The notes beneath the pieces were generated by a model. It saw only the letters and a program-made list of their open reading frames with translations, was not told where the DNA came from and ran no database searches. The position numbers were made by a program, and so were the translations under genes. 64,000 nt of DNA from Methylobacterium sp. J-078 (GTDB lineage: Bacteria > Pseudomonadota > Alphaproteobacteria > Rhizobiales > Beijerinckiaceae): positions 1-64,000 of the forward strand of contig NZ_JAKSYI010000038.1 of the NCBI RefSeq assembly GCF_022829285.1, read 5' to 3'. Below, one piece after another: positions 1-64,000 of the stretch; within the stretch, counting starts at the first letter, position 1, and the number at the start of each line of letters is the position of its first letter.

Positions 1-696
1 CGCCAAGGTCTTCATCGTGGCTACCTTACCTCGAGGCCAACCGCGCGACAGCCATGGGCGCCCGCTTCCTCGCGGTGCGGGGCCGGGTGCAGCGCTCCGG
101 GTCCGTCGTGCACTTGCTGGCGGAGCGGTTGGCCTCGAACACGTCGCGCCAGACGATGACGTTGGCGATGCCGGTCTCGTCCGCGCGGATGGCGGGCAAG
201 CCAGGCGCGGACTCGCGGGTGTTTGTGACTGCCATAGTTGTCCAGGAGGACGTGGACGGGCTTAGCGGCAGGTACGGGGGTCTGGACGGGGTGGACGAGA
301 CGGATGAACGCGCCGTGGGGAGTAGGTTGCATGAAGCGGCCGAGCACGTTGCAGTCCAGTGCGTTGAGGGCCGCGAACACGGTCGAGGTGTCGTGCCGAG
401 TATAGTCGTGGGTCTGAGCGGCTCGGTGGCCTGGACCGAGGGGATGGTCGGGGCGGGTGCGCTCCAGGGCCTGGATCTGGCTCTTCTCGTCGATGGACAG
501 CACCACGGGGTGGGCGGGTCGGTGACCCGGTGGGGGCGGATGAGGGCGAGGAGGTAGTGCTTCGGGTCAGGTGGCGCCGGATGGGGGAGTTCCGCCAGGA
601 AGGACTGGATCGGGAGGGCGGGCGGGAGGTGCGAGACCCACCTTCGCGGGCGGGGTCGACGGGCAGGTCGCCATCAATCGCTACATGGCCGGGCAC
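1..696 (-). pseudogene. IS630-family transposase remnant
   Basis: The minus strand carries the DDE-domain part of an IS630-type transposase. The stretch VLSIDEKSQIQALERT, followed by THDYTRHDTSTVFAALNAL and the LDNYGSHKHPRVRAWLARHP block, is typical of this family. The reading frame changes upstream of the first block and is lost after ARHP, so no intact protein can be made, and the left part runs off the window edge. It is one of several decayed insertion sequences bordering the AT-rich glycosyltransferase island. Boundaries are approximate. Confidence 0.7.
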
Positions 697-783
697 AACC
701 GTAGCCCAAGGCCCGTCAGCTGGACTAAACCCGCCTCTGCAATCTTCGACGCCCTCAGCCGAGCTCCTGAACCATCCGTCTGA
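640..783 (+). pseudogene. C-terminal fragment of a second IS630-type transposase
   Basis: The plus strand encodes AINRYMAGHNRSPRPVSWTK followed by a tail ending PEPSV and a stop. This matches the usual IS630 C-terminus (AIxxFIxxHNxxPKPFVWTK). It runs opposite to the larger fragment on the other strand, so it comes from another copy. Bases 720-788 closely match the reverse complement of 5189-5257, another IS630 3' end facing the other way. Confidence 0.65.
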
Positions 784-858
784 GTCAGAGCACTAGGAAC
801 ATATCGATTGATATGACTGACTTATGATTTAAGCGGAGTCTTATCAGAGCCTTTGCTG

Positions 859-1300
859 ATGTGGACGACAGCGAACCGTGGTGGCTACGACCGGAACGTA
901 CTGCGGCACGAGAGCGACCTGACGGATGCGGAGGTGAACCTGAGCGCAGGAATCATCGACAGTCAGAGTGTCAAGGGCGTGGAAGAGATGGCGCTCGATC
1001 GATCTTCCCGGTTATGATACGGACAAAAAAGAGATGCACGCCTTGGTACATGGGACCGGCGTGCTGGACAGAGACGGCCAAGTCTTCGTGATCGCTACCC
1101 AGTTCGGGCTGTACCCCTTCCTGCGCAAGCTTTACACGACGCCGGATACCAAGAACCAGACTTCAAGCCGGACTGTGCCGCGCCTGCAGATGGATCCGAG
1201 TGGAGATCGTCAGGCGATCCGATGGCCCCATCAAAGGGCTTCACCGTCCTGCCCAACTGCTGCCAGCACCTCGCCAGGAAATGAAAATACCAGAGGTGAA
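859..1300 (+). pseudogene. IS5-family transposase with internal deletion and frameshifts
   Basis: The fragment opens with MWTTANRGGYDRN and DLTDAE, which resemble the N-terminus of IS5-family transposases. It then jumps directly to SAGIIDSQSVK, the conserved start of the DDE domain, so the segment between is deleted. After SQSVK the frame breaks several times. Near 1200 the last recognisable block (VEIVRRSDGPIKGL) appears, and the frame is lost again. No active transposase can be produced. Confidence 0.7.
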
Positions 1301-1468
1301 AGACCTCCGCCTTCCTTTTATTGGACTTTCGTCCATCTTATGATCCAGGATCTATATAAATCCAGAAAATTAGCCTGAAGAGATACTAAGAAGTATCCCA
1401 AGCAGAATTTTACGAATTATGGGTTCTGCAAACTCTGGGCAAAATAATATGATACAAATATAGTTTTC

Positions 1469-2413
1469 CTATAATAGATTAGGATTTGATGATATTCCAT
1501 TTAATAATCGCTGAAAGAATTTCTGAGCATAGATCAATGTAGCTATTTCTGGGATTTCGCTATTTGGAAACCTAGGAGCCATGGCAATTCTCTGATAATC
1601 TTCCTCATTTGACAAGAGAAACCGCATGTATTCAGATAATTCTTGTACCCCAGAGAATTTATCAACCTGAATAAAACACTCACTATTAATATCTTCTAAT
1701 ACACGTTCATTTCCCCAATACAACGGAATACTTGTAGAAAGCAAGGGCTCGATTAATTTTTCGGTGGTGTATCCGTCGTCCTTGGAATTTTCAAATGCTA
1801 TTGTAAAGTTGAATCCTGATAGAAATTTTGCTTTCCCTTGAAATCCTGCGGGAACGCTGTCGGATGTATTGTGTAAACTGATTCCTGGACAAACAACCTC
1901 AAAATACTCCATCATTTCCAATGCAAACTTTTCACGATGCGGCACTTGATGAGAGTACAGAAAGTTGCAATCTCGCCGGTCAGCAATCGGCGGCACTAAA
2001 TTGTCCTGCGATCTTGCAAGGTCATCTCCCGTCAATCCATTACCTCGTAAAGCAGCGACCCAGTAGGGTAATCTAAGGTGATTAGAGTGCGAGCAATACG
2101 AATGAGTGATCGCGTAATCACATAATGCCATATCCGGTAAAACGTTTTCGCCGCTCCAAAACAAATAGGCTTTACCTGGCAATCGCTCTATGGGCGGCAT
2201 TACATGAAATCGACCAACAGCATAATCTTCCGAACTTGGACCTACTCCTGGAATATCATGCCAGACACTGAACACAACAAGCTCAGCATCGGATTCAGAT
2301 GTTACCTCGACCATTTCAGAAAGAAATGGAAACAGCTGGAAGAAATAAGAAGAACTAAAGTTTGGAAAAAAATACTTGAATGCAACCTTCGTGCGTTGGG
2401 CAGGCGTTGTCAT
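1469..2413 (-). CDS. Family GT10 (fucosyltransferase-like) glycosyltransferase
   Basis: A protein of about 314 residues. The C-terminal half carries the GT10 signature: an AFENS block followed by DGYTTEKLIEPLLSTSIPLYWGN, which in known alpha-1,3/1,4-fucosyltransferases binds the GDP-sugar donor. The family transfers fucose or a related 6-deoxyhexose from GDP onto surface glycans. The ATG at 2413 is chosen because GGAG precedes it by six bases; in-frame TTG (2431) and ATG (2425) codons lie further upstream. There is no signal peptide or membrane segment, so it should be cytosolic. The gene is AT-rich, unlike the core genes of this window. The gmd-rmd operon at 11.7-13.8 kb could supply a GDP-6-deoxyhexose donor, which is an inference. 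Acceptor unknown. Confidence 0.75.
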   Translation of the reverse strand: MTTPAQRTKVAFKYFFPNFSSSYFFQLFPFLSEMVEVTSESDAELVVFSVWHDIPGVGPSSEDYAVGRFHVMPPIERLPGKAYLFWSGENVLPDMALCDYAITHSYCSHSNHLRLPYWVAALRGNGLTGDDLARSQDNLVPPIADRRDCNFLYSHQVPHREKFALEMMEYFEVVCPGISLHNTSDSVPAGFQGKAKFLSGFNFTIAFENSKDDGYTTEKLIEPLLSTSIPLYWGNERVLEDINSECFIQVDKFSGVQELSEYMRFLLSNEEDYQRIAMAPRFPNSEIPEIATLIYAQKFFQRLLNGISSNPNLL

Positions 2414-3068
2414 CTGTTTCTCCATACGCAAGCCAGGTATGTCGCCTGCAACGGTGGACCGTTGAGATAGCCGCCCTGAGCGCAGGCTGCAGCCAAAAAT
2501 TTCGCGTTAGAATACGAAAATTGAATGGCTTTTGGCCGACCTCTGGATAAGCAAGGCACCTCTTGCCAGCCAGCCTCCCAATGTCAAGACCACCTCTTAA
2601 GTTTGGTTTGCTCGGCCCAAGCGAATGAAATTCGAACGCCTGCTATTCATCATAGTCACCGCCAAGCGAGTTCCAACGTAAAAAATCGGCGCTAATATAT
2701 GTCGTTATATATGTCATTGCGAGCAGTAGGAGATCGGAAATTCCTCGTCGAATTTGAGCTGTTGGTCAGCGTAGTGTGGTTGCTTTTATATTATCCTGCC
2801 GAGTCGAATCGTAGAACGAGAGGGTGATCGATGTATTCTACGATGAAATTGATCTCTGCGGTCAGCACTGAATGCAAAATAGATCGACCTTAAATTGTCT
2901 CGAGATCGTTTCCTTTGTAGACTATTTTAGAACCACCCTAGAAATTTAGATGCATTTCATGACCGTTATAAGTATATAAATTTCGAAAGACGATCTGTTT
3001 ATCTATTTGTGACATCACGGTCACGGTCAAAAATATCTGGCAAATCTCTATGATTTGATATTTATCTA
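2414..3068. other. AT-rich intergenic region without a gene
   Basis: About 650 bases between the divergent GT10 and SGNH-like genes with no credible reading frame on either strand. A perfect inverted repeat, CAACGGT-GG-ACCGTTG, lies at 2449-2464, some 36 bases upstream of the GT10 start, where an operator could sit. The remainder is AT-rich with no recognisable insertion sequence or RNA. Confidence 0.5.
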
Positions 3069-3098
3069 TTGACTAAATCAATTTTATATGAGTATACT
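3069..3098 (+). promoter_or_regulatory. Candidate sigma-70 promoter
   Basis: TTGACT at 3069-3074 and TATACT at 3093-3098 are separated by 18 bases, a good match to a housekeeping promoter. It would start transcription about 45 bases before the ATG at 3152 and drive the SGNH-like and GSCFA genes. Such a consensus-like promoter is unusual in a high-GC alphaproteobacterium and fits foreign origin of this block. Confidence 0.45.
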
Positions 3099-3151
3099 AC
3101 AGTAGTTGTAGTACGTATAGCAGCGCACACATCCTCACTATAGGCGAAACC

Positions 3152-3892
3152 ATGAGTAAGATGATTACAATATGGGGGCACAGTCACATAGCAGCTATTT
3201 CTGCAGCATTGCAGTTAGTTGATCAGAAAAACCTTCGCTTACAATACCGGATTAAGAGTGGATTTGATTTCCGTTCTGATGGCTGGATTGTAGAACCAAT
3301 TGATGGAAATTTCGAGACATATTGGTTAAATACAGAAATCGCGCAATGGCTTCGTAATAACGTAAATGAGGGTATCTTGGTCATTCAGATATCTGGAAGC
3401 GATTATCTTCCTTACGGAATTAGTGCGGCGCAGGCATTCGACGTCATTCTACCATTCGATAAGACAATTGATCAGTTGCCTAGTCTAACAATGATTCCGT
3501 ATTTAGAATTAAAAAGCAAAATTAAAAATGTAATCCGGCATATCTTGCTTGGTATCCCACTTATTAAACAAGAAATTAACGTGCCGGTTATTTATTTAGA
3601 AACTCCGCCTCCAATCGGAGACAATGAATATATTCGGGCACACCCTAGCTGGGCTGCAGGGCTTATGAACGAGGGTATCGCAGATCCTCTTGTTCGTTAC
3701 AAGCTCTGGCGCATACATTCTCAGTTGATCCAAGAAGCATGCGAAAAACATGGAGTCAGATTTATCTCGTTGCCTTCATCAGTTCTTGACGAGAGAGGAT
3801 TTCTACACCCGTCTGCATACGACGGCGATGTGATGCATGCCAATGCATGGTATGGACACCAATTACTATCCCATCTTGATAGTGTTTTATAG
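3152..3892 (+). CDS. SGNH-hydrolase-like protein of unknown function
   Basis: A 246-aa protein without signal peptide or membrane segment. It starts with a short strand followed by GHSHI and contains an ISGSDYLPYG block. Near the C-terminus is DGDVMHANAWYG, whose Asp-x-x-His spacing is like the last catalytic block of SGNH/GDSL esterases. This suggests an SGNH-type fold, as in acyl-esterases that modify polysaccharides, but the nucleophile block is degenerate and the assignment is tentative. It precedes the GSCFA gene by about 95 bases in the same orientation, a family thought to be related to SGNH hydrolases. The gene is AT-rich. Confidence 0.5.
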   Translation: MSKMITIWGHSHIAAISAALQLVDQKNLRLQYRIKSGFDFRSDGWIVEPIDGNFETYWLNTEIAQWLRNNVNEGILVIQISGSDYLPYGISAAQAFDVILPFDKTIDQLPSLTMIPYLELKSKIKNVIRHILLGIPLIKQEINVPVIYLETPPPIGDNEYIRAHPSWAAGLMNEGIADPLVRYKLWRIHSQLIQEACEKHGVRFISLPSSVLDERGFLHPSAYDGDVMHANAWYGHQLLSHLDSVL

Positions 3893-3986
3893 TAATTCTT
3901 TGAAAATTACTATTCTAACTTGTTACATAAACATTGCTGAAATCGGTGATGTAGAATCTCTATAGATTAGAAAAAGGAGTAGTCAA

Positions 3987-5075
3987 TTGTCTCATCCATT
4001 CAAGAAGGCACCGGACCGTAGTTTTTGGTCGCGCGCCGTCTCAGGACGTAGACTTGGTCCGAAGGATGATATCTCAAGAAGTTCGTTTAAAATTGCCCCA
4101 TCAGATCGTGTCGCTACTGCTGGGAGTTGTTTCGCACAGCACGTCTCTCGATATCTTTCGACAATCGGTATTCAGCCATTTAGAACTGAAAGGCCACACC
4201 AATTAGTGGCAGACCAAGCTGATAGTTATCTTTACAACGTCTATCCTGCACGATTTGGAAACATTTATACTGCTCGGCAGTTAAAACAGTTATTGTTGAG
4301 GGCTTATGGTAATTTTAAGCCTGCCGAAAATATCTGGGTTAGTCCTGCTGGTCTTTATACTGACCCTTACCGACCGGGAATTCCAGAGGGATTTACAAGC
4401 GAAGAAGAGCTTTTACGAGATCAAGAACAGCATTTTCGATCCGTTCGAAAGATGTTTGAAGATCTTAACGTATTCGTTTTTACTTTGGGACTAACTGAGG
4501 GATGGATCTCACGAAAAGATGGAGCATGTTTCCCGTCTTGCCCTGGTACTATGGCCGGCCAGTTTAACGAAGACGAGCATGCCTTTATCAACTTTAGCGT
4601 AATAGAGGTTATCGAAGATCTTAAAGATTTCATTGACCGACTAAGAGATATAAATCCGGAGTGTCGCATTATTCTGACGGTTTCACCAGTGGCCCTGGTT
4701 GCAACTGCTACCGGCGAGCATGTTCTTGTCGCCAATACTTACTCGAAATCTGTGCTTCGCGTTGCCGCGCAGGAAATCTGTTTAAAATATAACCGAGTCG
4801 ATTATTTTCCTTCTTTTGAAATCATAAATAATCCTTCAGCGCGTGGAGCTTATTTTACATCCGACAGCCGAGGAGTTACTGATGAAGGCGTGGCAGTTGT
4901 TATGTCCACGTTTAGTCACAGCTATGGTTTAGACTCAATCGACTTACCCCTACAAGAAGTACCATTTGGGAGCGATGCCATCAAGGCCCAAGACGAAATC
5001 GCGGAGGCCTCTCTTCAGATGAATATTGTTTGTGAGGAACTCAATAACGACTCCAATTTTGACTCAAAACCATAA
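3987..5075 (+). CDS. GSCFA-domain protein
   Basis: A 362-aa protein with the defining motif ATAGSCFAQHVSRYL near residue 45, which places it in the GSCFA family (SGNH-like fold, function not established, often found in polysaccharide clusters). The middle carries FTLGLTEGW, and SYSKSVLR lies near residue 250, both common in this family. Translation starts at a TTG; AAAAAGGAG ends seven bases before it and no ATG fits better. It lies downstream of the SGNH-like gene and both are AT-rich. A joint role in esterification or de-esterification of a glycan is an inference. The family assignment is confident, the substrate is not known. Confidence 0.75.
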   Translation: MSHPFKKAPDRSFWSRAVSGRRLGPKDDISRSSFKIAPSDRVATAGSCFAQHVSRYLSTIGIQPFRTERPHQLVADQADSYLYNVYPARFGNIYTARQLKQLLLRAYGNFKPAENIWVSPAGLYTDPYRPGIPEGFTSEEELLRDQEQHFRSVRKMFEDLNVFVFTLGLTEGWISRKDGACFPSCPGTMAGQFNEDEHAFINFSVIEVIEDLKDFIDRLRDINPECRIILTVSPVALVATATGEHVLVANTYSKSVLRVAAQEICLKYNRVDYFPSFEIINNPSARGAYFTSDSRGVTDEGVAVVMSTFSHSYGLDSIDLPLQEVPFGSDAIKAQDEIAEASLQMNIVCEELNNDSNFDSKP

Positions 5076-5159
5076 TAACAAGAGTTTTTATGTCGATATG
5101 TATCTATGTACAAATGATTGTTGAAAAACGACTCCGCTTGCACCAGTGACCTTGCACCA

Positions 5160-5445
5160 TGGATTCCCCTGGTTGCGAAGCGAGGGCGCTGACTCAGACG
5201 GATGATTCAGGGGTACGGTTGAGGGCGTCGAGGATCGCGGCGGCGGGTTTGGTCCAGAGGAAGAGTCGGGCGCTGCGGCGTTTGATGGCAGACCGAAAGT
5301 CGGTGTCCGCCGGCCCGCGGTCTGGCGCTGGCCGCAGCGCTTTGCCGAGCCACTTTCTGCACGTTCAGGCGCTCGGCCCAAGGCAGGACGATCCGAATGG
5401 ACAGGCTGTGCTTGAGAGGGTGGGATCGGTCAGCACCGATCCCAG
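5160..5445 (-). pseudogene. Internally deleted IS630-type copy
   Basis: On the minus strand an N-terminus-like stretch (SIRIVLPWAERLNVQKVARQ) is joined within about 60 codons to a C-terminal tail containing LFLWTKPAAAILDAL and ending PESSV plus stop. This is what remains when the middle of an IS630 transposase is removed. The last 69 bases (reverse complement of 5189-5257) are nearly the same as 720-788 on the plus strand. Frameshifts break the rest. Confidence 0.55.
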
Positions 5446-5479
5446 AGCTGTGACGGCCGGGCGTCATCGCAGCGGACAC

Positions 5480-5690
5480 AACCCCTCCGGTCGGGTCAGT
5501 GCAAGAGCGAACGTTTTCGGCCCGATCTACGTGAGCAATCCTGCTCCGGGCTGCTTAGGCAAAGGCTCGAATTCTCCGGCGAAGCCTGTATGGTCGCTTC
5601 AGCGCAGACCAGTTGGACGATCTGACTACGGGTTTTGGATCAATAGGGTGGATCTCTGGGACATCGTAAGCTCCTTGGGGGGAACGCACG
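5480..5690 (-). pseudogene. Possible IS3-family OrfA remnant
   Basis: Minus-strand translation in shifting frames gives RSQIVQLVCAE and then GEFEPLPKQ, which resemble the helix-turn-helix part of an IS3-group OrfA (typically ...QIVQLVRAG...AREFEPSAQ...). The frame is broken several times, no start is present and the match is short, so this is only a suggestion. The surrounding 5446-5919 contains no other supported gene. Confidence 0.3.
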
Positions 5691-5919
5691 AAGGGCACTA
5701 CGAAAGTTAGATGGCATCGGTACTCATGACAGCCTCGCACGAGGCCAAACCCTTCATGCCCCCTCTCGCCCCGCGGAAGATTTGCTGTCCACGAGCCTGG
5801 GCCATTCCCTGATGTGTTCGGACATTCTTTCTGCAGAAATGCCCTCAATTTGCATACCTCCCTAAAATATAATAATCTTGGCAAATATAAATCACAGTAT
5901 TTCAGGGAAGGATTTGCCT

Positions 5920-7698
5920 ATGAGTATCGATAACAAAACCAATAGGTATCAAATCGTATCTGAATTATATAAATCTATCCTTTTTCGAGTTCCCGATCAA
6001 AACGAGATTGAACCGCATGTTGCGTTTCTAGATCAGGGGGGAGATTTCTATGAGCTATTTACGTCTATTTTTTACAGTATCGAAGCCGACAATGTCCGCA
6101 ATAGTCCTGTCCATAGGACAAGTTTCGGTCCTCGCGACTTTATCACATTGCTTTACGAAGCAAAACTTGGAAGATGTCCAAGCGAACAAGAACTTGAATC
6201 TTGGCTCGATTCGGAAGGGAACGGTGATAAATTTACAAGCCTATATGACGCGATTTCTCGAAGCTCGGAAGCTGTAATATTTGCGAAAAGCAAAGACAAT
6301 ACCAATTTTATTACTTGCGGTGAGTCCTCTTCTGTTCATGAAGATATGTCGCAAGCAATAAAGAATTTGTATGTCGGCATTCTTAAAAGAACTCCAAAAA
6401 TTGACGAAGTAAGTGCTTGGGCTAAAGCTATTGATAATGGTATGTCTATCGCCGATGTCATTTCAGAGCTCGTTCATTCCGATGAGGTTAAAATAAATCA
6501 GCAAACAAATTCGCTTCTGGATTTTCTATCCGATGGTGTTTTCATACAGAATGTTTATGAGATAATACTGGGTCGCGGAATAAGTAGCTTGGAACTGTCT
6601 ATTCTAGAACAGAAAATCAGAGCACATGAAATCTCAAGAGACCAGATTGTTAAAAATTGTTTCCTCGAGAAATACAATATTGAAGCTACCAAAGCTCCCT
6701 ACAACAACCCAAACGAAGTCACAATCCTTGGATCAAGGAGGACATCAAATCTTTCTGATTGGAATTCTCGCAAATCAAATGATTTAGAACAAAAATTCGA
6801 GCCCAATTATAATTGTCTCCCACTCAAAGCAAATATAAATCCTCGCGTCAGCGTGATAGTAAGTATGTATAATGGCTTACCATACATGGAAAGCTTTTTG
6901 AACAATATGTTAAGTCAGACCATATTCGAAGAATGCGAGATCATCATTATCGACGCGTGCTCACCTCAAGGAGAGTACGATAGTTTCCATCACATAATAG
7001 AGAAGCATAAAAACATCAAATATAACAGATTGAAATCACGAATTGGTATTTATGAGGCTTGGAATATAGGGATCGATATCGCGACTGCACCTTATATCAC
7101 AAATGCAAACTTGGATGACCAAAGACATTCAAAGTCATTTCAAATCCAAGCGTCGATACTTGATAATATCCCGTTCGTAGACGTTGTATATCAGGATTTC
7201 TACTATACTTTTGAGCCTAATATAGATTTCAGGACAATTGCTAGGATTGGAATCAAGAGTCATCTTCCGATCATATCGAAAAACAACATCATGTCATTCA
7301 ATTCACCTCATAATGCGCCTATGTGGCGACGCAATATCCATTTTGACATCGGAATGTTCGATGCGTCGTTCAAGTCCGCGGGAGATTATGATTTCTGGAT
7401 CAGATGCCTCAACGCTGGTAAGACGTTCTATAAGATCAATGATCCTCACGTCGCTTATTACGTAAATCCTCTCGGGCTTTCTACCAGTCCAGATACCGTT
7501 GGCGTCAAAGAAGCAAATGTGATAAGCAAAAGAATGAATAAGCTTATTACATCTGAATATCAGACAATGCCGATAGAAGATTTTATCAAAATCCTTTCGA
7601 GAATTTCTGGTTTTGAATTAGATGGATATTCACGGGCTGATCAAAGATATAATTACGCACAAAATGTTATATCTAAGCTTTCGACGAAGTTAAAATGA
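5920..7698 (+). CDS. DUF4214-repeat / family 2 glycosyltransferase fusion
   Basis: A protein of about 592 residues in two parts. The first 270 residues hold about four short repeats of the type LYxxILxRxPxxxEx...W, as in DUF4214 modules. These are known from S-layer-like and secreted proteins and occasionally from glycosyltransferases. From about residue 305 a GT2 domain begins (RVSVIVSMYNGLPYMESFL), with a degenerate DXD (NANLDDQR) and the acceptor-side block SAGDYDFWIRCL. The ATG at 5920 is preferred because AGGGAAGGA ends about seven bases before it; an in-frame TTG lies at 5878. It is followed after 13 bases by a GT4 gene, so the two are probably cotranscribed. AT-rich. Likely cytosolic and acting on a surface glycan; sugar unknown. 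Confidence 0.75.
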   Translation: MSIDNKTNRYQIVSELYKSILFRVPDQNEIEPHVAFLDQGGDFYELFTSIFYSIEADNVRNSPVHRTSFGPRDFITLLYEAKLGRCPSEQELESWLDSEGNGDKFTSLYDAISRSSEAVIFAKSKDNTNFITCGESSSVHEDMSQAIKNLYVGILKRTPKIDEVSAWAKAIDNGMSIADVISELVHSDEVKINQQTNSLLDFLSDGVFIQNVYEIILGRGISSLELSILEQKIRAHEISRDQIVKNCFLEKYNIEATKAPYNNPNEVTILGSRRTSNLSDWNSRKSNDLEQKFEPNYNCLPLKANINPRVSVIVSMYNGLPYMESFLNNMLSQTIFEECEIIIIDACSPQGEYDSFHHIIEKHKNIKYNRLKSRIGIYEAWNIGIDIATAPYITNANLDDQRHSKSFQIQASILDNIPFVDVVYQDFYYTFEPNIDFRTIARIGIKSHLPIISKNNIMSFNSPHNAPMWRRNIHFDIGMFDASFKSAGDYDFWIRCLNAGKTFYKINDPHVAYYVNPLGLSTSPDTVGVKEANVISKRMNKLITSEYQTMPIEDFIKILSRISGFELDGYSRADQRYNYAQNVISKLSTKLK

Positions 7699-7711
7699 AC
7701 AGGAATTGCGA

Positions 7712-8872
7712 ATGATTTTGGTTGTCGACGGGATTGCCTTCCAGTTGGGACATGGAGCCATTGTACGTCTCTGGCAATCACTGCTTCATGACCTTCAGTA
7801 TAAAAAGGATTTAAAGATTATCGCGCTTGACCGAGGTAATTTACCGAAACTAGATAATGTCTTTGTGATACCTTTCCCGTCTTATACGCACACGATGACA
7901 GCAAATGACTCGATTTTGATACAAAAAATATGCGACCTGTATGAAGCAGATATGTTTGTTTCAACTTATTATACATCTCCGTTGACAACGCCGTCAGTCC
8001 TGAATTTGTATGATATATCGTCTGAAATATTTCAATTTGATTCGGATTACCGTATCTGGATGGAAAAGACTGTAGCCATTACTTGTGCTCAGCGATATAT
8101 CTGCATATCTAAAGGTACAAAAGATGATCTACTAAATTCTTATCCGGCAATCGATGCGTCCAAGGTCACATATTCATATTATAGACCTGACATCGATGAT
8201 TTCTACTGCAACAACAGCAATGGTTTGCATCTATTTTCAAATAATAAGACCGAAAAAAGCTATATCTTAATAAACGAACTGATCATCAATCAAAAATCTC
8301 CAATTTTCTATAAAAAATTCTTTGAGGTAATTTCGCACTTGAAGAATTTTGATTTTGACATCATTTGTTGTAATTCAGGCTTGCAGCAAATCGTCGAAGC
8401 AAAAGGACTTTTTGAGACGGATACAAATATCAAATTTGTTACTTGTTCAAATAAGGAGCTTGGCGATTATTATAGGGGTGCGTTTGCACTGCTTTGCCAT
8501 GCCCCATCCGAAGATTATGCTATTTCTATTATTGAAGCTATGGCTTGTGGGTGCCCAATCATATCTTCCGACGCTAGATATATCTCCGAAATTTGCGGAG
8601 ACGCTGCATATTATCTATCGGATCTTAGCAACAAAGAAATCGAAATCGCTATTCATCGATTGAATGATGAAAAAACGCGTTCCGCAATGAAGAGTTCGGG
8701 TTTGATACAGGCACACAAATTCCGAAATGTGGATTTGTCCGACGCATTGATTTCGTTGTTAAATTCCGGACTCATAGACTCTCAAAATGAAAGTAATATC
8801 GAATTCAGGAGTATTTTTTCATCGCTCAGAATTATCCAAAGCGATGTCGATACAGACGTATTTGTTGAATAA
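7712..8872 (+). CDS. Family 4 (GT-B) glycosyltransferase
   Basis: A protein of about 386 residues with a GT-B fold. The C-terminal domain contains the EX7E motif EDYAISIIE followed by AMACGCPIISSDA, the nucleotide-sugar site of GT4 enzymes, then the ISEICGDAAYYL stretch usual in this family. The ATG at 7712 follows AGGA by seven bases; the TTG two codons upstream overlaps that site and is less likely. It lies 13 bases after the DUF4214-GT2 gene on the same strand. AT-rich like its neighbours, and the last gene before the base composition changes sharply. Donor and acceptor cannot be told from the sequence. Confidence 0.8.
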   Translation: MILVVDGIAFQLGHGAIVRLWQSLLHDLQYKKDLKIIALDRGNLPKLDNVFVIPFPSYTHTMTANDSILIQKICDLYEADMFVSTYYTSPLTTPSVLNLYDISSEIFQFDSDYRIWMEKTVAITCAQRYICISKGTKDDLLNSYPAIDASKVTYSYYRPDIDDFYCNNSNGLHLFSNNKTEKSYILINELIINQKSPIFYKKFFEVISHLKNFDFDIICCNSGLQQIVEAKGLFETDTNIKFVTCSNKELGDYYRGAFALLCHAPSEDYAISIIEAMACGCPIISSDARYISEICGDAAYYLSDLSNKEIEIAIHRLNDEKTRSAMKSSGLIQAHKFRNVDLSDALISLLNSGLIDSQNESNIEFRSIFSSLRIIQSDVDTDVFVE

Positions 8873-9194
8873 TGTCATTTGACGGCCATTGTCTCATCCC
8901 TCCAGGCCGAGGCAATGACCACGGCGCTGATGGAAAGCTTTCACGCCGCAGGCAGCAGGGTCACCGGAAGCCGCACCTGCGTGCGCGGTGCTTCTCCCTC
9001 CCGACCGAGCAGCCGGAATCGTCCGCCTGCGGCGCGAACTCGAGGGGCCGGATCGCGGCAGCCGCTCCATCACCCCCGGGCACGCCGAACGGAACGCGAG
9101 TTGAACACCGGTCCGTGAAATCGGCGGAGGATCACATCGTAACCCGACAAACCGATGGAGAGGGCTCGTATGACATGGCCTCTCCACCGAAGGC
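8873..9194. other. Composition boundary without a gene
   Basis: The AT-rich block ends just after 8872 and GC-rich sequence begins within a few tens of bases. No frame on either strand resembles a known protein. It separates two converging transcription units (GT4 from the left, the gmd operon from the right) and probably marks a recombination joint. Confidence 0.45.
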
Positions 9195-11210
9195 TTACGC
9201 CGCGTCGATGATCGTTTGGATCTCGGTCAGGCGCGCCTGGTACCGCCTGCCGATGGCCGCGATGCTGAAGGCATCCTGGACGTTTCGGAACGCCGCGTCC
9301 GCGCGCGCCTTCGCCCCCTGGGGGTTTGAATAAACCTCCCGCAGCGCGGAGGCTGCCGAGGCCGTGGACGGGTCCGCCCAGCGGCTCCCACGTTCGACGA
9401 AGATGTACTCGTGAGGCATGGGTGCGACCAGTTCGTACTCCACGAGGAACGCGGTCTGGGCCGAACAGAAGTCCATGTTCCCGGAATAGCCGGTGGTCAC
9501 AACCGGCAGGTTCAACTGCATGGCCTCGATCATGCCGAAACCCCAACCCTCGGAGCGGTGAAGCGAGACGTAGCAATCGCACGCACGCTTGAAGCCGAGC
9601 AGGTCACGGTAGCTCAGGGTCTGGTCGATGACGCGGATCCGCGGGTCGCGCGCGAGCACGTCGTCGATCGTCTGCCAGATCCGGACCTGATGCGGATCGC
9701 CGACCCGCGTCCGGTTCTGCGTCTTGAGGATCAGCGCGACGTTCTCGCTCGATCCGAGCGGGAAGGCCGCCTGGAACGCCGCCAGGACGCCCAGGGGGTT
9801 CTTGCGCTCGACGAAGGAGAACGAGTCGAAGGTCGATAGGAAGACGAAGGCGTCCTCCGCGATCCCCAGCTGCTGGCGCGACAACGGCGCCGCCTCGGGC
9901 AAAGGCTCGACGGCCATGCCGACGTTGTGCACGGGGATCTTTGCGAACCGCGAATAGATCTCACGATTGTACTCGGACGACACCCAGATCTCATCGAGCA
10001 TATCAAGAGCAAGACGATGACACTTCGGTATCTCGTCGAGTTCCCAGAAAAAGTACCCGATATTATAGGATCTGCGATGCACCTCGTGATCGATGAAGGC
10101 AAAAGCGAGGGGGATCGACTCGGCGTTCAGGTGGATCAGATTGATCTGACGCGGAACACGCAGAGCTTTCGTCTTGTTCGATGTGGTGAAGCCGATCGGT
10201 GCCGGGTTGTCGAGCCCGAAATCATAGACCACGGGGTCCCGTTCGATATGCTTCAGGACGTCCACGGAGAGGCGTGTCGCCTGCCCCAATCCGGAGGTGG
10301 CGCGGGTCGGACCGATGATCGCGATGCCCTGCTCGAGACCTCGCGCGATCTGAGGATCACGATGGAGGCTCAAAGCGATGTTTCCCGCATGGGCACTGTT
10401 CGTGCTGCGGGTGGAACTCACGAAGGAAAAGCCGGAGGTCTTCAGATGGGCCTCGAGGCGGAGGCGAAGCTCGAGAGCCTCGCGATCCCCGATGGCTTTT
10501 GCCAAGATCTGCTCAAAGTTGCTCCTTTCGCCCGGGCGAGCCGACAGCAGTTCCGCCACAGAGGCTCGGGGCAGGAATTGCGCATAGAACGGCGTGTCGA
10601 CACAACGCAGCATCAGGATGCAGACGAGTACCGCCCGGTCCAGGGCAGCCTCAAGATTGAGTTGTCGAAGGGAATCGTCCAGTTCCCAGGTTCGACGCGC
10701 AAAGTAGTTCAGTGGAAACTTACGACCGATGTCGCGATGATCGGTGTAGGTCAGGGCCCTGATCTGTGGGGGCGTAACCAATTCTCCATGGGGCGCGATC
10801 TTCGGCGCCCGCTGGATGCACCACCAGTATAGACTCTCGCGCAGGACGCTGTCGTCTTGAAGATTACGATTTAAACCTAGCTCGTTGGTGATGAAGCTGA
10901 AAGCCGCTATGCTGACGTCGAGCCCGAGACCGATGATCGGAACAGGTGCATTGAGGAAGTCGATCTGCTGTTTCGAAAGCGGCAGCGGTAAATTTCGGTG
11001 CGGACCGTACCCGGCAAGATACCAATGCAGAACCTTGAGACGTTCTGTCAGATTTCCGTTGATCGCAAACGAAAGATCCTGCTTGAACCGATAGAACTCG
11101 AACTCCAGATATCGGTTTACTAGACCTTCCGGATCGATATCCGGATTTGCGGCATCGAAAAGCTTTTGTAATTGCGCGCGCGTCCGGTACGCTTTGACGT
11201 TCCCGCTCAT
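9195..11210 (-). CDS. Large family 4 glycosyltransferase
   Basis: A 671-aa protein. The first 260 residues are helical and not recognised. From about residue 290 a GT-B enzyme starts (IAIIGPTRATSGLGQATRL), with FLSTFDSFSFVERKNPLG and LILKTQNRT in the donor domain. The EX7E motif EGWGFGMIE lies near residue 585, followed by LPVVTTGYSGN. Its ATG overlaps the end of the preceding small gene by four bases, so it is translationally coupled and is the last gene of the gmd-rmd operon. GC-rich, unlike the neighbouring GT blocks. Donor is possibly the GDP-6-deoxyhexose made by the operon (inference). The unknown N-terminal part may bind acceptor or partner proteins. Confidence 0.8.
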   Translation of the reverse strand: MSGNVKAYRTRAQLQKLFDAANPDIDPEGLVNRYLEFEFYRFKQDLSFAINGNLTERLKVLHWYLAGYGPHRNLPLPLSKQQIDFLNAPVPIIGLGLDVSIAAFSFITNELGLNRNLQDDSVLRESLYWWCIQRAPKIAPHGELVTPPQIRALTYTDHRDIGRKFPLNYFARRTWELDDSLRQLNLEAALDRAVLVCILMLRCVDTPFYAQFLPRASVAELLSARPGERSNFEQILAKAIGDREALELRLRLEAHLKTSGFSFVSSTRSTNSAHAGNIALSLHRDPQIARGLEQGIAIIGPTRATSGLGQATRLSVDVLKHIERDPVVYDFGLDNPAPIGFTTSNKTKALRVPRQINLIHLNAESIPLAFAFIDHEVHRRSYNIGYFFWELDEIPKCHRLALDMLDEIWVSSEYNREIYSRFAKIPVHNVGMAVEPLPEAAPLSRQQLGIAEDAFVFLSTFDSFSFVERKNPLGVLAAFQAAFPLGSSENVALILKTQNRTRVGDPHQVRIWQTIDDVLARDPRIRVIDQTLSYRDLLGFKRACDCYVSLHRSEGWGFGMIEAMQLNLPVVTTGYSGNMDFCSAQTAFLVEYELVAPMPHEYIFVERGSRWADPSTASAASALREVYSNPQGAKARADAAFRNVQDAFSIAAIGRRYQARLTEIQTIIDAA

Positions 11211-11710
11211 TGCTTCTTGATTCCTTTGAGCGCGAGAAAGGCGATCAGGGCTTCAGATTTCAGGCATTCCAGAACCTTTTCCTGGCTCGCATGCGTGATG
11301 AGCCCGATCATGTCCACCTGAGCCGGAGAACCGGCTAGGTCGAGTCCTGTCGCCACCACTTTGATATGCACGACGTCGCTCAGGTTCGACGTCGTGTTGA
11401 ACCTCACCTCGAAGCCATGGCGGCCGTCGCCCTTGCCCGCATCGATGAGGTCTTGCCGCTCGATATTGGCGACCGTAACTTCGACCATGCTTCCTGAAGA
11501 GACCTGGATGAGCAGCCGGCGTCCGGGCGAAGCGGCGTCATAGGCCCAGCCGGCGACGCGCTCTCCGTCGATCAGGTCGACTTGCCCCTCGATGTCTCCC
11601 GGCTTCTCCGTGCCCCAACCAGGAAACTCCGCATCGGACAAGGGGGCATGAGCCGGGTCATTCTCGGCCGAGCCGGGTTGCATCTCGGGATCTTGGGGGG
11701 GAGGTACCAT
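11207..11710 (-). CDS. Small protein with a GWAYD...GDGRHGF module
   Basis: A 167-aa protein. After an acidic, Pro-rich leader it carries a beta-rich module with the pattern VAGWAYDAASPGRR...ERQDLIDAGKGDGRHGFEV at residues 50-120. I know this pattern as a widespread accessory module attached to alphaproteobacterial glycosyltransferases, here as a free-standing protein. The start at 11710 lies next to the stop of the epimerase gene, and the 3' end overlaps the start of the 671-aa GT by four bases. It probably works with that enzyme, perhaps as a binding module supplied in trans. No signal peptide. Function unknown. Confidence 0.65.
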   Translation of the reverse strand: MVPPPQDPEMQPGSAENDPAHAPLSDAEFPGWGTEKPGDIEGQVDLIDGERVAGWAYDAASPGRRLLIQVSSGSMVEVTVANIERQDLIDAGKGDGRHGFEVRFNTTSNLSDVVHIKVVATGLDLAGSPAQVDMIGLITHASQEKVLECLKSEALIAFLALKGIKKQ

Positions 11711-11712
11711 GG

Positions 11713-12690
11713 CTAGCCCTGTTCCGTTATGGCCAAAATTCTGGATCTGGCGTCGTCGAGCACGCTGGTGATCGAGTCGTCCCAAGAGACTTTTGGCCGC
11801 CAGCCGATCGCCGCGGTCAGGGCCGACGCATCCCCGCTCGCGGTGGGGATCTCGGACGGCCGCAGGCGGTCCCCGGCGATCCGGACCTGGAAGGGAACCC
11901 GCGCCTTCGACGTCAGGTAATCGAGGATGTCGGAGATGGGCCTCGCGAGGCCGGAGGCGATATTGAAGGTCGATCGATCCGGGAGGCCGTCCGACGCCTG
12001 CACCAGAGCGACGTAGGCCGCAACCACATCGGAGACGTCGAGGAAGTCGCGCTTGGCCGACAGGTCTCCGACCTCCACGACGGGGGGACTGAGGCCCGCC
12101 TCGATGCGCGCGACCTGACCGGCGAAGGATGGAACGACGAAGCGCTCGTCCTGGCCGGGGCCGATGTGGTTGAAGGGCCGGAGCGTCACCAGTTTGACGT
12201 CTGCCGACGCGAGTGTATCGACGAGCAAGTCCTCGCCGACGAGCTTCGTGCGGGAATAGGTGTTGGTGGGCCACGGCCGCGTGGTCTCGTCGACGGGCAC
12301 GCCACAGAGAAAGGCCCGGCCGTAGACCTCTCCCGAGCTGACGAACAGAAACGTCGCGTCCTTCGCATGCGCCGCCACGGCTTCGGCGAGGTTCAGGAGC
12401 CCGAGGACGTTGGATCGCCAGGTCTCGACGGCAGATCCGATCGATTGCTGAACGGATGACAGCGCGGCGAGGTGGAGAATGTGCGTGGGGCGGAAATCGG
12501 CGATGAAGTTCGCGGTGGCCGAACCGTCAAGGAGATTGATGCGGCACAAGGCAACCTGGGCCTGAGAAGCCGGCGACAGGGAACTGCCGATACCGGCCAG
12601 CGCATCGCCCGGGCCGAGGCTCTGCGTGAAGGCGGCCATGGCATGACGCCCGACAAAGCCACCAGCTCCCGTGATGAGAATGCGAGGCAC
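11713..12690 (-). CDS. rmd: GDP-6-deoxy-D-lyxo-4-hexulose reductase-like SDR
   Basis: A 325-aa extended short-chain dehydrogenase/reductase. It has the NAD(P)-binding ITGAGGFVGRH at the N-terminus, the SSGEVYG block and the catalytic YSRTK. PFNHIGPGQ followed by FVVPSFAGQVARIEAG and SAKRDFLDVSDVVAAY is characteristic of Rmd enzymes, which reduce the 4-keto product of Gmd to GDP-D-rhamnose. It lies about 100 bases downstream of gmd in the same direction, which supports this role. A related reductase giving GDP-L-fucose or GDP-D-talose derivatives is an alternative. Confidence 0.75.
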   Translation of the reverse strand: MPRILITGAGGFVGRHAMAAFTQSLGPGDALAGIGSSLSPASQAQVALCRINLLDGSATANFIADFRPTHILHLAALSSVQQSIGSAVETWRSNVLGLLNLAEAVAAHAKDATFLFVSSGEVYGRAFLCGVPVDETTRPWPTNTYSRTKLVGEDLLVDTLASADVKLVTLRPFNHIGPGQDERFVVPSFAGQVARIEAGLSPPVVEVGDLSAKRDFLDVSDVVAAYVALVQASDGLPDRSTFNIASGLARPISDILDYLTSKARVPFQVRIAGDRLRPSEIPTASGDASALTAAIGWRPKVSWDDSITSVLDDARSRILAITEQG

Positions 12691-12786
12691 GGCGAGTGAG
12701 ACAACCTTCTCTGATCAGGGGAGAACACTGCCTCGGCGAGGGTCGAAGCCACCGCTCGCCGTGCGCTGACAGCTGTGGAGCGGGCG

Positions 12787-14156
<1,370 letters not shown>

Positions 14157-14720
14157 TCATCCTGTCCGCCATCGCCGCCAAGCCGCTCCAGTTCGATCCG
14201 ACTCATATCCTGCGGCAGCGAAGCAGTCGGCGCCCCTGCGCAGCCATGCCTCGCGTTTGGAGAAGGCCATCCCGATGGGGGTGAAGTCCGGCCTGTCGGG
14301 CAGGAGGAACAGGAGCCCCACGCCTCGATCGCGGCCCCTTCTGGCTGCCGAGGCTGTCCATGCCGACGATGTCACCGGGAATGAGTCCGGGCATCAGAAC
14401 GCGCTCGACGTAAGTCCCGAAGGCCGCGCGGTTGATCGGCCTGTCGAGCACGACGGGCACAGGGCCGCCACCAGGGTCGTGGGGCTCGCCGTGGGGAGCT
14501 CGTCCGCGCCGGCGGGCCATGTTGGCCGACGGAACACAGGGCGCACGGCCTTACGGGCGAACCGCCATCGTCCCGGTCGTCTCGTGAGCGCGGCTACCCG
14601 ATCGAGGTCGCGATGCCGCCCCCCAAGCGCACCGCCGCTCGCCGACCACGAGGTCGTTGCGCCGGCGCCCTCAACCCGCTCGTTACGCTCGAAAACATCG
14701 ATCGGCCCCGAGAGAACGAC
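14157..14720 (-). pseudogene. IS630-family transposase remnant (different subgroup)
   Basis: The minus strand encodes VLDRPINRAAFGTYVERVLMP, GLIPGDIVGMDSLGSQKG and, in a shifted frame, FTPIGMAFSKREAWLRRGAD. Together they are the DDE region of the IS630 subgroup that has VLDGPINGxxFxxYVExxLxP and GDIVIMDNLGSHKG. At least two frameshifts and a damaged N-terminus make it inactive. It separates the gmd operon from the giant GT genes, again at a change in base composition. Confidence 0.7.
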
Positions 14721-14748
14721 GTCGGACGCCGAAGGTGAGCGGCTTGTT

Positions 14749-17640
14749 TTACAATCCGAACTCATGCTCCAGTTGCTTTTCAATAACCGTTACATCGATG
14801 ATGATCCTATTCCCCATATGAGGCGAGTGATCGCCTGTCACACAGATGTCAATATCTGGCTCTTGATCACAATCACCGGGAACAAATAGATTTACGCCGT
14901 TCGAACCGATGAGAACTCGAGAAAACTGATCATTGCCAATACTGATTGATGCCTCGAAAGGCGCTTTCAGTCGATCATTGATCGTTACTCTATATAGACG
15001 AAAATCCTCTTCGATAGATTTCCGTAATCTGATGCTGACGACATCACCTTCCACATTTACCGAAGAGACAAGTCCGTGGTGCAGCGTCTCACTCGACAAG
15101 AACTTCAAACCAAGTTCATCTGAGTCAAAAGCATATTCCCGATCGAATCCGACCTGATCTATTTCAATCCCTGCTTGACTGATGATCTTATCAAGATCGC
15201 TATGGTACTGCTGGATATCAAGCAAGTTTTCCGCAAGCAATTGTACCTTGCTTCTCACCATTTCGCGATATTGAGAGTCTTCAATGACGCGTCTGAGTTC
15301 TGTAGCGAATTCGACGTCGCTGTCAGCAAGATTCAAAAAATCGGCAGCTCTCGGCATTCCAGCAAAAGCTTTACGAGTCGCAACAACAGCAGAATGAGCC
15401 AGTACTGCGTCTAAACTTTTAATCGGAAGACCGGTCCCCTCGACGATAGGCAAGATTACAGCAGAAGCATGCTGCAATATCGGCAGCAGATGCGGGATGC
15501 GGCCGAAAAATTCGACGCCTGGAATCCCTTCGGGATAGGACTCGCCAATCGAGCCAAAGACGATAAATTCAAAAGCATTCTCAGAAAAATGCCTGACTAA
15601 AACTTCGCGTATGAACCAGTCTAAGGAGATTAAGTTCGAGAGGTGAGAAGACCCTCCCACAAAAACGATCCTGGGAACCGAACCGTTATCGTCCATGAAT
15701 TGACTGAGCCGTTCGCGCTTTTCAGCGGGCACGGAATGAAAATTCTCCAACTTAAGCCTACTCATGTTGCTATGGTAAGTTTCTTTCTTTTGATAAGAAC
15801 AAACAGGAAATGTCGTTATATTATTGCGAGACGACGGATTTTCTTGTTCGAATAGAACTTTTTCCGCTTCGTTGATGAAAATTATGCCGTCCGCACGCTT
15901 CATCCAAGCGAGTTCTGTATCCAACTCATTGTTTCCGCTCTGCTTTACACCAGATTCGATATCATACTGATGCGATCGCACGTCGAGTGAATCAAGAATG
16001 ACCTTGCTGCCATTCGTTAAGCTAGCGAATGGCATATTGAACGCATAGTTGATCAGACTAAAGCAAACAGATGCGTTCGCGATAATCCTTGCCAGCAAAT
16101 TGGGAACATTCGAGTCCAGCAACCACCGCGCCTCTTGGGCAAAGGATGGGACATTATGTCCTTCAGCGACGTGACTCGATTGCTCATTCAAACCGATCGA
16201 AAGCTCTCTTTGAAGATGGAAAGTGAAAAACGTGCTGTGATCGGAGGTACCATTAAATAATTTCTTGTAAAAATCTACTTCAGCCTCATTCGAAGACTCG
16301 GATGTGCCGACGACGATATCGATCACCCGAAATCCCCGGCTGACAAGATAATCCGTGTGGGCCCGGAAGACGTGTGATCCACCTTGGCCGAACCAATTCG
16401 GGAAAACGTGAAGGACTGTTTTTGGAACAGGCGATCGATCGCGCAGATCATATAGCTGAAGAATTTTTGATATAACCTCAGTCGGTTTACATGAGCGAGA
16501 CCACTGCAACGAAGCTCTATATGATTCTGATTTCAATTGATCTTGATTTTGAAAAGCAAAAATAAATTGCTCGGAAACCGGTTTCTTATCGTCCCACGTC
16601 ACCATGCCTGGCAGATCGGCTTCTTGTTCCATGGAAGTTCCGCGACGAACAAGGAAAGGCTTCGCTGACAGCACGGCATCATTAAAAACTGCTGACCCAC
16701 GCAGTCCATATGATGCTGGATCGTGTAGCAGCACTATAAAGTCGGAGTATTCTATAAGATCTCTGTACTTTTCTGGCGAGAGGTGCGATTTGTGATATAC
16801 GACTTTAGTCGATCCACCAATTGTATCTATTTCACTGTTGACTGAACTTACAAAGCTTTTTTCGGCTGGATCTATGGCGTTGGTGGCACATTGAACATTC
16901 AGCTCCACAGCTGTAAAAGCACTTAGATTATTCAGTCCTTTAAGGATCTGGGGAAGTAAATCGTAACCTTTCTCACGTCTTGCTTCACCTAAGAAAGTCA
17001 CTTTAAACGGTTCGTTTTTAGCCGACGCTTTTCTTGCTGGTCCTGTCTGCGTCGCAAAGGCCGTGGCATGATGGAGCTGCGTAACAGGTAGACCGAGCCA
17101 TCCGGAAAGGTACGACTCCATTGCCCGGGTCTCCGAGCAGAGAATTATCTTTCGCCCGACAAACCCTGAGTTCCGGAGTTTCTTGTACAACTGATCGATA
17201 TACCATGCAGGGTAAGGGAACCCGCTCGGATCTGCCGCATACATAACTCTCACGAGAAAGCACGGTGTCTCTTCCTCCGGCTCTGCGAGCAGATAATCAA
17301 TGATGTCGTTCAGCATACTCAGACTAGCAGAATGAAAAAACACCACCGTGCTGTTGCTGAATCGCGGCGAAATCGAAATCAAATCCCTGCTCAGAGTGGA
17401 TATTGTTGGTCCCATGGCAGGACTCGCGGAGCGTCTCAGCCACCGAGGAGGGTCGTACGGTGAAAACGTAAAAGCTGGAATGGTCGGTAGACCGTAGTTG
17501 GATTCCCGGAAAAGCCGATGCGTCAGGATATGACACTCGATCCCCAGTTCGAGCGCACCATGACAAAGGTTGTTCGACAGGTCGGCGTTATGTCCGCGCG
17601 GTGACATAAAGCCGGGATCGGCAATGAACAAACGCTTCAT
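14749..17640 (-). CDS. Tandem glycosyltransferase with two GT-B domains
   Basis: A protein of about 963 residues. The first GT-B unit covers roughly residues 1-400 (FIADPGFMSPRGHNADLSNN at the N-terminus, VTFLGEARREKGYDLLPQIL in the donor half). A second runs from about 410 to 830 (VLHVFPNWFGQGGSHVFRAHT, then IVFVGGSSHLSNL and EGTGLPIKSLDAV). A C-terminal beta-rich tail of about 110 residues is unrecognised. The ATG at 17640 begins MKRLFIADPGF; the longer frame reaches into the upstream gene. It starts four bases after the stop of the 1065-aa GT gene, so the two are an operon. Moderately AT-rich. Two active domains in one chain could add two different sugars in sequence; the first domain lacks an obvious EX7E. 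Confidence 0.75.
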   Translation of the reverse strand: MKRLFIADPGFMSPRGHNADLSNNLCHGALELGIECHILTHRLFRESNYGLPTIPAFTFSPYDPPRWLRRSASPAMGPTISTLSRDLISISPRFSNSTVVFFHSASLSMLNDIIDYLLAEPEEETPCFLVRVMYAADPSGFPYPAWYIDQLYKKLRNSGFVGRKIILCSETRAMESYLSGWLGLPVTQLHHATAFATQTGPARKASAKNEPFKVTFLGEARREKGYDLLPQILKGLNNLSAFTAVELNVQCATNAIDPAEKSFVSSVNSEIDTIGGSTKVVYHKSHLSPEKYRDLIEYSDFIVLLHDPASYGLRGSAVFNDAVLSAKPFLVRRGTSMEQEADLPGMVTWDDKKPVSEQFIFAFQNQDQLKSESYRASLQWSRSCKPTEVISKILQLYDLRDRSPVPKTVLHVFPNWFGQGGSHVFRAHTDYLVSRGFRVIDIVVGTSESSNEAEVDFYKKLFNGTSDHSTFFTFHLQRELSIGLNEQSSHVAEGHNVPSFAQEARWLLDSNVPNLLARIIANASVCFSLINYAFNMPFASLTNGSKVILDSLDVRSHQYDIESGVKQSGNNELDTELAWMKRADGIIFINEAEKVLFEQENPSSRNNITTFPVCSYQKKETYHSNMSRLKLENFHSVPAEKRERLSQFMDDNGSVPRIVFVGGSSHLSNLISLDWFIREVLVRHFSENAFEFIVFGSIGESYPEGIPGVEFFGRIPHLLPILQHASAVILPIVEGTGLPIKSLDAVLAHSAVVATRKAFAGMPRAADFLNLADSDVEFATELRRVIEDSQYREMVRSKVQLLAENLLDIQQYHSDLDKIISQAGIEIDQVGFDREYAFDSDELGLKFLSSETLHHGLVSSVNVEGDVVSIRLRKSIEEDFRLYRVTINDRLKAPFEASISIGNDQFSRVLIGSNGVNLFVPGDCDQEPDIDICVTGDHSPHMGNRIIIDVTVIEKQLEHEFGL

Positions 17641-17644
17641 TGAT

Positions 17645-20600
17645 TCATTCACTATAAAGTTCGATCGAGAAGGATTCCATGAGCAATGTGAGCTCACGGG
17701 GCTCATTTGGTGGGACTTCACGTACCAAGGACGAAGATATTTCTAGCCGCCGATCCCCTCGAAAACTATTTTTTATCTCAAAATTTAGCTCAGTTCTATT
17801 ATTTTCGATACCTCGAATTATCGGAACGACCAGCTTTTCATCAAGCTTGAATTTGACGTTGCCATCGATAGGAACGCTATGCGGGAATATGATTAATTTA
17901 AGTGTCCCTCTTAGGTAACCAGGAAACCGGATACTCGCATTTCGTGACATCCATCTCGCATCTGTTCCTGAAATTAACTCCAGATCATAAAATCCGAGCC
18001 AATATTCTTCCTGTGCAGCGCTAAATCGAACCCGTTCAGGACTTCTGGTCGATCGCTTCAGTGAAGCGGCCGTTAGCGTCAGGTGCCTACGACGAGCATA
18101 GTGAGACAAATACAAACTTATCGTATGAGGCAGCTTTAGATTCTGGGATTCAATTCCAGAAAATATTAGACCAGGACCCCGATCATCAATAGGAGACATA
18201 AGATTGTTATCCAATCTTAAGGCAATGTCTGCCTTCGAAGGTGACGAATTTTCTATTGATGTGTCTTGAATGTGAAGTACAATTTCTTCATTCGGCAAAT
18301 TCAAAGGTGCCAGATCTAATCTGAAAATATCTGGCAGGTGAGCCTTTCTATCGAAAGGCCGTCTGACAAAGTTCAATAAATTGCGTTCCCCATGATCTTG
18401 CAAATCTGCCCCCCAAAGTCGCATCTTGGTCACATAGACAGATACCTCTCTTGCATCATTGGGAGCAGCTGGACGTTCAGGTACATTCGTATTTACGCAA
18501 ACCCTGATAAGATTGGTATGCTCTTGTGGTACATCGATCTCGACGAAAAGACGTGCCCGCCCTATTTGACGATCCAACTCGATGACTTGCCAATATAGCG
18601 TGCTAATATCAGCTTCGATCGAGGAAATTAACGACTTCTCATCTAATAACAATATATTATATAGGTCGATTTCTAGAAAGTTTCGATATCCTGAGAGGCG
18701 TTTTTTGTCGATAGTAATCTGGAACTTCTGTTTTGCCCACCAATAAAATCCATCGCCAACTTGTTCAAGTTGATGATGACCGTAGTCAGTTGAATATGTA
18801 CCTGGTATTAGATCGCCAACAAAGTATGGGCTTGCCTGTGGACCAAGCAAATTCGTAAGCCATTCATTGGATAGATCTTGATGCAATGACACCTTGATCG
18901 ATTTTTCCACGCCGACCATGCTCACATGGCCGCTCCTGAAAAGAACCTTCAGGTCAACCGAAATCCTTCGTCCCCTTGTAAGTTGGACGAGATCGAATAC
19001 TTTTACTTGATATTTTTGATTTCCTATTGACCTGACTTGAATATCGATTCCATCAAAACTTATCAGACAATCCGATACTTCCGGTATTTGAGATAAATCA
19101 AATCTAATGATCGTCGCGTCACTGAGTTCTGATGCATTCGGGAAAATTACGCTCGCGGAAAATACGTCGGCGGCCGAAGCGTTTTGAGTTCGATCTCGTG
19201 GAATTACGACAAATCTGTTTGAATATAATTCTCCTTGTTTATAAATATGATTGCTTTTGACAAGCCGATGATCATTTTTGCTCGTCAAACGTGGATTTTT
19301 ATTGTAAAAATAAGGCCTTACGGCAGAAAATATGCTTTGTACGAGATCGGAATGATTGCTGGTGCCCTCATTGATCACGGACAACATATTGTAGTGGATC
19401 GATGGGGGCGGTACGTAGTCTTCTATTTTGCGCGAGGACAACCATTCATAAGCTGAGTAGGATTTTGTAGCTTCTTTTACATTACCACTTAAGATGCACG
19501 CGTATGCGTAAAAAGCTTGAAAAGATGCCGATAGCGGATCGATTGTTAAGGATGAATGGAGGTACGGTAAGGCTTCCTTGAACAGACCAGCTTCGAGCGA
19601 AATCAGCGCTAATTTTACAAATTTATCTCTGCTTTCGAGCGGATTAAATATATTATTTATATCGTCAAATATATTAATAGAACTTATGTCGACAGGTTTG
19701 ATTTGTGATTTATCTATTCCGCTGGCAAATATAGGTTGATGATTATTTTCAATATCTCTAAAGAAAGTGTCCAATGATTGCGTTGATGTGCGCTCGAGAT
19801 CCTCAAATGATCGACATGATTTGCTTGCAAGCTCCTCTATATCGACGTCGCCCCTAGCAACTTGCCATAGGGCAGCAACGAATGACTCTTCGTCTGTTAA
19901 TTTGTGGAATTTGCAATCCGAGCGGATGCCCTCGAATCCGGCTTTACCCGAAATGATCGGCATTCCATGACGGATCGCGTCAATCGACTTGATCTTCGTT
20001 CCCGTCCCGATAAAGACCGGATTTATGAAAACGAAACCCTGTTGGGCCAATTTGGAAATATCGTTGATATAAGAAATCGTCTCTACATTCAGATCTGTGT
20101 TTCTAACATATTGACTACTTGACCCGACAACGACAAAGGACGCTGAGCCAGCAAATTCAGGTGCAATCCTGCGGATAAAGTTTACACTTTCTTCGTTCAG
20201 TGAGTTTGCCGATCCAAGAAAAACAAAAACAGTCTTGGATTGAGGAGTAAAGCAAAAATTTTTATCACCGACATGTGGTATAAAGTCGACTCTACGACCC
20301 GTAAGAGCTCTAAAATAGACTTGCTCTTTTTCAGTAATAGCCAATAATATGTCCGCACGCTCTGCTCCAATCCCTTCCTGGCGAAGGGATATATTGACCC
20401 ATGTCGGGTCAATTCCACCAAGCTTGAGGAGACTGTGACGTTCCGCGAAGCGATCATGTGCATCGATGACCTTCACCGTACCTGTAGGCACAGCCTCGAA
20501 AACGGCCGACATCCATACATAATTCACCAGTACGACCGACGGCTTGAATTTGGCGCAGGCTTCTGAAACAGCGTCGATCATATCCTTCGTGATCAGCTTG

Positions 20601-20842
20601 CCATCGTCAATTTCTGCATAGTCCAGCGGTTCACTTGGCGCATTGACAAGCTGGAAATAATCCCAGTACGAACGCATTTCTTCAATTGATGACGCAGAAC
20701 AATTTTCTAAATTGAGGCATATAAATACTATAGTATACCCCTTCTCTCGGAAACGGCGCCCTATTTCCAAGACTCGAGCACGATTTCCTGCAGTTGTTGG
20801 GTGTGACGGTGAGGGTGTTACGATTACAAGAGACTTGCTCAT
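17645..20842 (-). CDS. Giant GT4-TPR-beta-domain protein
   Basis: A 1065-aa protein. Residues 1-370 are a GT-B glycosyltransferase: VTPSPSHPTTAGNRARVLEI, the VIDAHDRFAERH block, VFLGSANSLNEESVNFI, and GTGTKIKSIDAIRHGMPII at the donor site. Residues about 415-500 look like two tetratricopeptide-type helical pairs (LALISLEAGLFKEALPYLHS). The remaining 550 residues are predicted beta-rich and Ser-rich, perhaps four sandwich-like units, none of which I recognise. No signal peptide. It is first of a two-gene operon with the tandem GT. Possible roles are a multi-domain transferase for a surface polymer or a glycoprotein; the C-terminal units may bind the acceptor. Much longer than ordinary GT4 enzymes. 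Confidence 0.75.
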   Translation of the reverse strand: MSKSLVIVTPSPSHPTTAGNRARVLEIGRRFREKGYTIVFICLNLENCSASSIEEMRSYWDYFQLVNAPSEPLDYAEIDDGKLITKDMIDAVSEACAKFKPSVVLVNYVWMSAVFEAVPTGTVKVIDAHDRFAERHSLLKLGGIDPTWVNISLRQEGIGAERADILLAITEKEQVYFRALTGRRVDFIPHVGDKNFCFTPQSKTVFVFLGSANSLNEESVNFIRRIAPEFAGSASFVVVGSSSQYVRNTDLNVETISYINDISKLAQQGFVFINPVFIGTGTKIKSIDAIRHGMPIISGKAGFEGIRSDCKFHKLTDEESFVAALWQVARGDVDIEELASKSCRSFEDLERTSTQSLDTFFRDIENNHQPIFASGIDKSQIKPVDISSINIFDDINNIFNPLESRDKFVKLALISLEAGLFKEALPYLHSSLTIDPLSASFQAFYAYACILSGNVKEATKSYSAYEWLSSRKIEDYVPPPSIHYNMLSVINEGTSNHSDLVQSIFSAVRPYFYNKNPRLTSKNDHRLVKSNHIYKQGELYSNRFVVIPRDRTQNASAADVFSASVIFPNASELSDATIIRFDLSQIPEVSDCLISFDGIDIQVRSIGNQKYQVKVFDLVQLTRGRRISVDLKVLFRSGHVSMVGVEKSIKVSLHQDLSNEWLTNLLGPQASPYFVGDLIPGTYSTDYGHHQLEQVGDGFYWWAKQKFQITIDKKRLSGYRNFLEIDLYNILLLDEKSLISSIEADISTLYWQVIELDRQIGRARLFVEIDVPQEHTNLIRVCVNTNVPERPAAPNDAREVSVYVTKMRLWGADLQDHGERNLLNFVRRPFDRKAHLPDIFRLDLAPLNLPNEEIVLHIQDTSIENSSPSKADIALRLDNNLMSPIDDRGPGLIFSGIESQNLKLPHTISLYLSHYARRRHLTLTAASLKRSTRSPERVRFSAAQEEYWLGFYDLELISGTDARWMSRNASIRFPGYLRGTLKLIIFPHSVPIDGNVKFKLDEKLVVPIIRGIENNRTELNFEIKNSFRGDRRLEISSSLVREVPPNEPRELTLLMESFSIELYSE

Positions 20843-21189
20843 TTTGACCCGCTAAGTTTTATTTCAAGCTCTTTAGCCTAGCTCCGGGGCTTCGGCAAGG
20901 ATTGCGTCACCCGACTCTGTCAGGATGTTGGGTCGTGCCATCGAGGCGTTATTTCATAGTCGTGTCACTTTTTGAGGCGGAATCCCTCGTTGAAGATGTC
21001 GAGTTGACCGGTATTTCGGTCCGAGCCAGTCCAGAGGCTACTTCATGGTAGCGGCCATGGGTAGCCAGAAGACCAGATCCAGGAATCGGCACTACCTGCC
21101 ACGCGCCCGACCTCCGACCTCGCTTCATATCCAACTCCTCCGGTCCTGGCTGATCCGCTCAGTCAAAGCCGCCAGCCACGCGGTGACGC
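20843..21189. other. Region upstream of the giant GT operon
   Basis: About 350 bases between the start of the 1065-aa GT gene and an IS5 remnant. It must carry the promoter of the GT operon, but no clear -35/-10 pair is visible. No protein match on either strand. Confidence 0.35.
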
Positions 21190-21510
21190 GAGCTTCAAGA
21201 CGCTGGTCGATGCCGAGGATTCGTCTTGGCGCTGGCTGTCGTGCCGGCCAATGCGCGGGAGCGTGACACGCTGCCGGCCCTCGACGATGGCGAGACGGCG
21301 TCTTCACGGCCGAATGCTGCCAGCAATGGTTTCACCGCATCGTCGAGACCTCGCTGGATCATAACGGCTTCGTCGTGCTGTAGCGGCGCCGATTGGCCGA
21401 GCGGACCTTCGGCGGGCTCAGCCACAGGGGCGGCCTGCAGCGCGGGCGCGCGGGTCGCATCGCCAGGGCCAGCAACGTCCCGCCCGGGATGAGAGGCTCA
21501 AACAGGCTCC
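21190..21510 (+). pseudogene. IS5-family transposase C-terminal remnant
   Basis: The plus strand encodes FVLALAVVPANARERDTLPALDDG, then in another frame NGFVVL, an in-frame stop, and RRLAERTFGGLSHRGGLQRGRAGR. These match the DDE domain and the terminal WVVERTFxWLSHCGGLQRDRAGR block of IS5-group transposases. The middle is short, the frame shifts and the N-terminus is missing. It marks the right border of the accessory polysaccharide region. Confidence 0.6.
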
Positions 21511-21609
21511 GAGCCGTGCACCAGAACAGGCTCACCGACCAACACTGAACAGTCGTGTCTATCGGACTGCGCGACTGGGCCTATCGGTCACGAACAGCGC
21601 GCGTTCGTA

Positions 21610-21894
21610 TCAGACCGTTCCGCGGCGCAGGCCCTCGGCGAGCTGGAGGGCTTCGAGGACCGCCTTGCCGATCCGGTCCGCCTCGTCCTCCCCCGCCGCG
21701 TTCGCGAGGACGACGGCGACCTGGCGGGGAACGGACAAAGCGTCCGCGCTCACCGTGACCTGCAACTCGTCGCCATGGGGCGCCTCGATGCGGCGCAAGC
21801 CCACGCGCAGGCCGGCGACATCCCCGAACACGTGCTCCAGGCCGGCCAGGGCCTCGCGGCCGTTGCGAAAATCGCCGTTGATCACATCCGCCAT
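21610..21894 (-). CDS. Hypothetical protein, 94 aa
   Basis: A small protein with no recognised domain and no signal peptide or membrane segment. It starts at an ATG four bases after the stop of the upstream 128-aa gene, which argues for an operon and for a real gene. GC content and codon use match the core genes of the window. Several alternating strand-helix segments (HGDELQVTVSADALSVPRQV) suggest a compact alpha/beta fold. Function unknown. Confidence 0.5.
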   Translation of the reverse strand: MADVINGDFRNGREALAGLEHVFGDVAGLRVGLRRIEAPHGDELQVTVSADALSVPRQVAVVLANAAGEDEADRIGKAVLEALQLAEGLRRGTV

Positions 21895-21898
21895 CGGT

Positions 21899-22285
21899 CT
21901 ACCGCCACGCGTCCACCCGCTCCGGCGCGGACCTCGCTCCCGGGCGCGAACCGGCCAGACTGATCTTCCTTACGGAGGTCGGGCGGGTTTCGCCATGGGT
22001 CGGCGGCGCGTAGCTTCGGCGCGACTGGGCATGGATGGCTTCCCCGAGGGGACCTTCGGCCGTCCGGAGGGCCGCGATCGTGCAGGCCGCCGCCACCTTC
22101 AGACCGAGTTCGTGCGTGTGGCTGCGGCCATAGAGGTAGGCCGCCAGGCGCGCCCGCCTCCGCTCCGGGATGTCGGCGATCAGGCGCGACAGCGTGTCGG
22201 CATCGGCTCGGTAGACCCGGCCGAGCAGGTCCAGGGGAACGGGGCAGGCCTCGGCCTCGAGGTCGATCGAACGATCCGTGATCAC
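21899..22285 (-). CDS. Hypothetical protein, about 128 aa
   Basis: No family recognised. The GTG at 22285 is preferred because GGAAGCAGG lies eight bases before it; an in-frame TTG at 22306 is the alternative. The sequence begins VITDRSIDLEAEACPVPLDLLG and the first 85 residues look globular, with helices around ADTLSRLIADIPERRRARLAAYL. The last 40 residues are Arg/Pro/Ser-rich and probably disordered. Tightly coupled to the downstream 94-aa gene. Confidence 0.45.
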   Translation of the reverse strand: MITDRSIDLEAEACPVPLDLLGRVYRADADTLSRLIADIPERRRARLAAYLYGRSHTHELGLKVAAACTIAALRTAEGPLGEAIHAQSRRSYAPPTHGETRPTSVRKISLAGSRPGARSAPERVDAWR

Positions 22286-22557
22286 GATGATACCTGCTTC
22301 CCGCAAAAGACAGGCTGGTCAGGATATGGTTAACCGATCGTGCACGCCTCCGGCGCCCGAACCTGGCATGAACCGTCAAGCTATATCCCCTCCCCCTGCC
22401 CCGAGACGGTATGCATCCGAAGGCTCAATCGCCGCTCGATCGAAGCTGATCGACAGGATTGCAACCATGTGGTGTGGCAATTCAAGGCCGATGCGATCGG
22501 ATTCTTTCTCTCGATGACGTAGCGATTTCGTTTACATCGGCCTGCGATGCTGGGCGT

Positions 22558-24099
22558 ATGTTCGGGACGTTTCCCACTTCATCGATCGTTGCTCGCCTCG
22601 GGAACGACGAGCGCGGCGGCGTCGCGGTCATCTTCGCACTGACGCTGATTCCGCTCCTCACCCTCTCCGGCATGGCGATCGACCTCAGCGCCAACACCAA
22701 CGCCCGCCGCAAAGCTCAGAACGCGGTCGACGCGGCCGCTCTCTCGCTCGCCAAGCTTCCCTCCGGGCTGACGGACGCGGACCTCGCCGACCGCGCCAAG
22801 CATCAGGTGACGGCCGCGATGGCGGGGAGCCAGGCGCTCGGCGTCGACGTCGCCACGCTCCGCTCGGGGGACACCATCCGGGTGACCCTGACCGGCAGGA
22901 CGCCGACGACGCTGGCGCGCGTGGCGGGCTTCGACAGCCTGGCCTTGAACGTGTCCGGAACCGCGAAGCGCGGATCGGGCAACCTCGAAGTGGCCCTCGT
23001 CCTCGACAACACAGGCTCGATGGCCGGCGCCAAGCTCGTCAACCTGAAGGCGGCGGCCACCGACCTCGTCAACAACCTCTTCGAGGAGGTCGATCCGGCC
23101 AAGCCGAACGCCCTGAAGGTCGCCGTCGTCCCGTTCTCGATGACGGTGAATGTCGGGGCGGGCCGCGCCGGGGACGCCTTCATCGACAAGGACGGCTTGG
23201 CCTCCTACCATTCCCAGATCTTCGCCGCGAAGGCCAACCGCCTGACCCTCTTCACGAAGATGGGCGTCGCCTGGGGCGGATGCGTCGAGAGCCGGCCCGC
23301 GCCCTACGACGTCGACGACACCCCCGCGAGCCAGGGCACCCCCGACAGCCTGTTCGTGCCCTACTTCGCCCCGGACGAGTCGGACAAGGACGGCAACGCG
23401 GCGAACGACTACCTCGACGACTACAGCGATTTCCTCAGCCTGTACTTCGTCACCGGCGACCGCAAGCGCCAGGGTCAGACGGCCAAGTACGGCACCAGCT
23501 GGAAGGTTTCGCGGTCGGACAGGGGCGGGGCCGGCTACCTCTACGGCCCGAACGCGGGCTGCGAGCTCCAGCCCATCACCCCGCTGACCACCTCGAAGGC
23601 CACGGTCACCGCAGCCATCGCGAGCATGAGCGTGATCGGGGACACTAACGTCGCCCTCGGGCTCGCCTGGGGCTGGCACGTGCTCTCGCCGACGGGCCCC
23701 CTGGTCAGGGGCGCGCCCTACACGGACACCACCACGCGCAAGTTCGCCGTGGTGATGACGGACGGGCAGAACACCAGCGGCTACCGGAACAACAGCAACG
23801 AGTCGGTCTATTCGGGCATCGGCTACATCTGGGCCAATCGCCTCGGCACGACGTCGTCGGATACCGCGATCCGCACCCGCGCCATCGACGGGCGGCTCGC
23901 CCTGCTCTGCTCCAACATGAAGAGCGCCGGCATCCAGATCTTCGCGGTCCGGGTCGAGGTCAGCGACGGCACGAGCGACCTGCTGCGCAACTGCGCCAGC
24001 AACCCGTCCATGTTCTACGACGTGTCCGATTCCGGAAACCTGACGGCCACCTTCCGGGCGATCGGGGCCCAGATCAGCGAATTGAGGATTTCGCGGTGA
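22558..24099 (+). CDS. TadG-like pilus assembly protein with von Willebrand A domain
   Basis: A protein of about 513 residues. The N-terminus is the TadE/TadG pattern: GGVAVIFALTLIPLLTLSGMA, a hydrophobic type IV-pilin-like segment after a charged leader, followed by AIDLSANTNARRKAQNAVDA. A vWA domain starts near residue 140 with the MIDAS-type motif LVLDNTGSMAGAK and continues with VMTDGQNTSG. The ATG at 22558 is chosen; the longer frame begins with TTG at 22459. Such proteins are anchored in the inner membrane and face the periplasm. It overlaps the next TadE-like gene by four bases. No tad ATPase, secretin or prepilin peptidase is in this window, so the machinery is elsewhere. Confidence 0.75.
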   Translation: MFGTFPTSSIVARLGNDERGGVAVIFALTLIPLLTLSGMAIDLSANTNARRKAQNAVDAAALSLAKLPSGLTDADLADRAKHQVTAAMAGSQALGVDVATLRSGDTIRVTLTGRTPTTLARVAGFDSLALNVSGTAKRGSGNLEVALVLDNTGSMAGAKLVNLKAAATDLVNNLFEEVDPAKPNALKVAVVPFSMTVNVGAGRAGDAFIDKDGLASYHSQIFAAKANRLTLFTKMGVAWGGCVESRPAPYDVDDTPASQGTPDSLFVPYFAPDESDKDGNAANDYLDDYSDFLSLYFVTGDRKRQGQTAKYGTSWKVSRSDRGGAGYLYGPNAGCELQPITPLTTSKATVTAAIASMSVIGDTNVALGLAWGWHVLSPTGPLVRGAPYTDTTTRKFAVVMTDGQNTSGYRNNSNESVYSGIGYIWANRLGTTSSDTAIRTRAIDGRLALLCSNMKSAGIQIFAVRVEVSDGTSDLLRNCASNPSMFYDVSDSGNLTATFRAIGAQISELRISR

Positions 24100-24665
24100 C
24101 GCGCGCCGTCACGGGGCGCCGTTTGCGTGGCGCCGTGCGCCGCTTCCGGTCACACCAGGACGGGGCCACCGCCGTGGAGTTCGCCATGGTGGGAATGCCC
24201 TTCTTCGCTCTCGTCTGCGCCCTGTTCGAGGCCGGCCTCCTGCTGCTCTCCCAGCAGACCCTCGACAACGCCCTCGACTATGCCGCCCGGACCGTGTTCA
24301 CGGGCGCCTTCCAGGAGGGCTACGACGGAACACCGGCGGCGGACCGGCTGCGCAGGGCCGTCTGCTCCCAGGTCACGATCTTTCCCTGCGCGGATGTCCT
24401 GATCGACGTCGCGACCGCGTCGAGCTTCTCGGCCCGCTCCGTCGCCGGCCCCTACGATGCCGCGACGAAGAGCGTCGCGGCCGGCTTCGGGAAGACGTTC
24501 CAATGCCCATCGGGCAACGACGTCGTCACGGTGCGGGCGGCCGTCGTGGTGCCGCGCTATTTCGGGTTCCTCGACCCCGACGCCATGGCCATCGGCACGG
24601 CCGCGCGCCTCGTGGTCTCGACGGTGATCTTCCGGGCCGAGCCCTATGCCACAGGCCGGTGCTGA
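24096..24665 (+). CDS. TadE-family pilus assembly protein
   Basis: A 189-aa protein starting at a GTG that overlaps the previous stop. It has the TadE signature GATAVEFAMVGMPFFALVCALFEAG, a single hydrophobic segment after a basic leader, followed by a periplasmic domain containing two pairs of cysteines (CSQVTIFPC, CPSG...GRC). TadE-like pseudopilins are processed in the inner membrane and support Flp pilus assembly. Middle gene of a three-gene unit. Confidence 0.75.
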   Translation: MTRAVTGRRLRGAVRRFRSHQDGATAVEFAMVGMPFFALVCALFEAGLLLLSQQTLDNALDYAARTVFTGAFQEGYDGTPAADRLRRAVCSQVTIFPCADVLIDVATASSFSARSVAGPYDAATKSVAAGFGKTFQCPSGNDVVTVRAAVVVPRYFGFLDPDAMAIGTAARLVVSTVIFRAEPYATGRC

Positions 24666-24686
24666 GCGTGGGCGAGGGCTAATCCC

Positions 24687-25256
24687 ATGCGCATCCCGCT
24701 CCAGCGCCTCCGCAATGCGGACGGCATCGCCGCCGTCGAGTTCGCCCTTGTGGCGCCGTTCCTCATCCTGCTCCTCATGGGGACCGTCGAGTTTCCCCGC
24801 GCCTACGGCATCAGCCAGGGCCTGGAGAAAGCCGCGCGGACCATGGCGGACCTGATCTCGCGCGGCAGCCTCAACAGCGTGGACGACGTCTACGCCGCCG
24901 GCGCCGCCGTGACCTTCCCGTACGACACCTCGGCCGCCCGGATCGTCCTCACGGCCGTCGGCGTCTACGCCAAGGGCCAGGGCCTCGTGGCCCGCGTCTG
25001 CTCGACGGCCGCCCGGAACGACACGGCCGCCGCCGTGGATTCCGAACTCGGCGATCCGATCCCCTCCGAGGCCAAGGCGGGTGCGCGCTACGTTACGGCC
25101 CGGATCAGCTATCGCTACGTTCCCGCCTTCGGCATCTTCCCCGGGCTGGATCAGCTCACCTTCACCAAGACGGTCTCCTGGCCGGTGCGGGGCACCGGCG
25201 CCAATAGCCTCGCCGAGACGGTCCTGCCGGGCGGGAAGGCCTGCAAGGCCACCTGA
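24687..25256 (+). CDS. TadE/TadF-like pseudopilin
   Basis: A 189-aa protein with the TadE-like N-terminus DGIAAVEFALVAPFLILLLMG, then GISQGLEKAARTMADLISRG and a periplasmic beta-rich remainder. It follows the previous TadE-like gene by 21 bases. The Glu five residues into the hydrophobic stretch (AVEFA) is the conserved residue of type IV-like prepilins. Probably a second minor pseudopilin. Confidence 0.75.
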   Translation: MRIPLQRLRNADGIAAVEFALVAPFLILLLMGTVEFPRAYGISQGLEKAARTMADLISRGSLNSVDDVYAAGAAVTFPYDTSAARIVLTAVGVYAKGQGLVARVCSTAARNDTAAAVDSELGDPIPSEAKAGARYVTARISYRYVPAFGIFPGLDQLTFTKTVSWPVRGTGANSLAETVLPGGKACKAT

Positions 25257-25556
25257 CGGAGGTAACCCCGCATTGTCGTAGTGGAGGACCGCATCCCCAT
25301 AATGCTTTTGTGCTGTAGCATTGTAACATTATAGGATGAGCGATTCTCCGTAAGCCTCGTGCTTCATGACGGAATTTGCCGCGCGCCGGCAGGCGGTCCG
25401 GTCACCGGCGATCGAAGATCGGCGACCTCACCGCCGATGGGCATCGATGCCTGCAGCAGATCGGCACACACGCGATGATGATTGCTCCCGCCCGGAACCG
25501 GGACCGGGAGCGGAGGTTCTGGTTTCATGGCGCGACGCCGTGAAAGGCCTGCTGTG
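25257..25556. other. Intergenic region with a partition-like repeat
   Basis: About 300 bases without a gene. TGCTGTAGCA at 25311-25320 is the inverted form of TGCTACAGCA found on the far side of the parA operon, and is followed by the AT-rich TTGTAACATTATAGG. It may be an outlying copy of the partition-site repeat. Confidence 0.35.
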
Positions 25557-25784
25557 ATGACCAAGCTTCTCCTCGGTACGACCCTGACCCTCGGTCTCAT
25601 GCTGAGCATCAGCACGGCGACGATGGCGGCCCCCGGCGACGGTCTCGACCGTGATGCGGCCCGGACGGGCAACAGCAACATGGGCGAGATGCACCGCAAC
25701 GCGGCGGGCGGCAGCATGATGGGCCGTTCCATGCGGAGCACCCGGATGATGAAGCACCGGCGTCATCATCGCCATCACCGCTGA
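25557..25784 (+). CDS. Small secreted Met/His-rich protein
   Basis: A 75-aa protein starting MTKLLLGTTLTLGLMLSIST with a signal peptide probably cut after TMA (residues 20-23). The mature part is very rich in Met, Arg and His, with NMGEMHRN, SMMGRSMRSTRMMKH and an RHHRHHR tail. Met/His clusters of this kind can bind copper or other metals in the periplasm, which is an inference only. The ATG at 25557 is chosen because it begins the signal sequence. It stands alone between the Tad-like genes and the replication region. Confidence 0.5.
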   Translation: MTKLLLGTTLTLGLMLSISTATMAAPGDGLDRDAARTGNSNMGEMHRNAAGGSMMGRSMRSTRMMKHRRHHRHHR

Positions 25785-26030
25785 TCGCCCGCACGAGGAG
25801 GTACCGAGCGGCGCGAATGCGCGCTCGGATTGACGAAGATGGCGCCTCGGACCGCTTGGCGGCCGGGGTCTCGAGCGTCTGCGGGATGCCGTTCCGGTAT
25901 GCGATCCCTCCGGGAGGTCGGATTGGCTGCGGAGCCCCTACTCGATGGAACAGCACGGCACGTCCCTCTTATTCGACAGCGAGCGGAGAGGCTCCTTCGG
26001 CCCTAAAACATTCTCCCCTCAGAATTTTTC

Positions 26031-26190
26031 GGACATAGCAGCATGAAAGCACTTTAGTGCCGCAATGTTTTAGTGCTACACCATCGTAGCTCCTAAGCGC
26101 TGTAGCGCTACAACGCTCTAACGTCACACCATGACAGTGTCTTCACACTGTCGTGCTTTCCCGCTACAGCAGGGCAGCACGACAGGATCG
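26031..26190. repeat. Repeat cluster upstream of parA (candidate partition site)
   Basis: A dense set of short repeats directly before the parA ATG. It includes TTTAGTGC and TTTTAGTGCTACA (26053-26080), the palindrome TAGCGCTA (26103-26110), and a perfect hairpin GACAGTGT-CTTC-ACACTGTC (26133-26152). A 22-base element at 26150-26171 matches 27176-27197 downstream of the operon except for three central bases. ATGACAGTGT at 26131 recurs with small changes at 27197 and 27221. In small ParA systems such arrays are the centromere and the operator bound by the RHH protein. The rest of 25785-26192 holds no gene. Confidence 0.5.
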
Positions 26191-26192
26191 CG

Positions 26193-26837
26193 ATGCGCAC
26201 CATCACGCTTGTCACCCAGAAGGGTGGCGCCGGGAAAACCACGATTGCCGCCTCCCTGGCCGTCGCCGCCGCACAGGCCGGTGAAAGGGTGATCGCCCTC
26301 GACCTCGACCCGCAGGGGTCCCTCGCCGCCTGGGGCGATACGCGTTCCGCCGAAGAACCGGCCGTCGACCGGATCGGGCCGGACAACCTCGCGAACCTGG
26401 CGGCGATCCTGAAGGCCCTCGCGGCCGAGGGCTACACCCTGGCGATCCTCGACACGGCCGGTATCGCCTCGACCAGCGGCAACCTGGCGATGCAGGCGGC
26501 AGACCTGGCCCTGATCCCGGCGCGCCCGTCCCGGCTCGATCTTCAGGCCACCATGCCGACCATCGAGGCCCTGATGCGTCTGGAAATGCGCGAGCGCTTC
26601 GCCTTCATCCTGAATCAGTGCCCGGCCGGGCGCAGCTCCCGCGCCACGGAAGCCGCGAACGGTCTTGCGATGTTCGGCGTGCTGGCGGAACCGATGCTGA
26701 CTCAGCGGGCCGATCACCAGGATGCCCTCGCGGCCGGGCAGGGCGTCACCGAGTATGCCCGCGACGGCAAGGCCGCCGACGAGATCCGAGCCCTTTGGGC
26801 CTGGGCCGCACGCAAGATGAAGGGCACCAAAGCATGA
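26193..26837 (+). CDS. parA: ParA-family partition ATPase (small, type Ib-like)
   Basis: A 214-aa deviant Walker ATPase. It shows the Walker A motif KGGAGKTT at residues 9-16 with the signature Lys, the A' block DLDPQGSLAAWGD, and the Walker B-like ILDTAG. No N-terminal helix-turn-helix domain is present, so it belongs to the short class (ParF-like), in which the partner protein does the DNA binding. It moves plasmid copies apart by dynamic binding to the nucleoid. An RHH gene follows after 13 bases. Repeats on both sides fit autoregulation and a flanking partition site. Confidence 0.85.
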   Translation: MRTITLVTQKGGAGKTTIAASLAVAAAQAGERVIALDLDPQGSLAAWGDTRSAEEPAVDRIGPDNLANLAAILKALAAEGYTLAILDTAGIASTSGNLAMQAADLALIPARPSRLDLQATMPTIEALMRLEMRERFAFILNQCPAGRSSRATEAANGLAMFGVLAEPMLTQRADHQDALAAGQGVTEYARDGKAADEIRALWAWAARKMKGTKA

Positions 26838-26850
26838 TGGGCTTGCAGGC

Positions 26851-27156
26851 ATGACCAAGCGTCCGTCCATCATCGGCGGCCTGAATCTTCCCGGAACCGA
26901 AGCCCGTGCGGCGATTGCCGACCGGGCTCCGGAGGCGGCGCCCGCCGCGACGCCGGCGTCGCGCAAGGCCCGGCCCGATATCGTCCATACTTCCGTCTAC
27001 CTGCCCCGGGAGGTCCACCGCCGCCTGCGGGAGATCGCATTCACCCGCGATGTGAAGATCCACGACGTCATTATGGAGGGGATCGACGCCGCGCTACGGA
27101 AGCACGGACACCCCACCGTCGAGGCCCTCAAGGTCGGACGCAAGGCAGGGGACTAG
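26851..27156 (+). CDS. Ribbon-helix-helix partition/regulator protein
   Basis: A 101-aa protein with a flexible, Ala/Pro-rich N-terminus of about 45 residues and a C-terminal RHH motif: DIVHTSVYLPREVHRRLREI, then VKIHDVIMEGIDAAL. This layout, a disordered N-terminus plus RHH, is that of ParG-type centromere-binding proteins paired with short ParA ATPases. It lies 13 bases downstream of parA and probably binds the repeats flanking the operon. The N-terminal tail would contact ParA. A CopG-like copy-number repressor is the alternative. Confidence 0.7.
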   Translation: MTKRPSIIGGLNLPGTEARAAIADRAPEAAPAATPASRKARPDIVHTSVYLPREVHRRLREIAFTRDVKIHDVIMEGIDAALRKHGHPTVEALKVGRKAGD

Positions 27157-27175
27157 GCCGCAGCGCTGCGGTGCA

Positions 27176-27250
27176 GTCGTGCTTTAGTGCTACAGCATGA
27201 CAGTATTATAATCCGGTAACATGACGGTATTGTCATGCTGTCGTGCTAAT
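27176..27250. repeat. Repeat cluster downstream of the partition operon
   Basis: The 22-base element at 27176-27197 repeats 26150-26171. ATGACAGTAT (27197) and ATGACGGTAT (27221) are spaced 24 bases apart, and CATGAC-GGTATT-GTCATG (27220-27237) is an inverted repeat. GTCGTGCT occurs again at the right end. Together with the upstream cluster these bracket parA and the RHH gene and are the best candidates for the partition site. Confidence 0.5.
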
Positions 27251-27807
27251 ATAAGCCTTTGCGGAAACACAGCTTTCTTGTTGGTCAGAGGCCCCCATAG
27301 GAGCGGTAGGGTCGAGCAGACAGTCGTCGTGAATGGGTCGCGCGGCTCCCACATCGTGCGCAGAGGCCTATCGCGCTTATCCGGCACCGGCACCAGGTCC
27401 GCGAAGACAGCGCTTGTCAGTCTCCCCGATACGATCACCCGCTCGCCTGACATGCTCGACTTCGTGAGCCACTTGCCGCCGTGCACGTGGCCTCGCGTCT
27501 CCGAAAACGCAGGAAAGACCGTCCTCTTCTTGAGCGAGCATCCACCCCGACAGCCAAAATCCCGAACAAGGCAGCGCATCAAACGCTCACGTGCATGCAG
27601 CTGCATGGCCTCAAATAAAATTCTAACCTCCGATAAGCGTTCTTCTCGAAAGTTTGACGGCTCCGAGGTCGCTCGTGTCTGAGGGCTTGGATGTTTCGGT
27701 TAGTGAGAGGAGGGGAGGCATGCGAACCACACCCGCAGCGTCGTCGCGGCCGGAAATCCGGCTGCGCAGTGCCGTGTTTCCCCGCTCTCCCGCCGCGCCG
27801 CCGGCAC
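27251..27807. other. No supported gene
   Basis: About 550 bases between the partition repeats and the origin region. Open frames exist on both strands (up to about 150 codons) but have no good ribosome-binding site, no family match and unconvincing composition. I see no structured RNA. Confidence 0.35.
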
Positions 27808-27853
27808 GTTAAAAGATCTGTTAAACAGTTAAAGACGCGCGCGCGTTGTTAAG
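27808..27853. repeat. GTTAAA repeats, candidate AT-rich origin segment
   Basis: GTTAAA occurs at 27808, 27820 and 27828, with GTTAAG at 27848, in a short AT-rich island inside GC-rich DNA about 40 bases before the first iteron. Such an island next to iterons is where origin DNA usually opens. Confidence 0.4.
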
Positions 27854-27894
27854 GTTTTGCAAACCCCTGATTTGTCTGGCGAAATTCGGGGTGT

Positions 27895-28150
27895 TTATCC
27901 GCGGAGTGACGAAGTGCGTTATCCGCGGAGTGACGAATCTTTATCCGTAGAGTGACGAATCCAACATCCGCGGAGTGACGAATCCGGGTGCCCTGGAGCC
28001 GTCAATTATCCGCGGAGTGACGAATCCGCATCGGGAGTGGCTGCAAAACACCGGCTTGCCTGTCAAGAACGAACTGCTCAGTTCGAGTCCTGTTCCGTGA
28101 AAGTCGTTCGACGACAAGGCTTTGCGGTGATTTATCCGCGGAGTGACGAA
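27895..28150 (+). repeat. Iteron array of a plasmid replication origin
   Basis: Six copies of TTATCCGCGGAGTGACGAA start at 27895, 27919, 27941, 27964, 28006 and 28132. The third has two changed bases (CCGTAGAG) and the fourth two (ACATCC). The first four are spaced 22-24 bases, about two helical turns, as expected for iterons bound by a Rep protein. The last copy abuts the stop codon of the rep gene. The TTATCC start resembles part of a DnaA box. This is almost certainly oriV of the replicon. Confidence 0.85.
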
Positions 28151-29302
28151 TCAATCGCCCTTCGTGACGGGTCGACGCACGGATTTGCGGCGCGTTCCTT
28201 TCGGCTTGAGCTTGGGAAGCGTCACCAGGTCGCTTTCCATGACTGCGAGCCCCCCTTCGCTGCGGCCGTAGAAGACCACGGAATCGTCGCTGTGCAGGAA
28301 GACGAGATGGTAGCCGGGCAGGGACCCCGCCTCGCCGATGCCGCGCACGGTCGCCCGGAACTTGAACAGGGGCTGGCGGCTGCCGACCTTCTTCTGCAGC
28401 AGATCGAGGCCGACCTTCCAGCGTCCCTGGTCACCGCAATGCTTCCGGGCGAGCTCGTACAACCGCTTCTCGGTGGCCTTCCGGAGCTTGAAGTAGTCCT
28501 GGTCGATGCTCAGCACCTCCAGCGCCATGGCGGCGTCGAAGGTGAACGCGCTGAGCGTGATGCGCAGCTCCTCGAGGCGGTTGTTCGGCCCCCGGGTGAT
28601 CGTCTCCCAGGCATCGATCAGGCCAAAACCCTTGGTACGGCGCCGGGCCGGCTTACCCGTCGCGATCGAGGTCTTTATGCGGGTGCCGACGAGCCGCTCC
28701 AGGGCCTGCTCCAAAAGGTCGTAGCCGCGCCCCGACGTGCTGCGGTTGGTGAAGGTCAGGACGTCGTGCGCCTTGATGCTGACCGTGCGGGACACCGGTT
28801 CGCCGCGGTTCACGGCGTCGACCACCTTGGACACGCAGGTGAGGACGATGTCCTTGTCGTGGATGGTCGCCCGGCCCTTCACGGAGGGCGTCACCTCCAG
28901 GGTCACGCCGTTGTGCTCATAGGTCAGGATGCGCTGGTCGCCGTCCTCGATCGCGTAGACCGGGTGTTCCATGGTCGCCAGCTCGTCCTTGGGCGCCGCG
29001 GCCCGTCCGGTGGCGATGAACAGGTCGATCTGCTGCGTGAGGGCCTGGCTTGGGCCCTCAGGCGCGCCGGATTGGCCGCTGGCGGCCTTCGGCGCCGTCT
29101 CGAGGGGCTCGGCCTGGATCTGGGCTGCCGCCCCTCCTGAGGCGTCCTGACGCTTCCGTGCGCCCGTCCCGGCCTGGTCCGCCGAGGCCTGCTGGCGCTC
29201 GGCATCCGCCAGGACCTGCCTGCCGAGGCCCTCGAAGGCTTTGGCGAGGTTCGGATCGAGGTCGCCCAGGAGGTCGCCGAGCTGCTTTGGCTTGCCGCTC
29301 AT
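28151..29302 (-). CDS. repA: RepA-type plasmid replication initiator
   Basis: A 383-aa protein resembling the alphaproteobacterial replication initiator family RPA. An N-terminal region of about 110 residues is Gln/Ala-rich. The core follows from about residue 125: EHPVYAIEDGDQRILTYEHNG, the DIVLTCVSKVVDAVNRGEP stretch and IKAHDVLTFTNRSTSGRGY. A second winged-helix-like half contains the YELARKHCGDQGRWKVGLDLLQ block, and the tail is basic. The ATG at 29302 follows GGAG by eight bases. It would bind the iterons lying directly behind its 3' end, open the origin and recruit the helicase. Having the iterons at the 3' rather than the 5' side means they are not simply its own promoter operator. Confidence 0.85.
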   Translation of the reverse strand: MSGKPKQLGDLLGDLDPNLAKAFEGLGRQVLADAERQQASADQAGTGARKRQDASGGAAAQIQAEPLETAPKAASGQSGAPEGPSQALTQQIDLFIATGRAAAPKDELATMEHPVYAIEDGDQRILTYEHNGVTLEVTPSVKGRATIHDKDIVLTCVSKVVDAVNRGEPVSRTVSIKAHDVLTFTNRSTSGRGYDLLEQALERLVGTRIKTSIATGKPARRRTKGFGLIDAWETITRGPNNRLEELRITLSAFTFDAAMALEVLSIDQDYFKLRKATEKRLYELARKHCGDQGRWKVGLDLLQKKVGSRQPLFKFRATVRGIGEAGSLPGYHLVFLHSDDSVVFYGRSEGGLAVMESDLVTLPKLKPKGTRRKSVRRPVTKGD

Positions 29303-29567
29303 CCCGCAATCTCCGGATGCCGGTCGAGCGCATCGCCAGACCCTGGAAGGCGCGCTTCGCGGTCGACGGGTGCGAGGTCCGGCGCGCATTCGGCCGGTGG
29401 ACGGGACGGTGTCATGAATGGTTCTTACCCGCTCTTCCCGTCAAAACCGATGGGCACGCCGTGGTTCGAACCCGGCGCAGGCCTTGCCCGATGCCCCCGC
29501 CCCGGATTGCGCTGGCCGCTGCGCCGCGCCATTCTGGGACAGAGCCCGAGCCCGGCACGGAGATCGC

Positions 29568-30557
29568 GTGACCACCGCAACGATCTTTTCGCCGACCGCG
29601 GGGGGCGGGCCTCTCCCCGAACCCGGCACCGACCTCCCTTCCGAACTTGCCGCGGTCGTTCGGGCCTACCAGCGCGCGAGCAAGGCGGAGGCGACTTTGC
29701 GAGCCTATCGCGGTGACGCGGTGCTGTTCCAGGACTGGTGCGCCCTGTACGGGTTCGCCGCCCTGCCGGCCTCGCCCCGGGCCGTGGCCGGGTTCCTGAC
29801 GCACGAGGCGGAGAGGGGACGAGCGGCCTCGACCATCGGCCGGCGCTGCGCCGCGATCCGCTACGCGCACAAGCTCGCCGGCCTGCCGGACCCGACCGAC
29901 GACGCGGAGGTGCGGGCGACCATGAAGGGCATCCGGCGCACCATCGGCACGGCGCCGGTGCAGAAGGCCGCCGCCACCGTCGAGGTGCTCGCCGCTATGC
30001 TGATGCGCACCCCCGACACGATGACCGGCAAGCGGGATCGTGCCCTGCTCGGCCTCGGCTTCGCGGGGGCCTTCCGCCGCTCGGAGCTGGTCGCCCTCGA
30101 TGTCGCCGACCTGCGCGAGGACCGGGACGGCCTGCGGGTCCGGGTGCGGCGCTCGAAGACGGATCAGGAGGGCCGCGGCTTCGAGAAGGCCATCCCGCAC
30201 GGGCGCTTCATTCGGCCGGTTTTCCTGGTGAAGGACTGGCTCGCGGCCGGCGGGATCACGGAGGGGCCGGTGTTCCGCCCCGTCTCGCGGGCGGGGCGGG
30301 TGCGGGCCGGCGCGCCGCGCCTCACCACCCAGGCGGTGGCCGACATCGTCAAGCGCTACACCGGGGCCGCCGGCCTCGACGCCGCGACCTTCGCCGCCCA
30401 CTCCCTGCGGGCCGGGTATATCACCACGGCCGCCGAGCGCGGCGCGGATCTGGCCCGGATCATGGACCAGTCGGGCCACCGCGATCCCCGCACGGTAGTG
30501 GGCTACATCCGCCGCGCCAACGCCTTCAAGGATCACTCGGGAAGCGGGTTCCTGTAG
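29568..30557 (+). CDS. Tyrosine recombinase / integrase
   Basis: A 329-aa phage-integrase-type recombinase. The N-terminal SAM-like domain ([20 protein letters not shown], residues 33-120) is followed by the catalytic domain. The active-site Arg is in [11 protein letters not shown], the Lys in RRSKTDQEG, the HxxR in HSLRAGY, and the final His and Tyr are in [14 protein letters not shown], so all catalytic residues are present. It starts at a GTG preceded by GGAG at six bases. Beside a plasmid rep gene it could resolve replicon multimers, or integrate and excise the element. It converges with the flagellin gene over a hairpin terminator. Confidence 0.85.
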
Positions 30558-30576
30558 GGGCCGCCTCAAACGAGAA

Positions 30577-30598
30577 CGGCCGGGGTTTCCCCCGGCCG
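30577..30598. terminator. Hairpin between converging integrase and flagellin genes
   Basis: CGGCCGGGG (30577-30585) pairs perfectly with CCCCGGCCG (30590-30598) around a TTTC loop. It sits 20 bases after the integrase stop and 25 bases after the flagellin stop, so it can end transcription from both sides. There is no U-tract on the plus strand. Confidence 0.6.
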
Positions 30599-30623
30599 CC
30601 CGTCGTCGTGAAGGCCGATCCGC

Positions 30624-33600
30624 TCAGCGGAGCAGTTGCAGGATGCCCTGCTGGGCCTGGTTGGCCAGCGAGAGGGCCGAGGTGGCGATGGAGTTGCGGG
30701 TCGACAGGGCCTGCGAGTTGGCGGCTTCCTCGTTGAGGTCCGCGTTCACGAGGTTGGCCGAGCCGATGTCGAGGATGTTGATCAGATTCTTCGAGAAGTC
30801 CTGACGGTTCTGCACCACCGAAAGGTTGGAGCCGAAGGTCGAGGATTGCGTACGGAGGTTGCTGGTTGCGGTGGTCAGCTTCTCGATGACGCTGTTGATC
30901 TCGGCGTCCGTCTGGAAGTTCCCGGACACTTCGTTCAGGCCGAGGCCCTCCGCATCGAACTTGACGCCCTGGATGTCGAGCGCCGACGAGTTCTTCTCGT
31001 TGAACGCGATATGCAGCGTGTTGTCCGCGACATTGCTGCTGGTCCGGTAGAGAAGGTTGACGCCGTTGTAGCTCGAGTCCTTGGCCTGCTGGGTAATCTG
31101 GGACAGCAGCGTATTGAACTGCTTGGCCAGGTTCTCGCGCACTGAGCTCGACCCCTTGCTACCGCCCACATCGGTACCGGTGCTCGTGATGAGCGCCGAG
31201 CTTGACGTACCAAAGCCGATGTTGTCGGTTCCGCTGGCCTGGATCGCGAGCTTCTGGTCGGCGCCAGCCGCCGTGGTCGAGATCTGCAGCTTGCCGTTGG
31301 TGAAGCTGGCCTTCACCTTCCCCGAGAGGCCAGTATCCGCTTCGATTTGGTCATTGATGGTCTTGACCAAGGTTGCGGCGGTAATGGTCGTGTTGGCGGC
31401 GGTGTTGACGTTGATCGTTTTGGCGTTGCCGGCACCGAGCTTGATACTGAACGACGCGTTGGTGGCTGCGACACCACCCAGGGCGGTGGTGGCACTGAGG
31501 GTTGTGGTACCTGCGACCAGGGCGGTGGACGAACCGTCGGTGGCGTCGGTGCCCGAGGAGGTGACGGGGGCGGCCACGCCCGTTGCAGTGCCGGCCACAG
31601 AGGTGCCGTTCACGGAGGCGGTTACACCGAGGCCAAGACCAGCGGTATCCTTGCTCGCAGTCAAGACCGCAGCGGCCCCGACACCGACGGCGTTCGAGGA
31701 AACGGTCAGCTTGTTACCGACGAAGGAGACCTTCGCGTTCACTGCCGCGGGCGTGGTGCCGTCGGCCGCGACACCAGCGCCAGCGCCGGTCCCGGTGCCC
31801 GTGCCGGTGGCGCGGAGCTTCTGATTGATCGCCTCGGCGATCTTGGCCTGCGTTGCGTTCTCGCCGATCGCGACGTTGTTGGCGTCCAAGCTCAGGGCGT
31901 TGATCGTGACGGCGGCGGTGTTGGTGCCGTCCCCGACGGTGAACTGGCTCGACTTTCCACCGGACAGATCGACGATCGGAGCGGCAGACCCGGCACCGGC
32001 AGCGGTCGCCCGCGTGCCGAAGCCGAGGCCGATGGTATCGGTCGTCGACGAGAAAGTCGGAGCCGCCGTGGCCGTGTTGACCCCGACGAAGGTGAGATGG
32101 TTGGTGCCATCGACGTAGGCCGAGACACCGGGGTTGGTGGTGGCGAGCTGCTTGTTGATCGCCTCCAGCACCTGCTTCTGGTTCGGGTTGGTGCCGATGG
32201 CGACGTTGGACGCGTCAGTGCTCGCAGCGCTCAGGGTGATCGCCGTGCCGCCGTTGACCTGGAACGAAGCGGATTGGCCGCTGCTCAGGTCGAACGAGGG
32301 CCCGAGTGTAGCGCCCAGCTGAGTTTTTGCGGGGGTACCGAAGAGGCCAATCTGGTCGCTGTTTCCAGCACCGGACGTCGTCACGACGGGAGAGGCCGTA
32401 CCGGTGAAGGTCAGGACGCCGCCGGGCGCCGTCGCGGTCACGCCGGCATCGAGCTGCTCGTTCAGGGCATCGAGCAAGGCAGCTTGGTTGAATGACGAGG
32501 TGAGCTTGGTCCCGTCCGATTTCAGGGTATCAGCGTTGATGGTAACCTTCTGTCCACCGACATCGAACGTGGTCTGCTGTCCCTGACCCAGGGTGAAGGG
32601 GCCGGCTACCGTCGCCCCGGTGACTGCCGTGGTGGTTGCCGTCGGAGCCGTCGTCGCCGCGATCGTACCGGCCGTCGGCGTCGTACTGGCGGCGGGGGCG
32701 GCGCTGATAGTGTTGGCCGTGGCCGTGAAGGTGTTGAAGCCGATGCCAGTGGCGCCGCCGGCGGTGTTCGTGCCCGCGACGACGGAGAGCTGGGCATCGG
32801 GGCCGAGATCCGTCGAGGTGAAGACGAGGCTGCCAGTAGCGCCGCCCGAGAGGCTGACGCTGGCAGAAGAACCGTTGTCCTTTAACTGCTTGTTGATGGC
32901 GTCGCGAATGGCGGCCGGGGTCGCCGAGGTACCGAGGGTTCCGCCGAGGGTGTCGGTGGCCGAATCCTTGTTGAGGGTCACCACGACCGACTTCGCGCCA
33001 TCCCCAACCGTAAGGCTGGTCGTCGCGTTGTTGGTGAAATCCGTGTTGGCGGAAAGGGCCGCCGAGGCGGTGACCGTCGCAGCGGTCCGGGCGGTCGAGG
33101 CGCCGAAGCCGATGTTGATGCCAGCATTGGCCGAGCCGGAGACCTGGACCTGCGCGGCCGAGCCCGTCGCGGTGGTCGAGAAGGTGATGCGGCCATCGGG
33201 GCTCGCGGCGGCCGTGAGCTTTCCGGCGAGGTTGCTGCTGCCGCTGATCTGGCCGTTGATGGCCGAGATGATCTGATCGGAAGTGACCTTGGTCAGGTCC
33301 GATGCCGAGGAGGCCAGCGTGGTAGAATCGAGGCGGATGGTCGTCTTGGTCAGTCCACCGTCGAGAGAGATGTCGAGGGAGGCATCCTTCGCGGGGTTCG
33401 ACAGGTCGAAGGTGGTGACACCGTTCGCGGTCGTTCCGAGCGATGCGAGGGGCGCGGTGCCGGTGACCTTCGCCGCAACGGCCGCCGAGCCGCCAAGCAC
33501 GCCGCCGCCGCCGCCGGTCTTGTCGGCGAGGGCCTGGCTGGCCGTGGACTTGGCGGTGTCGAGGAGCTTGGTGATCGAGGTGATGCCCTGGTTGGCGGCC

Positions 33601-33827
33601 TGGATCGTTTGGACACCGTTCGAGATGCCGTCGAGGAGCGCGCTCAGGTCACCCGAGCGAGCGGACAGGTTCTGAGAGGTGAAGAAATTCGTCGGGTTGT
33701 CGAGCGCGGAATTGACCTTTTTACCCGTCGACAGGCGGTTCTGCGTCGTGGAGAGCAGGTTGGCCGTATCCTGGAGGGACAGGAGGTTCTGGCGGGTTGC
33801 CGACGAGAGGGTAATGCCGGACGACAT
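30624..33827 (-). CDS. Giant flagellin with repeated variable-region modules
   Basis: A 1067-aa flagellin. The N-terminal D0/D1 part (residues 1-110: ITLSSATRQNLLSLQDTANL, LSTGKKVNSALDNP) and the C-terminal part (residues 895-1067, ending SIATSALSLANQAQQGILQLLR) are typical of alphaproteobacterial flagellins. Between them lie about 780 extra residues that appear to be six modules of 85-120 residues. Each has an AINxQL-type helix, a GxLxF strand and an IGFG-like end (near residues 245, 370, 500, 605, 735 and 880), similar to flagellin IN modules. Most flagellins are 270-500 residues. The start at 33827 is preceded by AGAAGGA. Extra modules would form large surface domains on the filament and are obvious targets for glycosylation. 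Confidence 0.85.
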   Translation of the reverse strand: MSSGITLSSATRQNLLSLQDTANLLSTTQNRLSTGKKVNSALDNPTNFFTSQNLSARSGDLSALLDGISNGVQTIQAANQGITSITKLLDTAKSTASQALADKTGGGGGVLGGSAAVAAKVTGTAPLASLGTTANGVTTFDLSNPAKDASLDISLDGGLTKTTIRLDSTTLASSASDLTKVTSDQIISAINGQISGSSNLAGKLTAAASPDGRITFSTTATGSAAQVQVSGSANAGINIGFGASTARTAATVTASAALSANTDFTNNATTSLTVGDGAKSVVVTLNKDSATDTLGGTLGTSATPAAIRDAINKQLKDNGSSASVSLSGGATGSLVFTSTDLGPDAQLSVVAGTNTAGGATGIGFNTFTATANTISAAPAASTTPTAGTIAATTAPTATTTAVTGATVAGPFTLGQGQQTTFDVGGQKVTINADTLKSDGTKLTSSFNQAALLDALNEQLDAGVTATAPGGVLTFTGTASPVVTTSGAGNSDQIGLFGTPAKTQLGATLGPSFDLSSGQSASFQVNGGTAITLSAASTDASNVAIGTNPNQKQVLEAINKQLATTNPGVSAYVDGTNHLTFVGVNTATAAPTFSSTTDTIGLGFGTRATAAGAGSAAPIVDLSGGKSSQFTVGDGTNTAAVTINALSLDANNVAIGENATQAKIAEAINQKLRATGTGTGTGAGAGVAADGTTPAAVNAKVSFVGNKLTVSSNAVGVGAAAVLTASKDTAGLGLGVTASVNGTSVAGTATGVAAPVTSSGTDATDGSSTALVAGTTTLSATTALGGVAATNASFSIKLGAGNAKTINVNTAANTTITAATLVKTINDQIEADTGLSGKVKASFTNGKLQISTTAAGADQKLAIQASGTDNIGFGTSSSALITSTGTDVGGSKGSSSVRENLAKQFNTLLSQITQQAKDSSYNGVNLLYRTSSNVADNTLHIAFNEKNSSALDIQGVKFDAEGLGLNEVSGNFQTDAEINSVIEKLTTATSNLRTQSSTFGSNLSVVQNRQDFSKNLINILDIGSANLVNADLNEEAANSQALSTRNSIATSALSLANQAQQGILQLLR

Positions 33828-34318
33828 GACGGTTGATCCTTCTGATCAAGAACCCTCCTGTTTTCGAGGGCCCGTCACCCAAGGGCCGCAACCGCTAAGC
33901 GCCCGTTAAATCATTCCGGCCCAACCCCCTCCCCGTGCGGATTTTGTTCGTATGGTTGATGAAGCGTTAAGGGACGGGTGAAGCGAACGCTTCGGATCTC
34001 ACGACGCCCGTCATCAACCCGTCCCGGAGGACGGCGCCGGGGACAGATCCCCTTCGAGGGGCCGAGACGGGGCGATCACGCGCGGGCGAACAACGTCGTT
34101 GCTGCTGGTATACCTCGTTTCGGACCAGGACTTTGAACGATCTGATCACTGGATTTCGTCAGAAAATCCGACAAAGCTGCGTCCGGTGCGGTCCTTAATC
34201 CCGCTCACCGTGTGTCGTGCGACACGTCGAGAATGAAAACGGCTTTCTATCTTTAGTTCAGACAGACAGAAACGGACCAGCCACTTGGTTCGTACGGAAC
34301 TGGAGAGAAAAAGCCCTC
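33828..34318. other. Divergent intergenic region upstream of flagellin
   Basis: About 490 bases between the divergent flagellin and small secreted-protein genes. It must carry both promoters; no clear sigma-28 or sigma-54 consensus is visible to me. No gene is supported on either strand. Confidence 0.4.
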
Positions 34319-34585
34319 ATGAAGACCCGTATCGCCGCTCTTGCCACCGCCCTTGTCCTTGGCGTTGCTCCGATCTCGTCCGCGATGGCTTACGACAGCC
34401 CCTCCCGCTACACCGGCTTCGCGCCCTACGACGTCGAGACCACGGGCTCCTTCGAGCCCCGCCGCGCCGCCCCCCTGCGCAACCCCTACAGCTGCCCGAT
34501 GAGCTCGGCCTCAGAGGGCAACGCCAACCAGCAGAACTTCCCCGTCCAGCAATACGGCCAGACCTCGGGCGGTAACCGCTGCTGA
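34319..34585 (+). CDS. Small secreted protein, 88 aa
   Basis: The protein begins MKTRIAALATALVLGVAPIS with a signal peptide likely cut after AMA (residue 24). The mature part, about 64 residues, contains YDVETTGSFEPRRAAP and two cysteines (one in NPYSCPM, one as the last residue) that could form a disulfide. No family recognised. The ATG at 34319 is chosen because it opens the signal sequence; GGAGAG lies somewhat far upstream. It is followed closely by a tiny membrane-protein ORF. Confidence 0.6.
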   Translation: MKTRIAALATALVLGVAPISSAMAYDSPSRYTGFAPYDVETTGSFEPRRAAPLRNPYSCPMSSASEGNANQQNFPVQQYGQTSGGNRC

Positions 34586-34608
34586 TCGGACGGGAGACGG
34601 ATTACCCG

Positions 34609-34707
34609 ATGCTGCTGAAGGGCTTCTCCTACGCGATGATCGCCGCCTTCGCGGGCGGCCTCGCCTTCACGGTCCTGGGCTCGGCCAGCACCTTCTTCAG
34701 CCTGTAG
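34609..34707 (+). CDS. Possible 32-aa single-pass membrane protein
   Basis: A very short frame starting at an ATG 23 bases after the preceding stop, with GGGAGA about 12 bases before it. The product, MLLKGFSYAMIAAFAGGLAF and so on, has one hydrophobic helix covering residues 6-28 and ends FFSL. The position directly behind a small secreted-protein gene and the clean helix support it, but a frame of this size can occur by chance. Confidence 0.35.
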   Translation: MLLKGFSYAMIAAFAGGLAFTVLGSASTFFSL

Positions 34708-34892
34708 GAACCGCAGACTCCGCCTCGGACCCGCCCGGCCCCCGGCCGCGGCGGGTCTTCTCGTGAGGGTTGCGGGCGTGCCGTAGGTACTGCTCACCAG
34801 GGATACCGAATCAAGACGTCTTCTGCGGCGGCGGCGCGAAACTTATTGAAGATCTTGGCCTCAACCTGGACGAGCGCCCGGACACATCCTCG

Positions 34893-35123
34893 ATGCCCCT
34901 GGAAGGCCGACGCGAGATCTACACGGCCCATCTCTACACAGAATCCGAATTGCGCAGCGAGAGCCTGACCTTCGCGGCCGGCGATGAGACCGAAGCCCGC
35001 CGCGTCGCCGAGGACTGGGCGGCGGTCACGCAGCGGTCCCGATCCTTCTCGAACCTGGATCTGTACTTGGCGGAGACCCTGATCTATCGGCGCCCGCTGA
35101 CGGGCGATCGCGATCCGTCCTGA
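34893..35123 (+). CDS. Hypothetical protein, 76 aa
   Basis: Starts at the only ATG in the frame, with no strong ribosome-binding site; a TTG at 34770 is the alternative. The product contains REIYTAHLYTESELRSESLT and ARRVAEDWAAVTQRSRSF, looks like a small soluble alpha/beta protein, and has no recognised domain. Composition is normal for the window. Confidence 0.45.
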   Translation: MPLEGRREIYTAHLYTESELRSESLTFAAGDETEARRVAEDWAAVTQRSRSFSNLDLYLAETLIYRRPLTGDRDPS

Positions 35124-35164
35124 GCCCGTTCGAGCGCATCGGCCGCCCACGGCATCGGAGAAAC

Positions 35165-36394
35165 ATGGATCGCCGGACGTGCGCCGTCCCTCTCCCGCCC
35201 TATGTCGTCGCGATGAGACGATGGCTCGCACACAGGCTCACGCGCACGGCGCTTCTGGGCACCCTCATCCTGGCCGCCCCGGCGGGCGTGCCGGCGGCCG
35301 AGGCGCCGTCCCGCATCCTGGTCGGCCTCGACGGTAAGACCTTCTTCGATCCGGAGGGCGGCCGGAACGGGCCGAACGGGCACGATGCGGTCGGGATCCT
35401 CGACGTCGGCGACGAGGCGCGCCCGCGCCTCGTCCACACCCTTCCCCTCGACAACTCGGTCTACGGGCCGCCGACCAACCTGCGCGTCACGCCGGACGGC
35501 CGCCTCGGGCTCGTGGCCAGTTCGGTCCTGATGCGCCCGGAGGGCACGGCCTGGTACGCGCAGCCCGACAACCGGCTCCACGTCATCGATCTCGCCGCCG
35601 AGCCGCCGCGCCTCGTCGAGACCCTGACGGTGGGGTCGCAGCCCTCCGGCCTCGCCATCAACCGGGCCGGTGACCTCGCCCTCGTCGCCAACCGCGAGGG
35701 GCGCAGCGTCACCGCCCTGACCATCCGCGGCACCGTCGTGCGCCCCATCGCGACGGTGGAGGTCGGCGACGAGGCCGCCGCGGTGGCGTTCGCGCCCGAC
35801 GGCAAACGGGCCTTCGTCGCCAAGAACAAAGCCGGCCGGATCGGCGTCCTCGCCATCGACGGCACGGCCCTGCGCTACGATCCCGGCCTCGACATGCCGG
35901 TGGGGCCGGGGGTCTACGGGCTCGACGTGACGCCGGACGGACGCCTCGCCCTCACGGGCAATACCGGACCGGAACCGAGCGACGGCCATGCCGACACCGT
36001 GAGCGTGATCCGGGCCGATGCGGCCCGCCCGGTCGTGGTCGACCATCTGGGGATCGGCGACACGCCGGAGGCCCTGGCGATCGCGCCGGACGGCCGCCAC
36101 GCGGCGGTCTCGGTGGTGCGGGGAGCGAGCGCGCCACGGAGCAGCCCGGGCTACACGCCGACCGGCGCGGTGGCGCTCCTGGCCATCGGGCCGGACGGCG
36201 TCCGGCGGGTTGCCGAGGCCGAGGCCGGGGCGGTGACCCAGGGCATCGTGTTCAGTCCCTCGGGAGCTTACGTCTATGTCGGCAATTATGTCGACCGGAC
36301 CCTGGGCGTGTACCGCGTCGAGGGCGACGGCCTCGCCGACACCGGCTACCGCCTGCCGCTGCCGGGACAGCCCGCCTCCCTCGGTGGGCGGTGA
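35165..36394 (+). CDS. Exported beta-propeller (YVTN-type) protein
   Basis: A 409-aa protein with a hydrophobic export signal (residues 27-46, ending PAAEA) and then a seven-bladed propeller built of repeats such as TPDGRLGLVAS, INRAGDLALVANREG, APDGKRAFVAKNKAGR, TPDGRLALTGN and SPSGAYVYVGNY. This is the YncE/lactonase-like repeat pattern of periplasmic proteins, whose ligands are mostly unknown. The ATG at 35165 follows GGAGAAAC closely; a second ATG at 35213 would give a shorter, more standard signal peptide. Its 3' end converges with the MarR gene, 17 bases apart. Function not known. Confidence 0.7.
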   Translation: MDRRTCAVPLPPYVVAMRRWLAHRLTRTALLGTLILAAPAGVPAAEAPSRILVGLDGKTFFDPEGGRNGPNGHDAVGILDVGDEARPRLVHTLPLDNSVYGPPTNLRVTPDGRLGLVASSVLMRPEGTAWYAQPDNRLHVIDLAAEPPRLVETLTVGSQPSGLAINRAGDLALVANREGRSVTALTIRGTVVRPIATVEVGDEAAAVAFAPDGKRAFVAKNKAGRIGVLAIDGTALRYDPGLDMPVGPGVYGLDVTPDGRLALTGNTGPEPSDGHADTVSVIRADAARPVVVDHLGIGDTPEALAIAPDGRHAAVSVVRGASAPRSSPGYTPTGAVALLAIGPDGVRRVAEAEAGAVTQGIVFSPSGAYVYVGNYVDRTLGVYRVEGDGLADTGYRLPLPGQPASLGGR

Positions 36395-36411
36395 TCCCTT
36401 CGGAAGGATGC

Positions 36412-36930
36412 TCAGCCGAGATCGGCCTCGCCCATCCGGTCGTCATGCGCGGCAACGACCTGCCTCAGCAGGCGGATGAGGTGGGCCTGGTCCGCCTCGG
36501 AGAGGGCCTCCACCGTCCGGGCGTGCGCCTCCCGGGCCGCCGCCTCCATCGCCCCGTGAAGCGCCTCGCCCGCCGCCGTCAGGCGGCAGATCTGCGCGCG
36601 GCGATCGGTGGGCGAGGTCGCGCGGTCGACGAGTCCCCGCGCCGCCAGCCGCTTCAGGGCGCCCGTCGTCGTCGTGCGGTCGAGGGCGACGGCTTCGGCG
36701 ATCGTGGTCTGGTCGGCTTGCCCTAGCTGCCGCAGCAGCGAGAGCAGGCTGTACTGCAGCGGCGTGACGCGAAAATCGGCACACCGCTCAGCAAAAAGGC
36801 TGACGTGGATCTGGTGCATCCGTCGCGCCAGAAATCCGGGCCGCTCCGAGAGCGGCCAAGGCGCTGCGCACTCTGGCCCGGCCCCCCGCTCCGGCGGTCC
36901 CTCCACGATACTCTCCGAGACCTGCTCCAT
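36412..36930 (-). CDS. MarR-family transcriptional regulator
   Basis: A 172-aa protein with the winged helix of MarR regulators: FRVTPLQYSLLSLLRQLGQA, TIAEAVALDRTTTTGALKRL as recognition region, and the wing DRRAQICRLTAAG. An N-terminal extension of about 30 residues precedes it. MarR proteins are dimeric repressors released by phenolic or other small ligands. It is divergent from the amidohydrolase gene, and a perfect palindrome lies between them, so it probably controls the whole 37-48.7 kb operon. Confidence 0.85.
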   Translation of the reverse strand: MEQVSESIVEGPPERGAGPECAAPWPLSERPGFLARRMHQIHVSLFAERCADFRVTPLQYSLLSLLRQLGQADQTTIAEAVALDRTTTTGALKRLAARGLVDRATSPTDRRAQICRLTAAGEALHGAMEAAAREAHARTVEALSEADQAHLIRLLRQVVAAHDDRMGEADLG

Positions 36931-36986
36931 CGACGCGTTTCCCAGAATGGCTCCGGACTTGGCACGCCCCGTGCAAAGCCGAGATA

Positions 36987-37000
36987 CGAAGCATGCTTCG
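36987..37000. promoter_or_regulatory. Palindromic operator candidate for the MarR regulator
   Basis: CGAAGCATGCTTCG is a perfect 14-base palindrome in the 138-base gap between the divergent MarR and amidohydrolase genes. Size, symmetry and position fit a MarR operator that would regulate both directions. Confidence 0.5.
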
Positions 37001-37068
37001 CTTTTGGTCGGGCAATTTTTGGCAAGAACGGGGCCGGGACCGACCGGCCGGGATCACGAGGTCGAGTG

Positions 37069-38358
37069 ATGGTCGAATCCAACCCTGATCCGCGCCGCTA
37101 CGATCTGCTCCTGCGCGGGGGCCGCGTCATCTGCCCCGCCTCCGGCATCGATGGCCTCCGCGACGTGGCGATCCGCGACGGGCGCATCGCCGCGGTGGAA
37201 GCGACGATCCTGCCCTCTTCCGCCGCCGAGACCGTGGACGTCTCGGGCAAGCTCGTGCTGCCGGGCATGATCGACACCCACGCCCACGTCTACCAGTACG
37301 TCACCGGCCGCTTCGGCCTGAACCCCGACATGGTCGGGGTGCGCTCGGGCGTCACCACCGTGGTGGACCAGGGCGGCCCGTCCTGCATGACCCTGCCGGG
37401 CTTCCGCCACTTCATCGCCGAGCGCGCCGACACGCAGGCGCTGGCTTTCCTGTCGGCCTACCTCGTCGGCGGCCTCGAGGGGCACTTCTACCCGAACCTC
37501 TACAGCCCGGACGGCGTCGACATCGACGCCACGGTGAAGTCGGCCACCGAGAACCGCGACCTCGTACGCGGCATCAAGGGCCATGCCGAGATCGGCGGTT
37601 TCGCCCGCTGGGGCATCCGCGTCATGGAGATGGCCGCCGAGATCAGCCGCCAGGCCGATCTCCCGCTCTACGTGCATTTCGGCCAGCTCTGGGGCCTGCC
37701 GGAATCCGGCGCCAACGGCGAGGACGCCGACACCATCGTCGAACGGGTGATTCCGCTGCTGCGCCCCGGCGACGTGCTGGCCCATCCCTTCACCCGCCAT
37801 CCCGGCGGCTTCATCAACGAAGCCGGCGAGGTCCACCACATCATCCGCCGGGCGATGGATGCGGGGCTCAAGGTCGATGTCGGCCACGGCAGCCACTTCT
37901 CCTACCGGGTCGCCCGCGCCTCGCTGCCGGCCGGTGTGATCCCCTACACGCTCGGCGCCGACATGCACGGCTACAACACCGAGGTGCCCCAACCCGCCGG
38001 CACCCCGGACGAGCACCACGACGACGAGAACCACCCCTTCCTCGGCCAGGCCCGCTTCAGCCTCACCCAGGCGATGAGCTCGATGATGGCGCTGGGCATC
38101 CCGCTGGAGGAGGTGGTGCCGATGGTGACCTCGCACCCGGCCGAGATGCTGCGCATGAGCGACCGCATCGGCGCCCTGACGGTGGGGTTCGCGGCCGACG
38201 TCTCGGTGCTGCACGACGATCGCGGACGCTTCCTCCTGCGGGACAACGAGGACACCCGCGTCGTCGCCGACCGGCTCCTGCGCCCCGCCTTCTGCCTGCG
38301 GGCGGGCCGGCGCTTCGAGGCCGACTCGCCGATCCTGCCCCAGGCGATCGCGGCCTGA
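37069..38358 (+). CDS. Amidohydrolase-superfamily enzyme (cyclic amide/ester hydrolase-like)
   Basis: A 429-aa metal-dependent hydrolase. Visible elements are the N-terminal beta-strand region (LLLRGGRVICP, VSGKLVLPGMID), the metal-binding HAH (DTHAHVY), a Lys in IKGHAEIG that could be carboxylated, HFG and HPFTRHPGG for further His ligands, and the catalytic Asp in LGADMHGYN. The arrangement is close to Atu3266/EF0837-type or dihydroorotase-like enzymes rather than urease or adenine deaminase. It is the first gene of the operon containing a molybdenum hydroxylase and an importer, so ring opening of a cyclic amide or cleavage of an N-acyl group is the likely job. Cytosolic. Confidence 0.75.
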   Translation: MVESNPDPRRYDLLLRGGRVICPASGIDGLRDVAIRDGRIAAVEATILPSSAAETVDVSGKLVLPGMIDTHAHVYQYVTGRFGLNPDMVGVRSGVTTVVDQGGPSCMTLPGFRHFIAERADTQALAFLSAYLVGGLEGHFYPNLYSPDGVDIDATVKSATENRDLVRGIKGHAEIGGFARWGIRVMEMAAEISRQADLPLYVHFGQLWGLPESGANGEDADTIVERVIPLLRPGDVLAHPFTRHPGGFINEAGEVHHIIRRAMDAGLKVDVGHGSHFSYRVARASLPAGVIPYTLGADMHGYNTEVPQPAGTPDEHHDDENHPFLGQARFSLTQAMSSMMALGIPLEEVVPMVTSHPAEMLRMSDRIGALTVGFAADVSVLHDDRGRFLLRDNEDTRVVADRLLRPAFCLRAGRRFEADSPILPQAIAA

Positions 38359-38368
38359 GGGAGTGTCC

Positions 38369-39238
38369 ATGACCGCCTTCCGCCTCGACGACCCGACGCC
38401 CGCCGACCCGCGCCGCCGCTGGGGCGACCTCGACCGGGCGGCGCGCGGCGCCTGTTACGACAACAACGCGGGCGTGCCCGACTCCGCCGCGCAGGTCGCT
38501 GCCCGCAACGCCGCCTCGGCGGCCTACCGGGCGGCGCATGCCCGGCACCTCGACATCCCCTATGCGCAGGGCGAGCGCACCGCCTTCGACCTCTACCCGG
38601 CCGCGCAAGCCGGCGCGCCCTGCCTCGTCTTCGTCCATGGCGGCTACTGGCAGCGCAACGCGCGGGCCGACTTCGCCTGCTTCGCGGAAGGGCTCAACGC
38701 GGCCGGCTGGTCGGTGGCGATGCCGGGTTACACCCTGGCCCCGGAATCCAGTCTCGCGGGGATCGTCACCGAGATCGGCGCGGCCCTCGACTGGCTCGCC
38801 GCGCAGGGGGGCACGCACGGGATCGCCGGGCCCCTCGTCCTGTCCGGCTGGTCGGCCGGCGCCCAGCTCGCCGCGATGCAACTCGGCCACCCGGCCGTGG
38901 CGGCGGGCCTCGCGATCTCCGGCGTCTACGACCTCGCCCCGATCCGCGAGACCTACCTCGACGAGAAGCTCGGGCTCACGGATGCGGAAATCGAGACGCT
39001 CTCGCCCCTGCGGCGCCCCGTCGTCGACAAGCCCCTGACGATCGCCTACGGCAGCCGCGAGTTGCCCGCCCTCGTCCACGACGCGCGCAACCTCCACGCC
39101 CTGCGCGCCGCCGCGCACGCGCCCGGCGCCCTGCTGCCGGTGCCCGGCGCCGACCACTTCTCGATCCTCAACGAGTTCCGCCGGCCCGACGGCCTGCTGG
39201 TGCGCGCCGCGCAGGACCTCCTCGGAGGCGCCCGATGA
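38369..39238 (+). CDS. Alpha/beta hydrolase (kynurenine-formamidase-like)
   Basis: A 289-aa esterase/amidase. The oxyanion block FVHGGYWQ, the nucleophile elbow GWSAG, and the late His in ADHFSILNEF are as in HGGxW-type alpha/beta hydrolases such as arylformamidase. No signal peptide, so cytosolic. It follows the amidohydrolase by ten bases (ATG preferred over the overlapping GTG because GAGGGAG lies just upstream) and overlaps the molybdenum subunit gene by four. It probably hydrolyses an amide, formamide or ester formed in the pathway; the substrate is not evident. Confidence 0.75.
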   Translation: MTAFRLDDPTPADPRRRWGDLDRAARGACYDNNAGVPDSAAQVAARNAASAAYRAAHARHLDIPYAQGERTAFDLYPAAQAGAPCLVFVHGGYWQRNARADFACFAEGLNAAGWSVAMPGYTLAPESSLAGIVTEIGAALDWLAAQGGTHGIAGPLVLSGWSAGAQLAAMQLGHPAVAAGLAISGVYDLAPIRETYLDEKLGLTDAEIETLSPLRRPVVDKPLTIAYGSRELPALVHDARNLHALRAAAHAPGALLPVPGADHFSILNEFRRPDGLLVRAAQDLLGGAR

Positions 39239-41619
39239 GTGGCGCGGGCGCCAGCGCGGTTCCGCCGCGCCAGGAGGGCGTGGGCGCCCCCCTCCCCCGC
39301 AAGGAGGACGACCGGCTGATGCGCGGGCGCGGGCAGTTCGTCGGCGACATCCGTCTACCCGGGATGCAGGACGTGGCCTTCGTCCGCAGCCCCCTGGCGC
39401 ATGCCCGCATCCGGGCCATCCACGTGCCGGAGGCCTATCGCGACCGCGTCTTCACGGCCGCCGACCTCGACGGCGTGCAGCCGATCCGGGCGGTCTCGGG
39501 CCTGCCGGGCTTCAAGGCCTCGGAGCAGCCGGTGCTCGCGACGGGCAAGGTCCGGCAGGTGGGCGAACTGGTCGCGATGTGCATCGCCCCGACCCGGGCC
39601 GAGGCCGAGGACATCGCCGCCGCCATCGTTCTCGATCTCGAGGAGTTGCCGGCGATCCACGACATGCTGGCCGCGCGCGAGCCCGGCTCCGCCCTCGTAC
39701 ACGAACACTGGGGCGACAACGTCTACCTGGAGACCCTGGTCGACATCGACATCGCCTCCGCGCTCGACGCGCCGATCAAGGTCAGCCGCACCATCGCGAC
39801 GGGGCGCCAGTGCATGGCACCGATCGAGGGACGCGGCACCGTGGTGCATCTCGATCACCGCCTCGACCAGGTCGTCGTCCATACCGCGAGTCAGATGCCC
39901 CACATCGTGCGCAACGGGCTGGCGGAATGCTTGGGGCTCGAGCAGGGCCGCATCCGCATCGTTTCGCCCGACGTCGGCGGCGGCTTCGGCTACAAGGCGA
40001 TCCTGCTCGCCGAGGACGTGGCGCTGACCTGGCTGGCGCTGCGCCTCGGCCATCCGGTGCGGTGGCTGGAGGACCGGCGCGAGCACCTCACGGCCAACGC
40101 CAATTGCCGCGAGCACCACTATCGCATCACCGCCTATGCGGAGCGCGACGGCAGGTTGCGGGGCATCGACTGCGAGGCGACCGTCGATTCCGGCGCCTAC
40201 TCGGCCTATCCGTTCTCGGCCTGCCTGGAGGCAGCACAGGTCGCCAGCATCCTGCCGGGCCCCTACGATTTCCCGAGCTATCGCTGCCGCACCTGGTCGG
40301 TGGCCACCAACAAGTGCCCGATCCTGCCCTACCGGGGGGTCGCCCGCACCGGCGTCTGCTTCGCCCTCGAACTCGTGCTCGACGCGGTCGCCCGTGAAGC
40401 GGGCATCGCGCCCGAGGTCGTGCGTGAAAAAAATCTCGTCCGGCCCGAGCAGATGCCGTTCGAGAACATCACCCGAAAGCACTTCGACAGCGGCGACTAT
40501 CCGCAGGCGCTCGCCCGCGCGCTGAGGGCCATCGACGTGGAGGGCGTCCGCGCCCGCCAACGCGCGTCCGAACCGGACGGGCGCCGGATCGGACTCGGCC
40601 TGTCGATCTACTGCGAGCAGGCGGCCCACGGCACCTCGGTCTATTCCGGCTGGGGCATTCCGATGGTGCCGGGCCACGAGCAGGCCTCCGCCCGGCTGAC
40701 GCCGGATGGCGGCCTCGAACTCCGCATCGGCGCGCATTCCCACGGCCAGGGCCTGGAGACGACGCTGGCCCAGGTCGCGCACGAGATCCTGGGCGTGCCG
40801 GTGGCGCGCACCCGCCTCGTCCACGGCGACACCGCGATGACGCCGTACTCCACCGGCTCCTGGGGTTCGCGCGTGATGGTGATGGCCGGCGGCGCGGTGG
40901 CTGCGGCCTGCGAGACCCTGCGCGATCGGGCGGTGCGGATCGGCGCCTACCTGCTCCAGGCAAGCCCCGAGGCATGCCACTTCGCGGGCGGCCACGTGGT
41001 CGGTCCTTCCGGCGACATCTCCCTGGAGGCCATCGCCCGCACCTGGTACCGGCGCCCGCAGGACCTCGGCCCCGACACCGATCCGGGCGGCCTCGAGGTC
41101 ACCGCCGGCTACAAGCCGCAGCGCGATTCCGGCACCTTCTCCTACGCGGCCCACGCGGTCGTGGTGGCGGTCGACCCCGATCTCGGCGCGGTCGAGATCC
41201 TCGATTACGTCATCGTCGAGGATGGCGGCACCCTGGTGAACCCCCTCGTGGTCGACGGCCAGATCTACGGCGGCCTCGCCCAGGGCATCGGCACCGCCCT
41301 CTACGAGGAGATGCGCTTTGACGCCCGCGGCCAGCCGCTAGCCTCGACGTTTGCCGACTACCTGCTGCCCGGCGCCGCCGAGGTGCCGATGGCCCGCATC
41401 GACCACATGGAGACCCCCTCGCCCTACACGCGCTTCGGCCAGAAGGGCATCGGCGAGGGCGGCGCCATCGCGCCGCCGGCCGCGCTCGCCAACGCGATCA
41501 ACGACGCGCTGGCCCCACTCGGCGTCGAGATGCTGCATTCCCCCGTCACGCCCCGACGGATCGTGGAGGCGGTGCTGGCCGCCCGCACCGGCGCCGAGCC
41601 CGCACGGGAGGCCGCATGA
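39235..41619 (+). CDS. Molybdenum-binding subunit of a xanthine-dehydrogenase-family hydroxylase
   Basis: A 794-aa large subunit of the CoxL/aldehyde-oxidase type. The N-terminal domain starts near KEDDRLMRGRGQFVGDIRLP. The cofactor domain has GGGFGYK, GRQCMAPIEGRG and SWGSRVMVMAGG, and the catalytic Glu is in GQKGIGEGGAI. The active-site loop reads PYRGVARTG, which is neither the form I CO-dehydrogenase loop with its Cys (AYxCSFR) nor the common AYRGAGR, so CO oxidation is unlikely. Such enzymes hydroxylate N-heterocycles or aldehydes with water as oxygen source. The FAD and [2Fe-2S] genes follow with overlapping stops and starts. Confidence 0.85.
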   Translation: MSGAGASAVPPRQEGVGAPLPRKEDDRLMRGRGQFVGDIRLPGMQDVAFVRSPLAHARIRAIHVPEAYRDRVFTAADLDGVQPIRAVSGLPGFKASEQPVLATGKVRQVGELVAMCIAPTRAEAEDIAAAIVLDLEELPAIHDMLAAREPGSALVHEHWGDNVYLETLVDIDIASALDAPIKVSRTIATGRQCMAPIEGRGTVVHLDHRLDQVVVHTASQMPHIVRNGLAECLGLEQGRIRIVSPDVGGGFGYKAILLAEDVALTWLALRLGHPVRWLEDRREHLTANANCREHHYRITAYAERDGRLRGIDCEATVDSGAYSAYPFSACLEAAQVASILPGPYDFPSYRCRTWSVATNKCPILPYRGVARTGVCFALELVLDAVAREAGIAPEVVREKNLVRPEQMPFENITRKHFDSGDYPQALARALRAIDVEGVRARQRASEPDGRRIGLGLSIYCEQAAHGTSVYSGWGIPMVPGHEQASARLTPDGGLELRIGAHSHGQGLETTLAQVAHEILGVPVARTRLVHGDTAMTPYSTGSWGSRVMVMAGGAVAAACETLRDRAVRIGAYLLQASPEACHFAGGHVVGPSGDISLEAIARTWYRRPQDLGPDTDPGGLEVTAGYKPQRDSGTFSYAAHAVVVAVDPDLGAVEILDYVIVEDGGTLVNPLVVDGQIYGGLAQGIGTALYEEMRFDARGQPLASTFADYLLPGAAEVPMARIDHMETPSPYTRFGQKGIGEGGAIAPPAALANAINDALAPLGVEMLHSPVTPRRIVEAVLAARTGAEPAREAA

Positions 41620-42482
41620 AGCCCAGCCCCTTCGCCTGGGAGCGCCCGGCGAGCCTCGCCGCCCTGCTCGACCGCCTCGCGACGGCGCAGGGCGGCGTGA
41701 AGCTGATCGCGGGCGGACAGTCGCTGGGGCCGATGCTGGCCTTGCGCCTGGTCGAACCGGACCTGATCCTCGACATCACGGGGATCGACGAACTGCGTCA
41801 GGCCCGCGTCGCGGGCGAGACCCTCGTGCTCGGCGCCTGCGTGACCCACGCCGACATCGAGGACGGGCGCGTGCCCGACCTCACGGGGGGCGCCCTGCAG
41901 CGGGTGGCCTCGGCCATCGCCTACCGGCCCGTGCGCAACCGGGGCACCATCGGCGGCAGCCTCGTTCACGCCGACCCGGCCGCCGACTGGGTGAACGCGC
42001 TGATGGCGCTCGGCGCCGAGGTCGAGATCGCGGGGCCCACGGGCCGCCGCACCCTGCCGGTGGAGCGCTTCGTCACCGGCGCGCTCGAAGTCGCCCTGGG
42101 GCCGGCCGAGATCCTGATGGCGGTGCGCGTGCCGGCGCTGCCGCCGGGCGCGGCCTGGGGCTACGTCAAGCACTGCGCCAAGATCGGCGAGTTCGCCCAC
42201 GCCATCGGGGCCGTGCGCCTGGAGCCGGGGGCCGGCCGGGGACGCGCGGTGATCGGCGCCGTCGAGGGGGCACCCGTGCTCCTCGCCGATGCCCGCCCGC
42301 TCTTCGGCGGCCGCATCGGTCCCGATTTCGCGGAGCGCTTCGAGCCCGGCGCGGCGCAGGCCGCCCTCGCCGCCGCCGGCATGGCGGACCCGGTCGAGCG
42401 CCACGTCCACGTCACGGTGCTGGCCCGCGCGGTGGCGCAGGCCGGAAAGCTCCCGCTCTCGCATGTCCCGGAGGCCGCATGA
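41616..42482 (+). CDS. FAD-binding subunit of the molybdenum hydroxylase
   Basis: A 288-aa CoxM-type protein. FAD-binding motifs are AGGQSLGPML and RNRGTIGGSLVHADPAAD, followed by the C-terminal domain with a YVKHCAKIGEFAHAIG stretch. It receives electrons from the [2Fe-2S] subunit and passes them to an acceptor. Its start overlaps the large-subunit stop and its stop overlaps the next start (both ATGA), so all three subunits are translationally coupled. Confidence 0.85.
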   Translation: MKPSPFAWERPASLAALLDRLATAQGGVKLIAGGQSLGPMLALRLVEPDLILDITGIDELRQARVAGETLVLGACVTHADIEDGRVPDLTGGALQRVASAIAYRPVRNRGTIGGSLVHADPAADWVNALMALGAEVEIAGPTGRRTLPVERFVTGALEVALGPAEILMAVRVPALPPGAAWGYVKHCAKIGEFAHAIGAVRLEPGAGRGRAVIGAVEGAPVLLADARPLFGGRIGPDFAERFEPGAAQAALAAAGMADPVERHVHVTVLARAVAQAGKLPLSHVPEAA

Positions 42483-43678
42483 GCGCCGGATTGGCCGAGC
42501 CGGCCACGGGCCAGATCGCCCTCGGGCTGACGGTGAACGGGCGGTTCCTGCGCATCGAGGCCGAGCCGCGCAGCCATCTCGGCGACGTGCTGCGCGAGAC
42601 CCTGAACCTGACGGGCACGCATCTCGGCTGCGAGCACGGCGTCTGCGGTGCCTGCACCGTGCTCCTCGACGGCGAACCGGCGCGCGCCTGCCTGACCTTC
42701 GCGGGCGCCTGCGTGGGGGCCGCCGTGACCACCATCGAGGGCCTGGACGACGACCCGGTCGCCACCGCGCTGCGCGCCGCCTTCAATCGCGAGCACGCGC
42801 TCCAGTGCGGCTACTGCACCCCCGGCATGCTGGTGGCCGCGCGCGACCTCGTCCTGCGCCTGCCCGAGGCCGACGAGCGGCGGATCCGAGTCGGCCTCTC
42901 GGGCAACCTCTGCCGCTGCACCGGCTACGCCGGCATCGTGCGGGCAGTGATGGCCGTCATCGCCGAGCGCCGCGCCCAAGGCATCCGGCCCGAGACCGGC
43001 GCCGCCCGCGCCCTCGGCCCCGTCGGCGCCCGCATCGGCGAGGCGGTTGCGGCCCGCCCGCAGGCCACGCGGACCACGGAGAACCGGATCGCGCCCGCCC
43101 GGGCTCCGACGCCGGCGACGACCTTCGCGCCCGCCCACCGCTTCACGCACTTCATCGACCTGTCCCATCCGCCGGACGCCGTCTTCGCCCTGCTGGGGGA
43201 TATCGAGGCCGTGGCCGCCTGCCTGCCCGGCGCCGTCCTCACGGGCCGCCCGGAGCCCGACACGGTGGAGGGCGGCCTTCAGGTCCGGATCGGGCCGATC
43301 GCCGCGACCTTCCGGGGCAGCGCCCGCATCGCGCGGGACCCTGCCGCGCTCGCCGGTTCGGTCCGGGGTGCCGGCAGCGACGCGGGCGGGCGCTCGGCCA
43401 CCGAGGGCGAACTGCGCTACCGGGTCGAGCCCGGTCCGGCGCCGGGCACGGCCCGGGTCACCCTGGAGGTCGGCTACACCCTGACCGGCCCCCTCGCGCA
43501 GTTCGGCCGTCCCGGCCTCGTGCGCGACCTCGCCGGCCGCATCGCGGGCGATTTCGCCCGCGCGGTCGATGGCCGCCTCTCCGGCGCCGAGGCCCCGGCG
43601 CCGGCCGGGCTCAACCCCTTGCGCCTCCTCCTCGGCCTTGCTCGGGCGCGCCTCGCGGCCTGGCTCGGCCGCGCCTGA
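42479..43678 (+). CDS. Fusion of [2Fe-2S] subunit and CoxG-like domain
   Basis: A 399-aa protein in two parts. Residues 10-170 are the small subunit of molybdenum hydroxylases, with the plant-ferredoxin cluster CEHGVCGACTVLLDGEPARAC and the second cluster CGYCTPGM and CRCTGY. After a Pro/Ala-rich linker (about 170-220) a SRPBCC/CoxG domain follows (DLSHPPDAVFALLGDIEAVAACLPGA), ending in a hydrophobic, basic tail. In CO dehydrogenase clusters CoxG is a separate protein that anchors the enzyme to the membrane. The fusion would tether this hydroxylase at the membrane or aid its assembly. Domain assignment is firm, role inferred. Confidence 0.85.
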   Translation: MSAGLAEPATGQIALGLTVNGRFLRIEAEPRSHLGDVLRETLNLTGTHLGCEHGVCGACTVLLDGEPARACLTFAGACVGAAVTTIEGLDDDPVATALRAAFNREHALQCGYCTPGMLVAARDLVLRLPEADERRIRVGLSGNLCRCTGYAGIVRAVMAVIAERRAQGIRPETGAARALGPVGARIGEAVAARPQATRTTENRIAPARAPTPATTFAPAHRFTHFIDLSHPPDAVFALLGDIEAVAACLPGAVLTGRPEPDTVEGGLQVRIGPIAATFRGSARIARDPAALAGSVRGAGSDAGGRSATEGELRYRVEPGPAPGTARVTLEVGYTLTGPLAQFGRPGLVRDLAGRIAGDFARAVDGRLSGAEAPAPAGLNPLRLLLGLARARLAAWLGRA

Positions 43679-43717
43679 TCTGATTTCACCCCAGCCCCCC
43701 GCACCGGAGATACGCGC

Positions 43718-44866
43718 ATGCGAAGCAGGTTCACCGTCACGACCGCGATTCTGCTGGCGCTGGCCGCCACGGGGGCGCGGGCGGACACGATCCGCATCGG
43801 TGTCAACGAGCCGCTGACCGGCCCCTTCGCGGCCTCCGGCACCTACGTGGTCAACGGCGCGAAGATCGCCGCCGACGAGATCAACGCCCGGGGCGGATTG
43901 CTGGGCAAAAAGATCGAGCTGATCGTCGAGGACAACAAGAGCAACCCGACGGAAGCGGCGGCGGTGGCGGAGAAGCTGATCACCAGCGACAAGACCCCGG
44001 TGTTGATGGGCGCCTGGGGCTCGAGCCTGACGCTGGCGGTGATGCCCAAGCTCATCGACTACGCGGTGCCGATGCTGGTCGAGACCTCCTCGTCCGGCAA
44101 GATCACCACCGCGGGCAATCCCTTCGTCTTCCGCATCTCGCCGCCCTCGGCCCTCGAGGCGGAGACCTTCGCCCCGATGGTGGCCAAGCTCGGCATGAAG
44201 AAGGCCGACTTCCTCGTGCTCAACAACGATTTCGGACGCGGAGCCGCCGCCGATTTCGGCAAGATGCTGAAGGACAAGGGCGTCCAGGTCGGCCTCGTCG
44301 AGACCATGGACCAGGGCGCGCAGGACATGAGCGCCCAGCTCTCCAAGCTCAAGGCCTCCGACAGCGACACCATCATGATCACGAGTGCGGTGGACCAGCT
44401 CGTGCTCCTGTTCAAGCAGATGGCGGCGCTCGGCCTCAAGAAGCGGGTCATCACCACCGGCGGCTCGCAGAACCCCGACCAGATCATCGCGCAGGCCGGC
44501 TCGGCCGCCGACGGCACGATGCACCTGACCACCTTCCTGCCCTGGCTGCCCGAGAAGACCCCGGACCCGAAGGCGACGGAGCGCTTCATCGCCGAGTGGA
44601 AGAAGCGCGGCTTCGCCTTCGCGGGCGTCACCGAGAGCTTCCGGGGCTACGACGGCATCCGGGCGATCGCCCACGCCATCGAGAAGGCGGGCTCCGCCGA
44701 GCCGGCGGCGATCACCAAGGCATTCTGGTCCGTCGACTTCACGGGGCTCAACGGCCCGATCCGCTTCGCCAAGACCGGCCCCGCCAGCAAGGAGAGCGGC
44801 CAGAGCAAGCCCGACGTCTACCTCATCGAGATCAAGGACGGCCGCGTCGTCGTGCCGACGCTCTGA
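43718..44866 (+). CDS. Periplasmic substrate-binding protein of a Liv-type ABC transporter
   Basis: A 382-aa protein with a signal peptide (MRSRFTVTTAILLALAATGA, cut near ARA) and a type I periplasmic-binding fold: IRIGVNEPLTGPFAASGTYV, GAKIAADEINARGGLLGKKI, VPMLVETSSSG, FRGYDGIRAIAHAI. These proteins bind amino acids, amides or aromatic acids. It comes 39 bases after the fused [2Fe-2S] gene and before the permease genes, so the ligand is presumably the substrate of the hydroxylase pathway. A strong hairpin follows. Confidence 0.85.
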   Translation: MRSRFTVTTAILLALAATGARADTIRIGVNEPLTGPFAASGTYVVNGAKIAADEINARGGLLGKKIELIVEDNKSNPTEAAAVAEKLITSDKTPVLMGAWGSSLTLAVMPKLIDYAVPMLVETSSSGKITTAGNPFVFRISPPSALEAETFAPMVAKLGMKKADFLVLNNDFGRGAAADFGKMLKDKGVQVGLVETMDQGAQDMSAQLSKLKASDSDTIMITSAVDQLVLLFKQMAALGLKKRVITTGGSQNPDQIIAQAGSAADGTMHLTTFLPWLPEKTPDPKATERFIAEWKKRGFAFAGVTESFRGYDGIRAIAHAIEKAGSAEPAAITKAFWSVDFTGLNGPIRFAKTGPASKESGQSKPDVYLIEIKDGRVVVPTL

Positions 44867-44876
44867 CACCCTCAAG

Positions 44877-44898
44877 GCCCTCCCGCGTGCGGGAGGGC
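44877..44898 (+). terminator. Hairpin after the binding-protein gene
   Basis: GCCCTCCCGC and GCGGGAGGGC form a perfect ten-base inverted repeat with a two-base centre in the 71-base gap between the binding-protein and permease genes. It has no U-tract. In ABC operons such stems stabilise the upstream message or partly stop transcription, giving more binding protein than permease. Confidence 0.5.
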
Positions 44899-44937
44899 GA
44901 ACCCAAAAGCCGATCCACGATCATCCCGGGGCCGCCC

Positions 44938-45810
44938 ATGGACCAGCTGATCCAGCACCTCGTCAACACGCTCATCCTGGGCGGCACCTACGCCCTCCTG
45001 GGGATCGGGCTGACCCTGATCTTCGGCATCATGAACGTGGTGAACTTCACCCACGGCGCGCTCTACACGGTGGGCGCCTACCTGATGTACCTCGCGGTTG
45101 CGGCCCTCGGGCTGAACTTCTTCCTGGCGCTGCCCGTGGCGATCCTCGGCGGACTCGTGTTCGGGGCGGCCATCGAGCGGCTGCTGCTGCGGCCCTTCCG
45201 GGGGGCCGACATCGACACCACCATGCTGGTGATGATCGGGGCCGGCATCGCCCTGCAATCGGCGACCCTGTGGATCTTCGGCGGGGTCGCCAAGGCGATC
45301 CCCTCCCCGTTTCCCGAGGCGCCGCTCCAGATCGGCCCGGTCTCGGTCTCCTGGCTGCGCCTGTTCGTGCTCGGGTCGGCGCTGGGCCTGATCGCGCTCA
45401 CCTACGCGCTGATCAACGGCACGAAGCTCGGGCTCGCCATGCGGGCCGCCTTCCAGGACGCCGACACGGCGGCCCTGATGGGGGTCAACGTGCGCCTGAT
45501 CGACACCGCCACCTTCGCGCTGGGTTCCTCCCTCGCGGCGGCGGCCGGTGCCCTGCTCGGGCCGGTCTACGTCGTGTTCCCGCAGATGGGGGGCCTGGCC
45601 GAACTCAAAGCCTTCGCCATCGTCATCCTGGGCGGGCTCGGCAACGTCACCGGGGCGGCCATCGGCGGCTTCATCCTGGCGCTCGCCGAGGAACTCGGCG
45701 CCGGCTACATCTCCTCCGGCTACCGGGACGCCATGGGCTTCCTCATCATCATCGCGGTGCTGCTGGTGAAGCCGACGGGCCTGTTCGCCAAGGCGGAGCG
45801 CATCGGATGA
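44938..45810 (+). CDS. Liv-type ABC permease, LivH family
   Basis: A 290-aa membrane protein with about eight hydrophobic helices. The start is typical for LivH: LVNTLILGGTYALLGIGLTL followed by GIMNVVNFTHGALYTVGAYL. The coupling segment to the ATPases is MRAAFQDADTAALMGVN. Forms the channel with the LivM partner, whose gene overlaps by four bases. Confidence 0.88.
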   Translation: MDQLIQHLVNTLILGGTYALLGIGLTLIFGIMNVVNFTHGALYTVGAYLMYLAVAALGLNFFLALPVAILGGLVFGAAIERLLLRPFRGADIDTTMLVMIGAGIALQSATLWIFGGVAKAIPSPFPEAPLQIGPVSVSWLRLFVLGSALGLIALTYALINGTKLGLAMRAAFQDADTAALMGVNVRLIDTATFALGSSLAAAAGALLGPVYVVFPQMGGLAELKAFAIVILGGLGNVTGAAIGGFILALAEELGAGYISSGYRDAMGFLIIIAVLLVKPTGLFAKAERIG

Positions 45811-46844
45811 GCCGGCTGCTTCCCTTCGCGCTGCTCGCGGGCCTCGTCGTCCTGCCGCTGGGGCTGAGCGCGAGCCCCTACCTGCTCAACGCGCTGATCA
45901 CCACGGGCATCCTGACCATCGGGGCCATGAGCCTGAACCTGCTGCTCGGCTTCACCGGGCAGCTCAGCCTCGGCCACATCGCCTTCTTCGGCATCGGCGC
46001 CTACGTGAGCGCGCTCACCAGCCTCGGCTTCGACGTGGAGGTCGGCTTCGGCACCCGCGTGGTCCACGAGCCCTGGCCGCCGGTCGTGGGCTTTCTGCTG
46101 GCGATCCTGGCGGCCGGCGCCTGCGGCTGGCTGATCGGGCGCCTCTCCTTCCGGGTGCGGGGCGCCTACTTCGTCATCGTGACGATCTCGTTCGCCGAGG
46201 TGGTGCGGCTGGTCGCCCTCAACTGGGTGGAGCTGACGCAAGGGCCTCTGGCGCTCACCGGCATTCCGGCGATCAGCCTCGGCCTGCCCGGCCTCGGCAC
46301 TTGGACCCTGCGGACGAAGCTGCAGAACTACTACCTCGTGCTCGCCGTCGGCACCTTCTGCTACCTCGTCGTCGCCCGCCTCGTCGCCTCGCGCTTCGGC
46401 CGGACGATGCGGGGCCTGAAAGAGAACGAATCCCTGGCGCTCTCGGTAGGCATCAACGCCACCCGTACGCTGACCATCGCGACCGTCATCTCGGCCGCCA
46501 TGGCGGGCGCGGCGGGCAGCCTCTACGCGCATTACCTGCGCATCATCGATCCCGACGTGTTCCTGTTCTCCACCACCGTCAGCATGGTCATCATGGTGGT
46601 GGCGGGCGGCAAGGGCACGCTGATGGGCCCGGTGATCGGCGGCCTGATCTTCGGCCTTCTGCCCGTGGGCCTGCGCCCCGTGATGGCGCCGGAAGCGCAG
46701 TGGATCGTCTACGGGATCGTGCTGATCGTGATCCTCTACGTGATGCCGCGCGGGATCGTGCCGGGACTGGCTAAGCTCTTCACCCGCGTCCGACCGGCCC
46801 GCCCCGTTCCCGTCCTCGACGCCAGCCCCATGGTGCCGCGATGA
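45807..46844 (+). CDS. Liv-type ABC permease, LivM family
   Basis: A 345-aa membrane protein. LivM features are SLNLLLGFTGQLSLGHIAFFGIGAY, the GRLSFRVRGAYFVIVTISFAE block and the coupling helix RTMRGLKENESLALSVGIN. The last 30 residues are a soluble Pro/Arg-rich tail. Overlaps the LivH and LivG genes at both ends by four bases. Confidence 0.88.
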   Translation: MSRLLPFALLAGLVVLPLGLSASPYLLNALITTGILTIGAMSLNLLLGFTGQLSLGHIAFFGIGAYVSALTSLGFDVEVGFGTRVVHEPWPPVVGFLLAILAAGACGWLIGRLSFRVRGAYFVIVTISFAEVVRLVALNWVELTQGPLALTGIPAISLGLPGLGTWTLRTKLQNYYLVLAVGTFCYLVVARLVASRFGRTMRGLKENESLALSVGINATRTLTIATVISAAMAGAAGSLYAHYLRIIDPDVFLFSTTVSMVIMVVAGGKGTLMGPVIGGLIFGLLPVGLRPVMAPEAQWIVYGIVLIVILYVMPRGIVPGLAKLFTRVRPARPVPVLDASPMVPR

Positions 46845-47674
46845 GCGCGATCCTCTCCGTCGACCATGTCGGCGTGCGCTTCGGCGGTCTCGTGGCCATC
46901 GCGGACCTGCACTTCGACGTGCAGGAGGGCGAGATCGTCAGCCTGATCGGCCCGAACGGGGCGGGCAAGACCACCGCCTTCAACGTGATGACGGGCTTCC
47001 TCAAGCCGAGCCAGGGCGAGGTCCGGTTCCGGGGCACCGGCCTGGCGGGCCTGCCGCCGCACGCGATCACGCGCCTCGGACTCGCCCGCACCTTCCAGCG
47101 CACCAGCGTCTTTCCCGACGACACGGTGTTCGACAACGTCATGATCGGCCTGCACCGCCAGGGGGCGGCCGCGCCGCGCGCGCGCCTCCTCGACACGCTG
47201 ATCGGCCGCGCAGGCGCCGGCGAGCGGCGCCTGCGGGCGCGCGCCGAGGCGCTCCTCGACTGGGTCGGCCTCGCGGGACGCGCGCAGGAGAAGGCCGGGG
47301 CGCTGGCCTACGGCGAGCAGCGCCTCGTCGGGGTGGCGCTGGCACTCGCCACCGAGCCCGCCATGCTCCTCCTCGACGAGCCGGTCTCGGGCATGAACGC
47401 CTCGGAGACCCGGGTCTTCGTGCGCCTGATCCGGCAGATCCGGGAGCGCGGCGTCACCCTCCTGCTGGTCGAGCACGACATGCCGATGGTGATGGAGGTC
47501 TCCGACCGCATCGTCGTCCTCAATTACGGCCGGCTGATCGCCGAGGGGCCGCCCGAGGCGATCCGCAGCGACCCGGCCGTGATCGAGGCCTATCTCGGCC
47601 AGGGCAGCGCCGCCCGCCGGGCGATCGCCGAGGCCCAGCAATCGGCGGAGACTCGGGAGGCCGCGCATGCTTGA
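46841..47674 (+). CDS. ABC transporter ATPase, LivG family
   Basis: A 277-aa ATPase. Walker A GPNGAGKTT, the Q-loop region with MTGFLKPSQG, a LivG-type LGLARTFQRTSVFPDDTV, the signature-like LAYGEQRLVGVALAL, and Walker B MLLLDEPVSGMNASE. Partner of the LivF ATPase encoded next, with an eight-base overlap. Confidence 0.88.
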   Translation: MSAILSVDHVGVRFGGLVAIADLHFDVQEGEIVSLIGPNGAGKTTAFNVMTGFLKPSQGEVRFRGTGLAGLPPHAITRLGLARTFQRTSVFPDDTVFDNVMIGLHRQGAAAPRARLLDTLIGRAGAGERRLRARAEALLDWVGLAGRAQEKAGALAYGEQRLVGVALALATEPAMLLLDEPVSGMNASETRVFVRLIRQIRERGVTLLLVEHDMPMVMEVSDRIVVLNYGRLIAEGPPEAIRSDPAVIEAYLGQGSAARRAIAEAQQSAETREAAHA

Positions 47675-48371
47675 GATCCGCGACCTCGTCTGCGGCTATG
47701 GCCACGTCACCGCCCTGAAAGGGCTCACCATCGACGTGCGCGAAGGCCAGCTCGTGGCCCTGGTGGGCGCGAACGGCGCCGGCAAGTCGACCACCCTGCG
47801 GGCGATCTCGGGGCTGGTGCCGGCCCGCTCCGGCGCCATCCGGCTCGACGGACGCGACATCACGGGGGCCGAGCCCCGGCGTATCCTGGAGGCGGGCATC
47901 GCCCATTGCCCGGAGGGACGACGCGTCTTCCCGCAGATGAATGTCGCCGAGAACCTCGCCATGGGCGCCTATCTGCGCCGGGACCGCGCCGGCATCGCGG
48001 CGGACCTTCAGCGCATCTACGGCGAGTTCCCGCGCCTCGCCGAGCGCCGCCAGCAGGCCGCCGGCACCCTCTCGGGCGGGGAGCAGCAGATGCTGGCCAT
48101 CGGTCGGGCCCTGATGGCGCGCCCGCGCCTCGTGCTCTTCGACGAGCCCTCCCTGGGGCTCGCCCCCAACATCGTCGAGCGGATGTTCGCCGTCATCCGC
48201 TCGATCTGCGACGCGGGCACCACCGTGCTGCTGGTGGAGCAGAACGCCTTCGCGGCCCTCGAACTCTGCGACCACGCCTACCTCCTGGAGACCGGCCGCA
48301 TCGTCCTCGAGGGCACGGGCGAGGCCCTCATCGCCGACCCGCACGTGCGGGAAGCCTATCTGGGTGGCTGA
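47667..48371 (+). CDS. ABC transporter ATPase, LivF family
   Basis: A 234-aa ATPase with Walker A GANGAGKST, LivF-type GIAHCPEGRRVFPQMNVAENL, signature LSGGEQQMLAIGRALM and Walker B LVLFDEPSLGLAPN. Completes the importer together with LivG. Its 3' end overlaps the GTG start of the Rieske gene. Confidence 0.88.
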   Translation: MLEIRDLVCGYGHVTALKGLTIDVREGQLVALVGANGAGKSTTLRAISGLVPARSGAIRLDGRDITGAEPRRILEAGIAHCPEGRRVFPQMNVAENLAMGAYLRRDRAGIAADLQRIYGEFPRLAERRQQAAGTLSGGEQQMLAIGRALMARPRLVLFDEPSLGLAPNIVERMFAVIRSICDAGTTVLLVEQNAFAALELCDHAYLLETGRIVLEGTGEALIADPHVREAYLGG

Positions 48372-48687
48372 GGCGCGGCCGGGCCCGACCTATCTGGGAC
48401 CGGTGAGCCTCCTGACCGGCCGTGCCCTCATCCCGATCCGGGTCGGTGGGCGGCAGCTGATCCTGGTGCGGGACGGGACGCGGATCGTGGCCGCCGAGCG
48501 AGCCTGCCCGCACGAGGGGGCGGACCTGTCCCTCGGCCGCTGCGCGGCGGGCCGGCTGCACTGCCCCCGGCACCAGGCCTCCTTCGACCTCCGGGACGGC
48601 TCGGTCTCGCCGGGCTGGTCGTTTCGCGCGCTGCGCCTGTCGCCCGTCGCGGTGAGGCCGGACGGGCTCTGGCTTTGGCCGGAGTAA
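48364..48687 (+). CDS. Rieske-type [2Fe-2S] ferredoxin
   Basis: A 107-aa single-domain protein. Cluster ligands are in CPHEGADLSLGRC followed by LHCPRHQASFDLRDG, the C-x-H...C-x-x-H pattern of Rieske ferredoxins. It starts at a GTG that overlaps the LivF stop, so it belongs to the operon, but no oxygenase is encoded nearby. It may carry electrons to or from the molybdenum hydroxylase, or serve an oxygenase located elsewhere. It ends the operon. Confidence 0.8.
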   Translation: MAEARPGPTYLGPVSLLTGRALIPIRVGGRQLILVRDGTRIVAAERACPHEGADLSLGRCAAGRLHCPRHQASFDLRDGSVSPGWSFRALRLSPVAVRPDGLWLWPE

Positions 48688-48892
48688 GGGGGGCGTCAAA
48701 CGTCTTCCGGGCGATGGCTTCGGTCAGCCTGCGCGGGCCCGGTCCTCTTGGTCCCGCGAGCCCCGCGCCGAGATCCCGACCCGGGCCGACGCCGCCCCGG
48801 TAGCCGACAGGCGCCGGCTCGCGGAGAAGGGGGTGACCTACGGCACCACCCTGCAGGCCGAACCTCCGGCCTGAGGGCCGTGGCGGTCGTCG

Positions 48893-49381
48893 TCAGGCCG
48901 CGATCTTGCGGCACTCGGCGGTGCAGGTCTGGCAGGCCGACCGGCAGGCGCGGCAATCCGCGATCTCGGGGAATTTGGCGCACTCGGCCTCGCAGGCGGT
49001 GCAGATCTCGCCCACCGCCTTGGCCAGGACGCGCGTGTGCGGGGAATTGACCGCCGCGAGCGTCTCCAGGGCCACGCAGGCATGGACGAGGTCGTAGACC
49101 GACTTCATGCAGGCGACCATGCGGGTGTCGCTCATCGCCAGCATGCCGAAGCAGTGCCGCAGGCAATCGTTGCCGGTCGAGACGCAGCGCGCGCTGGACT
49201 CCTTGAGCGCGGCGAACTGGGGCGGATGGTCGTGGTCCCCATGCGCGTGTGCCCCGTGATCCTGCGTCCCGTGGCCTTCCCCGTGCGCGTGCGACGGTTC
49301 GGCGCCCTGCGCCAGGGCCGGCGTGGCGGCGGAGAGCGCGATGGCGGCTCCAAGCCCGGCGAAGAAGTCGCGGCGTTCCAT
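48893..49381 (-). CDS. Tat-exported Csp-like copper-storage protein
   Basis: A 162-aa protein. It begins MERRDFFAGLGAAIALSAAT, a twin-arginine-type signal cut near ALA. Then a His-rich linker (SHAHGEGHGTQDHGAHAHGD) precedes a four-helix-bundle domain with Cys at regular spacing: CVSTGNDCLRHC, ACMKSVYDLVHAC, ICTACEAEC, CRACRSACQTCTAEC. This is the pattern of Csp1, first described in a methanotroph, which stores Cu(I) on Cys residues inside the bundle. The His-rich linker could deliver copper. The ATG at 49381 opens the signal. It stands alone; a role in copper supply to periplasmic enzymes is an inference. Confidence 0.8.
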   Translation of the reverse strand: MERRDFFAGLGAAIALSAATPALAQGAEPSHAHGEGHGTQDHGAHAHGDHDHPPQFAALKESSARCVSTGNDCLRHCFGMLAMSDTRMVACMKSVYDLVHACVALETLAAVNSPHTRVLAKAVGEICTACEAECAKFPEIADCRACRSACQTCTAECRKIAA

Positions 49382-49566
49382 GCTGATGCTCCCGCTCAGT
49401 CCGACCGCGTGTCCGGTCGTCGCCTCTGTCCGATGGCGGCCTCGCCCTGGCAATGGGGCCTGCGTGAAATTGATCGGAATCGCGTGGGCGCCTGCGGCAC
49501 TTTGCCGATGAGCGGCACCGGTCACGGGCGTCCCGGCGCAGCGGAGGTGCGCGAACGAATAATGCG

Positions 49567-49914
49567 TCAAGTCTTGACCGGAACCTTGGCCGGTCGTCCG
49601 GCAGCATCGCGAACGATCTGAAGTAGACGCTGGCGCTCCTGAGGATCCGCGATGCTGGTAAACGCCGCGAACAGGGCCGAGCAGTCCCGGCTCATCGCGA
49701 AGGCTTCGCCCTGCGTTGATTCCAGCGCATCGGGTCCGCTCGGTCGGATGGTGTCCGCCTGATGAAACGCCGTCACGGGCAGCCCGAGAGTCTCGGCGAT
49801 CTGCGCCTGAAGTTGCAGACTTCGCCGCCGCAAGTTGCTTGCTTCTTGCGAGCCATGGCGCGGCTCGCGATCATTTGATGGCTCGATGCCGGGTAGTCTC
49901 ATCTTGAAGATCAT
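49567..49914 (-). CDS. Hypothetical protein, about 115 aa
   Basis: A small soluble protein with no recognised domain. The segment LQAQIAETLGLPVTAFHQ resembles the first helices of a Cro/CI-like DNA-binding motif but is too short to call. The C-terminal helix contains FTSIADPQERQRLLQIVRDA. The start is uncertain: ATGs at 49914 and 49902 are both possible. It is divergent from the PAS-domain gene, so it might regulate it. Confidence 0.45.
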   Translation of the reverse strand: MIFKMRLPGIEPSNDREPRHGSQEASNLRRRSLQLQAQIAETLGLPVTAFHQADTIRPSGPDALESTQGEAFAMSRDCSALFAAFTSIADPQERQRLLQIVRDAAGRPAKVPVKT

Positions 49915-50063
49915 TCCAATACTTGGCGTCAACGACGCGTCTCGAATTTTCCTTGAATTGTATCTAATCACATGTCGCAGGAAATCTCACCTTCCGGCGT
50001 TGTTTTCATTCCAGCACCTCGGTATTGCTCGCGTCGAAGGTTTCGAAGGCGCCAGGAACGTGC

Positions 50064-50690
50064 ATGGGAGCGTATCGCGTGCGTGAGGCCGATGTCTCGC
50101 CACAAATGCTGCAAGAGGCGATCGATGCCACGGATGTGATCGGCCGGTGGGAATACGACGTTCCGAACGATCGGGTCTATACGGATACCCTCGTGGCCCT
50201 CGTGTTCAACGTCGATCCCGCCCTGGCGGAATCGGGCGCGCCGCTCGACGTCTTCCTCGCCGGTGTTCACCCCGAGGATCGCGCGAGAACCGCGCAGGAG
50301 ATCCGGCGCAGCGCCGAGACGGGGCTCTGCTGCACGATCGAGTACCGCGTCTGCTCGGCGGACGGCGTCGTGCGGTGGGTGCTGGATCGCGGTCGGACCG
50401 TCCTCGACGAAGCCGGGCGTCCCCGGCGCGGGAGCGGCGTGGTGATCGACATGACCCGGACGCGGTGCCAGCGTGACGCCAGTCCACCGGATGGCCACGA
50501 TCCGGACCGGAATCCCCTGGAGAACGCGGCCGAGCATTGTCTCGCGGCCCATAACGCCCTCCAGGCCGTTCCCGAGCCGCTGCTCCAGCGGATGAGCGAC
50601 ATGCTGCTGCTGGAAGTCGGGCGCTCCCTCGCCAGGCTCGTCGACGAACGCCGTCGCAGGGGCGTGGAGGCTGGCCGAGCCAGTCATTGA
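50064..50690 (+). CDS. PAS-domain protein
   Basis: A 208-aa protein with one PAS fold of the PAS_3 type: DATDVIGRWEYDVPNDRVYTD at the start, HPEDRARTAQEIRRSAETG, and IEYRVCSADGVVRWVLDRGR. The last 80 residues are helical and not recognised; no kinase, GGDEF or DNA-binding domain follows. The ATG at 50064 is preceded by AGGA. It probably senses a small ligand or redox state and signals through a partner. It ends about 65 bases before the LysR gene. Confidence 0.65.
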   Translation: MGAYRVREADVSPQMLQEAIDATDVIGRWEYDVPNDRVYTDTLVALVFNVDPALAESGAPLDVFLAGVHPEDRARTAQEIRRSAETGLCCTIEYRVCSADGVVRWVLDRGRTVLDEAGRPRRGSGVVIDMTRTRCQRDASPPDGHDPDRNPLENAAEHCLAAHNALQAVPEPLLQRMSDMLLLEVGRSLARLVDERRRRGVEAGRASH

Positions 50691-50755
50691 CGCCTCCCGG
50701 CGGGGCCGGGATACATTCGGGCCGGCTCGGATCCGCGGGTCGCGGAGGAGCGGAC

Positions 50756-51673
50756 ATGCCGGACGGATTCCCGACCCCGTCCATCCTGAACCGCCTGGAC
50801 CTCAAGACCCTGCGGTTGTTCGCGGCCATCTGCGAGGAGGGCACGCTGAACGGCGCGGCCCGGCGGGCGGCCATCGCGCCCTCGGCCGTCAGCAAGCGCC
50901 TCGCCGAACTGGAAGGCGCCCTGGGCTGCGCGCTCCTCACCCGCGAACCGCGTGGGATGCGCCCGACGCCGGCCGGGGAAACGCTGCTCCACCACACCCG
51001 CCGGATGCTGGCCAGCGCCGAGCAGATCAGCCTCGAACTCGCCGAACATGCTCGCGGCGTGCGCGGCTTCGTGCGGGTGCTCGCCAATCTCTCGGCGATC
51101 GTGCAGTTCCTGCCCGAGGATCTCCAGGCCTTCCTGGCCGTCCAGCCCGGAATCCGGGTCGATCTGGAGGAGCGGCCGAGCGGCGGGGTGGTGGCCGGCG
51201 TCGAGGAGGGCGTCGCCGATCTCGGCCTCTGCGCCGGCGGCACCGATGCCCGCTCCCTGCGCAGCTACCCCTATCGCCGCGACCGCCTCGTCCTCGTCAT
51301 GCCCGCCGACCATCCGCTGGCCCGGCGCGAGGCGGTCGCCTTCGTCGAGACCCTCGCGCACGACCATGTCGGGATGCACCGCGAAAGCTCGATCTACATG
51401 ACCCTGCGCGACGAGGCGCGTCGCCTCGGGCAGCCCCTGCGCCTGCGCATCCACGTGCCGAGCTTCGACGCGATCTGCCGGATGGCGCAGGCCGGCATGG
51501 GGCTCGGCGTGGTGCCCGCCCACGTTCATGCCCTTCTCGGCCCCCAGATGCACCTCGTGGCGGTGCCGCTCACGGATGCCTGGTCCCACCGCACTTTGAG
51601 CCTCGTGGTGCGGCCGGGCGCCCTGCCCCCGGCCGCCGGCCTGCTCCTTGAGCACCTGCGCACCGGCCTCTGA
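50756..51673 (+). CDS. LysR-family transcriptional regulator
   Basis: A 305-aa protein. The N-terminal winged helix reads LKTLRLFAAICEEGTLNGAA, followed by APSAVSKRLAELEGALG and the linker helix. The effector-binding domain includes VRVLANLSAIVQFLPEDL and VGMHRESSIYMTLRD. The start at 50756 follows GGAGGAG. It is oriented with, not away from, the CoA-transferase gene about 100 bases downstream, and probably activates that cluster in response to a pathway acid. Confidence 0.8.
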   Translation: MPDGFPTPSILNRLDLKTLRLFAAICEEGTLNGAARRAAIAPSAVSKRLAELEGALGCALLTREPRGMRPTPAGETLLHHTRRMLASAEQISLELAEHARGVRGFVRVLANLSAIVQFLPEDLQAFLAVQPGIRVDLEERPSGGVVAGVEEGVADLGLCAGGTDARSLRSYPYRRDRLVLVMPADHPLARREAVAFVETLAHDHVGMHRESSIYMTLRDEARRLGQPLRLRIHVPSFDAICRMAQAGMGLGVVPAHVHALLGPQMHLVAVPLTDAWSHRTLSLVVRPGALPPAAGLLLEHLRTGL

Positions 51674-51775
51674 TTTCAGCGTTCGTGTGAGGAGAACGCA
51701 CGCTCGCGCATGACGTTTGGACTTCGGGCATTCGGCACAATATCGCTACCTCCAAGAACAATGGAGGAAACGCCA

Positions 51776-52993
51776 ATGCCAAGCTCAGCCAAAGCTTCGG
51801 CCACCGGCCCGCTCAGTGGAATCAGAGTTCTCGAACTCGGCCAGCTCATCGCCGCGCCGTTCGCGACCAAGATCATGGCCGAGTTCGGCGCAGAGGTGAT
51901 CAAGGTCGAGACGCCCGGCGACGGCGATCCCTTGCGCAAGTGGCGCAAGATGCACGAGGGCACCTCGCTCTGGTGGTACCTGCAGTCCCGCAACAAGAAG
52001 TCGATCGCGATCAATCTGAAGACGCCCGAGGGCCTGGAGATCGTCAAGGATCTCGCCCGCAGCGCCGACGTGGTGGTGGAGAACTTCCGGCCCGGCGGCC
52101 TGGAGAAGCTGGGCCTCGGCTGGGACGTGCTCTCGGCCCTCAACCCCAGCCTCGTGATGGTCCGCATCTCGGGCTACGGCCAGACCGGGCCCTACCGCGA
52201 CCGGCCCGGTTTCGGCGCCATCGGCGAGTCGATGGGCGGCATCCGCTTCACCACCGGCAGCCCGGACAGCCCGCCCGCCCGCGTCGGCGTCAGCATCGGC
52301 GACACGCTGGCCTCGCTGCACGGTGTCATCGGCGCCCTCATGGCCCTCCTGCACGTCAAGACGAACGCCGGCGCGGGCCAGGTCATCGACGTCTCCCTCG
52401 TGGAGAGCGTGTTCAACGTCATGGAGAGCCTCGTGCCGGAATACGACCTCCTCGGCGAGGTCCGCACCCGCACGGGCGGCGCCCTGCCGGGCATCACGCC
52501 CTCCAACACCTATCCGACGAAGGACGGCGGTTTCGTCGTCATCGCGGGCAACTCGGACCCGATCTTCCGGCGCCTGATGGGCGTGATCGGCCGGCAGGAT
52601 CTCGCCGACGATCCCGCCTTGCGCGGCAATGACGGCCGCTCGGCCGTGGCCGGCATGCTCGATGGGGTGATCGCGGACTGGTCGCGGGCGCGCAGCGTCG
52701 ACGAGGCGCTCCAGGCCCTCGACGCGGCGGACGTGCCGGCGGGCCGGATCTATTCGGTGGCCGACATCGTGGCCGACCCGCACTACGCGGCCCGCGACAT
52801 GATCCTGGAGGCCGAGCTGCCCGGGGGCACCCGGGTCAAGATGCCCGGCATCGTGCCCAAGATGTCCGGCACGCCGGGCGGCGTGCGCTGGCAGGGGCCG
52901 GCGCTGGGCGCCCACACCGACGACGTCCTGGCCGACCTCGGCCGGGATGCCGAGACCATCGAACGCCTGCGCCGCGCGGGAGCGATCCAATGA
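51776..52993 (+). CDS. Class III (CaiB/BaiF-type) CoA-transferase
   Basis: A 405-aa protein. Recognisable blocks are LSGIRVLELGQLIAAPFATKIMA, the INLKTPEGLEIVKDL stretch, VVVENFRPGGLEKLGLG, RISGYGQTGPY, and the catalytic Asp in VSIGDTLASL. Family III enzymes move CoA from a donor such as succinyl-CoA to an organic acid. The ATG at 51776 follows GGAGGAAA; an upstream ATG at 51761 overlaps that site. The next gene is a lyase of the HMG-CoA-lyase family with a four-base overlap, so the CoA-ester it makes is probably split directly. Citramalate is a good candidate substrate. Confidence 0.8.
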   Translation: MPSSAKASATGPLSGIRVLELGQLIAAPFATKIMAEFGAEVIKVETPGDGDPLRKWRKMHEGTSLWWYLQSRNKKSIAINLKTPEGLEIVKDLARSADVVVENFRPGGLEKLGLGWDVLSALNPSLVMVRISGYGQTGPYRDRPGFGAIGESMGGIRFTTGSPDSPPARVGVSIGDTLASLHGVIGALMALLHVKTNAGAGQVIDVSLVESVFNVMESLVPEYDLLGEVRTRTGGALPGITPSNTYPTKDGGFVVIAGNSDPIFRRLMGVIGRQDLADDPALRGNDGRSAVAGMLDGVIADWSRARSVDEALQALDAADVPAGRIYSVADIVADPHYAARDMILEAELPGGTRVKMPGIVPKMSGTPGGVRWQGPALGAHTDDVLADLGRDAETIERLRRAGAIQ

Positions 52994-53928
52994 CCGGGAC
53001 CGCAACGAAGCCCAGCCCCCTGCTGATCCAGGAGGTCGCCACCCGCGACGGGTTCCAGATCGAGCCCGTCTTCGTGGCAACGCGCGACAAGATCGCGCTG
53101 ATCGACGCGCTCTCGGGCGCGGGTTTCTCCCGCATCGAGGTCTCGTCCTTCGTCTCGCCCAAGGCCGTGCCGGCCCTGCGCGACGCGGCCGAGGTCTTCG
53201 CCGGCCTTAACCGCCGGCCCGGCACCGTCTACGTCGCGCTGGTGCCCAACCCGAAGGGCGCCGAGAGGGCGCTCGCGGCGCGGGTGGACGAGGTCAACCT
53301 CGTCGCCTCGGTGAGCGAGACCCACAACCGCGCCAACATGGGCATGTCGCCGGCCGCCTCGATCGAGGGGTTCTCCCGCATCATGGAGACGGTGCGCGGC
53401 TCGGGCATTTCCACCAACGCCACGGTGGCCACGGCCTTCGGCTGCCCCTTCGAGGGGGAGCAGCCAGCGGACAAGGTGATGCGCCAGGTCGAGCGCTACC
53501 TTGCCCTTGGGATAGAGGGCGTGACGCTGGCCGATACCACCGGCATGGCCAACCCCCGGCAGGTGGAGCGCCTCGTCGCCCGCGCCCTGACGATCGTGCC
53601 GGCCGAGCACCTGACCCTGCACTTCCACAACACTCGCGGGCTGGGGCTCGCCAACGTGCTGGCCGCCTACGGGGCGGGCGGGCGCCGCTTCGATGCGGCG
53701 CTGGGCGGCCTCGGCGGCTGCCCGTTCGCGCCCGGAGCCACGGGCAACATCTGCACCGAGGACCTCGTCAGCATGGCCTACGAGATGGGCATCGAGACGG
53801 GCCTCGACCTCGACGCCCTGATCGGCCTGTCCCGCGACCTGCCGCGCCTGATCGGCCACGACGTGCCGGGGCAGGTCGCCAAGGCCGGCCGGCCTTCCGA
53901 CCTGCACCCGGTGCCGGCCGCGGCCTGA
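52990..53928 (+). CDS. HMG-CoA-lyase-family enzyme (possibly citramalyl-CoA lyase)
   Basis: A 312-aa TIM-barrel lyase. The start QEVATRDGFQIE carries the catalytic Arg-Asp pair, followed by IEVSSFVSPKAVPALRDAAEV, LHFHNTRGLGLANV (metal-binding His-x-His) and the Cys loop GGCPFAPGATGN. The family splits 3-hydroxy-3-methylglutaryl-CoA; members paired with a CaiB-type CoA-transferase in Chloroflexus split (R)-citramalyl-CoA into acetyl-CoA and pyruvate. The coupling here to a CoA-transferase favours the second type. Nothing for leucine breakdown is nearby. Confidence 0.75.
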   Translation: MTGTATKPSPLLIQEVATRDGFQIEPVFVATRDKIALIDALSGAGFSRIEVSSFVSPKAVPALRDAAEVFAGLNRRPGTVYVALVPNPKGAERALAARVDEVNLVASVSETHNRANMGMSPAASIEGFSRIMETVRGSGISTNATVATAFGCPFEGEQPADKVMRQVERYLALGIEGVTLADTTGMANPRQVERLVARALTIVPAEHLTLHFHNTRGLGLANVLAAYGAGGRRFDAALGGLGGCPFAPGATGNICTEDLVSMAYEMGIETGLDLDALIGLSRDLPRLIGHDVPGQVAKAGRPSDLHPVPAAA

Positions 53929-54059
53929 TCACCGACTCCGTGACCTCGGCCGGCAAGCCCCCGCAGAAGGTGGCTCCGGCCGGACCCTGAGCGCCCGCCA
54001 CGGCGGTCACCCCGGTGACCGCCGCAAGGCCGGCCCACGCCATCGCCCCAGGAGGAAAC

Positions 54060-55385
54060 ATGCCCATCGCCACCACCACCGCCCCGCTCGCGGGCGTGCA
54101 GGACGTCACCGAACGCAGCGTGGTCCGCAAGGCCGCGTGGCGGCTGATGCCGCTGATCATGGTCTGCTACATGTTCGCGTTCTTCGACCGGATCAACATC
54201 AGCTTCGCCAAGTTCCAGCTCCAGAGCGACCTCGGCTTCAGCAACGTCGCCTACGGGCTCGGCGCGAGCATGTTCGTGGTCGGCTACGTCATCTTCGAGG
54301 TGCCCTCGAACCTGTTCCTGTACCGGGTCGGGGCGCGCCGCTGGATCGCCCGCATCATGGTCTCGTGGGGCATCGCCACGGCGCTGATGGTCTTCATCAC
54401 CACCGAGTGGCACTTCTACGTCCTGCGCTTCATCATCGGCGCCATGGAAGCCGGCTTCGCGCCGGGCATCCTGTACTACCTCACCCTGTGGTTCCCCGCC
54501 TCGTTCCGGGGCCGCGTGACGTCCTTCATGTTCGTGGCCTCGGCCTTCTCGGGCATCTTCGGGGCGCCCGTGGCGGGCCTGATCCTCGGCGGCCTCAACG
54601 GCGTCGCGGGGCTGGCCGGCTGGCAGTGGCTGTTCCTGGCCGGCGGCCTGCCCTGCCTGATCCTCGGTGCCCTGGTGTTCTTCCGCCTCGACGACCGGAT
54701 CGAGGATGCGCGCTGGCTCTCGCGGGCCGAGAAGGACCTCCTCTCGGCCAAGATCGCCCATCACAACCGCGACATCGCCGACCATTCCCTCTGGGGGGCG
54801 ATCAAGCAGCCGGGCTTCCTCCTGATCGCCCTCGTGTACTTCCTGCTCCAGGTCGGCTCCTACGGCCTGAACTTCTGGGGGCCGGACCTGATCAAGACCG
54901 CCAGCGGCGGCCAGGCCGCCTCCGTCGGGTTCCTCACGGCGATCCCCTACATCTGCGGCGCCATCAGCATGGTGGTGATCGGGCGTCTCTCGGACGCCTC
55001 CGGCGAGCGGCCGAAATTCGTGGCCGGCCTCGCGATCGCGGCGGCCCTCGGGTTCTTCGCCGCCGGCCTGTTCGACCGCCAGATCGTGCCCCTGATGATC
55101 GCGCTGGCCCTGGTGGGGTCCGGCATCGTCGCCTCGATCCCGACCTTCTGGACCCTTCCGGCCAAGCTCGTCACCGGAGCGGGCGCGGCCGGCGGCATCG
55201 CGCTCATCAACACGCTGGGCCAGTTCGGCGGCATCGTCAGCCCGGTGGCGGTGGGCTGGGTCAAGGACCTGACCGGGTCCACCACCCCGGCGCTCTACGG
55301 GATCGGAATCCTCTGCCTCGTGGCGGCCGGCCTCCTGATCTTCGCGATGCCGGAGAGCCTGCGCCGCAACGACCGCAACCCTTGA
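54060..55385 (+). CDS. MFS transporter (anion:cation symporter type)
   Basis: A 441-aa protein with about twelve hydrophobic helices. The first reads LMPLIMVCYMFAFFDRINIS, typical of ACS-family carriers for organic acids (tartrate, phthalate, 4-hydroxyphenylacetate). MEAGFAPGILYYLTLWFP and the cytoplasmic loop with a GRVTSF block also fit this family. The ATG at 54060 follows GGAGGAAA. In this cluster it would import the acid that is activated and cleaved by the neighbouring enzymes. Confidence 0.85.
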   Translation: MPIATTTAPLAGVQDVTERSVVRKAAWRLMPLIMVCYMFAFFDRINISFAKFQLQSDLGFSNVAYGLGASMFVVGYVIFEVPSNLFLYRVGARRWIARIMVSWGIATALMVFITTEWHFYVLRFIIGAMEAGFAPGILYYLTLWFPASFRGRVTSFMFVASAFSGIFGAPVAGLILGGLNGVAGLAGWQWLFLAGGLPCLILGALVFFRLDDRIEDARWLSRAEKDLLSAKIAHHNRDIADHSLWGAIKQPGFLLIALVYFLLQVGSYGLNFWGPDLIKTASGGQAASVGFLTAIPYICGAISMVVIGRLSDASGERPKFVAGLAIAAALGFFAAGLFDRQIVPLMIALALVGSGIVASIPTFWTLPAKLVTGAGAAGGIALINTLGQFGGIVSPVAVGWVKDLTGSTTPALYGIGILCLVAAGLLIFAMPESLRRNDRNP

Positions 55386-55473
55386 GCGACGCCGTCCGGG
55401 CGGCGCTCCGGCCCGTCCGGCGCGCCGCCCTCCTCCCCGAAACAGCCTGCCCGAAACAGCCTGGAAGACCGCC

Positions 55474-57423
55474 ATGGCCCTCAACCTCACGCAGAAACTC
55501 GTCCAGGCCCACCTCGCCGAGGGCGACCTCACGCCGGGCAGCGACATCGCGCTGACGATCGACCAGACCCTGCTCCAGGACGTCCTCGGCGGCCTCGTCA
55601 TGCTGGAACTCGAGGCGATGGGCGTCGAGCGCGTGAAGGTCGGTCTCGCGGCGCAGTACATCGACCACAACCTCGTGCAGAACGACCACCTCAACGCGGA
55701 CGAGCACATGTTCCTGCGCTCGGCCTGCCGCCGCTTCGGGGTGTGGTACTCGCGCCCCGGCAACGGCATCAGCCATCCCGTGCACATGCAGAGCTTCGGC
55801 AAGCCGGGCCAGACGATGGTCGGCTCCGACAGCCACACTCCCGCCGCCGGGTCCCTCGGCATGCTCGCCTTCGGGGCGGGCGGCGTCGAGGTAGCGCTCG
55901 CCATGGCGGGCCAGCCCCTGAACCTGCGCATGCCCCGGGTCCGGGGCGTCCGGCTCACAGGGCGCCTGCCCGAGTGGGTCAGCGCCAAGGACGTGATCCT
56001 CACCCTGCTGGCGCGCCACGGCGTCGAGGGGGGCTTCGGCCGGATCATCGAGTATCACGGCCCCGGCCTCGAGCACCTGACGGCGATGGACCGACACGTG
56101 ATCGCCAACATGGGCGCCGAGATGGGCGCGACCACGAGCGTCTTCCCCTCGGACGCGGTCACGCGGGCCTTCCTCGAAGGCGTCGGGCGCGGAGCAGACT
56201 GGATTCCCCTCGCCGCCGACGACGGGGCGACCTACGACGAATCCGAAGACCTCGACCTCTCGGCCCTGGTGCCGATGATCGCCAAGCCGTCGAGCCCCGG
56301 CAACGTCGTGCCGGTCTCCGAGGTGGCGGGCACGGAGATCTACCAGTCCTATGTCGGCTCCTCGGCCAATCCGGGGTTTCGCGACTTCGCGGTCGCCGCC
56401 GCGATCGTGAAGGGCCGCCAGGCGCACGACCGGGTCTCCTTCGACATCAACCCGTCGACCCGCGTCGTCCTCGAGACCTTGATCCGCGACGGGCAGCTCT
56501 CGGACCTGATCCACGCGGGCGCGCGGGTGCACCAGGCCGGCTGCAACGGCTGCATCGGCATGGGCCAGGCCCCGGCCTCGGGCCGCAACTCGCTCCGCAC
56601 CGTGCCGCGCAACTTCCCCGGCCGCTCCGGCACCCGCGAAGACAGCGTGTTCCTGTGCAGCCCCGAGACCGCCGCCGCCTCGGCGCTGACCGGCGTCATC
56701 ACCGATCCGCGCACCCTCGACATGCCCTATCCCCGGATCGAGTCCCCCCGGATGGTGGCGGCCAACGCCGCGATGCTGGTGGCCCCCCTGCCCGAGGACG
56801 AGGCGCGCGCGGTGGCGCTGGAGAAATCCGAGAACATCACGACGCTGCCCGAACTCGGCCGGCTCGGGGCCTCGATCCGCGTCCCCGTGATGCTCAAGAC
56901 CGGCGACGACGTCTCCACCGACGACATCATGCCGGCCGGTGCGCGGGTGATGCCGTACTGGTCGAACATCCCCAAGACCTCGGAATTCACCTTCGAGCCC
57001 ATCGACGACACCTATCCCAAGCGCGTCCGCCAGGGCGGCCGGGAGCGGGCCGGGCACGCCATCGTGGGCGGGTCGAACTACGGCCAGGGGTCGAGCCGCG
57101 AGAACGCCGCGCTGGCCCCGCGCTACCTCGGCCTGGAGACGGTGCTGGCCAAGAGCTTCGCCCGCATCCACTGGCAGAACCTCGTCAACTTCGGCGTCCT
57201 GCCGCTGACCTTCGCCGACCCGACCGACCACGACCGCCTGGAGATCGGGGACGTGATCGAGATCGCGGACGTGGCCGGGGCGCTCTCCGCCGGCCCCGAG
57301 ATCGTGGCGCGGCTGGGCAGCGGGGGCGAGATCCGCCTGCGGCACGACCTCTCGCCCCACCAGATCGAGGTGCTCCTGGAAGGCGGCGTGATCAACTGGG
57401 TCCGCGCCCGTCTGGCGGCGTGA
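55474..57423 (+). CDS. Aconitase-family hydratase with an altered cluster-ligand motif
   Basis: A 649-aa single-chain protein with LeuC-like and LeuD-like parts. The first half has MVGSDSHTPAAGSLGMLAFGAGGVE, the second the swivel domain with STDDIMPAG and GGSNYGQGSSRENAALAPRYLG. The family usually binds [4Fe-4S] through a Cys in GSCTN and two in CxxC. Here the pair is present (AGCNGCIGMG), but the first motif reads VGSSANPG, so the expected Cys is Ser. Length and layout resemble the short Aquifex-type aconitases. In this cluster it may hydrate mesaconate or another C5 acid to citramalate rather than serve the TCA cycle. It starts 88 bases after the MFS gene. Confidence 0.75.
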   Translation: MALNLTQKLVQAHLAEGDLTPGSDIALTIDQTLLQDVLGGLVMLELEAMGVERVKVGLAAQYIDHNLVQNDHLNADEHMFLRSACRRFGVWYSRPGNGISHPVHMQSFGKPGQTMVGSDSHTPAAGSLGMLAFGAGGVEVALAMAGQPLNLRMPRVRGVRLTGRLPEWVSAKDVILTLLARHGVEGGFGRIIEYHGPGLEHLTAMDRHVIANMGAEMGATTSVFPSDAVTRAFLEGVGRGADWIPLAADDGATYDESEDLDLSALVPMIAKPSSPGNVVPVSEVAGTEIYQSYVGSSANPGFRDFAVAAAIVKGRQAHDRVSFDINPSTRVVLETLIRDGQLSDLIHAGARVHQAGCNGCIGMGQAPASGRNSLRTVPRNFPGRSGTREDSVFLCSPETAAASALTGVITDPRTLDMPYPRIESPRMVAANAAMLVAPLPEDEARAVALEKSENITTLPELGRLGASIRVPVMLKTGDDVSTDDIMPAGARVMPYWSNIPKTSEFTFEPIDDTYPKRVRQGGRERAGHAIVGGSNYGQGSSRENAALAPRYLGLETVLAKSFARIHWQNLVNFGVLPLTFADPTDHDRLEIGDVIEIADVAGALSAGPEIVARLGSGGEIRLRHDLSPHQIEVLLEGGVINWVRARLAA

Positions 57424-57435
57424 GGATCCCTCACG
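57419..57435. terminator. Short hairpin spanning two converging stop codons
   Basis: CGTGAGG-ATC-CCTCACG. The left arm holds the aconitase-family stop (TGA), the right arm the Lrp stop on the other strand. A seven-base stem without a U-tract, possibly a weak bidirectional terminator. Confidence 0.35.
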
Positions 57436-57937
57436 GGTCGCGCCCGGTCCTCGGGATGGGCAAGGCGCTCGGGATGGGCAAGGCGCTCGCGCGCTTGACC
57501 TGGCCGAGGGCGAAGCTCGACTCGATCGAGGCGACGCCGTCGAGGCGCGTGAGCTTGTCCTTGAGGAAGCGCTCGTAGGCCGCGAGGTCCTCCACCACGA
57601 TGCGCAGCAGGTAATCGCGCTGCCCCGTCATCAGGTAGCAGTCGACCACCTCCGGCCAGCGAGCCACGGCCACGGCGAAGCGGTCGAGTTCCTCCTCGCG
57701 CTGACGTTCGAGCTTCACCGAGGCGAACACGCTGACCGGCAGCCCCACCGCGACCTGATCCACCACCGCCACGTAGGCCTTGATCACGCCGGCCGCCTCC
57801 AGGAGCCGGACGCGCCGCGCGCAGGGCGAGGCGGACAGCCCGACCCGCTCGGCGAGTTGCTGCACCGTCAGGCGGGCATCCTCCTGGAGCGCCACGAGGA
57901 TGCGGCGGTCGATGGCGTCGAGGTCCGATCTTGGCAC
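57431..57937 (-). CDS. Lrp/AsnC-family transcriptional regulator
   Basis: A 168-aa protein. The helix-turn-helix reads LDAIDRRILVALQEDARLTV followed by QLAERVGLSASPCARRVRLLE; the C-terminal ligand-binding RAM domain has VDCYLMTGQRDYLLRIVVED. The tail contains a direct duplication (ALPIPSALPIP) produced by two exact 18-base repeats at 57451-57486. It is divergent from the PDH E1-like gene with a 106-base gap, the same arrangement as mdeR and mdeB in Pseudomonas putida, so it probably activates that gene in response to an amino acid. Confidence 0.85.
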   Translation of the reverse strand: MPRSDLDAIDRRILVALQEDARLTVQQLAERVGLSASPCARRVRLLEAAGVIKAYVAVVDQVAVGLPVSVFASVKLERQREEELDRFAVAVARWPEVVDCYLMTGQRDYLLRIVVEDLAAYERFLKDKLTRLDGVASIESSFALGQVKRASALPIPSALPIPRTGRDP

Positions 57938-58043
57938 GAAGGCCTCGTGTCAGTGGGTCAGAGAGCCGATCTGAGCCAGAAGAGACGCGTACGGCAAGGG
58001 ACTTTGGCCACTTTCACCCCAAAACCTGGATTAACGTTCCTTC

Positions 58044-60437
58044 ATGAGCGATCCGCGACTGCCCTACCTCGCCGCCCTGGCCGCCAAGAGCCTCTGGCTC
58101 TCGACCTGGACGATCCACAACGCCAACCACCTGCGCGCCTCCGCCGACGGGCTGAAGGTGGGCGGGCACCAGGCCTCCTCGGCCTCCCTCTGCGCCATCA
58201 TGACGGCGCTCTACGGCGCGGTGCTGCGGCCCGAGGACCGGGTCGCGGTCAAGCCCCATGCGAGCCCGATCTTCCACGCCCTGCAATACCTGTTCGGCCA
58301 CCAGACCCGGGAGAAGCTGGAGAACTTCCGGGCTTTCGGCGGCGCCCAGTCCTATCCCTCGCGCACGAAGGACGTGGACGACGTCGACTTCTCCACGGGC
58401 TCGGTCGGCCTCGGCGTGGCGCAGACCCTCTTCGCGTCGCTGACGCAGGACTACGTGCGCGCCAAGGGCTGGGGCGCCGACCGGCCCGAGGGCAAGATGG
58501 TGGCGCTCATCGGCGACGCCGAGATGGACGAGGGCAACATCTTCGAGGCCCTGCTGGAGGGCTGGAAGCACGGCCTGCGCAACACCTGGTGGATCGTCGA
58601 TTACAACCGCCAGAGCCTCGACGCGGTGGTGCGCGAGGGATTGTGGGCGAAGTTCGAGGCGATGTTCGCCAATTTCGGCTGGGACGTGGTCGTGCTGCGC
58701 CACGGCACGCTCCAGCAGGCCGCCTTCGCGGAGCCGGGCGGGGCGCGCCTGAAGGACTGGATCGAGGCCTGCCCGAATCAGACCTACTCAGCCCTGGCCT
58801 TCCAGGGCGGCGCGGCCTGGCGCCGGCGCCTGACCGAGGAACTCGGCGACCAGGGCGCGGTCTCGGCCCTGATCGACCGGCGCTCGGACGCCGAACTCGC
58901 AGCCCTGATGGGCAATCTCGGCGGCCACGACCTACCCATGCTGCTGGAGGCCTTCGAGGCCGCCCGCGCCCACGACCGTCCGGTCTGCTTCATCGCCTAC
59001 ACGATCAAGGGCCACGGCCTGCCCCTCGCCGGCCACAAGGACAACCACGCCGGCCTGCTGACCCCGACCCAGGTCGCGGGCTTCCAGGCCGAGATGGGAA
59101 TCCGGCCGGGCCACGAATGGGAGCCCTTCGAAGGTCTCGACGTGGAGCCCGACGCCATGCGGCGCTTCCTCGCCGAGGTGCCCTTCGTGCAGCGCGGCCG
59201 CCGCCGCTACGAGGCGCCGGTCGTACCCGTGCCCGAACGCCTGGCGGCCCCGAAGCAGGCCCTGCTCTCGACGCAGGCCGGGTTCGGGATGCTGATGCAC
59301 GAGATCGCCAAGACCGACGGCGAATTCGCGGCGCGCATCGTCACCACCTCCCCCGACGTCACGGTCTCGACCAATCTCGGCGCCTGGGTGAACCGGCGCG
59401 GCCTCTTCGCCAAAGAAGCGATGGCCGACCTCTTCCGCAAGGAGCGCATCCCCTCGACCTTCAACTGGACCTTCGCGCCCTCCGGCCAGCACCTCGAGCT
59501 CGGCATCGCCGAATCGAACCTGTTCACCGCCCTCTCGGCGCTGGGCCTGTCGCATTCGATCTTCGGCGAGCGCCTGCTGCCGGTGGGCACCCTCTACGAT
59601 CCCTTCATCGAGCGCGGTCTCGATGCCCTGAACTACGCCTGCTACCAGGATGCGCGCTTCCTCCTGGTGGCGACGCCGGCGGGCGTCACCCTCGCGCCCG
59701 AGGGGGGCGCCCACCAGTCGATCAAGACGCCGCTGATCGGCATGGGCCAGGACGGGCTCTCGGCCTTCGAGCCCGCCTTCGTGGACGAACTCGCCGTGCT
59801 GCTGCGCTTCGCTTTCGCGCACATGCAGCGCTCCGGCCCGGCCGAACCGGACCCGGTGACCTGCCTGCCCGATGCGGCCGGCGGCTCGGTCTATTTCCGG
59901 CTCTCGACGCGGAGCCTGGAGCAGCCGGCCCGGGAGATCGGCCCGGATCTCGCCGCCGACATGGTGGCGGGCGCCTACTGGCTGCGCCGGCCCGGCCCGA
60001 ACGCCGAGGTGGTCGTCGCCTACCAGGGCGCCATCGCCCCCGAGGCGATCGCCGCCACGGGGCTGATGGCCGAGGACCGGCGCGACGTCGGCCTCCTCGC
60101 CGTTACCTCCGCCGACCGGCTCCAGGCCGGCTGGACCGCCGCGCAAGGGTTGCGCGAGCGGGGTCGCCCGGAGGCGTCGAGCCATATCGAGCGCCTGCTC
60201 GCCGACGTGCCGGCCCATTGCGGTCTCGTCACCGTCCTCGACGGCCATCCGGCCACCCTCGGCTGGCTCGGATCGGTGCAGGGCCACCGAACTCGCGCGC
60301 TCGGGGTCTCGCAGTTCGGCCAGACCGGCACGATCGCGGACCTGCACCGGCATTTCGGCATCGACGCGCGCGGCATCGCCACGGCGGCCCAGGCCATCGC
60401 CCCGGGCCGGCAGATCCGGCACCTCCGGCTGGCGTGA
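58044..60437 (+). CDS. Homodimeric pyruvate dehydrogenase E1-like / transketolase-family enzyme
   Basis: A 797-aa thiamine-diphosphate enzyme of the AceE type. The cofactor motif GDAEMDEGN...WWIVDYNRQSLD is near residue 155-190, with GHQASSASLCAIMTALYG in the N-terminal part. The second domain has TSPDVTVSTNLGAW and the ELGIAESNLFTALSALGLS block that provides the activating Glu. E. coli AceE is about 890 residues. No E2 or E3 gene is nearby. Together with the divergent Lrp gene it resembles MdeB, which acts on 2-oxobutyrate made from methionine. The adjacent serine/threonine deaminase would also yield 2-oxo acids. Confidence 0.8.
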   Translation: MSDPRLPYLAALAAKSLWLSTWTIHNANHLRASADGLKVGGHQASSASLCAIMTALYGAVLRPEDRVAVKPHASPIFHALQYLFGHQTREKLENFRAFGGAQSYPSRTKDVDDVDFSTGSVGLGVAQTLFASLTQDYVRAKGWGADRPEGKMVALIGDAEMDEGNIFEALLEGWKHGLRNTWWIVDYNRQSLDAVVREGLWAKFEAMFANFGWDVVVLRHGTLQQAAFAEPGGARLKDWIEACPNQTYSALAFQGGAAWRRRLTEELGDQGAVSALIDRRSDAELAALMGNLGGHDLPMLLEAFEAARAHDRPVCFIAYTIKGHGLPLAGHKDNHAGLLTPTQVAGFQAEMGIRPGHEWEPFEGLDVEPDAMRRFLAEVPFVQRGRRRYEAPVVPVPERLAAPKQALLSTQAGFGMLMHEIAKTDGEFAARIVTTSPDVTVSTNLGAWVNRRGLFAKEAMADLFRKERIPSTFNWTFAPSGQHLELGIAESNLFTALSALGLSHSIFGERLLPVGTLYDPFIERGLDALNYACYQDARFLLVATPAGVTLAPEGGAHQSIKTPLIGMGQDGLSAFEPAFVDELAVLLRFAFAHMQRSGPAEPDPVTCLPDAAGGSVYFRLSTRSLEQPAREIGPDLAADMVAGAYWLRRPGPNAEVVVAYQGAIAPEAIAATGLMAEDRRDVGLLAVTSADRLQAGWTAAQGLRERGRPEASSHIERLLADVPAHCGLVTVLDGHPATLGWLGSVQGHRTRALGVSQFGQTGTIADLHRHFGIDARGIATAAQAIAPGRQIRHLRLA

Positions 60438-60453
60438 GACCGGGCCGGATTGC

Positions 60454-61845
60454 TCAGCACTCCGGCAGGTTCACCGCCAGCCCGGCCAAGCTGGTCTCCT
60501 TGTACTTGTGGCTCATCTCCTCGCCGGTCTGGCGCATCGCCGCGATGCAGTTGTCGAGCGGCATGAAGTGCGAGCCGTCGCCGCGCAGAGCCAGGGAGGC
60601 GGCCGCCACCGCCTTGGTGGCGCCGATGCCGTTGCGCTCGATGCAGGGCACCTGCACGAGGCCGGCGACGGGGTCGCAGGTCATGCCGAGATGGTGCTCC
60701 AGGGCGATCTCGGCCGCGTTCTCGACCTGGGCCGGGGTTCCGCCGAGCACGGCGCAGAGCCCGGCCGCCGCCATGGCGCTCGCCGACCCCACCTCCCCCT
60801 GGCAGCCGGCCTCGGCACCCGAGATCGAGGCGTTGTGCTTGATCAGCCCGCCGATGGCGGCTGCGGTGAGGAGGAAATCGGGAACCCGGGCCGGATCGGC
60901 GCCGACACAATGGTCGAGGTAGTACCGGATCACGGCCGGGACGACGCCGGCCGCCCCGTTGGTCGGCGCGGTCACGACCTTGCCGCCGGCCGCGTTCTCC
61001 TCGTTGACCGCCATGGCGTAGACGCTGAGCCAGTCCGAGACCGCGTGCGGCTGGGCCGTGTTCGAGCCGCGCTCGCGCACGAGCTGATCGCGGATGTGCT
61101 TGGCCCGGCGCTTGACACGAAGCCCCCCGGGCAACTCGCCCTCGTGCGCGAGGCCGCGCTCGATGCAGCCGTTCATGACGCCCCAGATGCGGGCGAGGCC
61201 GTCGTCGAACTCCGTCTCCGAGCGATCGACCACCTCGTTGGCGCGCTTCATGGCGGCGATCGACAGGCCGCTCTCGCGGGCCATGCGCAGCATGGTGACC
61301 GCGGTGTCGAAGGGGTAGGGCCAGAGCCGCGGATCGGCCCCTTCCGAGGGTGGCGGCTCGGCGGCCGCGCGCTGCGCCGCCGTGACGATGAAGCCGCCGC
61401 CGATCGAGTAATAGGTCTCCGACAGGACGACCGAGCGCTCCGCGTCGAGGGCCGTCACGACGAGGCCGTTGGCGTGCCCCGGCAGCGCCGGGCCGAAATC
61501 GAACACGATTCCGGTCATCGGGTCGAAGGCCAGTTCCGGCAGGCCGGGGGGAGCGAGGCGCTTGCGGACGCGCAACTCCGCGAGACCGCCCTCGGCAGCA
61601 TCCATCTCGACGTCGGCCGGCCGGAAGCCCAGGAGGCCGAGGGCCACTGCCCGGTCGGTCGCGTGACCCTTGCCCGTGAAGGCGAGAGAGCCGTGCAGGC
61701 TCACCCGGATCGCGGCGGCGGCATCCCTGTCCGGATGGGCGCGCAGGAGGTCCAGGAAGTCGGCCGCCGCCGTCATCGGCCCCATCGTGTGGGACGAGGA
61801 GGGACCGATGCCCGGCTTGAACACGTCGAACACGCTGAGGAACAT
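60454..61845 (-). CDS. sdaA: L-serine dehydratase, single-chain iron-sulfur type
   Basis: A 463-aa protein converting L-serine to pyruvate and ammonia. The beta-domain start [16 protein letters not shown] is diagnostic. The alpha domain carries [10 protein letters not shown] and the Cys ligands in [19 protein letters not shown] and [18 protein letters not shown], which hold the [4Fe-4S] cluster. The ATG at 61845 begins MFLSVFDVF. It converges with the PDH E1-like gene, 16 bases apart. Some members also act on L-threonine. Confidence 0.9.
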
Positions 61846-62012
61846 CGGTGGGTCCGCTTCGGCAGCGCCGCCCCGGCCGAATGGGCGGCCCGTGCCAGTC
61901 TTCCAAGAGGGGCCTGGCGCCGGAGCAGGGTTCCGGCCGCCAGGGGTCCTAGCACATCCGGTGTGCACCCGCCGGCCCATGGAAGAAACGCGCCAGTTCC
62001 GGGTCGGCGGGG

Positions 62013-62495
62013 TCAGGGCGTGCCGGCGGCCGCGCGCTCCAGGGCGGTGACATCGAGCCGGACCATGGTCTGCATGGCCGCAAAGACGCGGTCGGCCACG
62101 GCGGGGTCTGGATCGGCGAGGAGGCGAGGCAGGATCGCGGGCACGATCTGCCAGGGCACGCCCCAGCGGTCGCGGAGCCAGCCGCACTGGATCTCCGAGC
62201 CGCCGTTCGCGACCAGCCCGTCCCAGAGCCGGTCGACCTCGGCCTGATCGGTGCAAGACACCGAGATCGAGGCGGCCGTGCCGTAATCGGCCGCCACGCC
62301 GCCGTTGAGGGCCTGGAAGCTCTGTCCGCCGAGGACGAACGTCATCATGATGACGTCGCCGGGCTCTCCGCCGGGCCATGGGCCGGGCGCCCGCTGGACG
62401 TGCCCGATGCGGGACTCCGGCACCAGGGAGACGTAGAGGCTGACCGCCGCCTCCGCGTCCCGCTCGAACCACAGGCAGGTGCTGACCTTCGACAT
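62013..62495 (-). CDS. PhnB-like VOC-superfamily protein
   Basis: A 160-aa protein with the glyoxalase/bleomycin-resistance fold of the PhnB/3-demethylubiquinone-methyltransferase-like subgroup: CLWFERDAEAAVSLYVSLVP, MTFVLGGQSFQALNGG, and CGWLRDRWGVPWQIVP. Usual length. First of three small genes of this kind upstream of an ECF sigma gene on the opposite-end side; no substrate can be given. Confidence 0.75.
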   Translation of the reverse strand: MSKVSTCLWFERDAEAAVSLYVSLVPESRIGHVQRAPGPWPGGEPGDVIMMTFVLGGQSFQALNGGVAADYGTAASISVSCTDQAEVDRLWDGLVANGGSEIQCGWLRDRWGVPWQIVPAILPRLLADPDPAVADRVFAAMQTMVRLDVTALERAAAGTP

Positions 62496-62538
62496 CGCGT
62501 TGCTCCCTCGTGGGTTGGGTCGAACAGGGTCCGCGCCG

Positions 62539-63003
62539 CTACAGGTTGGCGGCGAGCTCAGCGAGTTGGTCGGCGCAGCGGCCCCAGCCGTCATGGAAGC
62601 CCATGGCCTCGTGCGCCGCGCAATCCTCCCGCGACCAGTGCAGCACGCGCGCGGTGTAGCGGGTGGCGCCGGCCTCCGGCTCGAAGGTGACGATGCCGGT
62701 GAAGAAGGGCTTGGCCGAGGGCTCCCAGGCCCGGACATAGGCGTCCGTGAAGACGATGCGGGCGTTCTCGACGAGTTCGAGATAGACGCCCTGGCTCGGG
62801 AATTCGGTCCCGTCGGGCCCCCGCATGACGATGCGGGTGGTGCCCCCGACCCGCAGGTCCGTCTCGGCCTCGGCGACCGCGAAGGGTTTCGGCGCGAACC
62901 AGCGTTTCAGGAGTTCCGGATCGGTCCAGGCCCGGTAGAGGGCGGCGGCCGGTGCGGGGATGAGGCGGGTGAGGACGAGTTCGCGTCCGGTCGTGTCGGT
63001 CAT
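62539..63003 (-). CDS. AHSA1/SRPBCC-domain protein
   Basis: A 154-aa protein of the Aha1-C-like START fold: LTRLIPAPAAALYRAWTDPELLKRW, GVYLELVENARIVFTDAY, and the C-terminal helix HEAMGFHDGWGRCADQL. Binds a hydrophobic ligand in related proteins. The start at 63003 is in frame with an upstream codon at 63033 but fits the family length. Part of a set commonly found next to ECF sigma genes of this type. Confidence 0.8.
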   Translation of the reverse strand: MTDTTGRELVLTRLIPAPAAALYRAWTDPELLKRWFAPKPFAVAEAETDLRVGGTTRIVMRGPDGTEFPSQGVYLELVENARIVFTDAYVRAWEPSAKPFFTGIVTFEPEAGATRYTARVLHWSREDCAAHEAMGFHDGWGRCADQLAELAANL

Positions 63004-63085
63004 GGCGGCGCTCCGCGTCGGGCTTGGTGGCAAGGGCTTGGTGGCAAGGGTGTTGGCGGGAACGGTGACGGAGAATGGGACGCGC

Positions 63086-63502
63086 TCAGCGCTTGGCCTG
63101 GTTCATCGCCCAGAGGACGCCGAAGGGGTCGCGCAGCTGGCCGTAGCGGTCCCCCCAGAACATGTCGGCGGGCGGCATCAGGGCGGTCGCGCCCGCCTCG
63201 ACCGCCCGCGCGTAGCGCTCGTCGATCCCCTCGACCATCAGGGTCAGGTTGAAGGCCTGGGGCGCCTGCAGCGCGTGCCCGTGTTCCGGGTAAGCGTCAC
63301 CCAGCATCAGCGACGAGCCGTTCACGTGGAGGTGCACGTGCATGGTCCGGCCCTGCTCGTCGGGCGGTATGGCGCCAACGATCTCGGCGCCGAAGGCGCG
63401 GACGTAGAACTCCGCCGCCTTCATGGCGCCGTCCACCGTCAGGTATGCGACGAGGCCGCCCTTCACGGGGGCGGGGGTCGCGGGTCGATCCGTGCTGCTC
63501 AT
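63086..63502 (-). CDS. VOC-family (PhnB-like) protein
   Basis: A 138-aa protein: GGLVAYLTVDGAMKAAEFYV, LHVNGSSLMLGDAYPEHG, and MFWGDRYGQLRDPFGVLWAM, the pattern of YCII/PhnB-like glyoxalase-fold proteins. It lies about 45 bases downstream of the sigma factor gene and is probably cotranscribed with it. Confidence 0.8.
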   Translation of the reverse strand: MSSTDRPATPAPVKGGLVAYLTVDGAMKAAEFYVRAFGAEIVGAIPPDEQGRTMHVHLHVNGSSLMLGDAYPEHGHALQAPQAFNLTLMVEGIDERYARAVEAGATALMPPADMFWGDRYGQLRDPFGVLWAMNQAKR

Positions 63503-63549
63503 GTCCGGTCCTCTCCTCTGGGGCCGTGTTCCGTGTGCACCAGGCCTCG

Positions 63550-64000
63550 TCACAAGGACGTGTCGGCGGGGCGGCTCCCGACAGGTCCGGCGGATTTTTT
63601 TTCGCGTCCCATCCCGTCGCCGCTCAGGCGGTCGAGCTGGAGGCGGATCTGCGCGGCCTCGGCCGGCGTGCCCGCCAGCGCGATGGCCCGGCCCATCGCC
63701 TCCCGCGCCTCGCCCGTGCGCCCGAGCTGCAGGAGGAATGCCCCGCGCAGGCCGTGGAAGTAGAAGTAGCTGTCCAGCGACCCGGCCAGGGGATCGGCCA
63801 GGGCGAGCCCCGCCGCGGGCCCCTCGGCCTTCCCCACGGCGGAGGCGCGGTTCAGGCTCACCACCGGCGAGGGCTGCATCCGCTCCAGCGCTTCGTACAG
63901 GCGGGCGATGCCGGCCCAGTCGGTGTCCTCGGGGCGCGCCGCGCGGGCGTGGAGGGCAGCGATGGCGGCCTGGATCTGATAGGGGCCGGGGCTCCGGTGC
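63550..64000 (-). CDS. ECF sigma factor with C-terminal extension (partial)
   Basis: Only the last 150 or so residues are in the window. They include the helical extension seen in DUF6596-type (ECF42-like) sigma factors: PYQIQAAIAALHARAARPED, TDWAGIARLYEALERMQPSP, VVSLNRASAVGKAEG and HGLRGAFLLQLGRTGEAREA. The sigma-2 and sigma-4 regions lie beyond the right edge. Such sigma factors are usually neighbours of VOC and YCII-type genes, as here. Confidence 0.75.
   Translation of the reverse strand, partial: HRSPGPYQIQAAIAALHARAARPEDTDWAGIARLYEALERMQPSPVVSLNRASAVGKAEGPAAGLALADPLAGSLDSYFYFHGLRGAFLLQLGRTGEAREAMGRAIALAGTPAEAAQIRLQLDRLSGDGMGREKKSAGPVGSRPADTSL

Follow-up and report, generated by a model that had tools for sequence, protein, structure and literature searches.

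A giant six-module flagellin gene on a Methylobacterium plasmid backbone where flagellin genes seem to be exchanged

The window, i.e. the whole stretch of 64,000 nucleotides of Methylobacterium sp. J-078 DNA analysed here, encodes a giant flagellin next to a plasmid origin. We consider it likely (probability of roughly 0.7) that this flagellin is a filament subunit consisting of a D0/D1 core and an outer chain of six domains, and that its gene was exchanged on a plasmid backbone. At the level of sequence comparison, the class of the protein, its modules, the series of module numbers among its relatives and the mismatch between the kinship of flagellin and backbone are established.

Results

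An intact giant flagellin with conserved ends

The sequence-only reading had placed a flagellin of 1067 residues at 30624–33827, which proved exact to the nucleotide; the strand, absent from that reading, is minus, with the ATG at 33827. The product has a computed mass of 104.5 kDa and a pI of 5.0. The ends are those of a normal flagellin, as had been claimed: Pfam recognizes Flagellin_N (PF00669) at residues 11–103 (E 3.4e-11, 43.8 bits, cut-off 26.6) and Flagellin_C (PF00700) at residues 982–1066 (E 2.5e-6, 28.2 bits, cut-off 23), and, in a search with the whole protein, no family above its cut-off in between. Residues 106–890 (785 residues) contain neither cysteine nor tryptophan and 27% serine plus threonine. 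The frame is intact across 1067 codons, with a coding-like GC pattern. Both ends keep long invariant runs in an alignment with 14 relatives, and the last 77 residues are 97% identical to those of two seven-module relatives.

The protein thus exceeds the 1000 residues that mark giant flagellins. The statement that it is two to three times the usual size holds in comparison with a FliC of the same genome (about 460 residues) but not with its relatives, the largest of which reaches 1364 residues. The HExxH motif of flagellinolysins is lacking, as the sequence contains no HE pair, and Pfam found no peptidase family in it.

Table 1. Features of the flagellin gene and its surroundings in the window
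Feature	Coordinates	Strand	Basis and remarks
ParA-type partition ATPase	26193..26837	+	Family match
Small protein behind ParA	26851..27156	+	Ribbon-helix-helix match below family cut-off
Four 22-bp tandem repeats, iteron-like	27894..27984		Repeat finding
Plasmid replication initiator Rep (RPA family)	28151..29389	-	PF10134, E 4.9e-75
Tyrosine recombinase, 379 aa	29418..30557	+	Pfam Phage_integrase, E 6.4e-15; convergent with flagellin
66-bp gap, flagellin stop to recombinase stop	30558..30623		Inverted repeat, terminator-like by eye
Giant flagellin gene, 1067 aa	30624..33827	-	Open frame and Pfam; stop codon 30624-30626
C-terminal D1/D0 segment, residues 891-1067	30627..31157	-	Flagellin_C 982-1066
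Module 6, residues 773-876	31200..31511	-	Ends IGFG; module borders and profiles
Module 5, residues 608-737	31617..32006	-	Ends LGLG; module borders and profiles
Module 4, residues 502-607	32007..32324	-	Ends LGFG; modelled alone
Module 3, residues 405-500	32328..32615	-	Ends IGLFG; weakest profile scores
Module 2, residues 249-368	32724..33083	-	Ends IGFN; module borders and profiles
Module 1, residues 116-244	33096..33482	-	Ends IGFG; module borders and profiles
N-terminal D0/D1 segment, residues 1-105	33513..33827	-	Flagellin_N 11-103; helices 9-33 and 51-101 in model
Multi-copy genus-wide element	34195..34759		Site where the window passes from its plasmid-like to its chromosomal half

The central region is made of six diverged modules

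The modules, of about 100–130 residues each, share 19–40% pairwise identity, the neighbours 4 and 5 being the most alike pair (38–40%), and end in IGFG-like motifs as described by the sequence-only reading (Table 1). Self-comparison, which that reading had proposed as a check, gave with blastp the full-length match alone and no internal repeat pairs, and repeat finding on the DNA of the gene gave short, diverged pieces. We therefore used module profiles, which did detect the repetition. They were built from the first, second or last modules of 24 other proteins, the window flagellin (P0001) being left out; note that module borders in those 24 proteins were set by a profile seeded with the modules of the window flagellin and its paralog.

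The first-module profile scored 155.6 bits on module 1 and 40.9 on module 6. The second-module profile scored 119.2 bits on module 2, and 25.0, 17.9, 31.6 and 36.4 on modules 1, 3, 4 and 5. The last-module profile scored 100.5 bits on module 6, and 42.3, 23.5, 15.4 and 13.8 on modules 1, 2, 4 and 5. The top scores over 1000 composition shuffles were 7.0, 8.1 and 8.2 bits, respectively. Scores near the shuffle level were obtained with the first-module profile on modules 2 (8.0), 3 (5.5) and 4 (7.5), with none above 0 on module 5, with the second-module profile on module 6 (6.6) and with the last-module profile on module 3 (3.5). As judged from these profiles, the repetition is not due to chance, since every module outscores all 1000 shuffles with at least one profile, if not with each of them; the count of about six repeated modules is thereby borne out.

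Searches of Pfam and of PDB sequences with the modules yielded no safe family. Flagellin_IN (PF07196) reached 15.5 bits on module 4, below its cut-off of 22.7; it matched 13 of 62 modules at E up to 1 (best E 0.0016) and gave no match on the whole window protein, and its cut-off was passed by two relatives, L064 and L065.

Module number varies from zero to eight among relatives

Similarity to the window flagellin followed by a motif filter retrieved 37 flagellins of this class, whose length equals 370 + 118.6 x the number of modules (r 0.997; L026 omitted from the fit). Seven of them have no module, and five, seven, six, two, one, five and four have 2, 3, 4, 5, 6, 7 and 8 modules, respectively. 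The filter missed two members of the class, in which weak module hits numbered just 3 (L064, 1340 aa) and 1 (L065, 693 aa).

When each module was matched to proteins of another module number, first modules paired best with first modules (30/31), last with last (29/30), inner with inner (52/53) and second with second (19/25). Modules 1–4 of the window flagellin are closer to modules 1–4 of seven-module relatives than to the modules of their own protein, module 5 is closer to module 6 of these relatives than to any module of its own protein, and module 6 pairs with the last module of eight-module relatives. The size of 1067 residues is by itself unsurprising, given this series and the giant flagellins already in print (PMC6248924). 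Our search of the literature on giant, plasmid-borne and Methylobacterium flagellins found, within those topics, no account of a module series or of exchange.

Structure models

For the model of module 4 alone (pLDDT 84.5), Foldseek returned nothing with an E-value of 0.001 or better. Re-examination of its matches with VIA-align, whose fold list covers those matches, put a phage sheath-tube protein in the top row (Z 7.4), ahead of five Vibrio flagellin filaments around residues 176–269 (Z 6.4–6.8), FliD chains (Z 5.0–5.5) and residues 175–273 of Pseudomonas FliC (Z 5.4). The best flagellin and FliD chains cover residues 1–103 of the model at Z 5.0–6.8, where the tool rates Z 5–7 as common. The model of module 4 thus shows some resemblance to flagellin/FliD D2 domains and likewise to phage tail domains (Z 5–7.4); the Pseudomonas FliC match is only a hint toward homology of the insert with the Oceanospirillales DE region.

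The full-length model superposes on Caulobacter FljK with Z 16.2 (3.4 A over 191 residues, model range 42–1029), as expected for a D0/D1 core. Its pLDDT falls below 50 at the outermost ends, in D0 (residues 1–7, 32–45 and 1062–1067). As the model is weak overall (pLDDT 68.7, pTM 0.31), no arrangement of the modules can be read from it.

Plasmid neighbourhood and rest of the genome

The flagellin gene was said to lie next to a plasmid origin, and it indeed adjoins an RPA-family Rep, ParA and 22-bp tandem repeats. Over 96% of its length, the Rep shares 82% identity with that of a 66.7-kb plasmid of Methylobacterium sp. FF17. Linkage of the flagellin to Rep and ParA is found in the window and in M. 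goesingense (G057:C153), and linkage to Rep in G059:C198. The tyrosine recombinase family is widespread, occurring in 68 of 111 genomes (E up to 1e-40), and the majority of the copies listed do not adjoin a listed flagellin match. A tRNA-Lys call at 29392–29484 is probably spurious, with no counterpart in L183 (G057) or L131. The glycosyltransferase link drawn by the sequence-only reading found no support: the genes, at 14.7–20.8 kb, are separated from the flagellin gene by some 10 kb or more, in DNA of 42–54% GC, and nothing ties them to the flagellin.

We dropped the assignment of the whole contig (C35) to a plasmid, which is doubtful: its right part looks chromosomal, with frames that, by eye, we take to resemble metK, argH, murJ and psd, and in the relative G059 that part is instead continuous with the counterpart of contig C118. 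The junction with chromosomal DNA at 34.2–34.8 kb may be an assembly artefact. At the lengths tried, the ends of contig C99, which carries the paralog, did not overlap.

The count of flagellin genes that had been proposed gives four in this genome (on C56, C140, C35 and C99), two of which encode FliC proteins of another class (about 460 and 580 residues); a fifth match to PF00669, located on C56 in the vicinity of flgE, is taken as a putative FlgL. The genome also has two FlhA genes, two FliF-family genes and three flbT genes. None of the latter is on C35; flbT adjoins the C99 paralog, the giant flagellin gene of G007 and the flagellin gene of pCMU02.

Backbone and flagellin differ in kinship

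The window backbone is 88.8% identical in DNA to that of G057 over 21.6–27.2 kb and 91.0% over 27.6–29.35 kb, and 89.9% identical to that of G059 over 27.3–29.35 kb; the recombinase is 92% and 90% identical, respectively. In the same place on these two backbones, about 90% identical to that of the window, stand flagellins with 2 and 3 modules, versus 6 in the window. Flagellins of the same class that adjoin the recombinase, or what remains of it, have 0, 2, 3, 4 or 6 modules.

In 75-bp bins, identity to the partner DNA is 92–99% from 30001 to 30600 and 83–91% from there to 30825; inside the flagellin gene it falls to 58–75% up to 31050, with a better patch (81–87%) at 31051–31125. Left of 30550, matches of 92–100% come from the backbone partners only. 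By contrast, positions 30650–30749 are 100% identical to the seven-module relative L017 versus 82–96% to the two partners, and a plasmid-lineage origin of the final 75 residues of the flagellin was abandoned. The change of kinship thus maps to about 30550–30650; the crossover is not sharp, because other relatives also reach 86–93% in the bin 30600–30649. Toward the other, 5' edge of the exchanged stretch, homology between the window and G057 at 34195–34335 was rejected as a flank breakpoint, as it belongs to the multi-copy element at 34195, which has matches in 108 of 110 genomes and so prevents mapping of that edge.

In the tree of flagellin ends, the window gene groups with larger flagellins (94/95), within no starred branch, and its two- and three-module partners stand in other starred groups; four-module proteins are spread over several groups. 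A single clade is rejected both for the three backbone flagellins (p-AU 2.2e-45) and for the window and G057 flagellins (p-AU 7.1e-5). Since like backbones carry unlike, non-monophyletic flagellins, an exchange of flagellin genes seems to take place at this stretch.

Discussion

Methylobacterium sp. appears, according to a figure legend, on the tree of long flagellins of Thomson et al. 2018 (PMC6248924). The Bermanella/Oleibacter giant flagellins of that paper resemble that of the window in exceeding 1000 residues and in having normal ends and a repeated central insert. They differ in that one insert (the DE region) is duplicated once, next to a DX insert, with vertical inheritance, whereas the window protein has six modules, belongs to a genus series of 0 to 8, odd and even, and has a history unlike that of its backbone. 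Thomson et al. left open whether tandem inserts are separate domains or split halves; the occurrence of odd and even module numbers (0 and 2 to 8) in one class argues for separate domains.

The closest solved chains by sequence, Caulobacter FljK/L/M/N (e.g. 6xky; E 1e-16 to 3e-19), also give the top core-fold match, but with 270–273 residues they are devoid of outer modules. The scores for NCBIfam PRK14708 and PRK12688 (302.9 and 277.2 bits) are far below the cut-offs (1384 and 614). Flagellins of Bradyrhizobium and Rhodopseudomonas belong to the same end class, with similar end sequences; across loci L064–L127 (L064 and L065 included), 66 of 70 proteins have no profile module at E <0.01. Salmonella Typhi H:z66 is likewise a second flagellin brought by a plasmid, pBSSB1, into a host with its own (PMC1876496, PMC6860452). 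That plasmid is linear and from other bacteria, and the H:z66 material available makes no mention of a module-number series. H-antigen switching in E. coli and Salmonella (Hu and Reeves 2020, PMC7018530) is alike in that the variable middle is exchanged on donor fragments ending in conserved regions; the window case adds a plasmid backbone and a changed number of domains.

Could the protein instead be an ordinary giant flagellin, its size having drifted by tandem duplication within the lineage, with no exchange and an incidental plasmid? Vertically inherited giant flagellins with internal duplication are described (PMC6248924), and the two most similar modules are neighbours. However, modules 1–5 resemble those of seven-module relatives more than one another, module 6 has its match in the final module of eight-module proteins, and the flagellins of the shared backbone are not one clade; we regard such drift as unlikely. 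The modules may also have changed fast in place rather than been exchanged.

The gene might, in turn, be silent or decaying plasmid cargo contributing little, the filament being built from the other FliC proteins. That the genome has these two other-class flagellins, and that no flbT is found on C35 although one adjoins each of the three flagellin genes named above, would fit; the intact coding frame and the invariant ends tell against decay, with two genes each for FlhA and the FliF family the genome could accommodate a second filament, and we hold this to be rather improbable. A tandem-domain surface adhesin, or a secreted export substrate, that merely has flagellin ends and forms no filament is very improbable: the chain is Ser/Thr-rich like adhesin stalks, a likeness of composition only, whereas both ends are complete, the C-terminal one nearly identical to that of relatives, and Pfam found no adhesin family in the protein.

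We thus favour a filament subunit exchanged on a plasmid backbone. The helical ends would pack into a D0/D1 core like that of Caulobacter FljK, and the middle would form six D2-type domains in a row, exposed at the filament surface. Because each module would be continuous and self-contained, domains could be gained or lost singly, leaving the core untouched; the first and last modules would retain their identity while the middle of the chain stretches. The gene is a lone filament gene on plasmid-derived DNA, and its product would presumably be exported by one of the host's own flagellar export systems. On this backbone, the flagellin would have been replaced by same-class versions with 2, 3 or 6 modules, recombination between the conserved ends of the genes being the most likely route. 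We infer export, assembly, a thicker or decorated filament and a benefit; thick or decorated filaments have been shown for other giant flagellins (PMC6248924), and possible benefits include grip in viscous films, adhesion and escape from flagella-binding phages.

We propose, tentatively, that Methylobacterium plasmids act as flagellin exchange sites, with a conserved Rep–ParA–recombinase backbone and a slot by the 3' end of the recombinase gene, a swap changing filament thickness and surface in one step. If so, a host would change both by plasmid transfer or recombination. The module series provides ready-made natural length variants: if the outer domains govern width, filaments should be wider the more modules their flagellin has. 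The mismatch between backbone and flagellin is a case in which the flagellar outer coat may change by horizontal exchange in plant-leaf bacteria, which are easily handled, and these comparisons suggest that bacteria of this group can trade one outer flagellar coat for another.

Modular organization of the giant flagellin

The module borders of the giant flagellin were drawn by alignment to the four modules of its paralog on contig C99 of the same genome. All modules share a pattern in which strands are followed by one helix with an 'AIN.QL'-like motif, further strands and an IGFG-like end. Residues 106–890 contain much Ala, Thr, Gly and Ser, and neither Cys nor Trp.

Features of the window and class flagellins on complete plasmids
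Feature	Location	Orientation	Remarks
Low-GC region	1–20900		39–63% GC (about 70% in the window's right half); contains two genes of the GDP-mannose-dehydratase family and two large ones resembling glycosyltransferases, probably of foreign origin and for surface sugars
Tad-type genes	22459–25256		plasmid-like side; one VWA + Tad domains, two TadE-like; region also conserved in M. goesingense
RPA-type Rep, four 22-bp repeats, small protein, ParA	left of recombinase
Tyrosine recombinase	left of giant flagellin	convergent with flagellin	66 bp stop to stop
Giant flagellin	30624–33827	minus strand	1067 codons
Flagellin_N	residues 11–103		Pfam, above curated cut-off
Six modules	residues 116–244, 249–368, 405–500, 502–607, 608–737, 773–876		alignment with C99 paralog
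Flagellin_C	residues 982–1066		Pfam, above curated cut-off
Recombinase genes or 3' remnants near flagellins	C99 (J-078), G057, G059, G033:C68, G002:C8, G036:C72, plasmid pCMU02	convergent	seven other places
Class flagellins on complete plasmids	pCMU02, pMRAD04, pNYY1_1		about 420, 405 and 430 aa

A plain, blastp-type comparison of the giant flagellin to its own sequence gave a weak signal. The sequence-only reading had claimed repeated modules, and this is borne out by profiles built on first, second or last modules taken from 24 further proteins (the giant flagellin being left out), which beat the best of 1000 shuffles on non-equivalent modules; the procedure is mildly circular in that the module borders in these proteins were set by a profile seeded with modules of the giant flagellin and its paralog. 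The last-module profile scored 42.3, 23.5, 15.4 and 13.8 on modules 1, 2, 4 and 5, respectively, the best of its 1000 shuffles reaching 8.2. Module 3 was convincing with the second-module profile only (17.9), and several other profile/module pairs scored no better than shuffles.

Module 4 was modelled on a 62-row alignment (pLDDT 84.5). Foldseek gave no match to this model at E up to 0.001. When the Foldseek matches were realigned with VIA-align, the top row was a phage sheath-tube protein (Z 7.4), and further phage tail proteins were also among the best rows; five Vibrio flagellin filaments scored Z 6.4–6.8, FliD chains Z 5.0–5.5 and Pseudomonas FliC Z 5.4. Flagellins, caps and phage tails share the D2 type of domain, which the modelled fold of module 4 fits, although the Z range is middling. 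The Pfam family touched by most modules was Flagellin_IN (13 of 62, best E 0.0016), against which module 4 scored 15.5 bits, below the cut-off of 22.7. In the full-length model (pLDDT 68.7, pTM 0.31), where the arrangement of the modules is not firm, the helical core matched Caulobacter FljK (Z 16.2).

Module number varies among relatives

In a search of the genus, 98 of 99 genomes yielded matches. From loci gathered by similarity to the giant flagellin, we obtained 38 distinct full-length members of its class (flagellins resembling it in their end regions) that passed a motif filter. Modules were counted with an iterated profile, those below 30 bits being uncounted (which drops one weak third match in relative L030). 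Module number ranged from 0 to 8 and, with L026 left out (n=37), flagellin length equalled 370 + 118.6 per module (r 0.997): seven proteins had no module, five had 2, seven had 3, six had 4, two had 5, one had 6, five had 7 and four had 8. The other flagellin class in J-078 showed one and two modules by the same profile. Giant flagellins that build thick filaments are already known, and the accessible part of PMC6248924, where Methylobacterium figures in a legend, leaves open whether their tandem inserts form separate domains or pairing halves; the occurrence of both odd and even module numbers favours separate domains.

First modules had a first module as best match in 30 of 31 cases, last modules a last one in 29 of 30 and inner modules an inner one in 52 of 53, while second modules matched second ones in 19 of 25 cases and inner ones in 6. 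These position-to-position matches indicate constant end modules and a middle of variable extent.

L026 (G039:C1:3269632-3271107; 500 aa), kin to the giant flagellins, carries what appears to be a fusion of a partial module with a whole one of the last type, and has T in place of M at the usual start codon; its sequence looks as if the middle of a giant flagellin relative had been deleted. Two class members that missed the motif filter, L064 (1340 aa) and L065 (693 aa), exceed the Flagellin_IN cut-off, yet barely match the giant flagellin's module, and look like a separate expansion. L064 (positions 5001–9020 of its locus), from Methylobacterium sp. BTF04, carries a different repeat, so that it apparently reached giant size by a route of its own.

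Flagellar context in J-078

J-078 encodes two FlhA proteins that both exceed the FlhA cut-off, as well as two members of the FliF family, and thus probably has two flagellar systems. The alphaproteobacterial flagellin regulator FlbT is encoded beside the C99 paralog, and contig C30 encodes both FlbT and FlaF, a further such regulator; no flbT was found on the window's contig, C35. In relative G007, the giant flagellin gene is followed by flbT, and in both G007 and G072 a divergent AraC-type regulator lies upstream of the giant gene.

A plasmid-type neighbourhood

A 66.7-kb Methylobacterium plasmid encodes a Rep with 82% identity to the window's. The seven other places tabulated have a recombinase gene, or what remains of its 3' part, convergent with a flagellin gene and within about 540 bp of its end; no recombinase match was present in the DNA examined around relative loci L050–L062 and L064–L066. 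Recombinases of this family are widespread, occurring in 68 of 111 genomes, and the majority of the copies listed do not adjoin a listed flagellin match.

Class flagellins reside on several plasmids, so that lone flagellin genes in a plasmid setting are a recurrent feature of Methylobacterium and Methylorubrum. Modules were counted for two of the three, pCMU02 and pNYY1_1, and both have none. On pNYY1_1 (L130 6839-13718), the flagellin gene sits between an AraC-type regulator and an annotated CBASS defence operon. A plasmid-borne flagellin is described for S. Typhi in the available excerpts of PMC1876496 and PMC6860452.

The plasmid-like and chromosomal halves of the window meet within 34195–34759, part of a multi-copy element with matches, mostly partial, in 108 of 110 genus genomes (query 33828–34720); J-078 contigs C14, C118 and C145 terminate inside it. 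G059 shares the chromosomal DNA found on the element's right (94–96% identical); there it continues through the element, not into plasmid DNA, and beyond reaches the counterpart of the C118 end (95%). Given this different join and the multi-copy element, the junction of the two halves reflects either misassembly or recombination. Note that the flagellin lies entirely on the plasmid-like side, and that two other assemblies also link a flagellin to this recombinase and Rep.

Different flagellins on a shared backbone

The Rep–recombinase backbone is shared by two partners. M. goesingense contig G057:C153 (12,173 bases) matches the window at 88.8% over 21.6–27.2 kb and 91.0% over 27.6–29.35 kb. 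The 5.7-kb contig C198 of G059 carries Rep and recombinase next to a flagellin (89.9% over 27.3–29.35 kb); the counterpart of 21.6–27.1 kb is on two other G059 contigs, so that linkage to ParA is not demonstrated there. At this site, M. goesingense carries a flagellin of 2 modules (566 aa) and G059 one of 3 modules (718 aa).

In 75-bp bins, identity between the window and its partners was 92–99% at 30001–30600, 83–91% to 30825 and 58–75% to 31050, with a better patch (81–87%) at 31051–31125. Left of 30550, the partners alone match (92–100%). At 30600–30649, the 7-module relative L017 is 70% identical, the partners 90–94% and several other relatives 86–93%; the coding DNA at 30650–30749 is 100% identical to L017 and 82–96% to the two partners. 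Kinship thus changes somewhere in 30550–30650.

In a tree of flagellin end regions, the window gene joins a group made up of L026 and the larger flagellins, of 4 to 8 modules, with support 94/95, just below the tool's mark, and no starred branch contains it; the two partners fall in other starred groups. A single group of the window, G057 and G059 flagellins was rejected (p-AU 2.2e-45), as was one of the window and G057 flagellins (p-AU 7.1e-5); the rows were chosen for their shared backbone before the tree, and the test itself was run after it.

Our searches of the literature on giant, plasmid-borne and Methylobacterium flagellins found neither this module series nor flagellin exchange on Methylobacterium plasmids described. 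In E. coli and Salmonella, the variable flagellin middle is exchanged via recombination in the conserved ends, according to the accessible portion of PMC7018530. On the Methylobacterium backbone described here, these sequence comparisons suggest that the flagellin gene appears to have been replaced.
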